Positions 1 through 64,000 of a stretch of DNA of 64,000 nt are shown one piece after another. This DNA comes from Capsulimonadaceae bacterium (GTDB lineage: Bacteria > Armatimonadota > Armatimonadia > Armatimonadales > Capsulimonadaceae): positions 1 to 64,000 of the forward strand of contig JARLGU010000051.1 of the NCBI GenBank assembly GCA_031292625.1. Reading direction: 5' to 3'. A program made the position numbers and the translations under genes. Position 1 is the first letter of the stretch, and every line of letters starts with the position of its first letter. The notes below the pieces were generated by a model, which did no database searches, was not told the DNA's origin, and saw only the letters and a list, made by a program, of their open reading frames with translations.

Positions 1-375
1 AAGCCCCATCAATGGGACTGCCGGATCACGAAAATGCTGGCCGTCTACCGATTAGGCCCGTTCACGGGCTTTCTCAACGCAGGCCGGCCCTTTCAGGACC
101 GGACTCGCGCCGCTTTTAGCAGTTACAGATGCAATCGGACTGGGTGCGTTCCGAAGGGAAGTCGCATCTATTCATATCAACGATTGTCACCGGTATTGGC
201 TCGGTTTCCGGCCGTGAACGACCGGCCTGAGGTGTCAAGCCCCATCAATGGGACTGCCGGATCACGAAAATGCTGGCCGTCTACCGATTAGGCCCGTTCA
301 CGGGCTTTCTCTACACGGAGGGCCTCTTTCAGGACCGGACTCGCGCCGCTTTTAGCAGTTACAGATGCAGTCGGC
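1..375. repeat. Direct repeat pair, 139-bp unit at 236-bp spacing
   Basis: Positions 1-139 recur at 237-375 with a constant offset of 236. The first 75 bases look identical and the remainder differs at a few sites, mainly 76-90. Each unit holds the short inverted repeat GCCCG-TTCA-CGGGC and a motif reading TTTCAGGACCGGACTCGCG. The first unit starts at the window edge, so the array may continue to the left. No convincing gene lies here; the short open frames run through the repeats and show no recognisable protein. Confidence 0.85.
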
Positions 376-422
376 GCTAGGTGCGAATTGAAGTGGGATT
401 GCGCCGGGTTCGCCGATATGAT

Positions 423-457
423 ATAATGAAACGAGGCATTGTCGTTTCATTATTTTT
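423..457 (+). terminator. Hairpin with U-tract, probable intrinsic terminator
   Basis: A perfect 12-bp stem (423-434 with 442-453, core AATGAAACGA/TCGTTTCATT) encloses a 7-base loop and is followed by TTTT. It probably ends a transcript from the left. The stem is AT-rich, so it may be weak. The rest of 376-724 shows no gene I can support. Confidence 0.5.
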
Positions 458-724
458 AGTCGGTTGACTTGGCCTATATTAAGCTGACCCGAGGCGCAAG
501 CCGAGGTCAGAGTTGCCGCCCCGCGTCGGATGTCGCCGGACGAAAACTATTACGTGAGTCGGCGTGGACACGCGGATGGAACAGTCGCTCTTTCTCGGAC
601 GGATCTCTCGTGGTTCGATATTTTGAAGGTATGAAGAGCTTTTGGACTGTTTCGTGGTGTTTCCCGTTATTATAACGCTCATACCATCTTTGGCGTCGGT
701 ACCGTACCGATCCGCGGGGTCATC

Positions 725-760
725 TTAACAATAGTGAGATACCATATTAAGATATATGGT
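725..760 (+). promoter_or_regulatory. Candidate promoter overlapping a palindrome upstream of pilB
   Basis: TTAACA (725-730) and TAAGAT (748-753) are spaced 17 bases apart, giving a plausible sigma-70-type promoter. The -10 lies in the loop of a palindrome, TACCATAT (740-747) and ATATGGTA (754-761), so a repressor or activator bound there would control access. It would drive the long pilB-to-giant-protein operon. The match to consensus is only partial. Confidence 0.35.
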
Positions 761-835
761 AAAGACTCAATGACTATATGAGCGTGTGGACGTTGAACCT
801 TGTCAAACGTTCACTGAGGAGTACGTTTTTCGACT

Positions 836-2767
836 ATGGCATTCCCAAAGAAAAGCCTGGGCGATTATCTGGTGGAAACGGGCGTGTTGACGGAAGATCA
901 ACTGCGCCAGGCGAAAGATGTTCAGAAGAGCGCCCCCGGCGATCTCGGCAACATCATCGTCGACCTTGGTTTCGCGTCGGAGCGCAACGTCACGGCTTGC
1001 CGTGCGCGTGAAATGGGCTTGCCGTTCATCGATTTGAGCAGGCAGACCGTTGACCCCGACTTGCTGAAACTGGTTCCAGAACACATCGTCAAACGATACA
1101 ATGTGCTGCCGGTCAAAAAGGAGTCCAACAACCGGCTCCTCGTTGCCGTCAGCGATCCCAAATCGTCGATCGTTGCGCTCGACGATATTCGCATCGTCTC
1201 AAAGCATCAGCCGGTTCCGGCCCTGGCGACCAAGTCGGATATTGAGGATGCGATCAAGCGCCTCTATGCCGATACGGGCGGCAACGGCAAATCCGCGTTT
1301 CCGGCCAACGGCAATGGGCGAGGCAACGGCGCCGGTCGCAGACCGGGGTCCGCGACGCCGGCCCTGATCCCGACGGGCAGCGGCGGCCCCGACAACACGC
1401 CGGCTTTGATCGATGAATCGGCTTCGCCGGTCGCTCCCAGTTCGTCGGACGCAGGCGGACAAAGCGGGACGGCGGCGCCTGCTCAACCGGCTTCAGGCGT
1501 TGGCAGCCTTCAAAATGCCCTGCAGGGCGACCTGCTAAACATGATCGGGGCGGCGGAGGACGACAACGACGAAGAGGCCATGCGCGACATGGCCGACGAC
1601 GCGCCCATCGTCCGCATCGGCTACACGATTGTGTTGCAGGCCATCCGCGAAGGGGCGTCGGATATCCATATCGAGCCGGAGAAGCGCGGCGTGCGAATCC
1701 GCTATCGCATCGATGGCGTTCTCAACGAGATCATGCAGGTGCCAAAGCATATTCAGGCGCCGCTGATTTCCCGTTTCAAGATTCTGGCGGACCTCAACAT
1801 CGCCGAACGGCGCGTTCCGCAGGACGGCCGTATCCCGATCCGGCATGAGGGCAAAGAGTACGACCTCCGCGTCAACTGCTGCCCGACGAACTTCGGCGAG
1901 AAGATCGTCATGCGCGTTCTCGACAAGAGCAACGTATTGCTGCCGCTCGAAAAGCTCGGCTTCCATCCGGACGTGATGACGCAGATGGATGACTTGATTA
2001 CCCAGCCGAATGGACTGTTCCTGACGTGCGGACCGACCGGTTCGGGCAAAACGACGACTCTTTACTCGATCCTTAACAAGATCAACACGCCAGAAAAGAA
2101 CATCATGACGGTCGAGGACCCGGTTGAATACATTCTTCCGGGCATCAGTCAGGTTCACGTCCAGAAAAAGGCGGGCATGACGTTCGCTGCGGCGCTTCGC
2201 GCGTTTCTCCGCCAGGACCCGGACGTGATCATGGTTGGTGAAATCCGAGACCTTGAAACCGCGCAGATCGCGGTTGAGGCCGCTCTGACGGGCCACCTGG
2301 TGTTGTCCACGATCCATACCAACAGCGCATCCGAAGCGGTCATGCGCTTGGCGGATATGGGCATTGAGCCGTTCCTTCTTTCCGCGACGGTTTCCGGCGT
2401 GATCGGTCAGCGCCTCTCGCGGCGTGTCTGCGGCAACTGCAAGGAACCGTATGAGGTTCAGGCCGAGTCGCTGCGCAGGTTCGGCTTCCCGGTAACGAAC
2501 CCACGCGAAATGATCACGCTCTATCGGGGGCGCGGTTGTGAGACGTGCCGCGGCAAGGGCTATAAGGGGCGTCTTGGACTTTACGAACTCCTCAAGATGA
2601 ACGATGAGATTCGGGAGCTTGTCGTGCGACGCGCTCCTGCCCTTGAAGTGCGAGATGCCGCTCGGGCATCCGGCATGAAAGAGCTGCGCGAAGACGGTCT
2701 TTGGAAGGTTTTGCAGGGCATGACCACTCCGGAAGAGGTCATGCGCGTCGTGTTCACGGGGACGTAG
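836..2767 (+). CDS. pilB: Type IV pilus extension ATPase PilB
   Basis: Hexameric secretion ATPase of the GspE/PilB family that powers pilus polymerisation from the cytoplasmic face of the inner membrane. The N-terminal MshEN-type domain (about residues 1-150) begins LGDYLVETGVLTEDQL. A low-complexity Ala/Gly/Pro/Ser linker follows (about 155-230), then the ATPase domain. Walker A is GPTGSGKT at 399-406 and Walker B is DVIMVGEIRD at 463-472. The zinc-binding tetracysteine pairs are C532/C535 and C568/C571, as in PilB and GspE. Length (643) is slightly above usual because of the linker. A GAGGAG lies 14 bases before the ATG, a rather long spacing. It is the first gene of the pilus operon, followed directly by pilT and pilC. 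Confidence 0.95.
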   Translation: MAFPKKSLGDYLVETGVLTEDQLRQAKDVQKSAPGDLGNIIVDLGFASERNVTACRAREMGLPFIDLSRQTVDPDLLKLVPEHIVKRYNVLPVKKESNNRLLVAVSDPKSSIVALDDIRIVSKHQPVPALATKSDIEDAIKRLYADTGGNGKSAFPANGNGRGNGAGRRPGSATPALIPTGSGGPDNTPALIDESASPVAPSSSDAGGQSGTAAPAQPASGVGSLQNALQGDLLNMIGAAEDDNDEEAMRDMADDAPIVRIGYTIVLQAIREGASDIHIEPEKRGVRIRYRIDGVLNEIMQVPKHIQAPLISRFKILADLNIAERRVPQDGRIPIRHEGKEYDLRVNCCPTNFGEKIVMRVLDKSNVLLPLEKLGFHPDVMTQMDDLITQPNGLFLTCGPTGSGKTTTLYSILNKINTPEKNIMTVEDPVEYILPGISQVHVQKKAGMTFAAALRAFLRQDPDVIMVGEIRDLETAQIAVEAALTGHLVLSTIHTNSASEAVMRLADMGIEPFLLSATVSGVIGQRLSRRVCGNCKEPYEVQAESLRRFGFPVTNPREMITLYRGRGCETCRGKGYKGRLGLYELLKMNDEIRELVVRRAPALEVRDAARASGMKELREDGLWKVLQGMTTPEEVMRVVFTGT

Positions 2768-2776
2768 AAATATTCT

Positions 2777-2804
2777 GCCCGGCCCCCGAACTTTTGGGCC
2801 GGGC
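2777..2804 (+). terminator. GC-rich hairpin between pilB and pilT
   Basis: A perfect 9-bp stem, GCCCGGCCC (2777-2785) with GGGCCGGGC (2796-2804), lies just after the pilB stop. No U-run follows, so it is more likely an mRNA-stabilising or attenuating hairpin than a full terminator. Confidence 0.4.
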
Positions 2805-2877
2805 GCCGCCGTCTTACTAGCGTGGCAGCGAAGTAGACGGGGCTAGTTCGCTTCATCATAGGCAAGGAGAATTCCGC

Positions 2878-4182
2878 ATGGCTGGTTTTGGTCAATCCTC
2901 GCAGGGTGGCGGTTCTGGGGCGCCGGGCGCTCAAGCGCGTCCTGGCGCGCCCGGACAGCCTGGTATGCAGCCGCTGGGACAGGGGATGCCCGCGACTCCC
3001 AAGGCCGCGTCGACGGAGCCTTCCGAAGAGAGAACGTTGATGACGATGCTCGCCGAGACGGGAGTCCCGGTGCGTCCGGTTGAGGACCTGCATCTCGATG
3101 AGCTTCTCCATACGATGGTGGAAAAAAACTCCACTGACCTTCATATCGCTTCCGGAATGCCGCCTTGCTACCGCGTTGACGGCGCTCTCATGCCGATGCC
3201 ATACGAGAAGATGACCGGCGCTGACACGCAGCGGATGATGTACGACATCTTAACCGATGAGCAGATCCAGAGATTTGAGAGCACGTGGGAGCTTGACTTC
3301 GCATACGCTCTTCAACGCAAGGCTCGTTTCCGCGTCAATATCTACAAGGATAAGGGGACTGTTGCCGCCGCGCTCCGTTTGATCCCGACGAAGATGCCGA
3401 CTCTCTCGTCAATGGGCTATTCTCCCGTTCTCGAAAAGCTGACCCACCTTAAGAGAGGACTCGTGCTGGTTACGGGGCCAACGGGATCCGGCAAGTCGAC
3501 GACGCTCGCGGCAATGATTAACACGATCAACTGCACGCGCAACGAGCATATCTTGACGATCGAGGACCCGATCGAATATCTGCATACCCACCGCCTGAGC
3601 GTCATCAATCAGCGTGAGGTCGGCGCGGATACAAAGACTTTCCAAGCGGCGCTAAGAGCCGCCCTCCGCGAAGACCCGGACGTGATCCTGGTTGGTGAAA
3701 TGCGAGACCTTGAAACCATGCAGTTGGCGATCTCCGCGGCGGAAACCGGACACCTCGTGTTCGGAACGCTGCATACCAACAGCGCATCCTCAACCGTCGA
3801 CCGCATCGTTGACTCGTTCCCGGATGGCGCGAAGCCTCAGGTGCGCTTGCAGCTCTCAAATAATATTCAAGCGGTGATCTGCCAGACGCTGGTGCCAAAG
3901 GCCGGCGGCCCAGGCCGCGTCGGCGTTCAGGAGATCATGATCGCGTCGCCCGCTATTCGCAACCTGATCCGCGAAGCCAAGGCTCACCAGATTACATCGA
4001 TCATTCAGACGAGCGCTGCGATCGGAATGGTCACGATGGATCAAGGATTGCGCGATGCGTATCTGGCGGGCAAAATCTCATACGATAACGCGATTGCGCG
4101 CGCGCAAAATGCGGAAGATCTCAAGAAGTACCTCGCGCAGGGCAAAGATGAAGGTGCGAGCGGCAACAAAAATGGTCGTTAG
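2878..4182 (+). CDS. pilT: Twitching motility retraction ATPase PilT
   Basis: GspE-family ATPase that depolymerises the pilus and powers retraction. Walker A is GPTGSGKST at residues 200-208, Walker B lies in DPDVILVGEMRD, and the PilT-specific motif AIRNLIRE is at 359-366, which separates it from PilB. The tetracysteine of PilB is absent, as expected. The protein has 434 residues; PilT is usually 340-380, and the surplus is an N-terminal Gly/Pro/Gln/Ala-rich tail of about 45-60 residues. AAGGAGA sits a normal distance before the ATG. Its presence argues that this locus is a retractile pilus rather than a type II secretion system. Confidence 0.93.
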   Translation: MAGFGQSSQGGGSGAPGAQARPGAPGQPGMQPLGQGMPATPKAASTEPSEERTLMTMLAETGVPVRPVEDLHLDELLHTMVEKNSTDLHIASGMPPCYRVDGALMPMPYEKMTGADTQRMMYDILTDEQIQRFESTWELDFAYALQRKARFRVNIYKDKGTVAAALRLIPTKMPTLSSMGYSPVLEKLTHLKRGLVLVTGPTGSGKSTTLAAMINTINCTRNEHILTIEDPIEYLHTHRLSVINQREVGADTKTFQAALRAALREDPDVILVGEMRDLETMQLAISAAETGHLVFGTLHTNSASSTVDRIVDSFPDGAKPQVRLQLSNNIQAVICQTLVPKAGGPGRVGVQEIMIASPAIRNLIREAKAHQITSIIQTSAAIGMVTMDQGLRDAYLAGKISYDNAIARAQNAEDLKKYLAQGKDEGASGNKNGR

Positions 4183-4239
4183 CGCGTAGATCTGGGGTAG
4201 TTCGCTTTCGAGGCCACGCGGCTCTCTGGGAGAAAAAAG

Positions 4240-5490
4240 ATGGCGACATTCGTCTATACGGTTCGGGATACGGCGGGGGTAGTCCGTACGGGATCCTCGG
4301 AGGCCGAGAATGAGGAGATTCTTGCTCGTCGCTTGCGCGAGCAGGGCTTCGCCGTCACCGAGATCAAGCAGACCAAGAAGAAAAAGGCCGCGGCGGGCGC
4401 CAACAGTTTTCTGCAAAACCTGCAGAAGGTCAAAGTCGACGAACTTGCGATGTTCTTCCGGCAGTTTTCGACGATGGTTGAAGCCGGCGTGAGTTTCGTC
4501 AGGTGCTTGACAGTCCTCTCCGAACAAACCGAAAACGCTCGCCTTCGCCGCATCATTCACGAAATGCTGCACGAAGTCGAGGCGGGCCAGACGCTGTCCA
4601 AGTGCATGGGCAAGTACCCGCGCGTTTTCGACAACTTGATGGTCGGCCTGGTGCATGCCGGAGAGATCGGCGGTGTTCTCGAAGAAACGCTGAACCGTCT
4701 GTCGGTCTTTATCGAAAACGACGTCGCCCTTCGCCGCAAAGTCAAGTCGGCAATGACGTACCCGACGATCGTCCTTTACCTTGCGGGCGGCATCATCTGC
4801 GGTCTTTGCTACTTCATCGTCCCCAAGTTTATCGACTTGTTTAAGAGCATGGGCGTCAAGGAAATGCCGTTCATGACTCAGGTTCTGATCGCCATTTCCA
4901 ACTTCCTGCTTTATAAGTCGTGGCTGGCTATTATGCTTGTCTTTGGCATAAAATTCGGCTTCGCCGCGATCAACCGCACAAAGACGGGGAAGATCGTGAT
5001 CGACAAGATCACGCTGATGCTGCCGGTGGTGGGCAACCTCAACCTCAAGGTCGGCGTCGCGCGATTTGCGCGAACGCTTGGAACGCTTTTGGTCAGCGGC
5101 GTGCCGATCCTGCAAGCGATGGAGACGGTGGCCGGCGTCGTTGGCAACCAGCTGATGGCTGACGCGATCATGGAAGCGCGCGCCAGGATCCGGGAAGGCG
5201 ACCGAATTGGCGAGCCGCTGAAGAAATCAGGCCTGTTCGCTCCGATGGTCGTCCACATGATTTCAATCGGCGAAGAGTCAGGCGCACTCGACCAGATGTT
5301 GTCCAAGGTGGCCGACTTTTACGAGGACGAGGTCAATGCAGCGCTTGATGACCTGTCAGCCGCAATTGAACCGGTCATGATTTGTCTCCTGGGCGGGATC
5401 GTTCTCTTTATCCTGCTCGCCTTGTGGATGCCGATCATTGCGATCATCCAGCAACTCTCCGGAGGCGATGGCGGAAAGGACGACGGTTAG
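4240..5490 (+). CDS. pilC: Type IV pilus inner-membrane platform protein PilC
   Basis: GspF/PilC family polytopic platform protein that couples PilB and PilT to the growing pilus. It starts MATFVYTVRDTAGVVRTG, typical of the family, and has two GspF domains (about 80-200 and 280-400). The two copies carry the similar stretches FFRQFSTMVEAGVSFV and FARTLGTLLVSGVPIL. Hydrophobic segments lie near 180-200, 225-245 and at the C-terminus (VMICLLGGIVLFILLALWMP). Length 416 is normal. GGGAGA precedes the ATG. It lies 57 bases after pilT and just before pilD. Confidence 0.94.
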   Translation: MATFVYTVRDTAGVVRTGSSEAENEEILARRLREQGFAVTEIKQTKKKKAAAGANSFLQNLQKVKVDELAMFFRQFSTMVEAGVSFVRCLTVLSEQTENARLRRIIHEMLHEVEAGQTLSKCMGKYPRVFDNLMVGLVHAGEIGGVLEETLNRLSVFIENDVALRRKVKSAMTYPTIVLYLAGGIICGLCYFIVPKFIDLFKSMGVKEMPFMTQVLIAISNFLLYKSWLAIMLVFGIKFGFAAINRTKTGKIVIDKITLMLPVVGNLNLKVGVARFARTLGTLLVSGVPILQAMETVAGVVGNQLMADAIMEARARIREGDRIGEPLKKSGLFAPMVVHMISIGEESGALDQMLSKVADFYEDEVNAALDDLSAAIEPVMICLLGGIVLFILLALWMPIIAIIQQLSGGDGGKDDG

Positions 5491-5530
5491 CCGCAAGCTG
5501 CGCACCGTCGCGTAAGGAGCAATCTTTAAT

Positions 5531-6643
5531 ATGGCCCCGGCCTTTGTTTTGGGGCTGGTCGCGGCGCTGGCGTTCGGCGTCTCGATCGGCTCCTTTTTGA
5601 ATGTCGTAATCTACCGCGTTCCCCGTGGAGAATCGGTCTCATCGCCGACCTGGTCGTACTGTCCCAACTGTCATACCAGGCTCATCGGCTGGGACCTCGT
5701 CCCGATTTTTTCGTTTCTGTTTCTCGGGACGAAGTGCCGCTATTGTAAGAAGCCGATTTCGTGGCGCTATCTCACGGTCGAAACGATCACGGGCGTGCTC
5801 TTCGCGGGCCTGTTTTGTACCTATGGGTGGCATATCGAGACGGTTGCCTACTGCCTTTTCGCGGCCGTGCTCGTAGCCGCGTTCTTCATCGATCTCGACT
5901 ATTTTATCATTCCAGATGAGTTGAACGTTCTCGGCGTTGGCTTCGGAATCGCGCTCAACATCGCACACTATTGGACGGGCGATCCGCCGGCGCGATGGAC
6001 TATCGGTCCCGTCCACATTTTGGCCAGCATTGGCTCGGCGGTGGTTTGCGCGCTTCTCTTTCACCTGATCAGCTTGGTTGGTTACCTCTACTACACTCGC
6101 CGCGGAGCGGGCGGTCCTGTCGACGTCGGCGCGGATGCCGAACCGGCGCCAAGCGTATTCACGAAAATTGGGTGGTTTACGGTGGGAATACTTGACGACT
6201 TCGGTTTTCTGCTGGCAAAATTCTGTGGGCTCGGCTTCGTGTTTCCCGGCATCCGGCGTTGGATCGATGCGCACGAGGTGATCGATGAGCCGGAAGCTGC
6301 GTCGTTGCCGGATCAAGCCGTTCCCAGCGGAACCGTCAAAACGCGCGAGGAGATCGCCCAGGAGATCGAGAGCGACGAAGAGCAGACCGGCATGGGCCAG
6401 GGGGACGCAAAGCTGGCGGCTGCAATCGGCTCGGTGCTGCTGCTTAAGATGGCGCTGCTGTCTATTTTCGTCGCCATTGTGCTTGGCGGCATCGTCAGCG
6501 TCGTACTGCTCGTTACCGGCCGCCGGGGCGGCCGGTCGGCGATTCCTTTCGGTCCGTATTTGGTTGCCGGAACCTTGATTGTCCTGTTTACCGGGACGCA
6601 CCTTCTCGACTGGTACCTGCTTTACGCATTCCCGGCGCGGTGA
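5531..6643 (+). CDS. pilD: Prepilin peptidase / N-methyltransferase PilD with an insertion
   Basis: Bifunctional membrane aspartic protease that cleaves prepilin leaders and methylates the new N-terminus. The N-terminal cytoplasmic zinc motif is present (C44/C47 and C69/C72). The catalytic aspartate regions are FIDLDYFIIPDE (about 120-130) and the signature GQGDAK with D292. The protein has 370 residues, against about 250-290 usually. The surplus is a stretch of roughly 90 residues (about 195-286), partly acidic, between transmembrane helices and just before the GxGD motif. TAAGGAG sits 11 bases before the ATG. Four prepilin-type substrates are encoded directly downstream. Confidence 0.93.
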   Translation: MAPAFVLGLVAALAFGVSIGSFLNVVIYRVPRGESVSSPTWSYCPNCHTRLIGWDLVPIFSFLFLGTKCRYCKKPISWRYLTVETITGVLFAGLFCTYGWHIETVAYCLFAAVLVAAFFIDLDYFIIPDELNVLGVGFGIALNIAHYWTGDPPARWTIGPVHILASIGSAVVCALLFHLISLVGYLYYTRRGAGGPVDVGADAEPAPSVFTKIGWFTVGILDDFGFLLAKFCGLGFVFPGIRRWIDAHEVIDEPEAASLPDQAVPSGTVKTREEIAQEIESDEEQTGMGQGDAKLAAAIGSVLLLKMALLSIFVAIVLGGIVSVVLLVTGRRGGRSAIPFGPYLVAGTLIVLFTGTHLLDWYLLYAFPAR

Positions 6644-6749
6644 CGCCTGCGCACGCGCGGCGACGGGCTTGAGCGGGAACAAAGAGACCATGCGGATCGT
6701 CAGAATCGGGTGGCGCTGAGGTTAGTTTCAGCATAGGGAGCATGATTGG

Positions 6750-7844
6750 ATGATCGATAGCAATTCAATACGAATGACGCATAAGCTGAGCACCCGCCGC
6801 CGGGGCGCGTTCACGCTGATCGAGCTGCTCGTTGTGATCGCCATTATCTCGATTTTGGCCGGTTTGCTCTTCCCCGCGATTTCATCCGTATTGGAGAACA
6901 ACCGCGAGACGAACACGATGTCGAGCATGCAGCAGATCCAGTCCGGGCTCGCGTTATACAAACTCGACAACAAGCGCTACCCGGACGTACTGTTCGCCTA
7001 TGCTCCGTTTGTGGGCGACACGAGTTCGGCGGGGGCCGTCTGCGCGAACACGACACCTTGCTGCGGCGCGACGTCGATGGCCGATATCAGTACGGCGGGT
7101 GCGTGCACTGCGGAACTCGTGGGGCTCTATCCCACCTATGTTAACGATTGGCACGTCTTCACTTGCAAGAACAACGACATTGACGATATCACGGCGGTGA
7201 CCGGAAACCTGACGACCTATCCGGTTAACACGTCCGCATCGTCGTGCTCGGTTCCGACCGCGGTCCAGCATAGTTATTTTAAGGAAGACGCCTTTGACGT
7301 TAGCCCGCAGATCACAGGGACGAATCAGGTCTCCGATCCTGTCAGCGGCAATTACATCGTGCGTTATCAGACGAGCTGGACAGACTACACGCCTTCCCAG
7401 AAGTCAAGCTGTTCGTCAGGCCAATCCGCGGCGTATTATAGCTCGCTCTGTTTTCCGGGAGGTGTTACCGACAAGAACGGTAACTGTACTACGCCGGTCG
7501 ATCCGGACTACCAGCGCCAACTTCGGTGGACAATGCCGCCTCCGAATACGTACGTCACCTGCACGACCGACCACGTGAAGAACGCCGACCGCGTTTTGGT
7601 TCTCTATCTGGACGGCACGGTCAAGAAGGTCAACATTTTGAACGGCTGGCAAACGTCCCTCGTCTCGGGGCAGGCTTCCGAACTTACGAGCGACATTGCC
7701 GGGAGCGCCAAGATTCTCGAAAATAGCTTCAATGATGGAGCGCCTGATATTGGCCCGGCGGAAATCGACCCCAACGACACGCAGATTTACGCCAGCAAGG
7801 CGACCTTTTGGCGGACGCTAATGGGTCGTGGAGAGATTCATTAG
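6750..7844 (+). CDS. Prepilin-type protein, GspG/PilA-like N-terminus
   Basis: Type IV prepilin-like protein of 364 residues. The leader ends RRRGA and is followed by [18 protein letters not shown], the canonical hydrophobic helix. For the conserved Glu to be at +5, cleavage must fall after Ala20 rather than Gly19, so the -1 residue is probably Ala. The C-terminal part has a cysteine-rich patch (CANTTPCC and later cysteines), suggesting disulfides. AGGGAG lies 9 bases before the ATG; an internal ATG at 6774 is possible. As the first prepilin in the row it could be the major pseudopilin or a large minor pilin. Length is about twice that of a usual pilin. Confidence 0.8.
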   Translation: MIDSNSIRMTHKLSTRRRGAFTLIELLVVIAIISILAGLLFPAISSVLENNRETNTMSSMQQIQSGLALYKLDNKRYPDVLFAYAPFVGDTSSAGAVCANTTPCCGATSMADISTAGACTAELVGLYPTYVNDWHVFTCKNNDIDDITAVTGNLTTYPVNTSASSCSVPTAVQHSYFKEDAFDVSPQITGTNQVSDPVSGNYIVRYQTSWTDYTPSQKSSCSSGQSAAYYSSLCFPGGVTDKNGNCTTPVDPDYQRQLRWTMPPPNTYVTCTTDHVKNADRVLVLYLDGTVKKVNILNGWQTSLVSGQASELTSDIAGSAKILENSFNDGAPDIGPAEIDPNDTQIYASKATFWRTLMGRGEIH

Positions 7845-7884
7845 GCCGCTCTTGTAGCGCGAATCGCAAGGGCGCATCGACATC

Positions 7885-9969
7885 ATGCAGCAATGTAGCA
7901 CCACAATCAGCAGGCGAACCAGGCGCAACCAGGGCTTCTCGCTCGTCGAGGTATTGGTCGCGATCGCCGTGCTGATTGTTGGCATCGTCGCCGTGATCGA
8001 ACTCTTCCCTCCTGGATTCTTTGCCCTCAACGCGGCGGATACGCGAGGGCGCGCGCAGGCTATGGCGACCGATCAGATTCAAAGGACAACCGCGGCGCTG
8101 ACGCAAATCAGCTTGATCTATTCCGAAACATCTCCAATGGACGACAACAGTCCGACTCTTTGGAGCCAGGGGTGGGGCGCCGGGCAGACCGCGGGCGGCT
8201 CCGCGAATAACGAGTACCAGAACGGCGGCCCGAACAGTGAACTCGTTGTCTCGGGCGAGATGGCCGCTATTCCGAAGCTGAACACAAGCAATACGCAGCA
8301 GAGCACGTCCGTTTACGCGTGGTTGGCTGGCGGAACGGCTGGGAGCCACACACTGATCCAGACGCCGCTTGGGGCTGGGACGTGCACGTACGCCCTGACG
8401 TTCGCTCCGATACAGCTTGCGACCCCGGGGGCGATGACGCTGCGCGGCGCGAACTGGACGGGCTATCAGGCGGCGTCATACACGATTACATCCGGTCTCG
8501 TGGATGTGCCGCCCGTTGGCGTATACGATCCGAGCGACGTCCTTAAAGCCGGTCAGCCGCAGTTCGAGGTCGACTACACGAACGGAAAGCTCGCGCTGCC
8601 GCTCGAATACGGGTACTACGATTACAACTCACAGGTTCGTCAGGGCGTCTCCACTCCCGCGCTTCTGACGTGCGAGCAGGGCAGCACGGCGAATAAGGGA
8701 TACACGCAAACGTTTGCGATTAGCGTGACATCGTCGTCCGGGACATCCACCGGCATCCTGACCGTGGATCCTTCCGACATCTATTACAACTATTATCTCG
8801 CGACGTCTGTTGCCGGGGGCGACCCAACCTATCATAGCCTTTGGTTCGATCCTACGAGCCCCGGCCCGAATAGCAGCGTTAAGTGGGCCGGCGGAAACGC
8901 GCCGTCAGCGCCGTGGATCTCCGTAACCTTGCGACGCGACTTTCAGTTGACCGAGACGGCTCAGGGCGCCCCGAAGTTTGACGGAGACCCGTACGAGTAC
9001 GCGCTGGACGCCAACATTGCCAGCACGAGTTCCGTTTATTCCGGCCTGATACACTTGAACCCGTGGGCGGCCACATTGCGTGATTCGCGAAACAACCCGG
9101 TCAATTTAGTGGCGGACTATGTGGTCGCCGATACCCATATTCTCTGCGAGGACCATGCGGCGACAGGCGACTCGATCCGCGTGGATGCTCCGTCGATTTT
9201 GCAGATCGGCGACCCGCTTGACCAGGGCGATGCGACCAAGACGAGCCCGACGTATCAGGGCCTCATCGATCCGCGCCTATCAATGGGCGGACCGGTCGCG
9301 GTCGATGTCATCGTTTACGACTTGGATACCGGCGCGGCGCTTTCATCTGGCGGCGATTTTCAAACCAATTACAGCGCCGGACGTATTCAGCTCGGCGATA
9401 ACTTCGCTCGATCAAACGCGCACCTGCGAGTTGTCTACCGGGCGCGCCATCTCTGGTCGTTCAACATGACCAAAGCGGCGGCAAGCTATGCGTACGCTGG
9501 TGTATACTCTTCGAGCAACCCGGCGAATCATTCGGTGGCGACGAACCTTGGCAATTACTGGTTGGCCTCGTCGTCGGCGAGCAACACCCGGCTTTATTTC
9601 CCGTATACCGATGTCGGAAAGACGATCAGCATCGGCACGCTGTTGATTACGACCACGGTTACGACCGCAAGGCCAAGCGGCCAGCGCTCGACGCCAGGCG
9701 GAAACTGGCTGGTGCTCGCGCCGGATTCGACGATGACCAGCGCCGGGATCAAAATGGGCTACGTGGACCTTCTGGAAGGCCGCAACTCTGACGGAAACCC
9801 CGAGGGGCTCATTAACACGGGCAATGGAGACATTGGCCTGTACAACGGCACGAACGGACCTTCATCCAATATTACGGGCGGCTCGTTTACCGCGCGAATT
9901 ACTTATATGGAAAACAACTCGTGGCGCCATCAGGACGTCACCTCCTATGTCAACCCGGCAACCCAATAA
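7885..9969 (+). CDS. Very large prepilin-like protein, PilV/GspI-type N-terminus
   Basis: A 694-residue protein with a prepilin leader ending at Gly17, then FSLVEVLVAIAVLIVGIVAVIELF, with Glu at +5. The SLVEVLVAI form is typical of PilV and GspI minor pilins. Minor pilins usually have 120-200 residues; here about 650 residues of Ser/Thr/Gly-rich, beta-type sequence follow the helix. Near the C-terminus is a short motif, SAGRIQLGD then LRVVYRAR, that resembles one in the 3811-residue protein. The stop TAA overlaps the next ATG (TAATG), so translation of the two genes is probably coupled. No strong Shine-Dalgarno precedes its own ATG. Confidence 0.82.
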   Translation: MQQCSTTISRRTRRNQGFSLVEVLVAIAVLIVGIVAVIELFPPGFFALNAADTRGRAQAMATDQIQRTTAALTQISLIYSETSPMDDNSPTLWSQGWGAGQTAGGSANNEYQNGGPNSELVVSGEMAAIPKLNTSNTQQSTSVYAWLAGGTAGSHTLIQTPLGAGTCTYALTFAPIQLATPGAMTLRGANWTGYQAASYTITSGLVDVPPVGVYDPSDVLKAGQPQFEVDYTNGKLALPLEYGYYDYNSQVRQGVSTPALLTCEQGSTANKGYTQTFAISVTSSSGTSTGILTVDPSDIYYNYYLATSVAGGDPTYHSLWFDPTSPGPNSSVKWAGGNAPSAPWISVTLRRDFQLTETAQGAPKFDGDPYEYALDANIASTSSVYSGLIHLNPWAATLRDSRNNPVNLVADYVVADTHILCEDHAATGDSIRVDAPSILQIGDPLDQGDATKTSPTYQGLIDPRLSMGGPVAVDVIVYDLDTGAALSSGGDFQTNYSAGRIQLGDNFARSNAHLRVVYRARHLWSFNMTKAAASYAYAGVYSSSNPANHSVATNLGNYWLASSSASNTRLYFPYTDVGKTISIGTLLITTTVTTARPSGQRSTPGGNWLVLAPDSTMTSAGIKMGYVDLLEGRNSDGNPEGLINTGNGDIGLYNGTNGPSSNITGGSFTARITYMENNSWRHQDVTSYVNPATQ

Positions 9970-12464
9970 TGCTTGAACGACTTAAACAATTGCAAATTGA
10001 GGATGCCGGAACGCGGCGATTACGCGCTGGATTGGGTTTCACCCTCATCGAGCTGCTCGTCGTCATCGCGATTACGCTCGTGTTGATGCTTCTGCTGTTC
10101 GGCCCGATGTTCGCAGGCCTCAAGTATACGTCGCAGGCGCAGACCAATGCCGCCGCCCAGGATGGCCAGCGGCTTTTGCTGCGCCAGATCATGCGCGACC
10201 TGGCGTCGGCCGCCGCGGTTCGCGACACGCAGGACCACTATCTCAACGTGATGGTGCTTGAGAAGGCGAACCAGGGCGATACGCAGGGCACGCAAGCGCT
10301 CGCCCACATGTACAACGGCTATACGGACATCATCCCGCCGCGCACCATGTGCCAGGATGAACAGTCGACTCAGACGGGAACGTGCGTCGAGACCGGTCAG
10401 ACCGTGATTACCGATCCGACGACCAACCAGAACGTCGTTCCGACCCCTACGATCCCGACCACGTCGGGCACGTCTTCGGGCAAGATTTACACGGTGGCGA
10501 CCGGCGTATCCACGCCGGTCGCTCCCGGATCGTCGTTTACGCGCTATTTCATCGGTCTCAAGTATCCGTTCAATTTCAGCTATGACGGCAAGGCGACATC
10601 GGTCGCGGTCGCGCAGCCTTACAGCAGCATTTACGACGCGCAAACCGAAGCGAAGTCGGATCCTTATTACAACAATACCAACTATCCGGCCGGCGTTTCC
10701 GGCGAGCAGGACGTGCAGCAGGGCGATCTGAATAACACCTACGTGCTTTATGTCGCCAACGTGTCGCCCTATCAGCCGCACTCGACAAACGCCAACACGG
10801 GGCTGTTCAATACGAGCGCATCTGGGCAGCCGATACTCGACGATCCCGACTTTTTCCGGATCGTGACGAGCAACGACTATCTTCCGGATACGGATCCGTA
10901 CTACAACAACACGCCAGGCAAGACATACGGTCAAGTTTCTGCGACCTATGCGGCGACGCATAATGCGCGCGTCTACAATTGGTACAAGGTCGCGCATCAG
11001 GTGATGGCGGGCCGGGAGTATGATCTGCTTGGCTACGCGCGCACCGGCGGCAATGTCGATTGGGGACAACCCGCGGCGACCGTGCCCTCAAATGCATCCG
11101 TTAGCGTGGCCGATCCGCTTACGGGAACTGCGTATTCCGGATGGCTTGGCAAGAACTCGAACGCCGTCAGTTCGACCCCGTTCACTTACGACACGCTCCA
11201 CTTGGTCAACGGATTGGCCGCAATCAAGCTTCGCGGGCTGACGACGATCCTCCCGGCGGGCCAGACGGGCGAGGGGAGCCAGACGCTTGCGGCCGACGAT
11301 ACCAGCCAGGGCGCTCAGCAAAATGGCACGAGCGACCCGAACCAGCAATATATTCCGACTAGCTATACCCTGGGCAGCGGACAGATTCAGGGAACGCCGA
11401 TAATTAGCGTCGTGGGAGATCCCGTCACAACCAGCACGTCCGGCACGACGGGGACAACGTACGTGACCGGGCTCGCGGATACGGCAAGCGTCGGTAAGTC
11501 TTTGGTTAATTCTAGCGGTACGGTGGCCGCTACGGACATCGTGGAGTACATCGGCGCTACGCCTCCCTTGCCGAGCGATTCGTCAACCCTTGCGGTTTAC
11601 GATGTGACGCAAAGCCGGCAGATTGTGTCGACGACGGCGGAGCCGTTCGTGTACCTGGCGTTCAATCGAACATCCGGCAAAGTGAGCTTCTCCGTTCCGG
11701 CTGTTCCAGGCGCGAAAGTCGCCGCGGCCAATGGCGGCAATGCCGATCCGAATAATACGGCGAACGGGACCTATTACAACACGTGGTGGTACACGTCGCT
11801 CAATCCGAGCGCCGTGCCGACGGATGTGGACTCCGTGACCGGAGATCTTGTCGTCATCCTGGATGACAATACTCAGTTCCCCGGAAACCCGCTGTACCAG
11901 GGCGGAACGTCGCCGATCAAGCCGCCGCCGCGCGTGGTCGTCAATAGCGAAAACGTGCGTGGTCCGGATCGAACGAAAGCCGTGACATCGGATGTCGCCC
12001 AGGATGCGATTAACCTTCCGCTCGTCACCTACGCTCGCGTACCGTTCGGCTCGGCAATTGGACCGAATCAGTATTCCATCGAATACCGGCATCCGATTAC
12101 CTCGACATCGCCCACAACGTACCAGACGTGGATCCACCTGGGCGATTACGGTAGCTCGAACACGTCCGATCCGTCGTGGGCGAACTTCATCAATACGGGG
12201 ATAGCCGCGGCCTCAAGCAACAGATTGGCGGCCGCGAATACGATTTTAGTTTCGTACAACGTTCAAAACAATACGCTGAACGGGGCGATGTCGGCTGGAT
12301 CCGTGCACGCCACGGTGAGCACGCCAGCGAACGTCACCGCGAGCTACGCGACGAGCAGCATGATGCAGGTGACCCTCGGCTTCCGCGTCTACGATGCGTT
12401 TTCGGGAACGGCGTCGTTCCTGACGACGTCGACGGACGCGCCTGTCGGCAACGGCACCCGGTAA
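9969..12464 (+). CDS. Very large prepilin-like protein, PilW/GspJ position
   Basis: An 831-residue protein with leader ending at Gly23, then [24 protein letters not shown], with Glu at +5. I chose the ATG at 9969 because it overlaps the upstream stop as TAATG and gives a leader of normal length; the frame is open further upstream to 9921. The large C-terminal region is rich in Thr, Ser, Asn, Tyr and Pro and shows no family I recognise. By position it corresponds to PilW or GspJ in minor-pilin operons. No Shine-Dalgarno is visible, which fits translational coupling. Confidence 0.8.
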   Translation: MLERLKQLQIEDAGTRRLRAGLGFTLIELLVVIAITLVLMLLLFGPMFAGLKYTSQAQTNAAAQDGQRLLLRQIMRDLASAAAVRDTQDHYLNVMVLEKANQGDTQGTQALAHMYNGYTDIIPPRTMCQDEQSTQTGTCVETGQTVITDPTTNQNVVPTPTIPTTSGTSSGKIYTVATGVSTPVAPGSSFTRYFIGLKYPFNFSYDGKATSVAVAQPYSSIYDAQTEAKSDPYYNNTNYPAGVSGEQDVQQGDLNNTYVLYVANVSPYQPHSTNANTGLFNTSASGQPILDDPDFFRIVTSNDYLPDTDPYYNNTPGKTYGQVSATYAATHNARVYNWYKVAHQVMAGREYDLLGYARTGGNVDWGQPAATVPSNASVSVADPLTGTAYSGWLGKNSNAVSSTPFTYDTLHLVNGLAAIKLRGLTTILPAGQTGEGSQTLAADDTSQGAQQNGTSDPNQQYIPTSYTLGSGQIQGTPIISVVGDPVTTSTSGTTGTTYVTGLADTASVGKSLVNSSGTVAATDIVEYIGATPPLPSDSSTLAVYDVTQSRQIVSTTAEPFVYLAFNRTSGKVSFSVPAVPGAKVAAANGGNADPNNTANGTYYNTWWYTSLNPSAVPTDVDSVTGDLVVILDDNTQFPGNPLYQGGTSPIKPPPRVVVNSENVRGPDRTKAVTSDVAQDAINLPLVTYARVPFGSAIGPNQYSIEYRHPITSTSPTTYQTWIHLGDYGSSNTSDPSWANFINTGIAAASSNRLAAANTILVSYNVQNNTLNGAMSAGSVHATVSTPANVTASYATSSMMQVTLGFRVYDAFSGTASFLTTSTDAPVGNGTR

Positions 12465-12472
12465 TACCAGTT

Positions 12473-15400
12473 ATGATCGATCAAGACAAAAACTTGCGGA
12501 GAGGAAACGAAGCGGTCGTCGCTCGCCGCCGGAGCCAGCAGGGCCAGTCACTGCTGATCGCGCTGGCCGTGCTGATCATCCTTTCGTTCCTTGGCACCAT
12601 CTTCGTCGCCATCGTCGGGCACAACCTGCTGAGCGCTCAGCAGAGCAACCGGACGAGTTCCGCGGATACGTACGCGCAGGCGGGCATCGATTTTGCGGAC
12701 AAGATGCTTCAAGTGTCTCCCGAGGGCGCCGACTGGCGGCCTCCGCTTCAGTACAACACGACGAGCCCGGAAGTTTGCACTTGGCTGACGGCGGCGCTGT
12801 CAACCGATCCGGACAAAACGTATCTGTCCGCTGGCTATACGCGATACAACGTCGGCGCCGGCCGCTTCTTGCTGCGTGTCAGCTACCTGAACGAGACCGG
12901 AGACGCGAGCGAAAACCCGGCGCCGAACACGGGCGCGCCGCAGCAGACGACGACATCGAAGTTTCTTAAGATCGAATCCGTCGGCCTTGAAGGGACGGTT
13001 AATCCGGACGATCCTACACTTGTGAACGTTGCGACCAGCCGCCCCAGTACGCGTACTGCCTATAAGCCCATTTGCCTGGGCGACTACTCGCGGTTTATTA
13101 CGAATCGGTTTAATCGCACTGACGCGGCATGCCTCGGCTTCCCGAGCGTGTGGGGCCTTTTGCCTGGGTCCGCGAGCACGGCCTCGTCGACCTTGTACAC
13201 GCCGGGCGTCGAGTCCGTTAGCCTGACATCAGGGGGAAGCGCGGTTAACCTGGCGCTTCAGTCCATGCCGATCACGTTTGGATCCGCCAACGCATATACA
13301 GGAACAAACTCGAACGCCACTCTTGGCGGCGGGGCGATCCGCGCGAACACGGACCTGCGCCTCTACGGAGTGCTCAACGTCTACCTGAATCCACGTTACG
13401 GAGAAGACATCGAAACGTCCGGGAGGCTGCTCTTTGACGGTTTTAACCAGGGCGCGAATGGGACGGCCGACGATCGGTCGCAGCAGCCGACTCAATTGAT
13501 CGTCACGCGGCCCAACCTCGACACTACGCAGGCGCCGGCGGCTGCTTACCTCTACCCGACCAACGCGGTGCTGCCAAGCTCAGGCGCGGGATTGTTCTCG
13601 ACGGATCAGGGGGCGGTTCGCGACGGCATCGACGGAAGCGACAACGCGCTCTACGACAACAGCAATGCGTATGGCGGCACGGATATAGACGCCGCATCCG
13701 GATACCCGCGCAACGTCAAGCGCCGTAACCCGCCGGTTATCGATCAGACCGATCCGCAGACGCAGTTGTCGCGTTATGCCGCGCTTGCCCAGATTGGCTC
13801 GACGGGCGCGCTCGGCGGTGGAACCTCGTCGTCTACATCGTCGACGTCCAGTTCGTCGAGCTCGAGCACTGCGGTTGCCGGTTACTCGGGACCCTTTAAG
13901 TCTTCGGGCTCTCTCGCGACGATTTTTGTGGACAACAGCGCCGACTTGCAGGCCGAAAGCGAGCAGTTTACAATGCGGGATCAGTGGATCAACCGCGCCG
14001 ACCCGCAGAAGGCCGGTTACTGGCGCGGACCGATCTACACGCCGCCCGGCGCACTCGTCACATTCGGTATGGTTCCCGGCACAAAGCAGTGGGGCGTCAC
14101 GATCGTCCGGTCGGACATTTCCGCCAGCGGGTCTACGATTTGGAGTTGGAACAACGACAACAACGGCATAAGCTCTCTTGCCGCGAACCGTATGCGGTTC
14201 GTATATGCGGCGAGCGCCACGGACCAGGACGGCAATGCAACGAATGGGACGGCGAGCGATCCGATCTACGCGCTGAACGCCGACAACGCGCCTTCAACGG
14301 CGTGTTCGACGACGAATCCGCCGCAGGACAATGCCAACAACGACGTGCTAATCTATACGGAAGGCAACGTGCGCGTTCGCGGGGTCATCAGTCAGCCCGG
14401 CGACAATGGGAGCGGCAGCCCGAATAACAGCCACCATATTACATTGGTGACAAACGGCATCGCCTATATCGACGGCTGCATACTTAAGGGCAATTACGCG
14501 AGTTCCACGGGAGGCGCGCTGTCGCTCGGTTCGGAGTTCGGCGGATCGACGACGCCGGTTTCGACCTCGTCGATCGCGATCCTGGCGCGCCAGTATGTCT
14601 GCGTCAATACGACGCAGTTCTTCCCGGGGACCGAAGAGCCTCAGGCCAACCTGAACGCGGCGACGATCCCGCCCGCGCTGATCGACTCCGGATGGGAGTT
14701 CCGCAGCGGGCAATCGCTGACCATGTCCGTTTTGTATCCCAAGCTCTACTATGCAACGAGTTCAGCCGCGAATACAGTGACGCCGGAAAAGCTCTACATA
14801 AGCGCTTCCGGCGAGCCGACGGATGCTTACGGACAGGTTTCCATTGCCGATCCGTACAACGACGTGTTGCGGGGTAGCGCAACGCCAAGCCAAGATCCCC
14901 TCTTCCCAGGGAACGATACGACGAGCATTCCCGAGGTTCCGTCGCCGTCCAACGGCATACGGGATACGTCGACGCTGTTGCCGACGTCGTACTCGGGGGC
15001 TCTTACGGGCATGACGTATGGCTATGGTCTGGAGCCGTTCGTGCTGAACTTCTCCGCGGATCAGGCGCGCTCCGCCGCGAACTGGCTGGTTCGCCGCGCC
15101 GCCGTTCTGCCCGGCGACATTCGGATCGAGGCGATGCTTTATGCGCAGGACAACTCATTCTTCGTGATACCGGGGGATTGGTTCAATCCAGATACCTCCG
15201 ACACGGTTGATAACTTCCTCAGCCGCAATTGGACTACGGGGACCGGTACGACCGACAAGGACTTCCCGGCCTACGGGCAGCCGGTCGATCTGAAGATCAC
15301 GATTTACGGGTCGGTGAGCGAAAACTTGCCGGCGGACATCGCCGACCAGCAAGCGTGGATGCAAAAGTGGGGATGGATCCCGCAGTATCACGGCGCTGAT

Positions 15401-15652
15401 TGCTACACCGGCACATCCCTTCCGTCGCCGCACTATGCAACCGGCGGCGTCAACGGGGTCGCGCCGGGCTTGACGTTCCAATACGATCCGCTTGAAGGCT
15501 TTCCGATTCTTGGCGTGGGCGCTGAAGGGGGTGTCGCTTCTACAACGACGTCAGCGCAATATATCCGGGTAGACCGATTCGGCCGTCCGCTGCCCTTCGT
15601 GCCCAACCTTCCGGTCAGCCCGGATCTGGTTTACAGCGGGCTTCCGAGCTAG
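12473..15652 (+). CDS. Giant PilX/GspK-like prepilin without Glu5
   Basis: A 1059-residue protein. The start at 12473 is 9 bases after the previous stop and gives MIDQDKN then a basic stretch and QQGQSLLIALAVLIILSFLG. Cleavage after Gly24 leaves no Glu at +5, the hallmark of PilX and GspK, which cap the pseudopilus tip. The open frame extends upstream to 12176, but that part overlaps the previous gene. A Ser/Thr-rich run (about 450-470 of this protein) separates two large domains. The usual PilX has under 200 residues and GspK about 320. The prepilin series ends here; a repeat element follows. Confidence 0.8.
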   Translation: MIDQDKNLRRGNEAVVARRRSQQGQSLLIALAVLIILSFLGTIFVAIVGHNLLSAQQSNRTSSADTYAQAGIDFADKMLQVSPEGADWRPPLQYNTTSPEVCTWLTAALSTDPDKTYLSAGYTRYNVGAGRFLLRVSYLNETGDASENPAPNTGAPQQTTTSKFLKIESVGLEGTVNPDDPTLVNVATSRPSTRTAYKPICLGDYSRFITNRFNRTDAACLGFPSVWGLLPGSASTASSTLYTPGVESVSLTSGGSAVNLALQSMPITFGSANAYTGTNSNATLGGGAIRANTDLRLYGVLNVYLNPRYGEDIETSGRLLFDGFNQGANGTADDRSQQPTQLIVTRPNLDTTQAPAAAYLYPTNAVLPSSGAGLFSTDQGAVRDGIDGSDNALYDNSNAYGGTDIDAASGYPRNVKRRNPPVIDQTDPQTQLSRYAALAQIGSTGALGGGTSSSTSSTSSSSSSSTAVAGYSGPFKSSGSLATIFVDNSADLQAESEQFTMRDQWINRADPQKAGYWRGPIYTPPGALVTFGMVPGTKQWGVTIVRSDISASGSTIWSWNNDNNGISSLAANRMRFVYAASATDQDGNATNGTASDPIYALNADNAPSTACSTTNPPQDNANNDVLIYTEGNVRVRGVISQPGDNGSGSPNNSHHITLVTNGIAYIDGCILKGNYASSTGGALSLGSEFGGSTTPVSTSSIAILARQYVCVNTTQFFPGTEEPQANLNAATIPPALIDSGWEFRSGQSLTMSVLYPKLYYATSSAANTVTPEKLYISASGEPTDAYGQVSIADPYNDVLRGSATPSQDPLFPGNDTTSIPEVPSPSNGIRDTSTLLPTSYSGALTGMTYGYGLEPFVLNFSADQARSAANWLVRRAAVLPGDIRIEAMLYAQDNSFFVIPGDWFNPDTSDTVDNFLSRNWTTGTGTTDKDFPAYGQPVDLKITIYGSVSENLPADIADQQAWMQKWGWIPQYHGADCYTGTSLPSPHYATGGVNGVAPGLTFQYDPLEGFPILGVGAEGGVASTTTSAQYIRVDRFGRPLPFVPNLPVSPDLVYSGLPS

Positions 15653-15685
15653 GGTGGTGTTTGCGTATTCAAAGAGGCTAGGGAT

Positions 15686-15946
15686 CTTAGAGGGTGTGTA
15701 CTAACTCTGCTTGGTGTGAAGAGATTTCAAGACGGCTCATGCCGCCGGGGCAATTTTTCGCCCGCGCCTCGTTCACTGCGGTGATTTACGTTGCCTCGTC
15801 AACACGCGTACGGCCTTTTGCCGCCATCGTTCGACCAGCGCACATCGTGAGCCGTGAAAGCGCTGTGACGGCCCATTTTCAAAAACGGCCACGGCGGCCG
15901 GGGAGCCGTCCTACAAGACCTTTCGATCTCTTACACACGCTCTTAG
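15686..15946 (+). repeat. MITE-like dispersed repeat, copy A
   Basis: A 261-bp non-coding element with long imperfect inverted ends. The outer ends are CTTAGAGGGTGTGTA (15686-15700) and ACACACGCTCTTAG (15933-15946). Inside them lie GACGGCTC-x-GCCGCC-type arms ending in TTTTT or starting AAAAA. The core contains ACACGCGTACGGC and GCGCACATCGTGA. Copies B, C and D share this layout. TTA lies at both outer borders and may be a target duplication, as in IS5-type elements; this is tentative. It fills most of the 349-base gap before the next gene; the rest shows nothing clear. Confidence 0.8.
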
Positions 15947-16001
15947 ACGTTAGGGGCGTGCGGAACGCTCGATCGGGGCGGCGTTGGCAGGAGACATTCG
16001 G

Positions 16002-19000
16002 GTGACGAGTATGCCACATAAAGCGTTGAGCATCAATCGTAGTTTGGGATTGCCGATCGCCGGGCGAATGCTCGCATCCGTCGCGCTGCCGGCGCTTGCG
16101 TGTCTGGCGGTGCTGAGCGCGGGCGTTCGCGCTTGGGCGGGAGCGTATACGTATGGCACGCAGACGCGGGTCATCAATGCGGCGTACCTCGTGCTGCCAA
16201 GCGCGCACGAAGACGTAATCGGCGTTCCGGATCCGTATGTTTTCTATATCCTGAACAACCGTAACGATCTCCGGCCGAACAACTGGTCGCTGACCAACCC
16301 GATGAGCCCCAAGGTTGTCACGACCGCGCTTGCCAAGCGCTTCCAATCCTACACCGTCGGGTCGGTTACCTATCCTGGCTTGACGATCGGCGAGCCGGTC
16401 ACTCCGGCGATGGCCGCCTTCTGGGAGATCGATATCGGCGACCTCTCTACGACCAATGTGTCTCAATTCGATGTTCTAGTGATTCACATCGACGGCCTTA
16501 CGTACAACCTCAGTTCGGGGTCGTTCACTTGCGACACGCTGAACTTGAGCTCGTACAGCCGGCGGTGTCTTCGCCAGTTTTTGGACAAGGGCGGCACGCT
16601 GATTATCGACGGCGGCAGCGGGACGGCCGTGGACTCAGGGAATTCCGTGGTTTCGGGACACCAGGGCATGTGGGCGGCGACCGGGATGTTCGCGGATGTC
16701 CAATGGTACAACGGGCTCGGCAAGACCGGTATCGCGGAGACGCAGGTTAACGGCCAGCGCCATCCGTTGCTCACCGTGCCGTATTACCTGTCTCAGCAAG
16801 AGATCAACCAGCTTGGCGCGAATAACGTCGGCAACTACTTTCTCGCTTCCGGGCGTGGCGCGAGCAACCAAACGATCCCGACAACAGCCCTGAACCCGCC
16901 CGACGAATCGATTTTCGAGACCGTCGTCGGCAACTCGGCGGATGGCGGCCTGCCGTACATCGCGGCAGGCGATTACGGCGGCGGGCATATCATCGTGACG
17001 GCGGCGAACATTTGCAACGATATCAGCAATCCGGTCGTTCCCGCAGTGGGCCAGATCCCGCCGATCTTCTGCAATACGTCGGACTTCTCCGCCGCGCACG
17101 CCGAAGATCTCAAATTCATGGTTAACGCCATCTCGTACAGCTCGACATGTGCGCAAGGCGAGGGCTTCATTCCCCGGCACACGTCGTCCTCGGAAAGCGA
17201 GTTTGGCGGGTCGCTCCTGCCGACCTGGGAGTTTCCGCCGACGACCCCGACGAGCCCGACCAATTATCCGTTGGTATGGAATAGCGCGAACTGGTACAGT
17301 ACGACGACGCCGGCGATTTTCGCGAATATCGCGTTCATCACGGACGGTCAGGGCTTCCTGCACGCGTTCGACGTTTATCCAACCGAAGATCTGGATGGCA
17401 ACGGGAATGCCGACGACTACGCCGCCAGTCCGACGACGGATCCGCTCGTCCAAGAGAGGTCCGATAAGGATCTCTCGCAGGGCCGCGTTTACGATCAGCT
17501 CTGGACGTACTTGATCGACTCAGGCGGCGTATCGTCGCCCACCGTTGCCATTTTGCCGCAGAACAACACCAAATCCGGCTACACGTGGGTGATCGCGGAG
17601 GGCTCCGACGGTTCCGTGTACGGCGTCCCGGCCTGCGTCGCCGGCGGGGGAGCCCAGAAGCTTTACACCGCATCGGGCAACAAGTTTACGGTGTCTACGC
17701 CCCCGGTCCCGCCGCCGGCGCCGACCGTCTATCATGGCCGGATTTTCGCGATCCAGCCGGACAATAGTCTGGCGGTGATCGATCTGGCGCATCCGGTACA
17801 GAAGACGGCGGGCGGCACGAGCGATCCGATTACGTCGAACTATTTCAAGATGCAACTTCCCGTCCCCTCGAACACTACCTGGGGGCCTCCCTACTACGCT
17901 CCGATGGTGGCGTCGATCCCGAGCAGCGACGGAACATACGGCGGCGACGATATCGTCGTCACCGTGAGCTGTCAGAACTGCACGGTCTCCCTGCTCGTCG
18001 GCTCGCTGGACGAGACGATCCAGCCGTCATCCACGGCTTCGACGGCGACAATGGCCAATACCACCTACGCTACAAAGTCGATCACCGCCAAGTACAACGG
18101 CGTGATGGCGGTCGCGGCGCCCGAGGATCGCAGCAACGACTCGTACAACATGGATCAGTGGGTGTATATCAGCGATCCGAATTACAGCGTCGGTGGAAGT
18201 TCGACGGGAATTGCGACGAATGGCTACGCCGTCTTTTCCGGTATTACCGAATCGACGTCCGCTTCCTCCGCGGGCATCACGATTACATCGACGGATACGA
18301 CGGTCACGCCGGCGAATGTTTCCAGTTTCTACGCGGACTACGACTTGTCGTCGAACTCAACGACCGCAGTTACTAGCGGCCTACCAACCCGCATGCAGCT
18401 CATTCCGAGCGTCATGAGCGGCACGTCGACTGCCTATCTGTCGGGGAGTCCTGCGGAATCGCTTGGGAACCAAACGGTGTATACGGCCAACGCCGGCTTG
18501 GTGCCGTACATTGCCGGTCTTGTCGACCAGAACCCCGGCATTGGAGCTGGGTCGTCGGGCATCGCGGGACCGTATATGAGATGGCGTTTTGCGCTGGTCG
18601 GCGGCAACGGCACCGGCGATACGTCGAAGGCGTTGACGGATGGCGACGGGATCCAATACGCGTTCGCCGGGTTTGCCTTTGTCGGTTCGCCAATCATCGG
18701 CCCCGACGGCTTTGTCTACGCCCTGGCCTACAACGCGAACTACATTCCGCAATACAATTCGGACGGCACGTTAAACTCCGCGGGAACGGTGATCCCGACG
18801 ACGATCGTGATGTGCTTTAATCCGAACGCGCGTGTTTCGGCGACCGTCCCGTCAAGCTCAGGCTCATCGCAACCGACCACGGTGCAGCAGTATGTAGACA
18901 ACAACTATGTCAACGGCGTATCTCCTGGCTCGAGCGGAGCGAATACGCTTTCTCCGCCGCAAGTTCCCGTCAATTTTACGGGGGGAACATTTACGATCCG

Positions 19001-20975
19001 GCGCTTTGATAATCCGCTGAATGCGGACGCTTCCGTCGTACAGCCGGATATCGGCTTCCCGATGCCGCTGCAGGCGACGACGGCCAGCGTCGCGTCGAAT
19101 GGCTACGCGAACAGCAAGACGACCCTGGTCATCAAGCTGCACAGCGTCTCGAACAACGTCCCGATGCTCTACTGGTGGGCCAAAGTTCCGAACGCCTATC
19201 CAGTGAGCGGAAATACGCTGATTCTGTCGCCGATGACGATGGTTGGGGACTGGCTCTATTTTGGCGCGCAATATGGAAACACGGGGGCATACTACATCTT
19301 CTCAGTGTGCGGGCGCAAGATCAGCCTGGGCGTCGGGATGAACGGCACTACGCGGGAGATTAATGAGAGCGGCAACACCGCCTACTTCAACTACTTCCCG
19401 TCGCAGGTCGGACAGATCCTTTCGCCGCTTGTGAGCGCGGGCCGGTATGCCGTGGCGCAGGGAGGGCTCGGCATTGAGGGCTTCGGTGACATGCTGACGC
19501 TTGTCTCCGACCGCGACCGCCTTATCGCGTTCAATCCGGACGGCTCCGCGGAATGGTCTTGCGATTCCACGTACCAGGCCAATTCCCAGGGCGGCGCGAG
19601 TTCGACGGCGACGCAGACCACGTCCAAGCTCAGCCTTAACCGGCCGTCGACGCTTTCGCAGCTTTCCGCCAGCGACTATCTGACCGCCGATACGGGCAAT
19701 AACCGGTGCGTTCGCCTCGATCAAGCCGGACAGGCGACCTGGGAACTGACGACGTTCAGCGATCCGTACCTCCTGATGCCTGCGGGGCAGTCGAACGCGC
19801 TCGCGAAGCCGACTAGCTGCATCACCTGGAGCACGGTCAATTCGACGAACACCCAGTTAACGAACCACTACCTGGTCTCCGATACCGGCAACTACCGCGT
19901 GCTCGAAGTGGACGACACGTACACGATCAGTTCGACGACCGCGACCCAGTCGATCGACGTAACTAATCCGTATGCCTACCACACGCTGGTTTGGGAGAGC
20001 CACACCCTGGAGCAGGGGCGAAAGTATCAGTATGTCGCAGCCCAGGTCTACCAGGGAGCCGATAGCAGCTACTATATCATGGCAGCCGTGGCGAACAAAA
20101 GGATTGCGCCAATCGTCCTACCCACGGGCCAATCGAACTACCAACTGCAGCCGCCTGCGTCCGACGCCGAGGGAAGCTCGATCGTGCTGCTGTACTACGG
20201 CGGTCCGAACGTGTATTGGGGCTATTCGGACGCAATTACCGGAGATTGTCCGACACGCGCCGGGACGGTCGCGAACTCGACGACTATTCTCGGCGGAACG
20301 ATTGCGTACCGGTACTTGTCGACCGCGTCGAATAATCAGAGTATCCAGTATCTCTTGCCGCTGATCACGTACAAGACGTATAATGCGGGCTCGATCGTGA
20401 TGCCGCCGACGCCGTTGCGGGGCGTACGGTTCCTGGTCGACTATTACCGCTATCCTGCGACGTTTGCGACACAGCGGACGATGTTCTGCGACGATGACGG
20501 AGTGTTCGACGGCATTCCGGCGGCCATGACGGCGGGGACGAATCCGCCAGCGCTGGTTACGTCGGGAAATCAGTTTGTTTGGTATCTGAATGCATACGAC
20601 GAGTATGTGTCGCCGAACTTGTCGTCGGATCCATATGGGCTCTCATTTACTGAGTACGATTATGACGGGACCGTCGCCAGCTACACGGTTACAGCGTCGA
20701 ACAATCAGCCTCAGATGCCCTATCGGTCAACGATGTTCCGCCCGGCGTCGGCGCTGTTGCTGGCGAATCAGGATTATTTGATTACGAACCAGGCGTCGAG
20801 TGGAGATCCGGGCTCTGCCGACACGGTGAGCGTAGGGGGCAATGTATTTGAGGTTTACAGGTCGACCAGCCCTACGTCGCCCCCGCAGCATGCGTGGGAT
20901 TTGATCCGGGTGTGGGGCTTGCCGACCAACTCGGCTCCTTTGGTCCAGCCGGCGTTTGCGATGCGCCCGCTCTAG
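16002..20975 (+). CDS. Large secreted protein with beta-propeller-like repeats, PilY1 position
   Basis: About 1657 residues, exported by a signal peptide (hydrophobic LASVALPALACLAVLSAG, cleavage near AWA-GA). I chose GTG at 16002 because AGGAG lies 8 bases upstream; ATG at 16011 is the alternative. An N-terminal region has VLVIHIDG, then FLDKGGTLIIDGG and GGGHIIVTAANI, resembling glutamine-amidotransferase-like or DUF4159-type folds. Later repeats such as GFLHAFDV, GRIFAIQPDN, GFVYALAYN, RLIAFNPDGSAEW and TGNYRVLEVDD look like PQQ-type or NHL-type propeller blades. A possible calcium loop reads DLDGNGNAD. It follows PilV, PilW and PilX-like genes as PilY1 does, so a tip adhesin role is inferred. 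No homology was tested. Confidence 0.65.
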   Translation: MTSMPHKALSINRSLGLPIAGRMLASVALPALACLAVLSAGVRAWAGAYTYGTQTRVINAAYLVLPSAHEDVIGVPDPYVFYILNNRNDLRPNNWSLTNPMSPKVVTTALAKRFQSYTVGSVTYPGLTIGEPVTPAMAAFWEIDIGDLSTTNVSQFDVLVIHIDGLTYNLSSGSFTCDTLNLSSYSRRCLRQFLDKGGTLIIDGGSGTAVDSGNSVVSGHQGMWAATGMFADVQWYNGLGKTGIAETQVNGQRHPLLTVPYYLSQQEINQLGANNVGNYFLASGRGASNQTIPTTALNPPDESIFETVVGNSADGGLPYIAAGDYGGGHIIVTAANICNDISNPVVPAVGQIPPIFCNTSDFSAAHAEDLKFMVNAISYSSTCAQGEGFIPRHTSSSESEFGGSLLPTWEFPPTTPTSPTNYPLVWNSANWYSTTTPAIFANIAFITDGQGFLHAFDVYPTEDLDGNGNADDYAASPTTDPLVQERSDKDLSQGRVYDQLWTYLIDSGGVSSPTVAILPQNNTKSGYTWVIAEGSDGSVYGVPACVAGGGAQKLYTASGNKFTVSTPPVPPPAPTVYHGRIFAIQPDNSLAVIDLAHPVQKTAGGTSDPITSNYFKMQLPVPSNTTWGPPYYAPMVASIPSSDGTYGGDDIVVTVSCQNCTVSLLVGSLDETIQPSSTASTATMANTTYATKSITAKYNGVMAVAAPEDRSNDSYNMDQWVYISDPNYSVGGSSTGIATNGYAVFSGITESTSASSAGITITSTDTTVTPANVSSFYADYDLSSNSTTAVTSGLPTRMQLIPSVMSGTSTAYLSGSPAESLGNQTVYTANAGLVPYIAGLVDQNPGIGAGSSGIAGPYMRWRFALVGGNGTGDTSKALTDGDGIQYAFAGFAFVGSPIIGPDGFVYALAYNANYIPQYNSDGTLNSAGTVIPTTIVMCFNPNARVSATVPSSSGSSQPTTVQQYVDNNYVNGVSPGSSGANTLSPPQVPVNFTGGTFTIRRFDNPLNADASVVQPDIGFPMPLQATTASVASNGYANSKTTLVIKLHSVSNNVPMLYWWAKVPNAYPVSGNTLILSPMTMVGDWLYFGAQYGNTGAYYIFSVCGRKISLGVGMNGTTREINESGNTAYFNYFPSQVGQILSPLVSAGRYAVAQGGLGIEGFGDMLTLVSDRDRLIAFNPDGSAEWSCDSTYQANSQGGASSTATQTTSKLSLNRPSTLSQLSASDYLTADTGNNRCVRLDQAGQATWELTTFSDPYLLMPAGQSNALAKPTSCITWSTVNSTNTQLTNHYLVSDTGNYRVLEVDDTYTISSTTATQSIDVTNPYAYHTLVWESHTLEQGRKYQYVAAQVYQGADSSYYIMAAVANKRIAPIVLPTGQSNYQLQPPASDAEGSSIVLLYYGGPNVYWGYSDAITGDCPTRAGTVANSTTILGGTIAYRYLSTASNNQSIQYLLPLITYKTYNAGSIVMPPTPLRGVRFLVDYYRYPATFATQRTMFCDDDGVFDGIPAAMTAGTNPPALVTSGNQFVWYLNAYDEYVSPNLSSDPYGLSFTEYDYDGTVASYTVTASNNQPQMPYRSTMFRPASALLLANQDYLITNQASSGDPGSADTVSVGGNVFEVYRSTSPTSPPQHAWDLIRVWGLPTNSAPLVQPAFAMRPL

Positions 20976-21057
20976 GCGAGACATCTCGCGGACCGGGAGA
21001 ACGCGGCCGATGCCTTACACATATAAATGACGTGCGCTACGACGAGGACGCGAAAGC

Positions 21058-24000
21058 ATGACAGCGATGAAAGACAAACTGCATAAAATCGCAGCGCTTG
21101 GAGCCGGCGCGGTCGCCGTGCTTGCGATTCCGTGCGCGCCGCTGCACGCGCAAACGACGCCAGGGCAGCTTCAGACCTACACGGACACGCTGATCCATCC
21201 CTTCCACCCGTTTTCGTGGCAACAGTACCGCGGCATGATGGGCGTCAACGCCAACTACAATTACTCGACGGCGATCAATTCGTCGAATTCGGCGACGTTT
21301 CCGGCGAACAACTACACTGGGATTTTCGCTTCGAGCGGGACGCCGATGGTTGTGCCCAACTCGGCGTTCGCCGACGCGGCGGTACAGCAAGGGACGACGT
21401 TCGCGTTTCCAAATCCGCTATTCCAGACGACCGGATCGGTGATCGATGACATCCTGAACCGTTGGGAACTGATTGACCCGACGTTTACGCCGCCGAACGT
21501 CCTTCCGGCTACGCAGATCAACGGAAGCCTGCTCGGCGACTATTACGATCCGACGAACTTCGAGCCGCCGTACAGCCGCAACGTCTTCCGCGATTGGGAT
21601 AGGACGGGATGGAGCGCTCCCAACAAATATGTGAACGGCCTGAGCGGGGCCGAAAACGCGACCGTCGTCGACGACAATAATACGTGGAACGGGCTTCATT
21701 CCGGATCCAACACGTTTGCCCCGAACGGCTTCTCGGCGACGCAGCAGGCAGTCACAAGGGCGTGGCCCTTGCAGAGCAGCACCACGACGGCTAACGACGA
21801 GGACACGGTCGTCGCCGCGAACACGGCTACGGCGGTGGGCGCAGGCAAGGGCGCGACTTGGACAATCACCGGCTCCGGCGGACAGTTCGAGCTATACGTT
21901 TACGTGCCGACGCCCGCTGCCGATCAGCATCCGGTTCCCGACGCGCTTTACACCTACCTGATCGATGGCGTGCAGCAGGGAACGTTCTACGTCAACCAGA
22001 CGACGAACTTCGGCTCCTGGTACGATTCCGGCGTTGCGCTTACGCTCGCTACGGCCGATACGTTGACCGTGCGACTGGATTCGACATCCACTTTTGGCAC
22101 GGTTGCGCTGACTCCGATCACCTGCACGCTGGATTCCAACAGCCCAACGGTAAGCACCGACGCATTCGATTGGGACCCGTTCGGCGTCGAAGGCTCCGGG
22201 ACCACCACGGTCTACGCCAGCGACGGCAGCTACTACACGGTGGAGATCTACCCGCAGCAATCCGCAACGCCGTCGTCCAACGCGGTTACTTACGGCGTTA
22301 CCGGTGAAGGCATCGCTTACGGAACGTGGCCGGTGAACGGCACGGCTCCAAGCACTGCGGGCAGCTCTACCGCGATCGACCAATCTGCAACCCGGTACAA
22401 CCATTGGGTGCAGCTCGACATGGAAGATGCCAGCGGCAACGAGCAGCTTGCGGTACCCTTTAAATATACGCCGCCGACCGACGGCTCGACGTGGGACAGC
22501 AAAAACTACCTCTCGCTTGCCGGATCAGGCGCGGTTGCCGGCGGCGTGCGCATCACGAAGGTCAGCGAGCAGACGATTTACGCCGGCGGTAAGACGGACG
22601 CCGGCGGGAGCGGCCAGACGTCGACGACCGGTTGGACGGTTACGGGCTCTGGCGCGGCGAGCATCGCGACGGCATTGCCGACGACGGCGCCTGCCGTATC
22701 CGTGACGTTCCAGTGGCTGCCGGTCTTCGCGGCGACCGATGTTCCGCAGAGCTATAACGTACTCGTCCACATTCCCTCGTCCGCATCCGCCGCGTCGACG
22801 AACCCGGGCATTACCGATGCGCAGTATGTGGTCGTCGCGGGCGGGATCAACTACGTCACCGCGCCGATCAACCAGCAGACGTCGGCGGGAAAGTGGGTGG
22901 CGCTTAGGTATCCGGTAAGCACAAGCAACCCGATGAGCGGCAAGCTGATCGAAGCGCCCTTTGCGGCGCTTGGAACGCTGACGCAGGCGGTGTACAACAC
23001 CTATAACTACGTGCAGTTGGCCAACGGGACATCGAACACCTACTCAAGCCAACTCGTATACGCCGATGCCGTGCAGTTCGTCGCGGTCCCCGGATCGTAC
23101 GATGTCGCCGCCGACGCCGTGAAGATGGTCGGCAACGGCTTGACCGTGGACGATGTGCTTGCCGGCAGCGCCGTTTTTAAGATGACCGGCAGTTGGGTAA
23201 AGGACACGACCGCGCCGGACTACTACGGATCCGATTATCTCAAGTCCACGTCGCCTTCGTCGTCGACCGCAACCTGGTTGCCGACATTGCCTACGACGGG
23301 GCTCTATTCGGTCTACGCGTGGTTTCCGTCGAATACGTCCGGCGAGACGCATGTTACAAACGCCCAGTATTCGATCAACGTGCCCGGCGCAACGACGCAG
23401 ATTTCCGCTATATCGGTGGACCAGACCTACGGCGGGTCGTGGCAGTTTCTCGCCGGTCCGCTCTCGTTTGCGTCGCTCAACTCGTCGGGGAGCGTTCCCA
23501 GCGTGACGGTCTCCTGCCCATCGCCGCTTCCCTCCTCTGGAGCGGTATTGGTGGCTGACGCCATCATGTTCGTCAACGAAAGCTCCGCAGGGGCGACCTA
23601 TTCGTCGGCAGTCGTCGCGAACATTACCGACTACCCGGAGATTTTCTACGGCTACGATTTCAACACGATCGCCACCGTGACCGACCTAACGAGCACGATC
23701 GCACTTCCCGGATCTTATCCGGCCTATCCCGGCGGCGGCTATGCCAATTACATTTCCGACACAGTGTACAGCGGCGTGTCGTACGGCAATTTACCGCTCG
23801 TCCACAACAACAACATCATCTTTACCCAGGCAGGCGCGACGACGACCGATCCGCCAATTACAACAATTCCGCCGTATTACGCGGCGAACCCCGCGACCCC
23901 GATCACGGAAGGGGATGGTGTAACCGCGACTGGAAATACCTCCGCGATTACGCAACTTGTCTATTTCGCGCGCAACGAGAACGTCGCCAGCTCCGGCAAT

Positions 24001-27000
24001 GCCGCAACCACCGTGGCCGGCACGATTTACTGCGTGGACGGCTTGACCGGGGACATCGTCTGGAAGTATCCCGATGACTACACGCCTGCTTTGGAGCGAC
24101 CGGGCTTTATTTCCGGCACGCCGGTTCTCCTGCGCAATGTATTGACCCGCGTTAACCAACCCTGGTATGAGACGGGCGATCCCGGCTACGTGGCGCTTGG
24201 CACCGGAGGGACCATCGTTCCGACCGGCCAGGTAAACAACCGCGGCGCGTACGGCACGTTTAATTCGGTGACCGATTTTATCGATCCGCCGAACTGGCCG
24301 AGCGGGACCCCGGCGCTGAATTGGCAGGAGGCAGCCTATCCCGCGTTTTCCACGACGGGCGATGTTTATCAGCCGCGCACGGTCCTTGTCGTCGGCGACG
24401 ATAACGGCAAGCTGTTTTGCATCGACGCGGCAGGCAATGGGGATGGCAACGATATCATCCACGACTCGACGTCCCCGACGCCGTATCCGGTGAGCTTCGA
24501 CAGCAGCGGCAATCCATACACGTCGGCAGGGACGCCGACTGGAACGCTTTCAGTCACGCACGTCGGAACCACTCGCTGTTACTGGTGCTGGCAGCCGGAT
24601 TCCAGCAGTCCGCTTGCGCAGGGCGGGGGATCGACATCGACGGGGACGCCGTTTGACGATGTGGCCGCGGGCACGCCGTCTCCAAGCAATGCATGGACAA
24701 CGCAAACGGTATCTGGCGCATATGACGGGACATGCCAGACACATACGGTGACGAGCGCGGGCGGCGGCGACTCATCCACCTTTGCGTGGACATTGACGCT
24801 CACTACGGCCGGAGTTTACGGCATTTCGGTGCAGGTGCCGGATATCTCCGGCGTTACTTACGGCGCGGCCGAGTATACATTCACGGACGCATCAGGCGCT
24901 ACGCATGTTTGCACGCTCGCAGCTCCTCAAGGGCAGGCGGCCGCCATAGGCAGTCCATATGCGCTCACCGATGCGAAGGGGAATACGACGTTCAGCTTGG
25001 GGACTACGACGCAGATCGTCCTCGATGCAACCATCGCCGCAGCGAACTCGACGCTCGTGGCGGACGTTGTTTTCGTGAACCCAGGTGTGTCCGGGGAAGC
25101 GCTGGATTACACGCGGAACCTGATTACGCCGTCCTCCTATCAGCTGAACGGCCCGACAGCGGCGTTGACGCAGGACACGGCCTGGGGCACGGCGGTCGCC
25201 AGCGCGGCCGCTGGAACGATTAGCCCGGCAATCGTCTATGACCCGAAGTTGTTCATCGGCAACTCCAATGGCGTTTTGTATTCGATTGACGGCAAGGGAA
25301 CCCTTGCCAATCCCGCGAACTCCGTTGTCAATCCCAAGATCTACGACCTGAGCCTGGACCAGACATTCCCGACGGTCACGGTGAACTGGTGGTTCAACAC
25401 GGGAAGCTCCATCGCATATGCGCCGGTATTCGATCCGCTCGACAACATCGTGATCGCCACGACCTACAACAGCAGCGGCAACAATCAGGGGCGCGTCTAT
25501 GCCGTGAACGCCGACTATGGCCCGGTCGGCAACGGCGGCGTCGTTCCAGCAAGCCAGATATCGACGGGGGCGACCGGCACGGTTATTACTCCAGTTCCGG
25601 ATACGTACAATTACAATATCAACCCCATTCCGTACTGGTCCTTCCCGGATGGCTTCGGCAGTCTCGTGGACACAAACGGCAACCCGCTTGGCACAGTGCC
25701 GGCCAACCTGAACAGCTCGAGCGAGGTGTTCCCGGAGAACTTCCCTTACCCGAATAATAACGTCGCAATGCCGGTGCACCTTCTTACGTCAAAGGTGGCC
25801 AATGGGAGCGGCAACCTTGCAATCCTGCCGCTCGGCGACATCGCGGGAGCGCCGGCGTTGTATACGAACCCGAACAGCACGACGCGCTACATCTATGTTG
25901 CGTGCAACGATCCGCTGACCAATCTTAACGGGCGCATAATGGCCCTGGACACGAGCGGTCAGTTCCAGTGGAGCTTTCCGCACACGAATGTCGACACGAC
26001 CACGGGCAGTGCGGATCCGAATTGTGACGCAACGGTAGAGACGCAGCAGGCGCAGTTCACCGCCGACCTGACGGCGTCCAATACGCTGGTGATCGACGGC
26101 GCGTTTACGACTCAGTTGTCGTCGCCAAGCTATTTCGTATCGTCGTCACCGGCGATTGCGATGATTACGGCCCCGTCGAGCGACCCGTACTCGCCGTTCA
26201 ATTCGGGCTCGTCTCAGAGCGGCTCGCCCGCAGACGACGCTCCGACGCCCGTGCTCTATGTGGGCAACACGAATGGCGATCTTTATGAGATCGCGCTCGC
26301 GCCGCCGCCTGGGGCGAGCTTCGGGGCGGATAAGCCCAATTCGGCGAACTATGATTCCGATATCCTGTACGGTTTGGGCCTGACGTTTGGCGGCGCGGGG
26401 GTGGTGAGCGCGCCCGCCGTGATCTCCGGCAGCGCCGGTAACCTGACCACGGGCAAACGCGGCGGCGTCGCGTGGTTTAACGGCGCGAACGACGGCCTCA
26501 CGGAAACCGAGGCCGCGCCGTATCAATATAACGGCACAGCGATCTACGGCAACCGCGATGCAAACCTTGGCGGAGATCAGGATGCGGCGCTGCGCCCCGG
26601 CGGCCTTTCGTCGCCCACGCTTGGCGGCTTCGACATCTTCCCGATGACGCAGCAGCATCTGCAAACCAGCAGCAGCGGCGGATATACCACTGGGGATATC
26701 CTTACCGATATCAGCGAATGGGTCTATTCCGGCTCCGACGGCGGGCAGTTGTTCGGCTTCACTGCCAACGCGTCGATCGGCGCGGGAACGGGCGCGGGAT
26801 CGGTCAATCCCGCCAATTTCATCCCGATCGAAAACGCCGGGGAGTCTCTTCCCGGCCTCGTGGACCTCACGCGCAACCTGATCACGTCAGTGTCGCCGGA
26901 CGGCACGCTTGGCCCGGACGGCACGAGCGACGCCACGGCGTTCGGATGGTGCCGCAACTTTACGCCGGTCAAGGCTGCCTCGGGCGCTCCATCGGCGGTT

Positions 27001-30000
27001 CTGTCCGATGGCGCAACAGTTGACCCGAAGACCGATCCAAACCCGGTGACCGAGTGGGGACAGACGTTTTACGTGAAAGTCTTCGGCTTGGACAATCCCG
27101 CGAATACGGGAACAAGCGCTAGCGGCGTACCGATGCCCAAGCCCCTCTACGTTAAGTTTAGCCTGAGCAATATCTCGACCGGCAGCACGAGTTCGTATGT
27201 GGAGTCGCGCACGGTGACGCCAGACCGGTTCTACCCGATCGGCGACGCGGGCCCGTCTTCCGCATGGTGGACGACTCCTGGCGGGCCTCCTTGGCTTGCG
27301 TCGTCCGCGACCACATCGTCGATCGGCAACTACGTCGCGATCTACCCGGTGGTGATGGGCAACGGCTCTACGGGCGAGCTGACGCCGACGCTCAAGATCA
27401 AGGTCACGGATGTGGAGTACCACTATCTGTTGAACGGTCAGGAGCACGTGATTCGGGCGCACGTCGACCCAGGAACGCTGGTCAATAACGGCAAGGGCGG
27501 ATTGACGCTGACGACGCCGATCGATCAGGCGACGTTCGGGATCCTGAATCCGCTGGCCGTGCGCGGCGCGGGGCTGCCATTCGATATTTCGCAGGCTTCG
27601 GCGGTGGAGCTCGGTCTTTCGCCTGCAGGCGAAAACCCAACTCTTACGTCTGTTCCGATCCGCGATCTCGGTCCGTTCCAAAGCTTCGACAACATGGTGC
27701 CGGTTTTCAAAGTGTACAAGTATGCCTCGTGCAATGGCAATGAGGTGCCGCGCGGAACGACGCCTCCCTCCGGCGGTACGGCAACCGGCAGCGGCGGGAC
27801 GATCATCTCGGACCCCAAGAAGTTGATGAACACGTCCAGCGGCGTTTCGTTGTCGTACTTCACGATGATCGTCGCGACGACGACGGCCGGGCTGCTCGGT
27901 CACGGCGCGGTTGGCGACAATAGCACCGCGACCGCGCTTGGCGCGGGTGTCGTTGCGGGCGATCCTGCGACGATCAATTCCGAGGGCACGACGACGCCGA
28001 ATATTATTCCAACGACCGCCAATGGCGGCGGAGGTTTTGGCAAGACGCTTCTCAATGTGGCGGACCGCAGCGCGCTCGGCGTGAACAATGAGCAGATCAC
28101 CAGCCTGCGCATGACGTCAACGAAGCTGGCTTGGAATTGTAATCCGATCACGGGCACCTTCACGATCGCGCCGAATGGCAGCCCGATGGGCAGCGGCGCG
28201 GTCATCAACCGCTTGCCGTGGGACTCCTATCCGACTTCGTACACAGTCGGGACTAACCAGAGCATCGACTATCCCGACATCACCCAGTATGCCGTTACGG
28301 CGACGCTGCAGCGGCGCTCGAGCTATGACGGCTCGTCGCCCGGGACGACTGCCGGCATCGTTTACGCCGCTGGAACGCTTGCGAATACGAGCTCTACGGT
28401 CTCATCGACCAACAATCGCGATGTCAATCCACAGTCGGTTCAGATCACGGTGAACGTGCCGAAGTACCAACCCGCCAACCTTGAGGCTTACAGTAACTAC
28501 TACGCCAGTCAGGGAATCGAGGCGTCGGGAATTAACCATCTGCATCCGGATGCGGGATCGACAAGCGATCCTGCGCCCGGGGCCGACATTCCGAATGGCT
28601 ACGTAGGGTTGGCGAGTATGTATATCGACTCGGGCAACACCGGAACCATGAACACGACGAAGGCTTACCGGAACGTGCAGATCTGGACGGGCGTCCAGGC
28701 CGACATGAACAGCATTACCATCGATCAGCCGACGACCGATATCGGCGCGGTGCCCGCCGGATTTGGCATCGAGGACCCGCTCGATTCCGTCTGGGCGTCG
28801 GTCGCGGTCGGTACGGACACGACGGGCCTCACGGCCAATTCGGCATCGTGGAGTCCGTTCAGCGGGACGAGCAATTCGCGGTTCGCGCACTGGTACCAGG
28901 CCGTTACCGCGCACAACACGGGCAATGTCAATTTGCTCAACATTCACTTCGATCAGTACCTGAACTACAGTACGGCTGCCGCCGGAGGATGGGGCGTGCC
29001 TTATAAGAGCGTGTCCGCGCTCAATCTGACGAACGACGGCGCGAGCGGTAATTCGTTCATTCCGTCGGTGGATACCGTCGCGGGGACGACGGGGCTCCTG
29101 ACCGCCGGTCCCAACGCGCAGGCCGGGCTGATGCCGGTCGTCCGCAGTTCCGCCGATTACTTTGACCAGTATGCGACGTGGAATTCCTCTGCCAACCATT
29201 GGGATGATTCTGGAAGCGGCTACCTGCCATACTGGAACGCCTATATTCCGAACGGAGCCGAGCTCTCGTCGAAGACCGGAGAGGCTGCCTATAACTATCC
29301 TGGCCCGACGTGGCACAAGCCGCGCATCGGAGACAGCGCGCTGTGGGGGGCGACCTTCACCGTGCCCGACCAGCCGCATGACGCGCTGAATCCGCTTACG
29401 AGCGCTCAGGCGACCGGTTCGCCCAAGCTAAGCGTCGCCGTGCCGATGGGAACGCCTTCGGGCACCTACTCGCAGGCCTTGCGTCTCTTCGAGGGCTACG
29501 ATGCCGCGCCGCTTTCGAGCGGAGCTGTTTCCACGGCCTATACGGGGCCGCTCTACGGCGGTCAGGCCGTGCCGATACAGGTCAAGAGCACGGCGTCTCC
29601 CTATGCGCTTTCGCTTGACGCCAGTACGAATACGATCTTGCAGCCGTACAGCCAGACGCCAACACAGATCAAGGTGACGGTTACAGAGGCGCGGATCACG
29701 TCGGGGACGACGAGCAATGCGCACCTGGAAGCGAGCGACGGGACGAACTTGAGCGCGTCGCTGCCGATGGTGGACTTTGACGACAACGACGGCAACCTGG
29801 AGACGTTGGCCTTGACGGGCGCGCCGACGGGGACCAACGTTCTTGCGACCCCCATTGCGAACGACTTGCAGCCGGTTGGCTTCCCCGCCGCGCTGGATTT
29901 GACCAGTTCGTCAGTGACTTCGTCGATTGGCCTTGTTTGGGCCTCAGCCCGGTACGATTCCTCGGGCGACTCCCGAATCGCCAAGGCGTACCTGCCGTAC

Positions 30001-32493
30001 GATGTGCTGGGCGCTGCCGTTCTGAGCGCGCCGCTAAACGGGACCGCGGCGACGGCCGCGACATCTACGACGGCGGCCGTGCAGGGTTCCTCGGGCTGGG
30101 GCTCGCTGGTCAACACGGCCGCGCAGCCATCGAGCGCATCGGTGTCCGGGACCAACACCGGCCTTTGGTGGACGCCGCCCTTTGCGGTCACGAGCTTTGG
30201 CGCGTCGTTGCTCGCTGGGACGTCCGTTCCCGCATCGCAGGCGTACGATCCGTTCGTGCTCGTAAGCCGGGACGGGACGAACAACCAGCTGCTGCATGTC
30301 GAGGCGCGCTCTCAGTCGGTCGGCATGGTGCTGCCGACAACGTACACTATCGTGGAGCAGCCGATCCAGGGCGCGATCGTACGGAACACTACGTCAAACG
30401 CCTGGCAGTTTGCGACTCCGGGAACCGCCACGACTCTCGTCACGAGCAGCCAGCAGATCTTCCACCCGCGGGCGGTTTGGTACTACGACAACATTGGCCT
30501 CAAGTCGTACGAGATCGTTATCTTCACCCAGCGCGTGAATAATACGTCGACGCTCATGTACGTCGTTTACGATCCTAATGCGGCGTCCGGCAACCCGACT
30601 GTCTCCACCCCTGCTGTCTTGCCGACTCCGGCTGGGCTTTCCGATCTGAGCGACGCCTCGCCGGTCGTCCGCTATATCGTGACGTCTCTGGGATCGTCCA
30701 CATGGACGAGCGACCAACCAGGCGCAAACAATGTCCAGAGCTTTGGAGAGTATATCGACGTGACGTTCGCGGGTCGTTCGGAGCATTCGAGCAGCACGGA
30801 CATCTTCACGTGCCGCTATACGGTGACTCCGGCGTCTACGGTAGGACCGTGGCTGTCGATCCCGAACATTCACTCGGCCGGCTACACAAATGTCGGGATG
30901 TCGCCGCACGGCGGGTTGATTACGCAAAAGCTGCTTGTCGGAGCAAACAAGGCGACGTATGTGGGGCGTGACGCATGCTGGTCGCGCGATCCGTCGAACT
31001 TTACGCTGTACTTGAAATCCAGCACGGGCGTAGTCGATCCGATGATCGGGCCGAACGCTCCGTCTACCGTGTCCTTCAAGACGGACCCGAACAGCGGCGC
31101 GTGGGTCTTCACCAGCGTCCCCGTGATCGCCAATGCGACGCAGGGCGTCTACTGGAACTACAACGCCAACGGAAGCACTTCTTCGACGTCGACTACCACT
31201 ATGACGGTGACCGTCGATCCTTTTGCGGGGACCGTGTCGTTCTCGGTCCCGCCCGACATAAACGCAACCGACGCGAATCACCTGACCTGGGGCATCTACG
31301 CGGACGTTTTGCCGCAGGCGTTGCGGGTGACGAACGGCATGGGATCGAACTCGCAGCCGTGCGCATTCCTGGATGATGCGCCGAAGGCCAACGCGAGCGT
31401 CAACCTCACTACGGTTCAGACGGCGCGCTATTGGCAGATTTATCGCAAATCGGGCACCGAATCGACGGGGGCGTCTACGGCGAGTTCGACGTTGTATTAC
31501 AATACGCGCCGCCTTGCCATTACGCTGACCTATCCGATCGCGCTCTCGTCGATCTCGCCGGTAGCGGTCGTTGCTCCGACGGTCATCGTAACGGACGGGA
31601 CGACAACGAGGGATGTCTCGGCGTACGTCGACGTCGACTGGGAGCGTGGCCGGATTTACTTCCCTGAGCAGTTTGAGGGATTGTCGGCCCGCGTGACCTA
31701 TACGCCCGCGCCGTTTGGTTCAGGGACGACTTCGGCCCAGCGGACGGAGCCGAGCGCCACGACGTATTCAGTGATCCAGTGGACGGACGAGCCCTTTTCC
31801 AACTCTCCGCAGGATGCCGCGACAATCGCTTCGGGGACGCCTGCCATCGCATTGACTGGCGAGCGGACGGTTCCGATCTATAACGCGGTGAATGAAGGCG
31901 AGCCGAGCGCGTTTCTCGATCCTGCTGCCTACCTTGCTTATATTTCAGGGGCGACGACGAACCCGGGATTCGTGGGCCAAACCAGTTCGCTGAGCGCCTT
32001 TAACGGGGCTGAACCGCTCAACAATCCGCACAAAGTCTGGATGTTCTGGAGCAGCAATCGCAACGGCGGCAAGCTCAATTCGACGCCGGTGGCGACGACG
32101 ATCATGAGCCTTAAGGCGACCACGACATCGGGCGTTACGACCACAACAATCACCGTTGCGTCGACGGCGAACATTACGAGCGGCGTCTACAGAATTGGCC
32201 GGGGAGATTCCGCCGAGGACATTGCCGTGGCAGTCGACGGCAGCGGGAACATAACGACGACATATAGCGTGGCGAGTACGTACGTGGGGAAGGCCTTTGG
32301 CAATGTCCGGCTGAGCGATTATGTCCAACAGGCAAGCGCATCGACACCGGTTACGTATACGTACTGGAAGCCGGTCGTGGACAATCCGGGCAACCTGCCC
32401 TGGGTTACAGGCAGCGACTCATGGCTGTTATACACGGGCATGACCGATGTCTATTGGCAGACAATCGACCCACGGTTCCAGATAAGCCCGTAA
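21058..32493 (+). CDS. 3811-residue secreted giant protein, probable surface or pilus-tip adhesin
   Basis: The largest gene in the window. It has a signal peptide (KIAALGAGAVAVLAIPCAPLHA-Q). Between about residues 240 and 860, and again near 1240-1340, are repeated modules of the type YSVYAWFP ... VDQTYGGSWQFLAGP, which resemble golvesin C-terminal or xanthan-lyase-type binding domains. From about 985 to 1900 come PQQ-like blades: TIYCVDGLTGDIVWKYP, GVLYSIDGKG, GRVYAVNADYG, GRIMALDTSGQFQWSFP, GDLYEIALA. The rest is Ser/Thr/Gly-rich beta-type sequence without recognised domains, and the C-terminal part holds WERGRIYFPEQFEG. No sortase motif or transmembrane anchor is seen at the C-terminus. 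It ends the first pilus operon. Adhesin function is inferred from context. Confidence 0.65.
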   Translation: MTAMKDKLHKIAALGAGAVAVLAIPCAPLHAQTTPGQLQTYTDTLIHPFHPFSWQQYRGMMGVNANYNYSTAINSSNSATFPANNYTGIFASSGTPMVVPNSAFADAAVQQGTTFAFPNPLFQTTGSVIDDILNRWELIDPTFTPPNVLPATQINGSLLGDYYDPTNFEPPYSRNVFRDWDRTGWSAPNKYVNGLSGAENATVVDDNNTWNGLHSGSNTFAPNGFSATQQAVTRAWPLQSSTTTANDEDTVVAANTATAVGAGKGATWTITGSGGQFELYVYVPTPAADQHPVPDALYTYLIDGVQQGTFYVNQTTNFGSWYDSGVALTLATADTLTVRLDSTSTFGTVALTPITCTLDSNSPTVSTDAFDWDPFGVEGSGTTTVYASDGSYYTVEIYPQQSATPSSNAVTYGVTGEGIAYGTWPVNGTAPSTAGSSTAIDQSATRYNHWVQLDMEDASGNEQLAVPFKYTPPTDGSTWDSKNYLSLAGSGAVAGGVRITKVSEQTIYAGGKTDAGGSGQTSTTGWTVTGSGAASIATALPTTAPAVSVTFQWLPVFAATDVPQSYNVLVHIPSSASAASTNPGITDAQYVVVAGGINYVTAPINQQTSAGKWVALRYPVSTSNPMSGKLIEAPFAALGTLTQAVYNTYNYVQLANGTSNTYSSQLVYADAVQFVAVPGSYDVAADAVKMVGNGLTVDDVLAGSAVFKMTGSWVKDTTAPDYYGSDYLKSTSPSSSTATWLPTLPTTGLYSVYAWFPSNTSGETHVTNAQYSINVPGATTQISAISVDQTYGGSWQFLAGPLSFASLNSSGSVPSVTVSCPSPLPSSGAVLVADAIMFVNESSAGATYSSAVVANITDYPEIFYGYDFNTIATVTDLTSTIALPGSYPAYPGGGYANYISDTVYSGVSYGNLPLVHNNNIIFTQAGATTTDPPITTIPPYYAANPATPITEGDGVTATGNTSAITQLVYFARNENVASSGNAATTVAGTIYCVDGLTGDIVWKYPDDYTPALERPGFISGTPVLLRNVLTRVNQPWYETGDPGYVALGTGGTIVPTGQVNNRGAYGTFNSVTDFIDPPNWPSGTPALNWQEAAYPAFSTTGDVYQPRTVLVVGDDNGKLFCIDAAGNGDGNDIIHDSTSPTPYPVSFDSSGNPYTSAGTPTGTLSVTHVGTTRCYWCWQPDSSSPLAQGGGSTSTGTPFDDVAAGTPSPSNAWTTQTVSGAYDGTCQTHTVTSAGGGDSSTFAWTLTLTTAGVYGISVQVPDISGVTYGAAEYTFTDASGATHVCTLAAPQGQAAAIGSPYALTDAKGNTTFSLGTTTQIVLDATIAAANSTLVADVVFVNPGVSGEALDYTRNLITPSSYQLNGPTAALTQDTAWGTAVASAAAGTISPAIVYDPKLFIGNSNGVLYSIDGKGTLANPANSVVNPKIYDLSLDQTFPTVTVNWWFNTGSSIAYAPVFDPLDNIVIATTYNSSGNNQGRVYAVNADYGPVGNGGVVPASQISTGATGTVITPVPDTYNYNINPIPYWSFPDGFGSLVDTNGNPLGTVPANLNSSSEVFPENFPYPNNNVAMPVHLLTSKVANGSGNLAILPLGDIAGAPALYTNPNSTTRYIYVACNDPLTNLNGRIMALDTSGQFQWSFPHTNVDTTTGSADPNCDATVETQQAQFTADLTASNTLVIDGAFTTQLSSPSYFVSSSPAIAMITAPSSDPYSPFNSGSSQSGSPADDAPTPVLYVGNTNGDLYEIALAPPPGASFGADKPNSANYDSDILYGLGLTFGGAGVVSAPAVISGSAGNLTTGKRGGVAWFNGANDGLTETEAAPYQYNGTAIYGNRDANLGGDQDAALRPGGLSSPTLGGFDIFPMTQQHLQTSSSGGYTTGDILTDISEWVYSGSDGGQLFGFTANASIGAGTGAGSVNPANFIPIENAGESLPGLVDLTRNLITSVSPDGTLGPDGTSDATAFGWCRNFTPVKAASGAPSAVLSDGATVDPKTDPNPVTEWGQTFYVKVFGLDNPANTGTSASGVPMPKPLYVKFSLSNISTGSTSSYVESRTVTPDRFYPIGDAGPSSAWWTTPGGPPWLASSATTSSIGNYVAIYPVVMGNGSTGELTPTLKIKVTDVEYHYLLNGQEHVIRAHVDPGTLVNNGKGGLTLTTPIDQATFGILNPLAVRGAGLPFDISQASAVELGLSPAGENPTLTSVPIRDLGPFQSFDNMVPVFKVYKYASCNGNEVPRGTTPPSGGTATGSGGTIISDPKKLMNTSSGVSLSYFTMIVATTTAGLLGHGAVGDNSTATALGAGVVAGDPATINSEGTTTPNIIPTTANGGGGFGKTLLNVADRSALGVNNEQITSLRMTSTKLAWNCNPITGTFTIAPNGSPMGSGAVINRLPWDSYPTSYTVGTNQSIDYPDITQYAVTATLQRRSSYDGSSPGTTAGIVYAAGTLANTSSTVSSTNNRDVNPQSVQITVNVPKYQPANLEAYSNYYASQGIEASGINHLHPDAGSTSDPAPGADIPNGYVGLASMYIDSGNTGTMNTTKAYRNVQIWTGVQADMNSITIDQPTTDIGAVPAGFGIEDPLDSVWASVAVGTDTTGLTANSASWSPFSGTSNSRFAHWYQAVTAHNTGNVNLLNIHFDQYLNYSTAAAGGWGVPYKSVSALNLTNDGASGNSFIPSVDTVAGTTGLLTAGPNAQAGLMPVVRSSADYFDQYATWNSSANHWDDSGSGYLPYWNAYIPNGAELSSKTGEAAYNYPGPTWHKPRIGDSALWGATFTVPDQPHDALNPLTSAQATGSPKLSVAVPMGTPSGTYSQALRLFEGYDAAPLSSGAVSTAYTGPLYGGQAVPIQVKSTASPYALSLDASTNTILQPYSQTPTQIKVTVTEARITSGTTSNAHLEASDGTNLSASLPMVDFDDNDGNLETLALTGAPTGTNVLATPIANDLQPVGFPAALDLTSSSVTSSIGLVWASARYDSSGDSRIAKAYLPYDVLGAAVLSAPLNGTAATAATSTTAAVQGSSGWGSLVNTAAQPSSASVSGTNTGLWWTPPFAVTSFGASLLAGTSVPASQAYDPFVLVSRDGTNNQLLHVEARSQSVGMVLPTTYTIVEQPIQGAIVRNTTSNAWQFATPGTATTLVTSSQQIFHPRAVWYYDNIGLKSYEIVIFTQRVNNTSTLMYVVYDPNAASGNPTVSTPAVLPTPAGLSDLSDASPVVRYIVTSLGSSTWTSDQPGANNVQSFGEYIDVTFAGRSEHSSSTDIFTCRYTVTPASTVGPWLSIPNIHSAGYTNVGMSPHGGLITQKLLVGANKATYVGRDACWSRDPSNFTLYLKSSTGVVDPMIGPNAPSTVSFKTDPNSGAWVFTSVPVIANATQGVYWNYNANGSTSSTSTTTMTVTVDPFAGTVSFSVPPDINATDANHLTWGIYADVLPQALRVTNGMGSNSQPCAFLDDAPKANASVNLTTVQTARYWQIYRKSGTESTGASTASSTLYYNTRRLAITLTYPIALSSISPVAVVAPTVIVTDGTTTRDVSAYVDVDWERGRIYFPEQFEGLSARVTYTPAPFGSGTTSAQRTEPSATTYSVIQWTDEPFSNSPQDAATIASGTPAIALTGERTVPIYNAVNEGEPSAFLDPAAYLAYISGATTNPGFVGQTSSLSAFNGAEPLNNPHKVWMFWSSNRNGGKLNSTPVATTIMSLKATTTSGVTTTTITVASTANITSGVYRIGRGDSAEDIAVAVDGSGNITTTYSVASTYVGKAFGNVRLSDYVQQASASTPVTYTYWKPVVDNPGNLPWVTGSDSWLLYTGMTDVYWQTIDPRFQISP

Positions 32494-32519
32494 AGGAAGC
32501 GAGCTCGGTGTTGCGGCAG

Positions 32520-32548
32520 TTGACACGAGCCCGGGAAAATGATACAAT
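32520..32548 (+). promoter_or_regulatory. Consensus sigma-70-type promoter of the pilM operon
   Basis: TTGACA (32520-32525) and TACAAT (32543-32548) are separated by exactly 17 bases. Transcription should begin near 32555, leaving an untranslated leader of about 195 bases before pilM. That leader is GC-rich with several small inverted repeats, but matches no riboswitch I recognise. Confidence 0.8.
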
Positions 32549-32749
32549 CCTTCGGGATTCAGGCGCCGCGTAAGCGTGGGGAGCGTCGTCGCTGGCGTTC
32601 GCGCGCCGGGTCTCCATGCCGCTAGCGGAACGCGCCCCTGCACGGCGTCCAAACTGGTCGCCGAACTCTTCTCGTTGCCGTATGGCTTCCTGAGCGAGCG
32701 TGTGGCAGGCGCATACAACAACGTTTGAATAGATCGTAAGACATCAACC

Positions 32750-34321
32750 ATGGCGTTATCTCCAGTCGTCGGTCTCGACATCGGCACTAACCAGATGAAG
32801 GCGGTCGAACTGCATCCCAGCGGTAAAGAGGGATTGACCATCACGAACCTGGCGTTCGCGCCGACGCCGCCCGGGATTATCCAGAACGGCATCATCACGG
32901 ATCCTCGCTTGATGGGGCATTCAATCAAGCAGATGTTCAAGGACGCCGGGATTCGGGTGAAGAAGGTCGTTGCCAGCCTGGCCGGCCAATCGTCGGTTGT
33001 CGTCCGCATCATCGAAGTGCCGAAAATGAGCCCGCAAGAGCTTGGAGAGACGATGAAGTGGGAAGTGGAGCGCCATGTTCCATTCTCGCCGACCGATGTG
33101 CAGCTGGATTATGTCGCGTTGCCCTCGTACGATCCGAACGACGAAAACCCGAACATGGCCGTTTTGCTCGCGGTTGCGCAGAACGAGATGGTCAACAATT
33201 TTGTAGACACGCTCTTTGCCGCCGGTCTCGACCCGGTCGCGCTCGATATCGAGCCGCTTGCAACCGGCCGCGCACTGCTCGACCTGCTGGACGGTCGTCC
33301 CGTGGTTCGCCAATTTCCTCCTCCGGTCATCGAAGACGAGGAAGGGAACTTGATCAGCCAGGACGAGACGATAGCGGTGGTCAATATTGGGGCGGCGAAT
33401 ACCGACATCAGCATTTTTGAGAACGATCTGCTGATCTTTCCGCGCTCGCTGTCGTTGGCGGGAGACAGTATTACGCGGCAGATTTCGGAGAGTCTCGGCT
33501 ACACGAACGAGCAGGCAGAGACGCTTAAGCGCGAACACGGCGGCGTGATCTTGGAGCGCGTCGATAACTTCGCCGAAGGTTACAACCAGGAAGAGCAGCA
33601 GCCTGGGGCTGAGGCCGAGACCAGCGAGTTTGAGAATTTCCGGCCTGCCGGCTTGCCGCAAAGCGGTCCGCTGAGCGAGATGAGTTCTCCGTTCGACGTG
33701 GACGACGAGACCGAGGAGATTACAGCGGCGACTCCCACCGAGCCCGACCCGGACCTGGAGCGAACGCAACCGATCCCACGACGTACGATCGACCTTGCGC
33801 GCCGTGCGCCAACGCCGGAACCATCCGATTTGCTATCGTCGATTGGCGGCGACGAAAATCAGCGCGAGCAGGTGTTCGACGCAATTTCACCCGTATTAAT
33901 GGAGCTGTCGAGCGAGCTTCGGCGATCGTTGGATTATTATCGCAGCCGCTCTCAGGGCAGCAACGTGGACCGTATTCTTTTGTGCGGCGGCACCGCGAGC
34001 CTGCGCGATCTTGACGAATATCTTAGCCGCGAGCTTCAAGTTCCGGTTGAGGTCGCCAACCCATTTGCGCACATTCACGTGTCCAGTAAGCATTACGATG
34101 CCGACTACCTGACCAGCATCGGCCCGCTCTTTTGCGTCGCGGTAGGTTTAGCGGTTCGGGAAGCCGTCTTTCTGGCCAATCCGCAGGCGGCGCCGAAACC
34201 GGCCAAGGCGGCAAAGCCCGAGGGGGCCAGCAAGTTTAAGTTGCCGTTCAGCCTGGGACTTCCCAAGAAGGAGAAGACGGGTGCAACGACGGGCGAGCCC
34301 ACTCTTCCGCCAGGGCAGTGA
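32750..34321 (+). CDS. pilM: Type IV pilus assembly actin-like protein PilM with an acidic insertion
   Basis: Cytoplasmic FtsA-like ATP-binding protein that links PilB/PilC to PilN and the alignment complex. It begins with the family motif VVGLDIGTNQMKAVEL; other motifs are SVVVRIIEVPKM, MKWEVERHVPF and the phosphate-loop VVNIGAANTDISIF (210-223). The C-terminal actin-like part has LLCGGTASLRDLDEYLSREL. Length is 523 against about 350 usually. The surplus is mainly an acidic, Pro-rich stretch at about 280-368 inserted within the actin-like fold, plus a Pro-rich tail. The Shine-Dalgarno is weak. It is the first gene of the pilMNO-PilP-like-pilQ operon. Confidence 0.93.
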   Translation: MALSPVVGLDIGTNQMKAVELHPSGKEGLTITNLAFAPTPPGIIQNGIITDPRLMGHSIKQMFKDAGIRVKKVVASLAGQSSVVVRIIEVPKMSPQELGETMKWEVERHVPFSPTDVQLDYVALPSYDPNDENPNMAVLLAVAQNEMVNNFVDTLFAAGLDPVALDIEPLATGRALLDLLDGRPVVRQFPPPVIEDEEGNLISQDETIAVVNIGAANTDISIFENDLLIFPRSLSLAGDSITRQISESLGYTNEQAETLKREHGGVILERVDNFAEGYNQEEQQPGAEAETSEFENFRPAGLPQSGPLSEMSSPFDVDDETEEITAATPTEPDPDLERTQPIPRRTIDLARRAPTPEPSDLLSSIGGDENQREQVFDAISPVLMELSSELRRSLDYYRSRSQGSNVDRILLCGGTASLRDLDEYLSRELQVPVEVANPFAHIHVSSKHYDADYLTSIGPLFCVAVGLAVREAVFLANPQAAPKPAKAAKPEGASKFKLPFSLGLPKKEKTGATTGEPTLPPGQ

Positions 34322-34334
34322 TGGATAACCGAGT

Positions 34335-35177
34335 ATGCTGAGAATTAACCTACTGCCGTCATACGTTGCGCAACGACGCCTTACAAAACAGCTTACGGCC
34401 ATATTCGTGCTGTCGTTTGGCTGCATTGTGACGTTAATGGCCGGCTATGCCGCGACTTTGCAGCCAAGGCTGCAAAAGGTCACCGACGAAGCGAACGCGG
34501 CTGTGGCGGCGAAAGCGAAAATCGACTCCTTGACGCAGCAGGCGACAACGGTTTCCGGGCAGTTGCCGGCGATCCAAACGAAGGTAACGTTTGTCAAGGA
34601 CTTGCAGGAGTACAATCTGGCGTATGCGAAGCTCTACACGAATGTCGCGCGCTACACATCTCCGAAGATCCTTTATAAGAGCCTCAAAGCGAGCGGGACG
34701 ACGTTGACGATGGACGCTTATGCGCCGAGCTTGCCGGATCTGACGCGGTACATGCAGATCATGTACAATGAACCGGACATAAAGGCGCTTAGCATCTCGG
34801 CCATTCCGGCGTATCGTTCGGCGTATACGCCCGACTCAGATCCGATTACGTTGCCGCAGCTTCCGCCCGGCTATGTCGCCAAGTTCCCTGGCTCGAACCT
34901 TCCGGTTAAGTCGTTCGACGTGGTTAACGGGCAGGTGACGTCGCTGTCAACCGGCGCGGAGACGGTTGGGTCGGCGGCGGCCGCTAAGACGACGGCATTG
35001 TACGATCCGCATTTGGGGTTTAAGTTTACGGCGACCGCGGTGCTCAAGAAGGCCGTCGCTCCGCCGGCTTTGCCGAGCGGCGCAACGGCAGCGCCGACGA
35101 ATGGCGAGTTTGGCGGTCCCGGCGGTCCTGGCGGTGGTCCTCCGGGTGGTCCTGGCGGCCCTCCAGGTGCGCCGTAA
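34335..35177 (+). CDS. pilN: Type IV pilus alignment protein PilN with a Gly/Pro tail
   Basis: Bitopic inner-membrane protein of the PilMNOP alignment complex. The N-terminus MLRINLLP carries the INLLP motif that binds PilM, followed by one transmembrane segment (about 20-42) and a coiled-coil stretch (about 50-85). The periplasmic part (about 90-240) is moderately conserved with PilN. It ends in a low-complexity tail of Gly-Gly-Pro repeats (about 252-280) not seen in usual PilN, which has about 180-200 residues. It lies 13 bases after pilM. Confidence 0.85.
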   Translation: MLRINLLPSYVAQRRLTKQLTAIFVLSFGCIVTLMAGYAATLQPRLQKVTDEANAAVAAKAKIDSLTQQATTVSGQLPAIQTKVTFVKDLQEYNLAYAKLYTNVARYTSPKILYKSLKASGTTLTMDAYAPSLPDLTRYMQIMYNEPDIKALSISAIPAYRSAYTPDSDPITLPQLPPGYVAKFPGSNLPVKSFDVVNGQVTSLSTGAETVGSAAAAKTTALYDPHLGFKFTATAVLKKAVAPPALPSGATAAPTNGEFGGPGGPGGGPPGGPGGPPGAP

Positions 35178-35236
35178 TGTGGGTATGCGGAGCAGTTTCC
35201 GTGGAATATGACATACGGGATGGGCTGGGGTAATCT

Positions 35237-35980
35237 ATGCAGGCATTTCGGTTAACGCCGCTGGTTGTGACCATTGTCGGAGCGCTTGCGTGCATCATCG
35301 CGCCGGTGCTGATCTTCTTTTTGATGATCAAGCCCACGAATGCGAAGATCGCCGAGCAGCAAGCGATTCTTGATCAGAACCAGCAATATGTTTCGCCTGG
35401 CGCACTGGTTGCGGCTCAGAGGAAGCTGGACGACGCCAATAAGCAGCTTGCCGTGACCCAGCAGCAGTGGGACTTCATTATGAAGACCAAGAACCCCGTG
35501 ATCGACTTGAGCGACCGGTTTATTGCCTGGCAGCAGTATATGAACGAGATCGGCCCGACGCTGTATCCGATGGTCAACCGCTTCTGGCTGCGCAACGTTT
35601 ACGCTAAGAAGCGGGATCCCAACGCGGCTATTCCGCTTGGAACGATCGCGATTGGCGCAACGCCGAACCCGGACCCGAATTCGGTCAAAGGTCCAATTTT
35701 GACCATTCCGCTGACGATGGTCGGGTGGACCGGACACGCCGGCCCCAATGAGCAGGCTACGGCGAGCGCGGGCGGCTCATCGATCGCCGTGATGGGCACG
35801 TTCCAGGCAGATCTGAACAACGTGGCGCAGTGGAATAAGTTCTCGCGCATTGTCCAGATTGATGGATTGTCGCTCGCGGGATACAGTCCGTTTATTACAG
35901 CGACATACAGCGCAAAGATTTACGAGTTTGTCACAAATGCCGACAAGCCCGGGCCAGATGTTCCATCGAGCGCGAAATAG
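35237..35980 (+). CDS. pilO: Type IV pilus alignment protein, PilO-like
   Basis: A 247-residue bitopic protein: short cytoplasmic N-terminus, one transmembrane helix (about 9-32, VVTIVGALACIIAPVLIFFLMI), a coiled coil (about 35-80, AKIAEQQAILDQNQQY to KQLAVTQQQW), then a periplasmic domain. Topology, size and its place after pilN match PilO. Sequence similarity is low, as is common for PilO, so the call rests largely on position. It would pair with PilN and the PilP-like protein in the periplasm. Confidence 0.75.
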   Translation: MQAFRLTPLVVTIVGALACIIAPVLIFFLMIKPTNAKIAEQQAILDQNQQYVSPGALVAAQRKLDDANKQLAVTQQQWDFIMKTKNPVIDLSDRFIAWQQYMNEIGPTLYPMVNRFWLRNVYAKKRDPNAAIPLGTIAIGATPNPDPNSVKGPILTIPLTMVGWTGHAGPNEQATASAGGSSIAVMGTFQADLNNVAQWNKFSRIVQIDGLSLAGYSPFITATYSAKIYEFVTNADKPGPDVPSSAK

Positions 35981-36119
35981 TTCGTTCATGCGCGCGGCTG
36001 CGGTATTGTGAAGGATGCGGCGGGGTTGGGTATCGTATAGGTGAATCCGTAATTGCGGATAAGGCGAGCTTGTTGGGGAGCAGCCCGAACGGGGCGGCTC
36101 GCCGGATATCGGAACCGAT

Positions 36120-37259
36120 ATGAAAGATTGGCTGGAAAACCCTAGAAATAAGATGATCGCGATGATCCTTTGCCCGATCATCATGGTCGCAGCAATCGTG
36201 TTTATCCTCTTTAACCTGGGGATCATTGGGGCTCCCGTTCAGCCGCAAGTGGTCGCGATGCCTCCAGGCGCCGCAGGCGCTCCCGGCGGACCGGTCGGCG
36301 TGAGCGTGCCCGGCGGACCCGGCGGGCCGAACGTTCCCGGCGGCCCCGCTGGCCCCGGAAACCCTGGCGGACCCGGCAAATTTGCGCAGCCGGCCGGTCC
36401 CGGCGCTCCAGGCGCCGTCGCGACGCATCCGGGGACGGTTCCGGGCAAGCCCGAGAAAGTTGCGAGTAAGCCTGGCGCTCCTGGGAAACCCGAGGTTCCG
36501 GGTAAACCCGGCGCCGCCAAACCCAGCGTCGCCAAGACCGCCGCAGGCAAGCCTGTGCCTGGAAAGCCCGGCGCCGGAAAGCCGGAGCAGGTTGCCGGCA
36601 AAAAGGTCGTGCCGGGAAAGCCCGCGATGGTCGCCGGGAAGCCCAATCCTCAGCCCGTTAAGATGGCCAGCGCGAGGCCAGGCGGCCCTGGAGGTCCTGG
36701 CGGTCCCGGGGCGGCCGGAGCACCTGCACAGAAGCCTTCTTCGATCGTCCAGTTGCCGCCAAAGGCGCCTCGCCCAGACCCGTTCCGTCCCTACAGGAAC
36801 ATCGCGCTCGTCGTTGCGGCGTCGCGTCCGGTGCTGCCCGAGTTGCCGCGCGTCTGGCTCGCGCGCCTGAATCCTAACAGCCCGGCGGATGTTAACCATC
36901 CAAACGCCCCGGCATTTGCGGGGGGCGACAACCAGCAAGGCGCCTTAACGGCGCAAGCCGCGCCGCCGCAGATCCTGCCCGTTTCGGTGCCGTGGCGCGT
37001 TGCGGGTATCATGAAGGGGGATGGCGTTAAAGCGATCGTTGTGAACGGCGATCAGTCAGCCGTCGTTATGGCGGGGGACTCGTTGCCGGATGGAACCGCT
37101 ACGGTCGTGACGATTGGCGATACGGGGGTTGTGGTGCGAACCACTGGAGCCGTCCGCCGGATGGTCAAGCTTGACGCCAACGACTCGAATCTGGCGGCCG
37201 CCAATCCTGGCGGACAGCCGGGAGGACCGCCCCCTGGGCAGCCGGGCGCACCGAATTAG
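36120..37259 (+). CDS. PilP/GspC-like protein with a collagen-like linker
   Basis: A 379-residue inner-membrane protein: one transmembrane helix (about 11-37), a long Gly/Pro-rich linker (about 48-230), and a small C-terminal beta domain (about 290-355). That domain, [20 protein letters not shown] then [14 protein letters not shown], resembles the homology region of PilP and GspC, which bridges PilN/PilO to the secretin. The linker has Gly-Xaa-Yaa-like collagen stretches ([16 protein letters not shown]) and PGKP repeats. PilP is normally a lipoprotein of about 170 residues; here a membrane anchor and a long linker replace the lipid. Position between pilO and the secretin supports the role. 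Confidence 0.72.
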
Positions 37260-37423
37260 GCGCCTTTGTCGGGATTGTGAATATTTTGAAGAATGGCTGC
37301 TATCGACGTGCAGGAAACAGCCTGTGCCAAGGGGAACCATTCCATTGCCGATGATGGGGATGACGTAGTCGTTGCGGCGTAGTTGCGCCGGTGGTTGCGT
37401 CAATGCATGAAAGGGTCTAACCT

Positions 37424-38134
37424 ATGACATGTCAATATGGTCGGAAAAGTCTGATTGCGGTGGTTTCGATGGCGTCAGCTGTTGCGCTGATGGCTATCCT
37501 TGCGGTCGGAGGATCGACGCCTGCGCTCGCGCAGACTGCCACGCTTCCAACGAAGCCAATTGACCTCAATCTTAACAATGCTCCCGTCAAGCAGGCGCTC
37601 AATGTTCTTTTCCAGGGCGCTGGGCTCAACTACACGATGGATCCGTCGGTGGCGGGCTACGTGACGGTTAACCTGCGCGGCGTTTCTTTCGAGACTGCGC
37701 TGAAGGCTGTGCTCAAGAGCACCTATCCGCCGCTTGTCGCCGTCAAGGACCCTGACACTGGAGTTTACTACATTAAAGTGAAGACCGCGGATACGACGAC
37801 TCCAGGAGCGACTCCGCTTCCTGCCGCTCCGGTGGCTGGAACCGGCCCCGGCGGCGCGATTGCGCCGTCGCCGCTGCCATACCAGGCGCCGTCGACTTCA
37901 TCGTATCCCTCGATCTCGATGAGCCAGTTTGAAACCATTCAGCTCAAGTACGCGGATGCCGGCAAGCTTCTTGCGGTGCTCGGTCAGCCGAGCCTCGTCG
38001 TCCCTGCCAGCAGCGCCGATTTCGGCGGGACCGGGATTGGCGGAGCCGTCGGCGGTTACAGCTCCGGCTCAGCGGGCGCTTCGTCAGGAGCATCGACGAC
38101 GTCCACGTCGAATACATCGACGGCCCCGCACTGA
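37424..38134 (+). CDS. Short secretin-N-domain (STN-like) periplasmic protein
   Basis: A 236-residue exported protein with a signal peptide ending ALA-Q (about residue 36). Residues 43-125 form an STN/AMIN-type secretin N0 domain: IDLNLNNAPVKQALNVLFQGAGLNYTM then VTVNLRGVSFETALKAVL. Residues 170-192 (QFETIQLKYADAGKLLAVLGQP) look like the start of a secretin N1 domain. The protein then breaks into a Ser/Gly/Thr tail and ends without a secretin core. It resembles the front part of PilQ, which follows and has its own N-domains. It may assist PilQ, or be a truncated duplicate. Confidence 0.75.
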   Translation: MTCQYGRKSLIAVVSMASAVALMAILAVGGSTPALAQTATLPTKPIDLNLNNAPVKQALNVLFQGAGLNYTMDPSVAGYVTVNLRGVSFETALKAVLKSTYPPLVAVKDPDTGVYYIKVKTADTTTPGATPLPAAPVAGTGPGGAIAPSPLPYQAPSTSSYPSISMSQFETIQLKYADAGKLLAVLGQPSLVVPASSADFGGTGIGGAVGGYSSGSAGASSGASTTSTSNTSTAPH

Positions 38135-38184
38135 TCTTTCGGGGCTCGCTTTCGCATCATGGCAGGATGACAGACGATTGTTCG

Positions 38185-38207
38185 GGCCCGCTTTATTAAA
38201 GCGGGCC
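38185..38207 (+). terminator. Perfect 10-bp hairpin before pilQ
   Basis: GGCCCGCTTT (38185-38194) pairs with AAAGCGGGCC (38198-38207) across a 3-base loop. No U-run follows. It could slow or partly end transcription between the STN-like gene and pilQ, or protect a processed mRNA end. Confidence 0.4.
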
Positions 38208-38334
38208 AACCCAGCGTGTGAGCATAGCACGTTAGGCGGGCGGAATGCCGGTGGCCGCACCGGCGCTGACGACCCAAAGTAACTGTTCTAAGCGGGGCAC
38301 TGGATCCCGCCGTTCCAAGGAGGATACCCATCAC

Positions 38335-40179
38335 ATGGGGCTGCTTTATTCGACGCCCGAACCAAGGCGGGGGCACGCTGGTCTAGGCCCAGGCTCTGCA
38401 TTGGCCAAACCTGAGCCTGCCGGTGAGCGTGGCCTGCGCTTGCGTCTGTCCGGGCGCCGAGGGAGCGCCGTGCCCGTCGTCCTCGGTCTGGTCGCGGTCG
38501 CCCTGCTGACCGCCAGTATAATGGGCGCTTCGCCCGCACGCGCGTCCGATGCCGATACCTCTGGCGGCGATGTCACGGCGGAAAGCGTCGTCGACCTCGA
38601 CGTCACAAACGCAAACATGCTGGCCGTCATTGAGCTGCTTCGCAGACCCGGCGGCACTCAATTTATTATTAGCGGCGATACCAAGCTTTTCCGTCCTGTC
38701 ACGGTCCACCTCACCGCGAAACTTTCTAAGATGCTTGAGTATGTCGCGGCGAGCGCCGGAGCAAAGATCACGAAGGACGAATACGGAGTGTATACGATTG
38801 CTCCGATCGATCCGAATGCGCCCGAACCGGCTGCGGCTCCCAAAGTGAGCACGGGCACGGATTTACATCTCGTTGCTCCAGTGCAGCCTGCTGAACCTGC
38901 CCCGCAAGCCGACGATACTCCCCGGCATTGGGAGTCGGTCAATCTCACTTATGTCGAGCCATCTTTCGTACTGAGCATATTAAACGTACCTGAGCGCCAG
39001 ATTTCAAGCCCGTATGGCAGTGATCGGCAGCCTACGGGACAACCGTTCGCGCCGCCCAACAACCAGGGACCGGTCATTCTCGATCCGATTATGGGCGCCT
39101 CGCACATCTCCACATCGGGCGCGTCAGCAACTAGCCAGGGGCAGGGCGGCGTTCCCGTATCCGGAGGCGGAAGCGATACAGGACTCGCTCCTGGACGCGC
39201 GACGACGACGCTCGGCGCGATCGCACAGCAGTTTGCGCCTGGCGGAGCCGCTCCAGGCGGCGCGGGGGGCGCAGGCGGCGCGGCCGCGCCGAAGGTTGAT
39301 TTGCGACCCGCTGGCGTCGACCAAATCATTGCCATTACGGAGCAGAATACGTTGCTCGTGCGCGGCACTTCGCAAGGTATTTCAGAGCTTCGGGACATCA
39401 TCTCTAAGCTCGACGTACCGGCGAGGCAGGTGCAGATCAAGGTTGAGTTCGTCACCGCGTCCGTCGACGACATCGACGAACTGGGAATGACTTACGACTT
39501 GATTCCGTTCCCGAACCTCGCGGTGGGTTGGACGTCGCCCGGCGGCACGGGGACTGGCAGCACTTCGTTAACCTATTCCTATGGGAACGTCGCGGCGCAG
39601 CTGCAGGCGCTTCTGCAAACGTCTAAAGGCAAACTGATTACGGCGCCGATGATCACGTTGACGAACAATATTCAGGGAAGCGTCTACGTGACCGAACAGA
39701 TCCCGTATACGAACTCGACCACGACGACATCCTCAAGTTCGACACTGAGTTCAACGTCGACGCAGTATGTTTCCGTCCCGACTGGCTTGACGGCTCGTGC
39801 GCGCATCAACGGCGACGATACCGTGACGCTGCAGCTTACGCCGCAGGTGTCTAGTGTTGGGGCATCGGACTCGAATGGCGCCCCGACTGTCTCGTCGCAA
39901 AACGTGCAGACGATCCGGACGGTTGGCAACGGGGAAACCCTGGTGCTTGGCGGCTTGGTGCAGAAAACCGATACGAATTCGCGATACTCGATCCCGCTTC
40001 TCTCCAACCTGCCGGTCATTGGAAGCATGTTCCGCAGCCGGAACAACTCGCGTACCGACTCCGAGCTCCTGCTTTTCGTGACCCCGACGATCCTTCCGGT
40101 GCCGGGCAGCACGACCACGGGCGAGCGGCCCGCGCCGACCGATCAGGGCGCGGCGGTTCAGGTAGGCGTCAGTCCGTAG
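38335..40179 (+). CDS. pilQ: Type IV pilus outer-membrane secretin PilQ
   Basis: Multimeric outer-membrane channel for the pilus. I chose the ATG at 38335 because AAGGAGGAT lies 11 bases upstream; the frame is open to 38245. The 614-residue product has an unusually long basic N-terminal region (about 43 residues), then a hydrophobic segment and a cleavage site near ARA-SD (residue 70). N0-like (about 85-155) and N1-like regions follow, then a Gly/Ala-rich spacer, another N-domain (ITEQNTLLVRG to ISKLDVPARQVQIKVEF) and the secretin core. The core contains LVLGGLVQ, IPLLSNLPVIGSMF and ELLLFVTPTIL. Last gene of its operon. Confidence 0.93.
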   Translation: MGLLYSTPEPRRGHAGLGPGSALAKPEPAGERGLRLRLSGRRGSAVPVVLGLVAVALLTASIMGASPARASDADTSGGDVTAESVVDLDVTNANMLAVIELLRRPGGTQFIISGDTKLFRPVTVHLTAKLSKMLEYVAASAGAKITKDEYGVYTIAPIDPNAPEPAAAPKVSTGTDLHLVAPVQPAEPAPQADDTPRHWESVNLTYVEPSFVLSILNVPERQISSPYGSDRQPTGQPFAPPNNQGPVILDPIMGASHISTSGASATSQGQGGVPVSGGGSDTGLAPGRATTTLGAIAQQFAPGGAAPGGAGGAGGAAAPKVDLRPAGVDQIIAITEQNTLLVRGTSQGISELRDIISKLDVPARQVQIKVEFVTASVDDIDELGMTYDLIPFPNLAVGWTSPGGTGTGSTSLTYSYGNVAAQLQALLQTSKGKLITAPMITLTNNIQGSVYVTEQIPYTNSTTTTSSSSTLSSTSTQYVSVPTGLTARARINGDDTVTLQLTPQVSSVGASDSNGAPTVSSQNVQTIRTVGNGETLVLGGLVQKTDTNSRYSIPLLSNLPVIGSMFRSRNNSRTDSELLLFVTPTILPVPGSTTTGERPAPTDQGAAVQVGVSP

Positions 40180-40206
40180 CGGCCGCAAGTTTCTCGCTTC
40201 GTAAAC

Positions 40207-40246
40207 GCCGCCCCGCCATGGAGAACATTTTCCGTGGCGGGGCGGC
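40207..40246 (+). terminator. Strong GC hairpin after pilQ
   Basis: A 15-bp stem with one mismatch (40207-40221 with 40232-40246, core GCCGCCCCGCCA) lies 28 bases after the pilQ stop. The downstream bases are TTCGTCC, so the U-tract is poor, but stem strength and position suggest it ends the pilM-pilQ transcript. Confidence 0.5.
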
Positions 40247-40343
40247 TTCGTCCGTGACGGCGCTGCCTCGCTTGGATCGGTTGCCGTGTTTTCGCATGGA
40301 CGAACTCGTCTGAGGTTCGGCGCGTAGGGCACGCGTCAGCCAA

Positions 40344-40373
40344 TTGACAATGATCGCCGTCGCGGTGTATAAT
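40344..40373 (+). promoter_or_regulatory. Promoter of the thrC T-box leader
   Basis: TTGACA (40344-40349) and a perfect TATAAT (40368-40373) with an 18-base spacer. Transcription would begin near 40380, immediately before the T-box structure. Confidence 0.85.
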
Positions 40374-40380
40374 CGAGATC

Positions 40381-40811
40381 TGTTCTGATTTGCAACAGCG
40401 TTGACGAAGACGAGTACCTTGCAGGCTTGCGCGCTCGCCGGGATGGGTGTGCAGGCGTCGAACCGCTACAGAGAGCCGGTCTTGGCTGAAAGCCGGCGTG
40501 GGTCGTCCAGGGGAAAATGGCTTCCGAGCTGGTCGGGCGAGAGGCGTTTGCGCCGCGTAGTTCGATCCGGGGGGCTCCCGTTACAGGGCTAGGGTCTGGA
40601 CAGGGCTCATCCGCCCATACAATGTCCGCACCCGCCAAGGCGACGTTAAAAGGACTTGCCGTGAGGCCGTCGCGAAGCAAGGTGGAACCACGTGAGGCAA
40701 AGCCGGCGCCAGGGCGCCAGACGTCGCATGGGCGTCGTCGATAGCCAAAGCCTCTCGTCCTTGCGTGCATCACGTATTGAATGCGCGTTGAGTAGGGCGA
40801 GGGCTTTTTTG
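40381..40811 (+). ncRNA. T-box riboswitch, threonine-type, upstream of thrC
   Basis: Leader RNA that senses uncharged tRNA and controls termination. Visible parts in order: stem I base AGCG (40397-40400) with the GACGA...AGTA kink-turn/S-turn motif (AGTA at 40413-40416); specifier region GAACCGCT with ACC, a Thr codon, at 40462-40464; AGAGAG (40470-40475); a stem-III-like hairpin CCGGTCTT/AAAGCCGG; the T-box sequence AAGGTGGAACCACG (40679-40692); and CTCGTCCTT (40754-40762), able to pair with AAGG...GAG as antiterminator. The same CCTCTCGTCC forms the 5' arm of the terminator. The specifier agrees with the downstream threonine synthase. The leader, about 430 bases, is long for a T-box, with extra sequence between stem III and the T-box and inside the antiterminator. 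Confidence 0.88.
40746..40811 (+). terminator. Regulated terminator of the thrC T-box
   Basis: AAAGCCTCTCGTCC (40747-40760) pairs, with G-U pairs, with GGGCGAGGGCTTT (40795-40807), followed by TTTT. An inner stem (GCGTGCAT with ATGCGC) fills the loop. It ends 26 bases before the thrC ATG and overlaps the antiterminator's 3' strand. Confidence 0.8.
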
Positions 40812-40836
40812 ATGTTCCGCCCGGGGAGTATCCGCA

Positions 40837-42093
40837 ATGGCAAAGGTCCTGGGACTGCGATGCAAAGAATGCGGCGAAGTGTACCCGAAGAATCCGGTGC
40901 ACGTCTGCGAACTTTGTTTTGGTCCTCTCGAGATTATCTATAACTACGACGAAATTGCGTCGCGCCTGACGAAGAGCAAGATCCTCGATGGTCCGCTCTC
41001 CATGTGGCGTTACGCCGATCTTCTGCCGATCGATGGCGACCCAACGGTGGGGCGTCAGGTCGGTTACACTCCGCTAGTAAAGGCCGACAACCTCGCCAAG
41101 GTGCTCGGGGTTCGAGAGCTTTACGTCAAGAATGACTCCGTCAATCACCCAACGCTTTCCTTTAAGGACCGCGTCGTAGCCGTCGCGCTTTCCAAAGCGC
41201 GCGAGTTCGGCTTCGATACGGTGGGTTGCGCCTCGACAGGCAATCTGGCTAACTCGGTGGCGGCTCATGCGGCGGAAGGCAAGTTCAAGGCCTATATCTT
41301 TATCCCGCACGACCTGGAGCAGGGCAAGGTCTTAGGGACTCTCGTCTACGGCGCTACCGTGCTGGCGGTCAAGGGCAACTACGACGAAGTCAATCGCCTC
41401 TGCTCGGAAGTCGCGGGCAAGTATGGATGGGGCCTTGCGAACGTCAACCTCCGTCCGTTCTACGGCGACGGTTCGAAAACCGTAGCGTACGAAATTGCGG
41501 AGCAGCTCGGTTGGCGCGCCCCGCAAAACATCGTCGCGCCGTCGGCTGGAGGTTCGTTGCTGACGAAGATCTACAAGGGCTTGCAAGAGTTCCACAAGCT
41601 TGGCCTGATCCCCGATCTACCGACCAAGATGTACTGCGCGCAGGCGACGGGATGTTGTCCGATCACGACGATGGTGAAGGAGCGCTCGGAAATCATGAAG
41701 CCGGTCAAGCCCAACACGATCGCCAAGTCGATCGCCATTGGGAATCCGGCCGATGGGTACTATGCGGCGGACACGTGCCGCAAGTCCGGCGGCTGGGCGG
41801 AGGATGTGACGGACGATGAGGTGATCGAAGGAATTCGCCTGCTTGCGGAGACCGAGGGCATCTTCACCGAGACGGCTGGCGGCGTGACGGTGAGCACGGC
41901 GCGCAAGCTGATTAACCAGGGCATCCTGGCGCGTGACGAGAGTATCGTCTTGTGTATCACGGGCAATGGGTTGAAGACGCAGGAAGCGATTCTTGGCAAA
42001 ATCGGGCACACGATTCCGATCAGTCCGAACCTGGCGTCGCTTGCAGAGGCGCTCGCTGGCCTGGGCGGCGTTCCGGAGACCGGTCGAAAGTAG
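40837..42093 (+). CDS. thrC: Threonine synthase
   Basis: PLP enzyme that converts O-phosphohomoserine to threonine in the cytoplasm. The 418-residue protein has an N-terminal zinc-ribbon-like motif (C9/C12 and C24/C27), as in the short archaeal and thermophile-type threonine synthases. The PLP lysine is K110 in TLSFKDR. The glycine-rich phosphate loop is CASTGNLANS, and APSAGGSLL follows. The ATG is preceded by GGGGAG. Control by the threonine T-box upstream strongly supports the substrate. Because it stands upstream of sulfur-carrier genes, an additional role in homocysteine formation cannot be excluded. Confidence 0.93.
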   Translation: MAKVLGLRCKECGEVYPKNPVHVCELCFGPLEIIYNYDEIASRLTKSKILDGPLSMWRYADLLPIDGDPTVGRQVGYTPLVKADNLAKVLGVRELYVKNDSVNHPTLSFKDRVVAVALSKAREFGFDTVGCASTGNLANSVAAHAAEGKFKAYIFIPHDLEQGKVLGTLVYGATVLAVKGNYDEVNRLCSEVAGKYGWGLANVNLRPFYGDGSKTVAYEIAEQLGWRAPQNIVAPSAGGSLLTKIYKGLQEFHKLGLIPDLPTKMYCAQATGCCPITTMVKERSEIMKPVKPNTIAKSIAIGNPADGYYAADTCRKSGGWAEDVTDDEVIEGIRLLAETEGIFTETAGGVTVSTARKLINQGILARDESIVLCITGNGLKTQEAILGKIGHTIPISPNLASLAEALAGLGGVPETGRK

Positions 42094-42230
42094 CCCGGGC
42101 ATTTTATTGCGCTCGCTCTCCGTTCGTCGCCCCGAGTGCTTTTATCGATCGAGGCTGCAAAGGAAAGTTGGCGGACTTTGGAATGTTTGCTTGGCAGTTG
42201 CGGTTATAGATAACGATAAGGGAAAAGATC

Positions 42231-42980
42231 ATGAGCCAGCCAGAATATGGCACACGCCCACCGGATGCGCCCGACAAGGCTCCGCGACAATTCGTCGGAT
42301 TTGCATTCTACAAACTTGATCCTTCCTTCCTGCGCGAACACGACGATATCGCGCGGAGGGCAGCGGTGCAAGAACTGGCGGATGTCGTTGCGGAGGCGCG
42401 GAAGAAGTTCATGATCTATCCGTTCAGCACGATTGGGGTGCGAGCGGAGGCGGACTTTCTTTTGTGGCGGATCAGCTACCGGCTTGAAGACTTCGAGGAA
42501 TTGGCTGCCGCGATCCGTCGCACGCTGATCGGCCGTTACCTAACGATGCCGCACAGCTTTTTATCGATGACCAAGACGAGCATCTACGTGGACGATCACG
42601 TTCACGACGACCAGGAGGCTACGCGCAACCGAATCGCGGTTAGCGGCCGGAAGTACCTGTTCGTCTATCCGTTTGTTAAGACAAGGGCATGGTACTTGCT
42701 GCCCAAGGAAGAGCGGCAGCGCGTGATGCGCGAGCACATTCTGCTTGGCCACAAGTACCCTTCCGTGAAGCTGAACACGACCTATTCGTTCGGCCTGGAT
42801 GACCAGGATTTCGTTGTTGCGTTCGAGAGCGATTATCCCGACGATTTTCTCGACCTCGTACAGGATCTTCGCGAGACGGAATCGAGCAAGTATACGCAAC
42901 GAGACACGCCGATTTTGACCTGTATTAAGCAAGACTTCAGGACGACGCTGGCTTATGCGGCGGGAGTAGTCCTGGAATAA
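42231..42980 (+). CDS. hemQ: HemQ-type coproheme decarboxylase (chlorite dismutase family)
   Basis: A 249-residue member of the chlorite-dismutase-like family. HemQ oxidatively decarboxylates coproheme III to haem b in the coproporphyrin-dependent pathway. The family hallmarks are YPFVKTRAWYLLP with the candidate redox Tyr146, and GHKYPSVK with the candidate proximal haem ligand His174, followed by TTYSFGLDDQDFVVAFE. The distal Gln that marks many Firmicutes HemQ, versus Arg of true chlorite dismutases, was not placed with certainty. No other haem gene is nearby. AAGGGAAAAG precedes the ATG. It lies 137 bases after thrC and closely before the moaD-like gene. Confidence 0.85.
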   Translation: MSQPEYGTRPPDAPDKAPRQFVGFAFYKLDPSFLREHDDIARRAAVQELADVVAEARKKFMIYPFSTIGVRAEADFLLWRISYRLEDFEELAAAIRRTLIGRYLTMPHSFLSMTKTSIYVDDHVHDDQEATRNRIAVSGRKYLFVYPFVKTRAWYLLPKEERQRVMREHILLGHKYPSVKLNTTYSFGLDDQDFVVAFESDYPDDFLDLVQDLRETESSKYTQRDTPILTCIKQDFRTTLAYAAGVVLE

Positions 42981-42996
42981 CCAGAGGAGTTCGACG

Positions 42997-43275
42997 ATGG
43001 CAATTAGCATACTGATCCCTAGCCCGATGAGGCGATTTACGGAAGACCAGGACACCCTGACGTTCGAGAGCGCGACGACGGTTGACGACATTCTCGCCCA
43101 GCTTGTCGCGCGATACCCGGACACCAAGCGGCCGTTGCGGGACGATGCCGGCAACATCCGGCGCTCTGTGAATATCTATGTGAACGATGAGGATATCCGC
43201 TTCTTGCAGAACAAGGATACGGTTCTGAAGGACGGCGACAGCATTTCGATCGTACCGGCGATTGCGGGCGGCTAG
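42997..43275 (+). CDS. MoaD/ThiS-family sulfur carrier protein
   Basis: A 92-residue ubiquitin-like protein ending in the diagnostic Gly-Gly (SISIVPAIAGG). The C-terminal glycine is adenylated and thiocarboxylated by an E1-like enzyme so that it can donate sulfur. The internal stretch VNIYVNDEDIRFLQNKDTVLKDGD matches the family core. Such carriers serve molybdopterin, thiamin, cysteine (CysO) or homocysteine synthesis. With a threonine-synthase-type enzyme and a NIL-domain gene beside it, an amino-acid sulfur route is more likely than molybdopterin. No E1 gene is in the window. AGAGGAG precedes the ATG. Confidence 0.88.
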   Translation: MAISILIPSPMRRFTEDQDTLTFESATTVDDILAQLVARYPDTKRPLRDDAGNIRRSVNIYVNDEDIRFLQNKDTVLKDGDSISIVPAIAGG

Positions 43276-43332
43276 GCCGCTCCCTGTCGACCGGGAATGG
43301 CGCGGAAGCGCTACAAGGAGAGAAGCCTACAG

Positions 43333-43596
43333 ATGGCAGTCGAACAGTACAACCTTACATTTAACTCGGCGATGGAAGACCGGCCAATCCTCGCCAACCT
43401 GACGAAAAAGTACAACCTATCAACCGTCTTGCGCAAGGCGCAGCTTTCCGAAAGCGCCGGTTGGGTGCAGGTCGCCTTCCACGGCGATCGGGATGAGATC
43501 CAGCGCGCGCTGACGGATCTGATGACGCAGGGCGTCATGGTGACGCCGGTGCACCTGAATACGTTGTCCGGCGAAGATACGAACCCGCTGCCCTAG
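43333..43596 (+). CDS. NIL-domain protein
   Basis: An 87-residue protein that is almost wholly a NIL domain, the ligand-binding fold found at the C-terminus of methionine ABC-transporter ATPases (MetN) and in ferredoxin-type proteins of homocysteine synthesis. I chose ATG 43333 because AAGGAG lies 12 bases upstream; ATG 43297 adds 12 basic residues. Motifs include LTFNSAMEDRPILANLTKKYNL and WVQVAFHGDRDEIQRAL. It follows the MoaD-like gene by about 60 bases and is probably co-transcribed. Role: likely sulfur-amino-acid related, by association. Confidence 0.82.
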   Translation: MAVEQYNLTFNSAMEDRPILANLTKKYNLSTVLRKAQLSESAGWVQVAFHGDRDEIQRALTDLMTQGVMVTPVHLNTLSGEDTNPLP

Positions 43597-43608
43597 CGAG
43601 CAGTGCGC

Positions 43609-43647
43609 GGGGCTTGCGGATTTCGCAATTTGAGCCCCTCTCGTTTT
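43609..43647. terminator. Hairpin terminator between convergent genes
   Basis: GGGGCT-TGCG (43609-43618) pairs with CGCA (43624-43627) and AGCCCC (43633-43638) with a 5-base bulge, then TCTCGTTTT. It lies just after the NIL gene stop and before the minus-strand gene end, so it probably ends the thrC operon. Confidence 0.55.
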
Positions 43648-43675
43648 GGCGGCGCCTGCGAAGCGGCGTGGCGGT

Positions 43676-45034
43676 TTACGAGCGCTCCGACTTAAGGATG
43701 GCTCTCGATCGGTCGCCGTGCATAACCACGGCGATTTGTATGGCAAGAACGATTGCAATGGCGGGGAGCCACGCGGTATAGTCCGCCATATTCTGCACCG
43801 TCCACGCGGCGATCGCCGCCGCGCCGCCTATTGCAGCTGGGCATAGGCTCGCGTCTCGAAACAATCTGAGAGCCCGGCGCAAGAGGACGACGCCGGCGGC
43901 GGCCAGCAGCGCAATCCCGGCGATGCCCCGCTCCGCTCCCGCCTGCAGCGCGACATTGTGCGCGTGAACATGCCGCGCGGAGATCTCGGGCAGGCCTGAC
44001 CGCGTAAAAGGATTCGGCTCGCGCAGTCCCAGCCCGACCATCGCCGCGGGAAATGCCCCGAGCCCCACGCCCGTGAGCGGATTGCGCGCGATGAGCATAC
44101 AACCCGCGCGCCATGCGATACGCCGTTGGCCGTCGCTGCGTGAATGGTCGAGATAGTCGCCCAGTCCATGGTGCGACGTTGCAAGATACCCCAGCGCGAC
44201 GCAGGCCAGAACCGCGCACGTTGCAAGAACCGAACGGCGTAGACGCTTTCCTGCATGGATGCGGCTCGCCCATGCCACAACGATCACCACCAAGCCTATC
44301 GCCATACCTGATTCCGCGCCGCGCGACCGCGTCATCATGAGTGCGCCTAGCAGCGCCGCGACCAGACAACCCCTGACGGCGCGCGTCGCCGTGTTCGTTG
44401 GCGACAGGAGCAGTTGCGCCAAGACCGCAGGGATCATGAGCACGAGGAACGATCCCAGCAGATTGGCATTTGTAAACCCGGCTTCAATTCGCGCGGAGGG
44501 GTTGTGCAGGCGGATTGGTTCCGAGATGCACAGAAACAGCGTGATTGCGCTTGCGATTTCTAGGGATGCCGTCAGCGGGGCTGCGGAGGCGTCTCCGTGA
44601 CGCGTCGCGTCGATTGTCCATACGGCGAGATAATAGGCGGCGGACGCTCCGATCTGTACGGCCAGAAGGTGTATTGGACCATACGGACCGCCGCCATAGA
44701 GCATAAAATCGTAAGGGTTCGGAGACAGGCTCTGCCGGTGCAGGCCGAGTGCGCACCAGCCGAGCGAAAGGATCGTCCATAGCCCGACGATCGGATCAAG
44801 CGCCGTTCGCGTCCAGCGTCCGCGTCGTGCGAAGAGACAAGCGGCGAAAGCGGCCAACAGGATGGCGATCGCAAGGTCGCCGGACGCGAGCGGTCCCATT
44901 CGCTCCTGCCCGGCGACTAGCAGACCGATGAACGCGGTCCAACCGGCGAGCAGGACGCCGTCGCTCGATAGGGCGGATTGGGGGCGGATGTCGGTTGAGG
45001 GACGAACCTCGGTTTCCGGGGCGGCGCTGTTCAC
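43676..45034 (-). CDS. O-antigen ligase-like polytopic membrane protein
   Basis: A 452-residue protein with about ten to twelve hydrophobic segments. The signature of the Wzy_C/WaaL family is present: NPLTGVGLGAFPAAM, then a periplasmic loop ending HVHAHNVALQAGAERG, where the His-x-His-Asn motif is usual in O-antigen ligases and polymerases. It would join or polymerise glycans on a lipid carrier at the outer face of the inner membrane. Its ATG overlaps the stop of the upstream DUF2723 gene by 4 bases (ATGA), so the two are translationally coupled and probably act in surface glycosylation. The exact substrate cannot be told. Confidence 0.82.
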   Translation of the reverse strand: MNSAAPETEVRPSTDIRPQSALSSDGVLLAGWTAFIGLLVAGQERMGPLASGDLAIAILLAAFAACLFARRGRWTRTALDPIVGLWTILSLGWCALGLHRQSLSPNPYDFMLYGGGPYGPIHLLAVQIGASAAYYLAVWTIDATRHGDASAAPLTASLEIASAITLFLCISEPIRLHNPSARIEAGFTNANLLGSFLVLMIPAVLAQLLLSPTNTATRAVRGCLVAALLGALMMTRSRGAESGMAIGLVVIVVAWASRIHAGKRLRRSVLATCAVLACVALGYLATSHHGLGDYLDHSRSDGQRRIAWRAGCMLIARNPLTGVGLGAFPAAMVGLGLREPNPFTRSGLPEISARHVHAHNVALQAGAERGIAGIALLAAAGVVLLRRALRLFRDASLCPAAIGGAAAIAAWTVQNMADYTAWLPAIAIVLAIQIAVVMHGDRSRAILKSERS

Positions 45035-47085
45035 GTGCCGCTCGCCTTTCCGGCGTTTGCGCCAAGCGCCGTATCGAGGTTCCGCTTATAGGTTGCGTTA
45101 GAAGGATCGAGACGAACGGCGGCGGTCCAGCCATCCACCGCTTCGCTGGTGCGTCCAAGCATTGCGCTGACGTAGGCGAATTCGTTGGCGGTTTGGGCGG
45201 AGTTCGGGTTCAGGTCGTAGGCTCTGACAAGACGTTTGTAGGCTTCGGAATACTCCTGTTTGTTCGTTAAGAGTTGGCCGATCTTAAAAAGGTGGCATGC
45301 GTACGCCTTGTTGGTTATGTCGTTGTCCGGCTCGTACTCGAACAGCTTAGGCTCGACGTATTCGTAGCGGATTTTTGCTTCATCTGCCAGTTCCGTTGCA
45401 AGCTGTTGATTAGGCGAGGGGATCATATCCACGGGAACAACGCGGGCCAAGAGCCCTTCGTTTACCAATGTAAGCTTGGGCAGGCGAGCGAGGTGAGTTT
45501 GGCCATTCCCGGTCGTTGCAAGATCGCCATGTTTGGGAGAAGTGAAGTAGACGGCCTGCCCGCGCGCGAGAGCGTGCGTAATGAGATCCCATAAGAAGGG
45601 GTGCGACGCTGCATAGGCGGGATCATGCGCGCAGCGCGCGAGCATGGCGGAGACGCCGGTTTCTGGGTGCTCGCGCTGGATTCGCATAATGCACCAGGAA
45701 TCGGTCTCGCGTCCCACGGCGCGGCTCCATGAGAGGAAGAAGTCGCGCGGTATGACGGTGACGTCCTGTCGTTCGTGCAAAACCTCTTGCGCGTACCAAA
45801 GCGGAAACACGTTGTTGTCGCCGAACGCGATCAGGACGGCGTTGGGCGGCAGCGTGACCAGAATGTTCTCTGCGACCGTGCGCATGCAGGTGACGCCGCG
45901 CCTGTTGCACGCGTGCCAGTTGAGGAGTACGGGCGCCAGCAGCGCCAGGATGACGGCTCCGCCTTGCAGGAGGTCAATCGGCCGGCGAGCGTCCGGAGTG
46001 CCGAGGCGACTGCGCAGCCAGTCGGTGGCCGCCTGTCCGCCAACGCCTGCGAGCACGGCCAGCATCAAGATGGGCGGCGTGTAGTACTCAAAGATGTTCA
46101 GGATATGGTACAGCGTATTGCAGATTAAGTAGCCTGCGATTCCAACCAGGAGCGCGATTGCCGGACGCCGGTTTGGGACCGATCGCAGCATCGTCCACGC
46201 TCCGATGACGGCCAGGAACAACAAGGGACCGAGATTTCTCCAGAGCCAGCCGGTGGCGAAGATGACGTCCCGGTGATAGAACCACGCCATTGTTGGCAAG
46301 TGGAAGAGGCCGTGGTAGCGCGTTCCGGAAACGTGTAAGAATAGGCGATGCAGGTTCGATGGGTTTCCCCAGATCTGTCCGCCCGGATGCATGCGAGCCG
46401 CAATCGGCTCGTAGATGTAGAGCGCGAGCGGCGCGACGCAGACGCCGATTGCCGCCGCCAGTTGTCCGGCCGCGCGCCGCCCGCCGTTCATTTCGATCGC
46501 CTTTGGCAAGACGAGCACGAGCGCCGCCGGAATGAGCCAGATGATGGTCAGGTGGTTTGTTAGCGCGAGCCCGCCAGCGAGAGCGGTTGCGTAGAGATCG
46601 GCGGGTTTTCCGCTTCGATGGTAGCGGAGCGCCAGGATCAGGATCGTCGCGACCAATAACGCATTGAGCGCATAGGTTTCGACTTTGGTCGCCTGCATCC
46701 AGAGCGAATCCGAGAACGCCAGCGCAAGCGCCGCGACGCAGGACCATCGTTTGCCTGCGCCAAGATCGCGGCAGAGGAAAAACACTAGGAGCGTGGCTGA
46801 CGCGGCGCAGATCGCCGACAAAAGGCCCAGCCGGTAAGCGGGCTCGCCGAACGGGAGCGCGTGAACGAAGAGCCCGCCGAGCAGGCAGTAGAGCGGATAT
46901 CCCGGTGGATGAATCACTCCGCCGGTCGCCGCCGCCGTTGCGATTTCGCCGCAGTCGTCGGCGAAGATCGTTGGGCAAAGGGTGTAGACGTAGAGTCCAA
47001 GTGCAATGCAGAAGAGGATCGCACCGATCGCGCCGTCTGTGGTAAGCGGCTGGGTTCGTGGTGGTGAAGTTGGCGATTCGGTCAC
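45031..47085 (-). CDS. DUF2723 membrane protein with C-terminal TPR
   Basis: About 684 residues. I chose GTG at 47085 because CAGGAGA lies upstream and the product then starts just before the first membrane helix; the open frame extends to 47322. The N-terminal motif DDCGEIATAAATGGVIHPPGYPLYCLLGG is characteristic of DUF2723, a GT-C-fold family related to protein O-mannosyltransferases. Ten or so transmembrane segments follow, then a soluble part ending in TPR-like repeats (EYSEAYKRLVRAYDLNPNSAQTANEFAY, then TSEAVDGWTAAVRLDPSNATY). The Ser/Thr-rich surface giants of this genome would be possible glycosylation targets, which is speculation. Confidence 0.82.
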   Translation of the reverse strand: MTESPTSPPRTQPLTTDGAIGAILFCIALGLYVYTLCPTIFADDCGEIATAAATGGVIHPPGYPLYCLLGGLFVHALPFGEPAYRLGLLSAICAASATLLVFFLCRDLGAGKRWSCVAALALAFSDSLWMQATKVETYALNALLVATILILALRYHRSGKPADLYATALAGGLALTNHLTIIWLIPAALVLVLPKAIEMNGGRRAAGQLAAAIGVCVAPLALYIYEPIAARMHPGGQIWGNPSNLHRLFLHVSGTRYHGLFHLPTMAWFYHRDVIFATGWLWRNLGPLLFLAVIGAWTMLRSVPNRRPAIALLVGIAGYLICNTLYHILNIFEYYTPPILMLAVLAGVGGQAATDWLRSRLGTPDARRPIDLLQGGAVILALLAPVLLNWHACNRRGVTCMRTVAENILVTLPPNAVLIAFGDNNVFPLWYAQEVLHERQDVTVIPRDFFLSWSRAVGRETDSWCIMRIQREHPETGVSAMLARCAHDPAYAASHPFLWDLITHALARGQAVYFTSPKHGDLATTGNGQTHLARLPKLTLVNEGLLARVVPVDMIPSPNQQLATELADEAKIRYEYVEPKLFEYEPDNDITNKAYACHLFKIGQLLTNKQEYSEAYKRLVRAYDLNPNSAQTANEFAYVSAMLGRTSEAVDGWTAAVRLDPSNATYKRNLDTALGANAGKASGT

Positions 47086-47221
47086 GATGCGGTCTCCTGA
47101 AACCGTTCGGCGGCTCTCACGCGTCGAGCCCCTACTGGTAATTATGCCGGGATTGCGTTGGATCGTTAGGGTTGTGCGCGCGCAGCGTTGTTGGAGCGGA
47201 CGATCCCCCTTTCCTTCTTTC

Positions 47222-47250
47222 TTGACAGGGATCAGGGTGTTTGGTACACT
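47222..47250 (+). promoter_or_regulatory. Promoter of the rrf2 regulator gene
   Basis: TTGACA (47222-47227) and TACACT (47245-47250) with a 17-base spacer. Transcription would begin about 70 bases before the ATG at 47328. Confidence 0.75.
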
Positions 47251-47327
47251 GTATTCGCGACCGTCAGAGTCGGAGACCCCGATTGTCGGGAACCTTGTGG
47301 CCTGATGAACCGTTATAGGCATTGCAT

Positions 47328-47795
47328 ATGTTCAGTTTTACAAAGCGCGCGGATTACGCGTTGTTGGCGTTGTGCTATCTGACTGCCGCGGGCGACGGCG
47401 GGCGGGGGCGCTTGGTCAACAGCAAGGAAATTGCCGAGCACTACAACATACCGATTGAGTTGCTTGCAAAGATCATGCAGGTCTTGGCGAGGCATCAGCT
47501 CGTGTCATCCTCTCCGGGACCGACGGGCGGGTATCGGCTGACGCGCGATCCGGCGGATGTCTCGGTCGCAATGATCGTTAAGATTATCGACGGGCAGGTC
47601 GGCATGATCCACTGCTCAAACGGCAATGACAGCGGCTGTGAGCAATTCGAGCGTTGTACGATTCGCAATCCGCTAACGACAATTGAGGAGCGAATGTACG
47701 AACTCCTGGAAAAGATGAGCATTCGAGAGATTTCCCAGCCGCAAGGACAGTCTGAGCCGTCGAATGTTATTCCGCTCGGCAGCTTGCTGCGATAG
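47328..47795 (+). CDS. Rrf2-family transcriptional regulator, iron-sulfur type
   Basis: A 155-residue winged-helix regulator that starts FSFTKRADYALLALCYL, typical of Rrf2/IscR proteins. The recognition helix region is NSKEIAEHYNIPIELLAKIMQVL, and the wing is SSPGPTGGYRLTRDP. Three cysteines, C96, C104 and C110 (C-x7-C-x5-C), match the cluster-binding region of IscR and SufR-like members, so it probably senses a 2Fe-2S cluster. The ATG at 47328 is preferred; a TTG at 47322 is in frame. An IscA-type gene two positions downstream supports a role in iron-sulfur homeostasis. Confidence 0.87.
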   Translation: MFSFTKRADYALLALCYLTAAGDGGRGRLVNSKEIAEHYNIPIELLAKIMQVLARHQLVSSSPGPTGGYRLTRDPADVSVAMIVKIIDGQVGMIHCSNGNDSGCEQFERCTIRNPLTTIEERMYELLEKMSIREISQPQGQSEPSNVIPLGSLLR

Positions 47796-47874
47796 TGCGC
47801 CCGCGGGGAGGAACTGTGGATCGCCGCATCGAACAGACGTGAAGACAAGGAGCGCATTAAAGGGAGTTCACGAG

Positions 47875-48210
47875 ATGGCGGATGATGACGAACCGGTAAA
47901 AGCGTTGCCCCCTGCTCCGGCCGAGTCCGGACAGTCTGTCGATGTCGATAAGTGCCCGGCGTGCGGCCGGAAGCTGCTAACACTGGCGAGCGTTTTGTGC
48001 AACTGGTGCGGCGCGGTTATCAAAAATGACGACTACCAGAAACGCGCGGCGGAAGAGCGCGCGCGGGTCGATGCCGAACTCAAGCGTCAGCTGGAAGTTG
48101 AGCAGCAGGAAACCGCGAAGTTCGGGATCCTTGGCAGGCTCAAGAAGGTGAAGCGCGAAGGACGCAGCGCTGAATCGCTTGAGGACATTATCAAGGAGCA
48201 TCGGCGGTAA
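47875..48210 (+). CDS. Small zinc-ribbon protein with charged coiled-coil tail
   Basis: A 111-residue protein. AAGGGAG precedes the ATG at 47875. Residues 26-45 hold a CPACG ... CNWCG pair, a likely zinc ribbon. The remainder is a charged helix rich in Lys, Glu and Arg (about 50-90) that ends ESLEDIIKEHRR. I do not recognise a family. It lies between the Rrf2 regulator and the iscA-type gene and is probably in the same transcript. Confidence 0.7.
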   Translation: MADDDEPVKALPPAPAESGQSVDVDKCPACGRKLLTLASVLCNWCGAVIKNDDYQKRAAEERARVDAELKRQLEVEQQETAKFGILGRLKKVKREGRSAESLEDIIKEHRR

Positions 48211-48224
48211 GAGGATGTAAGTCT

Positions 48225-48608
48225 ATGGCTACTATCGCGGAACCAACCGAATTCCTGGCGACGCCGGTCGATCCGGCGATTACGTTGACGGCGTCCGCCG
48301 CACGGCAGGTCCAACGGACGCTGGCGCGGAAGGGCGATCCCAACGCATTCCTGCGCCTTGGAGTCAAGGGCGGCGGCTGCTCCGGATACTCCTACGTGAT
48401 GGAAGCCGATACCGAGACCGACGAAGACGACCTTACGTGGGTGACCGCTGAAGGAATCCGGGTGGTGATCGATCCTAAGAGCCTTAGCCTGCTGTCGGGG
48501 ATGACGGTCGACTACACCGTCAAGAACCTGATGGAAGGCGGATTCGTATACCAGAACCCCAACGCCGGCCGTTCCTGTGGTTGCGGCACGTCGTTCTCGC
48601 CTGCGTAG
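48225..48608 (+). CDS. A-type iron-sulfur carrier (IscA/ErpA/SufA family)
   Basis: A 127-residue HesB/IscA family protein that carries iron-sulfur clusters to apo-proteins. The three conserved cysteines are present: C52 in GGGCSGYSY, and C118 and C120 in SCGCGTSF. The spacing of 65 residues between first and second is typical. The N-terminal 20 residues are extra. It is encoded 14 bases after the zinc-ribbon gene and in line with the Rrf2 regulator. IscA, SufA and ErpA cannot be told apart from sequence alone. It converges with pcrA 30 bases further on. Confidence 0.92.
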   Translation: MATIAEPTEFLATPVDPAITLTASAARQVQRTLARKGDPNAFLRLGVKGGGCSGYSYVMEADTETDEDDLTWVTAEGIRVVIDPKSLSLLSGMTVDYTVKNLMEGGFVYQNPNAGRSCGCGTSFSPA

Positions 48609-48638
48609 GGTTCGGCGCGTCCTTGCCGTCCCTCCTGC

Positions 48639-51056
<2,418 letters not shown>

Positions 51057-51165
51057 GACGAATCATTATACCTGCGTAGGGCAGGCGTCAGCGGCTGGTT
51101 TAAAGATGTCGACGCACGACTGCACAAATTGGCGGTGGATGAAGAGCGCTTAACGAAACACAGGT

Positions 51166-51431
51166 AGGACTTTCGCTTGCCGCGCGTTCAGCGATCGGTT
51201 GCGCCAAATTGGTCAGAACTTAGGAACGCTCTATCGCCGCCGGGGCGATTTTTGCCCGCGCTTTGTTCACGGCGGTGATTGACGATGCCTCGTTAACACG
51301 CGTACAGCGTCTTGCCGCCAGCATCCGATTGCAGCGCGTATCGGCAACCCATGAAACCACCTCGCCGGCCCTTTATCAAGAATTGCCCCGGCGGCAAGAG
51401 CCGTCCTAAATCTTTCTCGCAATACGCCTTT
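51166..51431 (+). repeat. MITE-like dispersed repeat, copy B, with extra left segment
   Basis: Positions about 51221-51431 match copies A, C and D: GCCGCCGGGGCGATTTTT at the left, ACACGCGTAC in the core, and TCAAGAATTGCCCCGGCGGC then GAGCCGTCCTAAATCTTTC at the right. Left of it, 51166-51228 (AGGACTTTCGCTTGC to AAATTGGTCAG and TTAGGAACGCTC) resembles 59817-59880 next to copy D. This fills the 378-base gap between pcrA and cobQ; 51057-51165 shows nothing further. Confidence 0.75.
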
Positions 51432-51434
51432 CTC

Positions 51435-52916
51435 TTATCCGAAATCGTAGCCCACAGCCTTCCAGATCTCTTTCATGTCGACGTGAGCGCTCACGGAATC
51501 GGCCAGACGATCGAGGTCGCGCAACGGATCGAACGGGGCGGTGGGCTTGTTATCGATGCCAATGTCTCGGCGGACCGCGGCGAGAAAGGCGTCTCGCAAA
51601 GGGTCGCTGTCGAAGATGCCGTGCAAGTAGGTGCCGAACACGCGCCCGTCGCTCGACGATGCGCCGTCCTCGGCGGAGCCTGCGGTAAACGCCGCCTGGA
51701 ACGCCGCCTGGGTTCGCACGGTGCGGCCGTGATGTATCTCGTAGCCGTCCGCTGCCAGTCCCGTCGCCCATGGAAGCAAGCAGGTCGCCCGGTTGCGCGT
51801 GAGGACCTTGTCGCCGCCGAAGCGAGTCTCGACGGGCAGGAGACCGAGGCCGGGGGCGCTTTCCCGGGGCGATTCGATGTGCTCGGGATCGAGTATCCGA
51901 TCGCCTAGCATCTGGTAACCGCCGCAGATGCCAATGACCCACGCGCCTCGATCCCTTGCGGCGCGGATCGCATTTGTGATGCCCTGCGCTTCCATCCACG
52001 CCAGATCGGCAAGCACGCTCTTCGACCCGGGGACGATGACGACATGAGCGTCCGCCAGATCGTCCGCGCGCTCAATGTAACGGAGCGCGACGCCGCTTTC
52101 CGTTTCGATCGGCAGGAAATCGGTGTAGTTGGATAAATGCGGAAGCTTAACGACCGATATGCGGACATCGCCGTCCACGCCTCCCGCGCGATCCTCAAGG
52201 CCGAGCGTGTCTTCCTCTTCGATCCGCAGGTTGTGCAGGAACGGCAGTACGCCGAGAACGGGTTTGCCCGTGCGCTCGCGCAGGAAATCGAGCCCCGAGC
52301 CAAGCAGCGCCGGGTCGCCGCGAAATTTGTTCACCACGTAGCCGATCACGAGATCGCGTTCGCTGGGCTCGAGCAACTCCATCGTGCCGACAATGCTTGC
52401 GAAGACGCCCCCGCGATCGATATCGGCGACGAGCGCTACCGGCGCGTCTGCCGCGAGGGCGATGCTCATATTGACGATATCGTGGTCGCGCAGGTTGACT
52501 TCGGCCGGGCTGCCTGCCCCTTCGATTACGACGATTTCATATTTGTCGCGTAAGCGGGCGAGGGAGGCGAGAGCAATCTTCATTCCCTCCGTCTGGTAAT
52601 CGTGATACTCGCCGACCTGCATGTTGGCGACCGGTTTGCCCATCACGACAATCTGAGCGCCCGTGTCCGAATGCGGCTTAATGAGAATTGGATTCATATC
52701 GACCGTGGGCTCGATTCCCGCCGCAAGGGCCTGATAAGCCTGCGCCCGGCCGATTTCAAGGCTCTCGCGCGTTACGAACGAGTTGAGGGCCATGTTCTGT
52801 GACTTGAACGGCGCGACCGTCCGTCCCGCTCGCGCGAATAGCCGGCAAAGCGCCGCCGCAAAAAGGCTCTTGCCGACATTCGAGGCCGTTCCCTGCACCA
52901 TGATCACTCCAGCCAA
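51435..52916 (-). CDS. cobQ: Cobyric acid synthase CobQ/CbiP
   Basis: Glutamine-dependent amidase that amidates adenosyl-cobyrinic acid diamide side chains in cobalamin synthesis. I chose TTG at 52916 because GGAGG lies 8 bases upstream and the product (493 residues) then starts MAGVIMVQGTASNVGKS, as in the family; the open frame runs to 53036. The N-terminal dethiobiotin-synthetase-like domain holds the P-loop GTASNVGKS (9-17). The C-terminal class I glutaminase has its nucleophile Cys331 in GICGGYQMLG and the His of TYLHGIFDSD. No other cobalamin gene and no cobalamin riboswitch is seen here, so it is a solitary pathway gene. Confidence 0.93.
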   Translation of the reverse strand: MAGVIMVQGTASNVGKSLFAAALCRLFARAGRTVAPFKSQNMALNSFVTRESLEIGRAQAYQALAAGIEPTVDMNPILIKPHSDTGAQIVVMGKPVANMQVGEYHDYQTEGMKIALASLARLRDKYEIVVIEGAGSPAEVNLRDHDIVNMSIALAADAPVALVADIDRGGVFASIVGTMELLEPSERDLVIGYVVNKFRGDPALLGSGLDFLRERTGKPVLGVLPFLHNLRIEEEDTLGLEDRAGGVDGDVRISVVKLPHLSNYTDFLPIETESGVALRYIERADDLADAHVVIVPGSKSVLADLAWMEAQGITNAIRAARDRGAWVIGICGGYQMLGDRILDPEHIESPRESAPGLGLLPVETRFGGDKVLTRNRATCLLPWATGLAADGYEIHHGRTVRTQAAFQAAFTAGSAEDGASSSDGRVFGTYLHGIFDSDPLRDAFLAAVRRDIGIDNKPTAPFDPLRDLDRLADSVSAHVDMKEIWKAVGYDFG

Positions 52917-53058
52917 AATCTTATCCTCCAGAAAGATTGTAACCTTCTTGGGCCGGATTCGAGGCATGGCTGGAACACGCAAAAAATTGGCTGAAACGAT
53001 TGCTCGCCTCAGCCCGATCGAATGCAGTGCCGCCACAACAGGAACGTTGTCTCTGGGA

Positions 53059-54012
53059 TTAGTTTTGCTGCCTTGCCCAGTAGTTGACCTGTGAAGTCCA
53101 GGTCTTGTCAGGCGTCAGCCACTTGACGTGCGCATCATCGAAGAGGAAATTGGCGCCGCCAGAGTGCCGGAGTTCGATCGAAGCTTGGGTGGCATCCAGC
53201 GTTACCGAGACAGGCTCCCAAGTGACGGCGGTCTTGCCGTCCGCCTGTACGGCGGGCTGAGGCGTTACAGAACCGCGAGAGACGCTTTGACCCGACCGGA
53301 TCGTGTCCGTTCCTAGAATGAAGGTTGCGGGCGACGAAATCTTGGATAGGTTGTATGTGCCGTTGAAGCCGTCGCCGTAGAATTGCCCGCCTACCTGGAA
53401 ATCGACGGCATGCGGTACGCACGCGCTCGCAGCCTGAGCCGTGCCGGTATTCCCATATCCATCTGCCCCGCTTGTACCGGCGGCCCAAACGGATTCGTCA
53501 AAATTGAACCCGTAGTCGGTTAGGAACCAGGCCTTTTTGCTGCTCAGGCCATCGTTGGTCGCGGTATCCGAGGCCGACGGCGGTATCGCTGGACCGTCCC
53601 ACGCCCAGTTGACTGTCTGCGACGGATCGTGCCACACGCCGGCCGATTTGACATATGGATTCAGCAAGCCGCGGATTGAGTAGTCGGCGGCCACCGTTGC
53701 GTCGCCAACGTATGTCGGCGAAGTGCAACTATTCAAGCTGCCGCCGTCCACCGTGTAATCCGATTGCGGCGAATAACGTTCCGTAACGGAAAATGGGAAA
53801 TACTCATCGAAGTCCTGCTGGTACTGCAGGAAGGCCAAGCCAATTTGGCGCAGGTTGCTCGAATCCGCCGCCTGTCGCGATTTCTCGCGGGCTGAAGCGA
53901 ATACGGGAAAAAGAATCGCGGCGAGAATCGCTATAATAGCGATAACGACGAGTAGCTCGATTAAAGTAAAACCCGGTGCATTTCGTTTCGTTGTCTTTCT
54001 AAACGATTTCAT
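53059..54012 (-). CDS. DUF1559 prepilin-like protein
   Basis: A 317-residue protein with a type III prepilin leader: Gly14, then [35 protein letters not shown], with Glu at +5. This N-terminus followed by [21 protein letters not shown] and a C-terminal His-x9-Asp motif ([14 protein letters not shown]) marks the DUF1559 family, which is expanded in Planctomycetes and Armatimonadota. I chose ATG 54012 because AAAGGAGA lies 8 bases upstream. PilD encoded in this window could process it. Its function is unknown; it may form a pseudopilus. It has its own strong promoter and sits alone between ftsZ and cobQ. Confidence 0.9.
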
Positions 54013-54081
54013 GTTTTCTCCTTTGTGATTCCAGTAGTCGGCCGGATCAAGCCTGGACGACGTCTTCTTTGGATGGAGACG

Positions 54082-54111
54082 ATAATACTTTAATCCTATG
54101 GGGTTTGTCAA
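54082..54111 (-). promoter_or_regulatory. Promoter of the DUF1559 gene
   Basis: On the minus strand TTGACA (54111-54106) and TATTAT (54087-54082) are separated by 18 bases. The surrounding 54082-54180 is notably AT-rich compared with the rest of the window. Confidence 0.75.
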
Positions 54112-54195
54112 CAATTCGTTAAAATAAATACCTAAATGTGGATAGGGATAATTTAAATTCTGGTTAATCGGGCTTTTGTAAAAGAGGCGTTCCAA

Positions 54196-54236
54196 ACAAA
54201 AAACGCCGGTCGAGAAGCCATGCTCTCAACCGGCGT
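54196..54236 (-). terminator. Intrinsic terminator of ftsZ
   Basis: Read on the minus strand, ACGCCGGTTGAGAG pairs with CTTCTCGACCGGCGT with one mismatch, followed by TTTTTTGTTT. It begins 19 bases after the ftsZ stop and separates ftsZ from the DUF1559 gene. Confidence 0.9.
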
Positions 54237-54254
54237 CCTTGAACTGAGTCCACG

Positions 54255-55451
54255 CTAGCGTCTGCGAAGGAACGCGGGAATATCCACGTCGGTATCGCCG
54301 CCGGAGGCCGGGCGGGGCGCGGGAGCCGCCGATGGGGCGGCCTGCGACTGTTCGCTCGATCCCGAGGACGCGCTTGCTCCGGTTGCGACGGGTTCGACGG
54401 GGCGAGGGGCCGGCGCGGGAGTCGAGGCGGGCGGGGCGGACGATGGGCGCGGGCTAACGCTGGACGAGGCAGGTTGAACACGCGGCGGCAGCGCGAGCTG
54501 TCCGCTGAAGCCGGTCGCGAGAACCGTAATGCGCACTTCGCTTTCCATGGACGGATCCTGGACGATACCGAAGATGATGTTGGCGTCGTCGGCATCGGTC
54601 GCCTGTGCGATAAGCTCGGTGGCTTCGTGGACTTCGGCGAGCGTAAGGTCAGGACCGCCGGTGATATTGATGAGGGCTGCGCGCGCGCCTTCGATGGTCG
54701 TCTCAAGGAGCGGAGAGGCGATTGCGGCCTGTGCGGCATCGATTGCGCGATGATCGCCCGCGGCGACGCCGATACCCATCAGGGCGCTGCCGGCGTTGGT
54801 CATAATCGACTTGATGTCCGCGAAGTCTACGTTGATGATGCCGGGAATGGTGATAATGTCGGAGATGCCCTGAACGCCCTGGCGCAAAACGTCATCGGCT
54901 TCCTTGAAAGCCTCCACGAGGGTCGCTCTTTTATCGACGACACCTTGCAGGCGGTCGTTAGGGATCACGATGACCGTGTCGACTTTGTCGCGCAAGTTGT
55001 CGACGCCCTCTTCGGCCAGGCGAGCCCGGCGGGGGCCTTCGAACTTAAACGGTTTGGTGACAACCGCGACGGTAAGCGCGCCGAGTTCCTTGGAAATATC
55101 CGCAATGACCGGAGCGGCGCCGGTCCCGGTGCCGCCGCCCATGCCGGCGGTAATGAAGACCATGTCAGCGCCTTCGATCGCCTTCTTGATATCTGATTTA
55201 GACTCTTCGGCGGCCGCGCGGCCAACTTCGGGATTGCCGCCCGCGCCGAGGCCGCGGGTCAGGTTCTCGCCGAGCTGCAGCTTGTAGTCGGCTGCGGAGA
55301 CATCAAGCACCTGAATATCGGTGTTCATGGCGATGAACTCGACGCCGCGCAACCCGGCGTCAATCATACGGTTGACGGCGTTTGAGCCACCGCCGCCTAC
55401 GCCAATTACTTTAATTCTTGCGAATGGAGATTCGTCGCGAATTCCTGCCAT
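54255..55451 (-). CDS. ftsZ: Cell division tubulin homologue FtsZ
   Basis: GTPase that forms the cytokinetic ring. The 398-residue protein contains [16 protein letters not shown] near the N-terminus, the tubulin signature GGGTGTG at 105-111, and the T7 loop region [12 protein letters not shown] Pro/Ala/Ser-rich linker (about 320-383) leads to the C-terminal peptide [11 protein letters not shown], which binds FtsA and other tethers. GGGGAG lies 11 bases before the ATG. It is downstream of ftsA but separated by 660 bases holding a repeat element, and appears to have its own promoter and terminator. Confidence 0.97.
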
Positions 55452-55547
55452 TATTGTGTCCGCTCCCCTTTGGCGGCCGGCCCGCCCAGTCCGGCGCTGG
55501 TGGAAACCAGGCGGACGAGCAGATGCGCGGACGCATTCTTATCCGAT

Positions 55548-55576
55548 ATGTTAACAACTTTTACGGCGAAAGTCAA
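55548..55576 (-). promoter_or_regulatory. Candidate promoter of ftsZ
   Basis: On the minus strand TTGACT (55576-55571) and TAACAT (55553-55548) lie 17 bases apart, about 97 bases before the ftsZ ATG. It is on the ftsZ side of repeat copy C, so ftsZ could be expressed independently of ftsA. Confidence 0.6.
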
Positions 55577-55740
55577 ATCTCGCGCGTTTTGCGCACGTGA
55601 ATCGGCCGCCGGAGACCAAGCGCGTGTGTAATTATTGCATCCTACTTGCGCCGCGCAGCGAGCTAAGCGTCCATTGAAACGGGCTTGACGCACATTCCGG
55701 CCGTGGGGGTCAGCCCGAGGCCTGCCGCGCGGAAAGTGAC

Positions 55741-55976
55741 AGAAAGCGTGTAAAGAATCGAACTACCTTTTAAGACGGCTCCCCGGCCGCCGTGGCCGTT
55801 TTTGATAAAGGGCCGACGCGGCGGTTTCACGGCTTCACGATGTGCGCTGAGATCGGACGCTGGCCTTGACGCGGCCTTGTCGATCGACGCCGTGAACGAG
55901 GCGCGGAAAAAATGCCCGGGCGGCACGAGCCGTCCTGAATCTTTCTCGCAACGCCGATTAATGACACACCTTCTCA
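55741..55976 (-). repeat. MITE-like dispersed repeat, copy C (inverted)
   Basis: Same family as copies A, B and D but in the opposite orientation. Ends are AGAAAGCGTGTAAA (55741-55754) and GACACACCTTCTC (55963-55975). The arms GACGGCTCCCCGGCCGCC and GGCGGCACGAGCCGTCC are the inverted-repeat arms. It interrupts the ftsA-ftsZ gap. The flanks 55577-55740 and 55977-56113 show nothing I can name. Confidence 0.78.
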
Positions 55977-56113
55977 GAAATCAAGAACTCTGCATGGCGC
56001 CAATTCGACATGCTCACGATCTTTAACGGGGCCAATCTCTTTTGCCGTCTTGCGGCATGCGCCAACGACGTGCTGGCTTGGCTAGACCGCTGCCCGCTTT
56101 CGTATCGATAACG

Positions 56114-57385
56114 TTAATTTTCTTCTTCGATATCCGTTCCCATGATCCGGTTGAAAAAGCGCTGCAAGCTTTGCATGAAGCCGCCCATGCGCTCGCTAAT
56201 GCGGGCGCTCACCGCGATTGCGTTGGCGCCAGGGTTTCTGGTATAGCGCGCCGCATAGAGCACCAGGCCAAGGCCCGTTGCATGAATCGGCGACCGCAAC
56301 GTTTCGGGAAGGTCGACGATGTCCCGCGGAGCACCCAATCGAGCCGGGAGACCGGTAACCTCCGGACACAGCGTCGTCATGCCCGGCAAGAGAGCGCCGC
56401 CGCCCGTCAAGACGATACCCGCAGGCAGGAAATTATAGTACCCGGATTTGTCGATCTCATTCTTAATGCAGGTGAAGATTTCCTCGACGCGCGGATTGAC
56501 TATGTCGAGGAGTTGGCGTCGGGGAACGTTCCGCGTTTCGCCGTCGAGACCATTAACATCGATCGTGTCCGCGGCGCCCAGATCCAGGCCGCTGGAAGAT
56601 GCGGCGCCGTACTCGCGCTTGAGCCGCTCAGCTTCTTCGAGCGAGACGCGCAGGCCGATGCTGATGTCGCGCGTGACATGGACGCCCGCGATGGGGACCA
56701 CGCTGGAGAACGCGATGTCGCCGTCCACAAAGATTGCGATATCGGTTGTGCCGCCGCCGATATCGACGAGAGCGACGCCAAGGTTTTTCTCCGCCGGCGT
56801 GACAACCGCCTCCGCGCTCGCAATTGGCTGGAGGACCGTCGCGGAAATAGAGAGCCCGGCCCGGTTGACCGCCTTGCCGACATTCTGCAGCAAGCTGACC
56901 GCGCCGGTGACGATGTGCGTTTCGACTTCAAGCCGCGTCCCGGCCATGCCGACCGGATAACGGACGCCTGCTTGGCCGTCGACCGTATAGGTTCGCGGGA
57001 TCGCGTGGATAATCTCACGGTCGGGAGGAAGAACGATGACGCGCGCTTGTTGGAGGACATGGTTGACGTCCTCGGCCGAGATTTCCCGCGACGCGTGCGT
57101 CACCGCCATGACGCCCCGCGAATTGAGCGACGCGATGTGTTCGCCGGTGACGCCGACGACGACGCTGTTGATGACGTAGTTGGTTCGCTGGCGCGCTGCC
57201 GCTACAGCCTCTGAGATCGCCCTAGCGGCATCTTCGATGTCGATGACGACGCCTTTGCGGATCCCGGCCGAAACCGACGAGCCGACGCCGACAATGTCGA
57301 CGCGTCCGTCTTCGCTTACCTCGCCAACGATGGCGCAAACCTTAGTCGTCCCGATATCGAGACCGACGACGCAATCTTTAGCCAC
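56114..57385 (-). CDS. ftsA: Cell division actin-like protein FtsA
   Basis: Membrane tether of FtsZ with an actin-like fold. The GTG at 57385 gives MAKDCVVGLDIGTTKVCAIVGE, the usual family start, and 423 residues; ATG 57415 would add ten. Motifs include VGVTGEHIASLNSRGVMAV in the 1C/SHS2 region, ALVDIGGGTTDIAIF (phosphate 2) and GIVLTGGGALLPGM (adenosine). The C-terminus, GGFMQSLQRFFNRIMG, is the expected amphipathic membrane-binding helix. It is transcribed after the small basic protein and DUF881 genes. Confidence 0.95.
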   Translation of the reverse strand: MAKDCVVGLDIGTTKVCAIVGEVSEDGRVDIVGVGSSVSAGIRKGVVIDIEDAARAISEAVAAARQRTNYVINSVVVGVTGEHIASLNSRGVMAVTHASREISAEDVNHVLQQARVIVLPPDREIIHAIPRTYTVDGQAGVRYPVGMAGTRLEVETHIVTGAVSLLQNVGKAVNRAGLSISATVLQPIASAEAVVTPAEKNLGVALVDIGGGTTDIAIFVDGDIAFSSVVPIAGVHVTRDISIGLRVSLEEAERLKREYGAASSSGLDLGAADTIDVNGLDGETRNVPRRQLLDIVNPRVEEIFTCIKNEIDKSGYYNFLPAGIVLTGGGALLPGMTTLCPEVTGLPARLGAPRDIVDLPETLRSPIHATGLGLVLYAARYTRNPGANAIAVSARISERMGGFMQSLQRFFNRIMGTDIEEEN

Positions 57386-57542
57386 TGGGTCCCTCTCGAT
57401 AGGGTAGCACTGCAAACGGGAACTGCGGCGGATCGTACGGCTGGCCGCTTACACGGTTAGGATACCTCAAGTCGCGATCAGCGTCTTCGTATCGACGCGC
57501 AAATCTGCCTACATGTCTATTTGCGCGCACGAATACGCAGCG

Positions 57543-57971
57543 TCAGCCTTCGTTCCGGTCGGCATCGGCCGTTGCGCCGCCGGCCTGACGGTCGCGTTTG
57601 GATCGGGGCAGATGGGGGATCTGAGGGATCTGGATGTGCTCGTGTTCCAGCCAATAGCGACGCATGAAGGAGACATTATTGAGGATACGCCAGGTAAACA
57701 CGAAGACCGTTGCGTACCAGATCGGGACATTGATCGAGTCGCCGAAAGCGGAGAGGATGACCGCGATGATGACCGTGAGAATGAAACCCGACAAGAAGAC
57801 ATTGCTTTTGAATCCGCCTTCCTGAATAGCGCGCGCGCCGCCGACAATGGCGTCGAGCCCCGCCATTACGGCGACGGAAAGGAACGGCCCGTACTGCGCC
57901 GGCACGTTGAATGACGGCAGATAGACCAGAAGAAAGCCCGCTACTCCCGCGAAAAATGCGATCCAACCCAT
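57543..57971 (-). CDS. sbp: Small basic protein family (SBP, DUF1290)
   Basis: A 142-residue membrane protein with about three transmembrane segments. It carries the family hallmarks: YGPFLSVAVMAGLDAIVGGARA, then FKSNVFLSGFILTVIIAVILSAFGD and VPIWYATVFVFTWRILNN. SBP genes usually stand beside ftsA/ftsZ and DUF881 genes in Firmicutes, Actinobacteria and other Terrabacteria; their exact function is poorly known. The C-terminal tail (about 110-142) is charged and longer than usual. Convincing family call by sequence and position. Confidence 0.92.
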   Translation of the reverse strand: MGWIAFFAGVAGFLLVYLPSFNVPAQYGPFLSVAVMAGLDAIVGGARAIQEGGFKSNVFLSGFILTVIIAVILSAFGDSINVPIWYATVFVFTWRILNNVSFMRRYWLEHEHIQIPQIPHLPRSKRDRQAGGATADADRNEG

Positions 57972-58025
57972 TTGAAAATACTTTCTGTCATCGAGCCCGC
58001 CGAGCGATTCGCGTCGCCCTTTCGA

Positions 58026-58796
58026 TTATTGCGGCTTTGCGTAACGCGTCTGAACGCCCGCGTAGGCGGGCAGGACCATGCTTGGTTTTTCGATCACGGA
58101 CATCATGGATGCGTCCGTGGAGCGCAGCATTTCGCCGATCCCGCCGGGAAGCTTGAGCGTCGTGTCAAGACTCTGGGGCTCGCCAATCGCGCAGATGCGG
58201 AACGGCGGCGTTAACGGCACGCCGTTCACCTGGATTGCCGGGCCGACGCAACGAACCGATGTGGTCGCGACGACACGCTGGTCATTAATTGACAGCGCCT
58301 CCGCACCGCCAGCGCGAAGCTCGTTGAGCACGCGCTGGATGTCCACGTCGTGGATAATATACATGCTGGTGAGGTCGTTGCTAATGGCGTTGGGCAAGTT
58401 GGATGGCGGGCGCTTGTCGCTATCGTTAAGCGTTACGACAACCCCTGGCCCGCTGACCTTGGTGAGTCCCGCCAGAAAGCGCGCTTCCGTAAGCTGCTTC
58501 GTGATCTGGCCGTCCGATCCCGTATCGCTGGTCGCTTTCGTGAGCTCGTTCTGCAGCTGTTGAATGCGGGCTTGCTGGCCGTTGACCGTTTGCTTGAGCG
58601 ATTGATAGGCTTTGACGATGCCGGCCAGGTTAGACGACGGACTGTCGCTGACGAGCACGAGCTTTTCGGTCTTCATGGCGAGGGCAATAAACATGCCCAA
58701 CACGAAGGTCATTGCGGTGATCGGCCAGACCCATCGATGCGCTGGATTGGGGGGGGCGGTGGTCCGTTGATTGCTTGTGGAAACGGATGTGCTCAT
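58026..58796 (-). CDS. DUF881 family division-cluster protein
   Basis: A 256-residue protein from ATG 58796 (the frame is open to 58871). One transmembrane helix (about 24-44) is followed by a coiled coil (about 62-95, LKQTVNGQQARIQQLQNELTK) and the DUF881 domain: VSGPGVVVTLNDSDKRPP, MYIIHDVDIQRVLNELRAGGAEALSIN, then INDQRVVATTSVRCVGPAIQVNG. DUF881 proteins occur with SBP and FtsA in monoderm division clusters; they are thought to be membrane-anchored envelope proteins of unknown action. Confidence 0.9.
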   Translation of the reverse strand: MSTSVSTSNQRTTAPPNPAHRWVWPITAMTFVLGMFIALAMKTEKLVLVSDSPSSNLAGIVKAYQSLKQTVNGQQARIQQLQNELTKATSDTGSDGQITKQLTEARFLAGLTKVSGPGVVVTLNDSDKRPPSNLPNAISNDLTSMYIIHDVDIQRVLNELRAGGAEALSINDQRVVATTSVRCVGPAIQVNGVPLTPPFRICAIGEPQSLDTTLKLPGGIGEMLRSTDASMMSVIEKPSMVLPAYAGVQTRYAKPQ

Positions 58797-58877
58797 ACGG
58801 CTTTCATACGACCGTCGCCGGCTGTTTTGTCGCTCGAATTTAATCGACTGGCCGTGACGGCGCTCTTTCAACTCTTA

Positions 58878-59744
58878 TTATAGCGGTTTTGGCGCGACAA
58901 CCTTCATCTTTATGGCCGGCTTTGACGGCAATGTGACATCAACATACTCCGCATTTTGCGCGCGAACCGGATCGCCTTCGATCGCCACGGCGGCTGTTTT
59001 GATCTTTAGCGGGTAGTCGCCCGGCAGACCCAGGCGGATGACCGGACGGTCGGTCATGTAGACCGATGTGTACAGATCGCCCTGCACCCGGATCTCGCGA
59101 AGCTTGAGGGGCACGAAATAGTCGCCATGGGTCAGCAGATTGAGCACCGAAAACGCAGTGCCAAGGGGATTGGTCAGGCGCTGGTCGATTTTTTTGCCAA
59201 GCTCGGGAACGACGGTCGTCGATGGCACGACGAGGGCAGGGAGAGACGGCGCGCGCGCGGTGATCTGCCGGTACGGGATCCCGGATGCGTCCACCAGAAG
59301 CAATGGCCCGCCGTTGATCCTAATCTGGGCGTACGGCGTCCGTTCTTGAATGCGCACGACGAGCGTCTTCGGCGGATGGATGCGTATCGCGGCGCTTTCG
59401 ACCGCTGGCTCCGCCTTTTCGATACGGCGGGTGATATCGCGATGGTCGACGAGGGCCGTGACGAACAGATTGCCGCCCATCTTCACCTTCGCCAGCGTGA
59501 TAATCTCCTTGAGCCCAACCGTCCGCAGGCCGTCGACGCGAACCTGACGAATCTCGAAGCGCCGATCGTTGCACAGCCAGATTAGCAGCGCGAGGACAAG
59601 ACCGAAAAGCAGGGTTCGCCGGATGGCCGGCCATCGGTTCTTGCGCTTGCGGTTGCGCTTCACGGGCGGCGTTGCCGAGCGCGCGCGCGACCTAGGGGCC
59701 GCCGAGACCTTCCGGGCGCCGGTTGTGCGGGTTGACTTTGCCAT
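58878..59744 (-). CDS. ftsQ: Cell division protein FtsQ/DivIB
   Basis: A 288-residue bitopic protein from ATG 59744 (frame open to 59795). A very basic cytoplasmic N-terminus (about 1-45, KRNRKRKNRW) is followed by one transmembrane helix (about 49-66) and a POTRA domain: FEIRQVRVDGLRTVGLKEIITLAKV. Next comes the FtsQ core, IRIHPPKTLVVRIQERTPYAQI then LLVDASGIPY. It recruits later divisome proteins in the periplasm. It starts the ftsQ-DUF881-sbp-ftsA series and is separated from ddl by two repeat elements. Confidence 0.92.
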   Translation of the reverse strand: MAKSTRTTGARKVSAAPRSRARSATPPVKRNRKRKNRWPAIRRTLLFGLVLALLIWLCNDRRFEIRQVRVDGLRTVGLKEIITLAKVKMGGNLFVTALVDHRDITRRIEKAEPAVESAAIRIHPPKTLVVRIQERTPYAQIRINGGPLLLVDASGIPYRQITARAPSLPALVVPSTTVVPELGKKIDQRLTNPLGTAFSVLNLLTHGDYFVPLKLREIRVQGDLYTSVYMTDRPVIRLGLPGDYPLKIKTAAVAIEGDPVRAQNAEYVDVTLPSKPAIKMKVVAPKPL

Positions 59745-59816
59745 AGGGCCTGTGTTTGATTGCCTAGTTGTGCCGGCCGCTCGATGCCGGATCACCGTCC
59801 TAGAAGGTAAGTAATC

Positions 59817-59992
59817 TTGGACTTTCGCTTGCTGTGCGTCAAGCGAGTGGTTATGCTAAATTGGTCGGGAATTAGGACCGCTCCGTGGCCGCTGTGCCAC
59901 TTTTCAAGCGCTTCGCGTGCGGCTTGCCAACTGGCTGCGTGTTAAGCGGCCAAAGAAAAATGGCCAGCCCGGCCATAGAGGGCATCCTAATC
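59817..59992 (+). repeat. Second inverted-repeat element (E) beside copy D
   Basis: Positions 59817-59880 resemble 51166-51228 beside copy B (GGACTTTCGCTTGC, AAATTGGTC, TTAGGACCGCTC). From about 59871 to 59992 lies a palindromic unit with arms of about 35 bases, ATTAGGACCGCTCCGTGGCC at the left and GGCCATAGAGGGCATCCTAAT at the right. It resembles the D/A family in layout but is shorter, and its inner sequence (59905-59955) is different. Confidence 0.6.
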
Positions 59993-60000
59993 CTCATCTT

Positions 60001-60239
60001 CTCTAAAAGGTGTGTCATCAATCGGCGTTGCGAGAGAGATCCAGGACGGCTCGCGCCTCGTCCATGGCGGTGATTTACGATGCCTCGTCGACACGCGTAC
60101 GGCGTTTTGCCGCTAACGTCCGATCCCTGCGCACATCGTGAAGCCGTGAAACCGCCGCGCCGACCCTTTTTCAAGAATTGCCCCGGCGGCAATGGAGCGT
60201 CTTACAAGGCCTTTCGATTTTTTACACACGCTCATTAGA
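60001..60239 (+). repeat. MITE-like dispersed repeat, copy D
   Basis: Same orientation as copy A, which it closely resembles across the core (GCGGTGATTTACGATGCC, ACACGCGTACGGC, GCGCACATCGTGA, CTTTCGAT). Outer ends are CTCTAAAAGGTGTGTCAT and ACACACGCTCATTAGA, an inverted repeat. It ends only 3 bases before the last codon of the minus-strand ddl gene, so it abuts the ddl stop. Confidence 0.8.
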
Positions 60240-60242
60240 TTC

Positions 60243-61229
60243 TCATTTTTCGAGCGCGAGATCGATTAGCCGGTCCAACAGCTGTGAGAACGTGTAGCCT
60301 GCCACGGAGGCCGCCCGGGGCAGCAGGCTGGTCGGCGTCATGCCTGGGATCGTGTTCACTTCCAAAACGTAAATTCGTCCGTCGCCGGAGATAATCATAT
60401 CCGTTCGCGACATCCCCCGGCATCCGAGCGCGCGGTGACAGCGAATCGCGATCTCCTGAACGTCCTGGGTTACATCCGCCGAAAGCCGCGCTGGGCAGAT
60501 TTCATCCGTCGCTCCCGGCGTGTATTTGGCTTCGCGGTCGTAGACGCCTTTGGCGGGGATAATCTCGATCACCGGCAGCGCTTCCAGGCGATCGTTGCCA
60601 AGTACCGCGCACGTGATCTCCGTGCCCTGGACGAACTCCTCGATTAAAATCGTGTCATCGTACTGGAAACCCAGTTCGATCGCCGCCCCAAGATCGCCGC
60701 CTTCGCTGACGATCGTCAAGCCATCGCTCGAACCCGATCCGGCCGGCTTTACCACGGCGGGAAGCGGAAACGGGATATCTCGCGGGTCGTTCTTGCCGAG
60801 ATTGACGCCGGCTGGCATAAGGATGCCGCTGGCGGAAAGAAATGTTTTGCTGCGCGCCTTATCGAGCGCGAGGGCGGATGCCAGCACGCCGCTGCCGGTA
60901 TAGGGTATGCCGACCGTTTCGAGGAAGCCCTGGATGACTCCGTCTTCGCCGCCCTTGCCGTGCAGCGCAATTATCGCGACATCCGGCCGCTGATCCGGCG
61001 CCGCTTCCGGCAGCCTCGCAAGCGTCGAGATTTCCGCGCCGTCCGCATCGGTTAGCGCCTTCGCCGATCCATCGCAGCCGGGGAGTATCTTGCCCGTCGC
61101 GCTGTCGATCGCGTAGTACCGGTACTTCGCGGGATCGAGAGCCCCCAGGATCTGCCGCCCCGTCGAAAGCGAGATGTCTCGCTCGCTGCTTGTTCCGCCC
61201 ATCAGGACGGCCACGTTCCGTTTTGCCAT
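60243..61229 (-). CDS. ddl: D-alanine--D-alanine ligase
   Basis: ATP-grasp enzyme that makes the D-Ala-D-Ala dipeptide for peptidoglycan. ATG 61229 gives MAKRNVAVLMGGTSSERDISLSTG, the standard family start, and 328 residues; GGGAG lies just upstream, and ATG at 61241 or 61262 is possible. The ATP-grasp motifs are PAVVKPAGSGSSDGLTIV, DTILIEEFVQGTEITCAVLGN and the metal-binding EVNTIPGMTPTSLLPRAA. It follows murC on the same strand and precedes ftsQ. Confidence 0.95.
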   Translation of the reverse strand: MAKRNVAVLMGGTSSERDISLSTGRQILGALDPAKYRYYAIDSATGKILPGCDGSAKALTDADGAEISTLARLPEAAPDQRPDVAIIALHGKGGEDGVIQGFLETVGIPYTGSGVLASALALDKARSKTFLSASGILMPAGVNLGKNDPRDIPFPLPAVVKPAGSGSSDGLTIVSEGGDLGAAIELGFQYDDTILIEEFVQGTEITCAVLGNDRLEALPVIEIIPAKGVYDREAKYTPGATDEICPARLSADVTQDVQEIAIRCHRALGCRGMSRTDMIISGDGRIYVLEVNTIPGMTPTSLLPRAASVAGYTFSQLLDRLIDLALEK

Positions 61230-61360
61230 CACCACTCCCATCGAATGCGCATCCCAACCCAATATGGGCGTGGCGCGTTGGATTTATGTTCCGGACCGCG
61301 CATCCGCGGGACCGTTCATCAAAAGCGAGCCTTCGGCGCCTTCCCGCAACGCGCGGAGCC

Positions 61361-62719
61361 CTATGCGTTCAATAACCTCAAGAAACCCTCGCCTGCCGCG
61401 CGGATGTCGCCCGCGCCTAATGTCAGCACCAGGTCGCCGGGCTTTGCGATTTCCGCGATCCGTTGTGGCAGTTCGCCCTTGTCGGCGACGTAAATCACCT
61501 TGCCGGGTTCCGAGTGCCGCCGGGTCTCCATCGCGAGGACTGAGCCATCGAGCCCAGGGATCGGCTGCTCGCGCGAGAGGTAGATATCGGTCTGTACGAC
61601 AATATCCGCGTCCTTGAAGCTGATTGCAAACTCGCCAAGCTGGTCGCGCGTGCGGCTGGGCAGGTGCGGCTGGAAGACGGCGACGATACGGCGCGAAGGT
61701 TCCGCCTTGCGGGCCGCTGCAAGCGTGGCGCGGATTTCCGTGGGGTGGTGCGCGTAATCGTCGATCACAAGGATGCCGTCCGCAGTTTCTCCGAGCTTCT
61801 CATAGCGGCGTCCGGTCCCGTGAAACTTCGCCAGGCCGTGGACGATGCGGTCGAAGGGCACGCCCAGTTCCATCGCAACGGCGATGACGGCCAACGCATT
61901 GCGCACGTTGTGAACGCCTGGGATGTTTAGCGTTGCGTCGCCGAGCCGCTGTCCTGCTTGGAAGACCTCGAACGTTTGGCCTGTCTTTGGCGCGCCGCGC
62001 AGATCGGCGTCCGCGGAAAGCCCTACGGTGACCACTCGTCCACCCGCCGCGCCGCGCACTTCGGGTGTGTGAGGGTCATCGGCGCTTAGCACGACGAGGC
62101 GCGTGGTGGATGCCAGGAATTGGCAAAAGGCATCGACGATCGCGTTCAGCGTTCCGTAATGATCCAGATGGTCGGCTTCGATGTTCGTAACGATGGAAAT
62201 TGTTGGGTGCAGCTCAAGAAACGAGCCGAACGCCTCGCAGGCCTCCGCGACGAAAACGCCGGAGTTGCCGACTCGAGCGTTCGCGCCCCATCCGACGACG
62301 TCGCCGCCGATGAGCGCGGTCGGGTCCAGCCCGGCGTCCTCAAGGACGACCGCGAGCATGCCCGACGTTGTGGTCTTCCCGTGTGTCCCGCTGACCGCTA
62401 TGCGGTCCGCATGCAGGTTCATGACGCGCCCGAGCATCGCCGCGCGGCTGATTACCGGGATGCCCTTTGCACGGGCGTAGACAAGCTCCGGGTTGGCGTC
62501 CTTAATGGCCGCCGACGCCACGACTTCGGTCGCGTCTCCGACATTGGAGGCCTGGTGACCGACGGGAATGGGGACGCCGAGTTCTCGTTCAAGCGCGGCC
62601 CGCGTAGGCGAGTCGGCCATGTCGCTGCCGCTGACGCTCTCTCCGCGAGCGGCCAGGACGCGCGCCAGTGCGCTCATTCCCGCGCCGCCAATGCCGACAA
62701 AATGGTATCGCTGCTTCAT
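61361..62719 (-). CDS. murC: UDP-N-acetylmuramate--L-alanine ligase
   Basis: Mur ligase that adds L-Ala to UDP-MurNAc in the cytoplasm. The 452-residue protein starts YHFVGIGGAGMSALA with the UDP-binding Rossmann glycines, has the P-loop GTHGKTTTSG at 111-120, and holds SIVTNIEADHLDHYG and the C-terminal DDYAHHPTEI and VFQPHLPSRTRD motifs. All are standard for MurC. AAGGGA precedes the ATG. It heads the minus-strand envelope and division cluster. murB, often next to murC, is not in the window. Confidence 0.96.
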   Translation of the reverse strand: MKQRYHFVGIGGAGMSALARVLAARGESVSGSDMADSPTRAALERELGVPIPVGHQASNVGDATEVVASAAIKDANPELVYARAKGIPVISRAAMLGRVMNLHADRIAVSGTHGKTTTSGMLAVVLEDAGLDPTALIGGDVVGWGANARVGNSGVFVAEACEAFGSFLELHPTISIVTNIEADHLDHYGTLNAIVDAFCQFLASTTRLVVLSADDPHTPEVRGAAGGRVVTVGLSADADLRGAPKTGQTFEVFQAGQRLGDATLNIPGVHNVRNALAVIAVAMELGVPFDRIVHGLAKFHGTGRRYEKLGETADGILVIDDYAHHPTEIRATLAAARKAEPSRRIVAVFQPHLPSRTRDQLGEFAISFKDADIVVQTDIYLSREQPIPGLDGSVLAMETRRHSEPGKVIYVADKGELPQRIAEIAKPGDLVLTLGAGDIRAAGEGFLRLLNA

Positions 62720-62733
62720 GATGGATGTCCCTT

Positions 62734-62742
62734 ATTGTACCA
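62734..62742 (-). promoter_or_regulatory. Extended -10 promoter of murC
   Basis: On the minus strand TGGTACAAT (62742-62734) is an extended -10 (TG-n-TACAAT) 15 bases before the murC ATG. No good -35 is seen. Confidence 0.45.
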
Positions 62743-62876
62743 CTCGCGATTCGCCGCTGTGCCGTTTTTTGGAAACCTTCCTTGTCACTTCGACGGCTGG
62801 TTTCCGCCGGTCATGACCTCTCTCTTTGTCGAGCAAAGCGCGATGCTGGGGGGATGCCATCATTGAGCGAGGCGTG

Positions 62877-62939
62877 TTTAGAGGGTGGGGCGGGCCGGGA
62901 ATCTCGCTCGCTGCGCGATGATGCGTACCCGCTCTTAAA
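62877..62939. repeat. Possible remnant of the MITE-like family ends
   Basis: TTTAGAGGGT (62877-62886) and ACCCGCTCTTAAA (62927-62939) form an imperfect inverted repeat that resembles the outer ends of copy A (TTAGAGGGTGTG and GCTCTTAG), but the core is missing. It lies in the 360-base gap between murC and the binding-protein gene. Weak evidence. Confidence 0.3.
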
Positions 62940-62963
62940 TATGCCGGGATATGCGCTCGATTA

Positions 62964-63079
62964 TGTCATAATAGGTCGTGAATGTGCCTGGATACCCAGT
63001 ATGCTTGGCGCAGACGAGTTTTTTCCAGCGATGACGCCGGACCTGCAATAGGCCCGGCGTTTATTTAAAGGGGTGGAGC
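62964..63079 (+). promoter_or_regulatory. Extended -10 promoter and leader of the binding-protein gene
   Basis: TG-T-CATAAT (62964-62972) is an extended -10. It would start a leader of about 100 bases. A 28-codon frame (62982-63068) runs through the terminator-like hairpin and stops 11 bases before the ATG, but has no Shine-Dalgarno. No known riboswitch class is recognised. Confidence 0.35.
63034..63066 (+). terminator. Terminator-like hairpin in the leader, possible attenuator
   Basis: ACGCCGG-A-CCT (63034-63044) pairs with AGG-C-CCGGCGT (63050-63060), then TTATTT. It lies 20 bases before the binding-protein ATG. The upstream gene murC is divergent, so the only rightward transcript crossing it is the leader of this gene itself. 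Confidence 0.6.
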
Positions 63080-64000
63080 ATGAACCTGAGCCGCACGGGG
63101 AAATGGATGAGCGTCGCGTTGCCTGCCGTCGCTGCCGCGCTCTTAATCGCGGGATGTCACGGCGGGGCTACGAAGTCGAGTGGCATTCTGATCGGCGAAT
63201 ATGGAGCGCTCTCGGGCGATACGGCGACGTTTGGGACATCGACCGATAAGGGTGTCCGGATGGCGATCGATGAGGTGAACTCTAAGGGCGGCGTTGGCGG
63301 CAAGAAGGTGCAGGTTAAGGTATATGACGATCAGGGGCTGCCGCCTCAAGCCAAGACCGTCGTCACGAAGCTGATCGAGCAGGACGGCGCCATCGCCGTT
63401 CTCGGGGAGGTGGCGTCTACCAACAGCATGGCCGCCGCGCCGGAGTGCCAGAAGAGCAAGGTGCCGATGATCACGCCGGCATCGACGAATGTCGCGGTGA
63501 CCAAGACCGGCGACTACATCTTCAGAACCTGCTTTATCGATCCCTTCCAGGGAGGCGTAATGGCCTCGTTCGCCACGAAGAGCCTTCACGCCAAGACCGC
63601 CGCCGTGCTGACCGATGTCAGTCAGGACTACAGCAAGGGCCTGGCGGCGGCGTTCAAGAACACGTTTACGCGCCTGGGCGGCAAGATCGTTGCGGAGGAG
63701 TCGTACGAGAAGGGTGCGGCGGATTACCACGCTCAGCTCTCCAGCATTCAGGCCGCCAAGCCGGATGTCGTGTTTGTTCCCGGCTACTACAACAACGTGG
63801 GCGCAATCGGCCGGACCGCGCGCAGTCTTGGGCTGACCGTTCCATTGCTTGGCGGCGACGGTTGGGATTCAGACAAGCTTTTCGAGGCGGCCCAGGGGAG
63901 TTTGGAAGGCTGCTACTTCAGCAACCATTACTCAATCGAGAACAAGGATCCGCGCGTCCAGGAGTTTGTGGCGGCATACCGGAAACAGAACGGCGGCGAA
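63080..64000 (+). CDS. Branched-chain amino-acid type ABC transporter binding lipoprotein (3' end outside window)
   Basis: Partial gene, 307 codons, open to the window edge. The N-terminus is a lipoprotein signal with lipobox LLIAGC (Cys26). The remainder is a type I periplasmic binding protein of the LivJ/LivK family: ILIGEYGALSGDTATFGTSTDKGVRMAIDEVNSKGGVGGKKVQ, then LGEVASTNSMAAAPECQKSKVPMITPAST and KPDVVFVPGYYNN. It would deliver leucine, isoleucine, valine or related small molecules to a permease encoded beyond the edge. GGTGGAG precedes the ATG. The ligand cannot be fixed from sequence alone. Confidence 0.9.
   Translation, partial: MNLSRTGKWMSVALPAVAAALLIAGCHGGATKSSGILIGEYGALSGDTATFGTSTDKGVRMAIDEVNSKGGVGGKKVQVKVYDDQGLPPQAKTVVTKLIEQDGAIAVLGEVASTNSMAAAPECQKSKVPMITPASTNVAVTKTGDYIFRTCFIDPFQGGVMASFATKSLHAKTAAVLTDVSQDYSKGLAAAFKNTFTRLGGKIVAEESYEKGAADYHAQLSSIQAAKPDVVFVPGYYNNVGAIGRTARSLGLTVPLLGGDGWDSDKLFEAAQGSLEGCYFSNHYSIENKDPRVQEFVAAYRKQNGGE

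Follow-up and report, generated by a model that had tools for sequence, protein, structure and literature searches.

To our knowledge, no tip adhesin and priming protein of type IVa pili other than PilY1 is well known. The absence of Glu5 is a known mark of PilX and GspK, and the minor pilins of textbook systems measure roughly 150-250 aa. M. xanthus carries FimU-PilV-PilW-PilX-PilY1 clusters (PMC7541494, PMC13190605), whose PilX lacks Glu5 and has been placed beside PilY1 at the pilus tip (PMC7541494). In the cases of T. thermophilus ComZ (PMC6561018) and S. sanguinis PilB (PMC8179133), tip-associated pilins are enlarged by extra domains. Among the Armatimonadota, the Fimbriimonas genome paper describes PilB, C, D, Q, M and PilT together with many pilins (PMC4072686), and Denise et al. 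2019 report type II secretion systems (T2SS) in Armatimonadetes and do not mention PilY1 (PMC6668835).

We analysed a window of 64,000 nt (the whole stretch of DNA studied) on contig C18 of an Armatimonadota genome (5.77 Mb, 96% complete), in which a pilus operon encodes two secreted giants, here called A and B. As in M. xanthus and further bacteria (pilV-pilW-pilX-pilY1), the order is pV-pW-pX-A, with a Glu5-less PilX beside the gene in PilY1 position; in contrast to M. xanthus, one operon holds the whole machine, the minor pilins reach 694-1059 aa, there are two giants, and the operon map includes no TfcP-like cytochrome. The large size of pV, pW and pX recalls ComZ and S. sanguinis PilB, but here two separate non-pilin secreted proteins add further mass. 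Searches of the open literature on Armatimonadota pili, on Golvesin or DUF4159 with the pilus and on Verru_Chthon gave no earlier description of A or B. To this extent the proposal of a preliminary description, that the window holds an undescribed system, seems to hold, but the machine itself is the known type IVa pilus in a variant form that extends across the phylum. On balance, we favour the explanation that proteins not detectably related to PilY1 form the tip (priming) complex of this pilus, with A on pX together with pW and pV, and with B as a second exported giant.

The pilus operon and the type of machine

The operon runs from 836 to 40179, entirely on the + strand, in the following order:

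836-2767, +: PilB/GspE-type assembly ATPase with MshEN domain (Pfam T2SSE 1e-136, MshEN; NCBIfam type_IV_pilB on top but under its cut-off)
2878-4182, +: PilT retraction ATPase (NCBIfam pilT_fam, 486 bits; cut-off 319)
4240-5490, +: PilC inner-membrane platform (T2SSF)
5531-6643, +: PilD prepilin peptidase (A24_N_bact and Peptidase_A24)
6750-7844, +: pA, GspG/PilA-like pilin, 364 aa (N_methyl; gspG-like N-terminus)
7885-9969, +: pV, pilin in PilV position, 694 aa (N_methyl; type_IV_pilV 2e-6, under cut-off)
9969-12464, +: pW, pilin in PilW position, 831 aa (N_methyl; ATG start at 9969)
12473-15652, +: pX, PilX/GspK-like pilin without Glu5, 1059 aa (N-terminus GQSLLIALAVLIILSFL; family profile in 140/151 genomes)
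16002-20975, +: A, secreted protein of 1657 aa that occupies the PilY1 position, with DUF4159-like domain and tandem beta-propellers (family domains, position, model)
21058-32493, +: B, secreted 3811-aa multidomain protein with Golvesin_C, PQQ-type propeller, Ig-like and TolB-like parts (Pfam, domains of relatives)
32750-34321, +: PilM (NCBIfam pilM, 215 bits; cut-off 133)
34335-35177, +: PilN-position protein (position and family profile from relatives; no Pfam match)
35237-35980, +: PilO-position protein (position and family profile from relatives; no Pfam match)
36120-37259, +: PilP-position protein containing a stretch of Gly/Pro-rich repeats (family profile and position)
37424-38134, +: SecN, secretin N-terminal (STN) domain encoded on its own (PF07660 2e-9)
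38245-40179, +: PilQ secretin (PF00263 9e-39)

The type IVa pilus set (PilB, PilT, PilC, PilD, PilM, PilN, PilO, PilP, PilQ and pilins) is complete, with PilT and PilM assigned by NCBIfam and the rest either by Pfam or by their position together with a family profile. Since the NCBIfam scores of PilT and PilM are above the cut-offs, we take the machine to be a type IVa pilus and not a T2SS. The make-up of a T2SS (a set of GspC, GspL, GspM and GspD, without PilT) does not fit the locus, as PilT and PilM are present and separate PilM and PilN-position genes replace GspL. The cleavage-site sequence GQSLLIALAVLIILSFL shows that pX lacks Glu5, as does GspK among the T2SS minor pseudopilins, but here PilT and PilM accompany it in a pilus-type operon.

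This GspK-like trait, together with a pA that scores nearest GspG and a PilQ that scores near GspD (NCBIfam), would fit a pilus machine acting as a type II-like piston, with A and B as its substrates, ending as free or surface-bound exoproteins and not as parts of the tip. T2SS have been reported in Armatimonadetes (PMC6668835), and a comparison of PilY1 itself with T2SS substrates has been drawn (PMC7541494). We nevertheless consider such a role unlikely, as PilT and PilM score as expected of a retractile type IVa pilus, and pV and pW have modules in common with B. Moreover, T2SS substrates are usually many and scattered, whereas the giants are single-copy and always lie within the assembly operon.

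The minor pilins pV, pW and pX (7885-15652 in the window) are oversized throughout the phylum, and a search of viral contigs for pX relatives found none. The STN domain likewise forms its own gene ahead of PilQ throughout the phylum. The PilP-position protein contains collagen-like Gly/Pro/Lys repeats, with tandem repeats at 36281-36355 and 36507-36583. The genome (G000) has three secretins, on contigs C12, C18 and C20, and only that of the window adjoins A and B.

Giant A in the position of PilY1

The preliminary description had reported two giant reading frames with signal peptides and propeller-like blades, and both frames proved exact. A starts with GTG, with AGGAG just 5′ of it, 349 bp after pX. 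As read from the sequence, the N-termini of A and B each combine basic residues with a hydrophobic core and an AxA-like site, which corresponds to a Sec-type signal peptide and to the type I signal peptide of PilY1. The blades are supported by PQQ_2 and NHL matches in the A family with a tandem-propeller model, and by PQQ_2/ACSF4 matches in the B family. The A of the window itself matched no Pfam family; among 20 family members, DUF4159 was matched near the N-terminus in 16 (best 2e-9), PQQ_2 in nine and NHL in eight. The segmental structure prediction proposed earlier was informative for A, where an AlphaFold model of residues 423-1622 reached a modest confidence (pLDDT 62, pTM 0.59) as a tandem propeller, but not for the C-terminal part of B (pLDDT 41). 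In a Foldseek search of the PDB, the A model matched best to proteins with tandem propellers (DDB1, SF3B and Lgl2 among them), and the PilY1 structure 3HX6 was absent among the best 50 matches of this modest-confidence model. A PDB search with the A profile matched nearly exclusively designed or NHL propellers, and PDB sequence searches with single proteins returned nothing useful.

An alignment of A homologues revealed a further feature:

17388-17414, +: EF-hand-like calcium loop DLDGNGNAD of the PilY1 motif type, residues 463-471 of A

The loop comes after a blade strand, and Dx[DN]x[DN]GxxD occurs at this one aligned spot in 24 of 37 A homologues, about a third being without it. EF-hand-like loops are common. 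With N at position 5, the loop of the window departs there from the PilY1 consensus, Dx[DN]xDGxxD (PMC8833165), to which it is otherwise close.

We then examined membership of the PilY1 family (PF05567). Neither A nor B of the window matched it at E<=1, and nor did 20 A-family and 17 B-family members at E<=0.1; because the match is absent in all members tested, we do not file A and B as PilY1. None of the 151 phylum genomes gave a PF05567 match, a weak negative since all 14 control genomes were silent too. A resembles the PilY1/PilC tip adhesin in its Sec export, its slot after pilV-pilW-pilX, a predicted beta-propeller, a putative EF-hand-like calcium loop and a variable N-terminal domain, and differs from it in its tandem PQQ/NHL-type propellers and in size (1.3-1.9 kaa, followed by a second giant of 2.2-3.8 kaa). 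Judged on these traits, A appears PilY1-like by position and architecture, with kinship to PilY1 undetected. The shared operon slot, the propeller architecture and the loop after a blade strand would also be expected if A were a very divergent true homologue, its propeller sharing ancestry with the PilY1 domain. We regard this as improbable, given the silence of PF05567 in the 20 A members, matches to PQQ and NHL propellers, the preference of Foldseek for tandem-propeller proteins, and an N-terminal domain that is DUF4159-like where PilY1 has vWFA.

Across the phylum, the A family was found in 96 of 151 sampled Armatimonadota genomes with a single-sequence query and in 118 with a 20-member profile; B was found in 91, and pX in the 140 given above. 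About a fifth of the sampled genomes gave no strong A match, though most of them carry pX. Wherever A and pX share a contig (108 of 108 genomes), A comes directly after pX in the same orientation, at a distance of <=2.5 kb in 106; the other two are matches that begin mid-protein. In seven further genomes, which stand outside this count, A and pX are split over different contigs. B comes after A in 65/65 co-contig genomes, with a spacing of 15 kb in G125. The gene order sought in other Armatimonadota was thereby recovered, and the 20 genomes that we mapped have the same PilB-to-B array, with an A of 1342-1861 aa and an intact B of 2155-3811 aa, that of the window being the longest. In its own genome A is single-copy, the one other match being marginal. 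Correlations of r 0.74-0.89 link the tree distances of both giants to those of PilB/GspE, pX and PilQ, as expected of the parts of one machine.

This phylum-wide conservation means that the giants are not a chance observation. Modules of the A and B kind do occur in numerous unrelated secreted proteins, and the giants could on that account be ordinary surface proteins encoded near pilus genes by coincidence. We strongly disfavour this notion and hold it to be very improbable in view of the phylum-wide linkage and the co-variation of the giants with pilus genes. Homologues away from pilus loci, which the preliminary description had named as grounds for refutation, were sought and not found: no A is unlinked, and a B detached from A precedes PilM-N-O-P-Q.

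A search of named genomes for A relatives, run with six closer A sequences and only two peptide patterns, returned 23 true relatives and five matches from outside the Armatimonadota (L147-L151). These five were rejected, the match being confined to the NHL stretch. One of them (L150, from the Candidatus Sericytochromatia genome G153), the one examined in full, also has no recognisable signal peptide and lies where no pilus genes occur. The A query, run on 146 genomes of the G153 phylum, matched the NHL stretch only. As the named-genome search was limited to two peptide patterns, distant relatives outside the Armatimonadota are possible.

Giant B and its shared module

Two stretches of B were delimited:

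23170-23574, +: top Golvesin_C domain, residues 705-839 of B (PF25275, E 1.5e-22, three stretches)
31192-31731, +: two copies of a VDxxxGxIxF beta-module, about residues 3379-3558 of B (module profile and strict-core scan)

Golvesin_C was the sole Pfam family matched by the B of the window. In the B family, Golvesin_C was matched in 9/17 members and PQQ_2/ACSF4 in 7/17, and relatives contain Ig-like modules. The N-terminal half is very variable. No homology between A and B was detectable over the two stretches compared.

The positions of the two giants are not equivalent. Both had been described as directly following PilX-like prepilins, in the place of PilY1. For A this holds strongly, by the pX-A order, the propellers and the calcium loop, but B follows A. 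In six genomes (G020, G034, G095, G113, G119 and G135), B lies on a separate contig directly upstream of PilM, with a complete PilM-N-O-P-SecN-PilQ run recognisable in five of them, and it is beside PilM in others. B is hence not simply a second PilY1, since it follows A and, when apart from A, heads the PilMNOPQ operon; it joins the pilin part of the locus to its PilMNOPQ part. This detached arrangement, together with the correlation of B and PilQ distances (r 0.89, n=8), would suit an A that is a PilY1-like tip protein and a B that stays in the envelope at the secretin, as a surface collar or plug. A stationary B seems doubtful to us, as at least seven other mapped genomes have B with A and the pilins and PilM elsewhere, and as its many surface-type modules and very variable N-terminal half are adhesin-like.

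The beta-module of B also argues against a stationary protein, since it is common to B, pV and pW. Among about 2400 other ORFs, the B-derived VDxxxGxIxF profile matched only pV, pW and A, mostly at sub-significant levels (one pW member at 0.0016). Per 1000 aa, B, pV and pW contain 0.50-0.79 copies of the strict core, compared to 0.01 in other ORFs (a >50-fold difference), and shuffled sequence contains essentially none. In the window, the sites lie near residues 229 and 494 of pV (in a loose form) and near 3386 and 3526 of B. This is a sign that the pilin ectodomains and B may be made of common parts, a generic beta-hairpin motif being the alternative, and the sharing of the module by pV, pW and B fits one shared assembly.

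A proposed two-giant tip complex

Returning to the tip complex that we favour, A most likely acts as the tip and priming protein, and B as a second adhesin that is exported, a reading built on the observed gene order, conservation, domain content, calcium loop and module common to B, pV and pW. As the two-giant arrangement is kept across the phylum, the pili of the Armatimonadota probably bear unrelated tip proteins of much larger size. In such a scheme, A would leave the cytoplasm via Sec and would dock on the Glu5-less pX, and A, pX, pW and pV would make up the complex that starts pilus assembly. The A-pilin complex would then ride the pilus tip outward through PilQ. The propellers and the calcium loop may stabilise A, with the DUF4159-like N-terminal domain as the exposed part. 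The Golvesin, PQQ-propeller and Ig-like modules of B most likely form a long surface adhesin or extension, which could be anchored on the tip complex or at the PilMNOPQ/secretin exit. The docking of A on pX, the tip location, the adhesion and the role of B are what we infer from the locus.

More tentatively, the phylum may have swapped PilY1 for an unrelated two-protein tip, consisting of a priming protein with tandem propellers and an adhesin of several thousand residues, which is made in part of the beta-module of the giant minor pilins; this tip would be several times larger than any described. If so, a phylum-wide, apparently non-homologous stand-in for PilY1 would imply that different folds can fill the tip position, and would offer a natural test of what a tip complex needs (a PilX partner, calcium, a Rossmann-like head). 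Two large families so far without a function would gain testable ones.

Two minor observations concern pilin genes. In three genomes (G096, G102 and G141), pX and A are apparently in one frame with a single TAG between them (open frame 2683, one stop), which may reflect read-through or chance. In the window, a DUF1559-type pilin (53059-54195, -) lies within a cell-division cluster, beside FtsZ (54255-55451) and FtsA (56114-57415).
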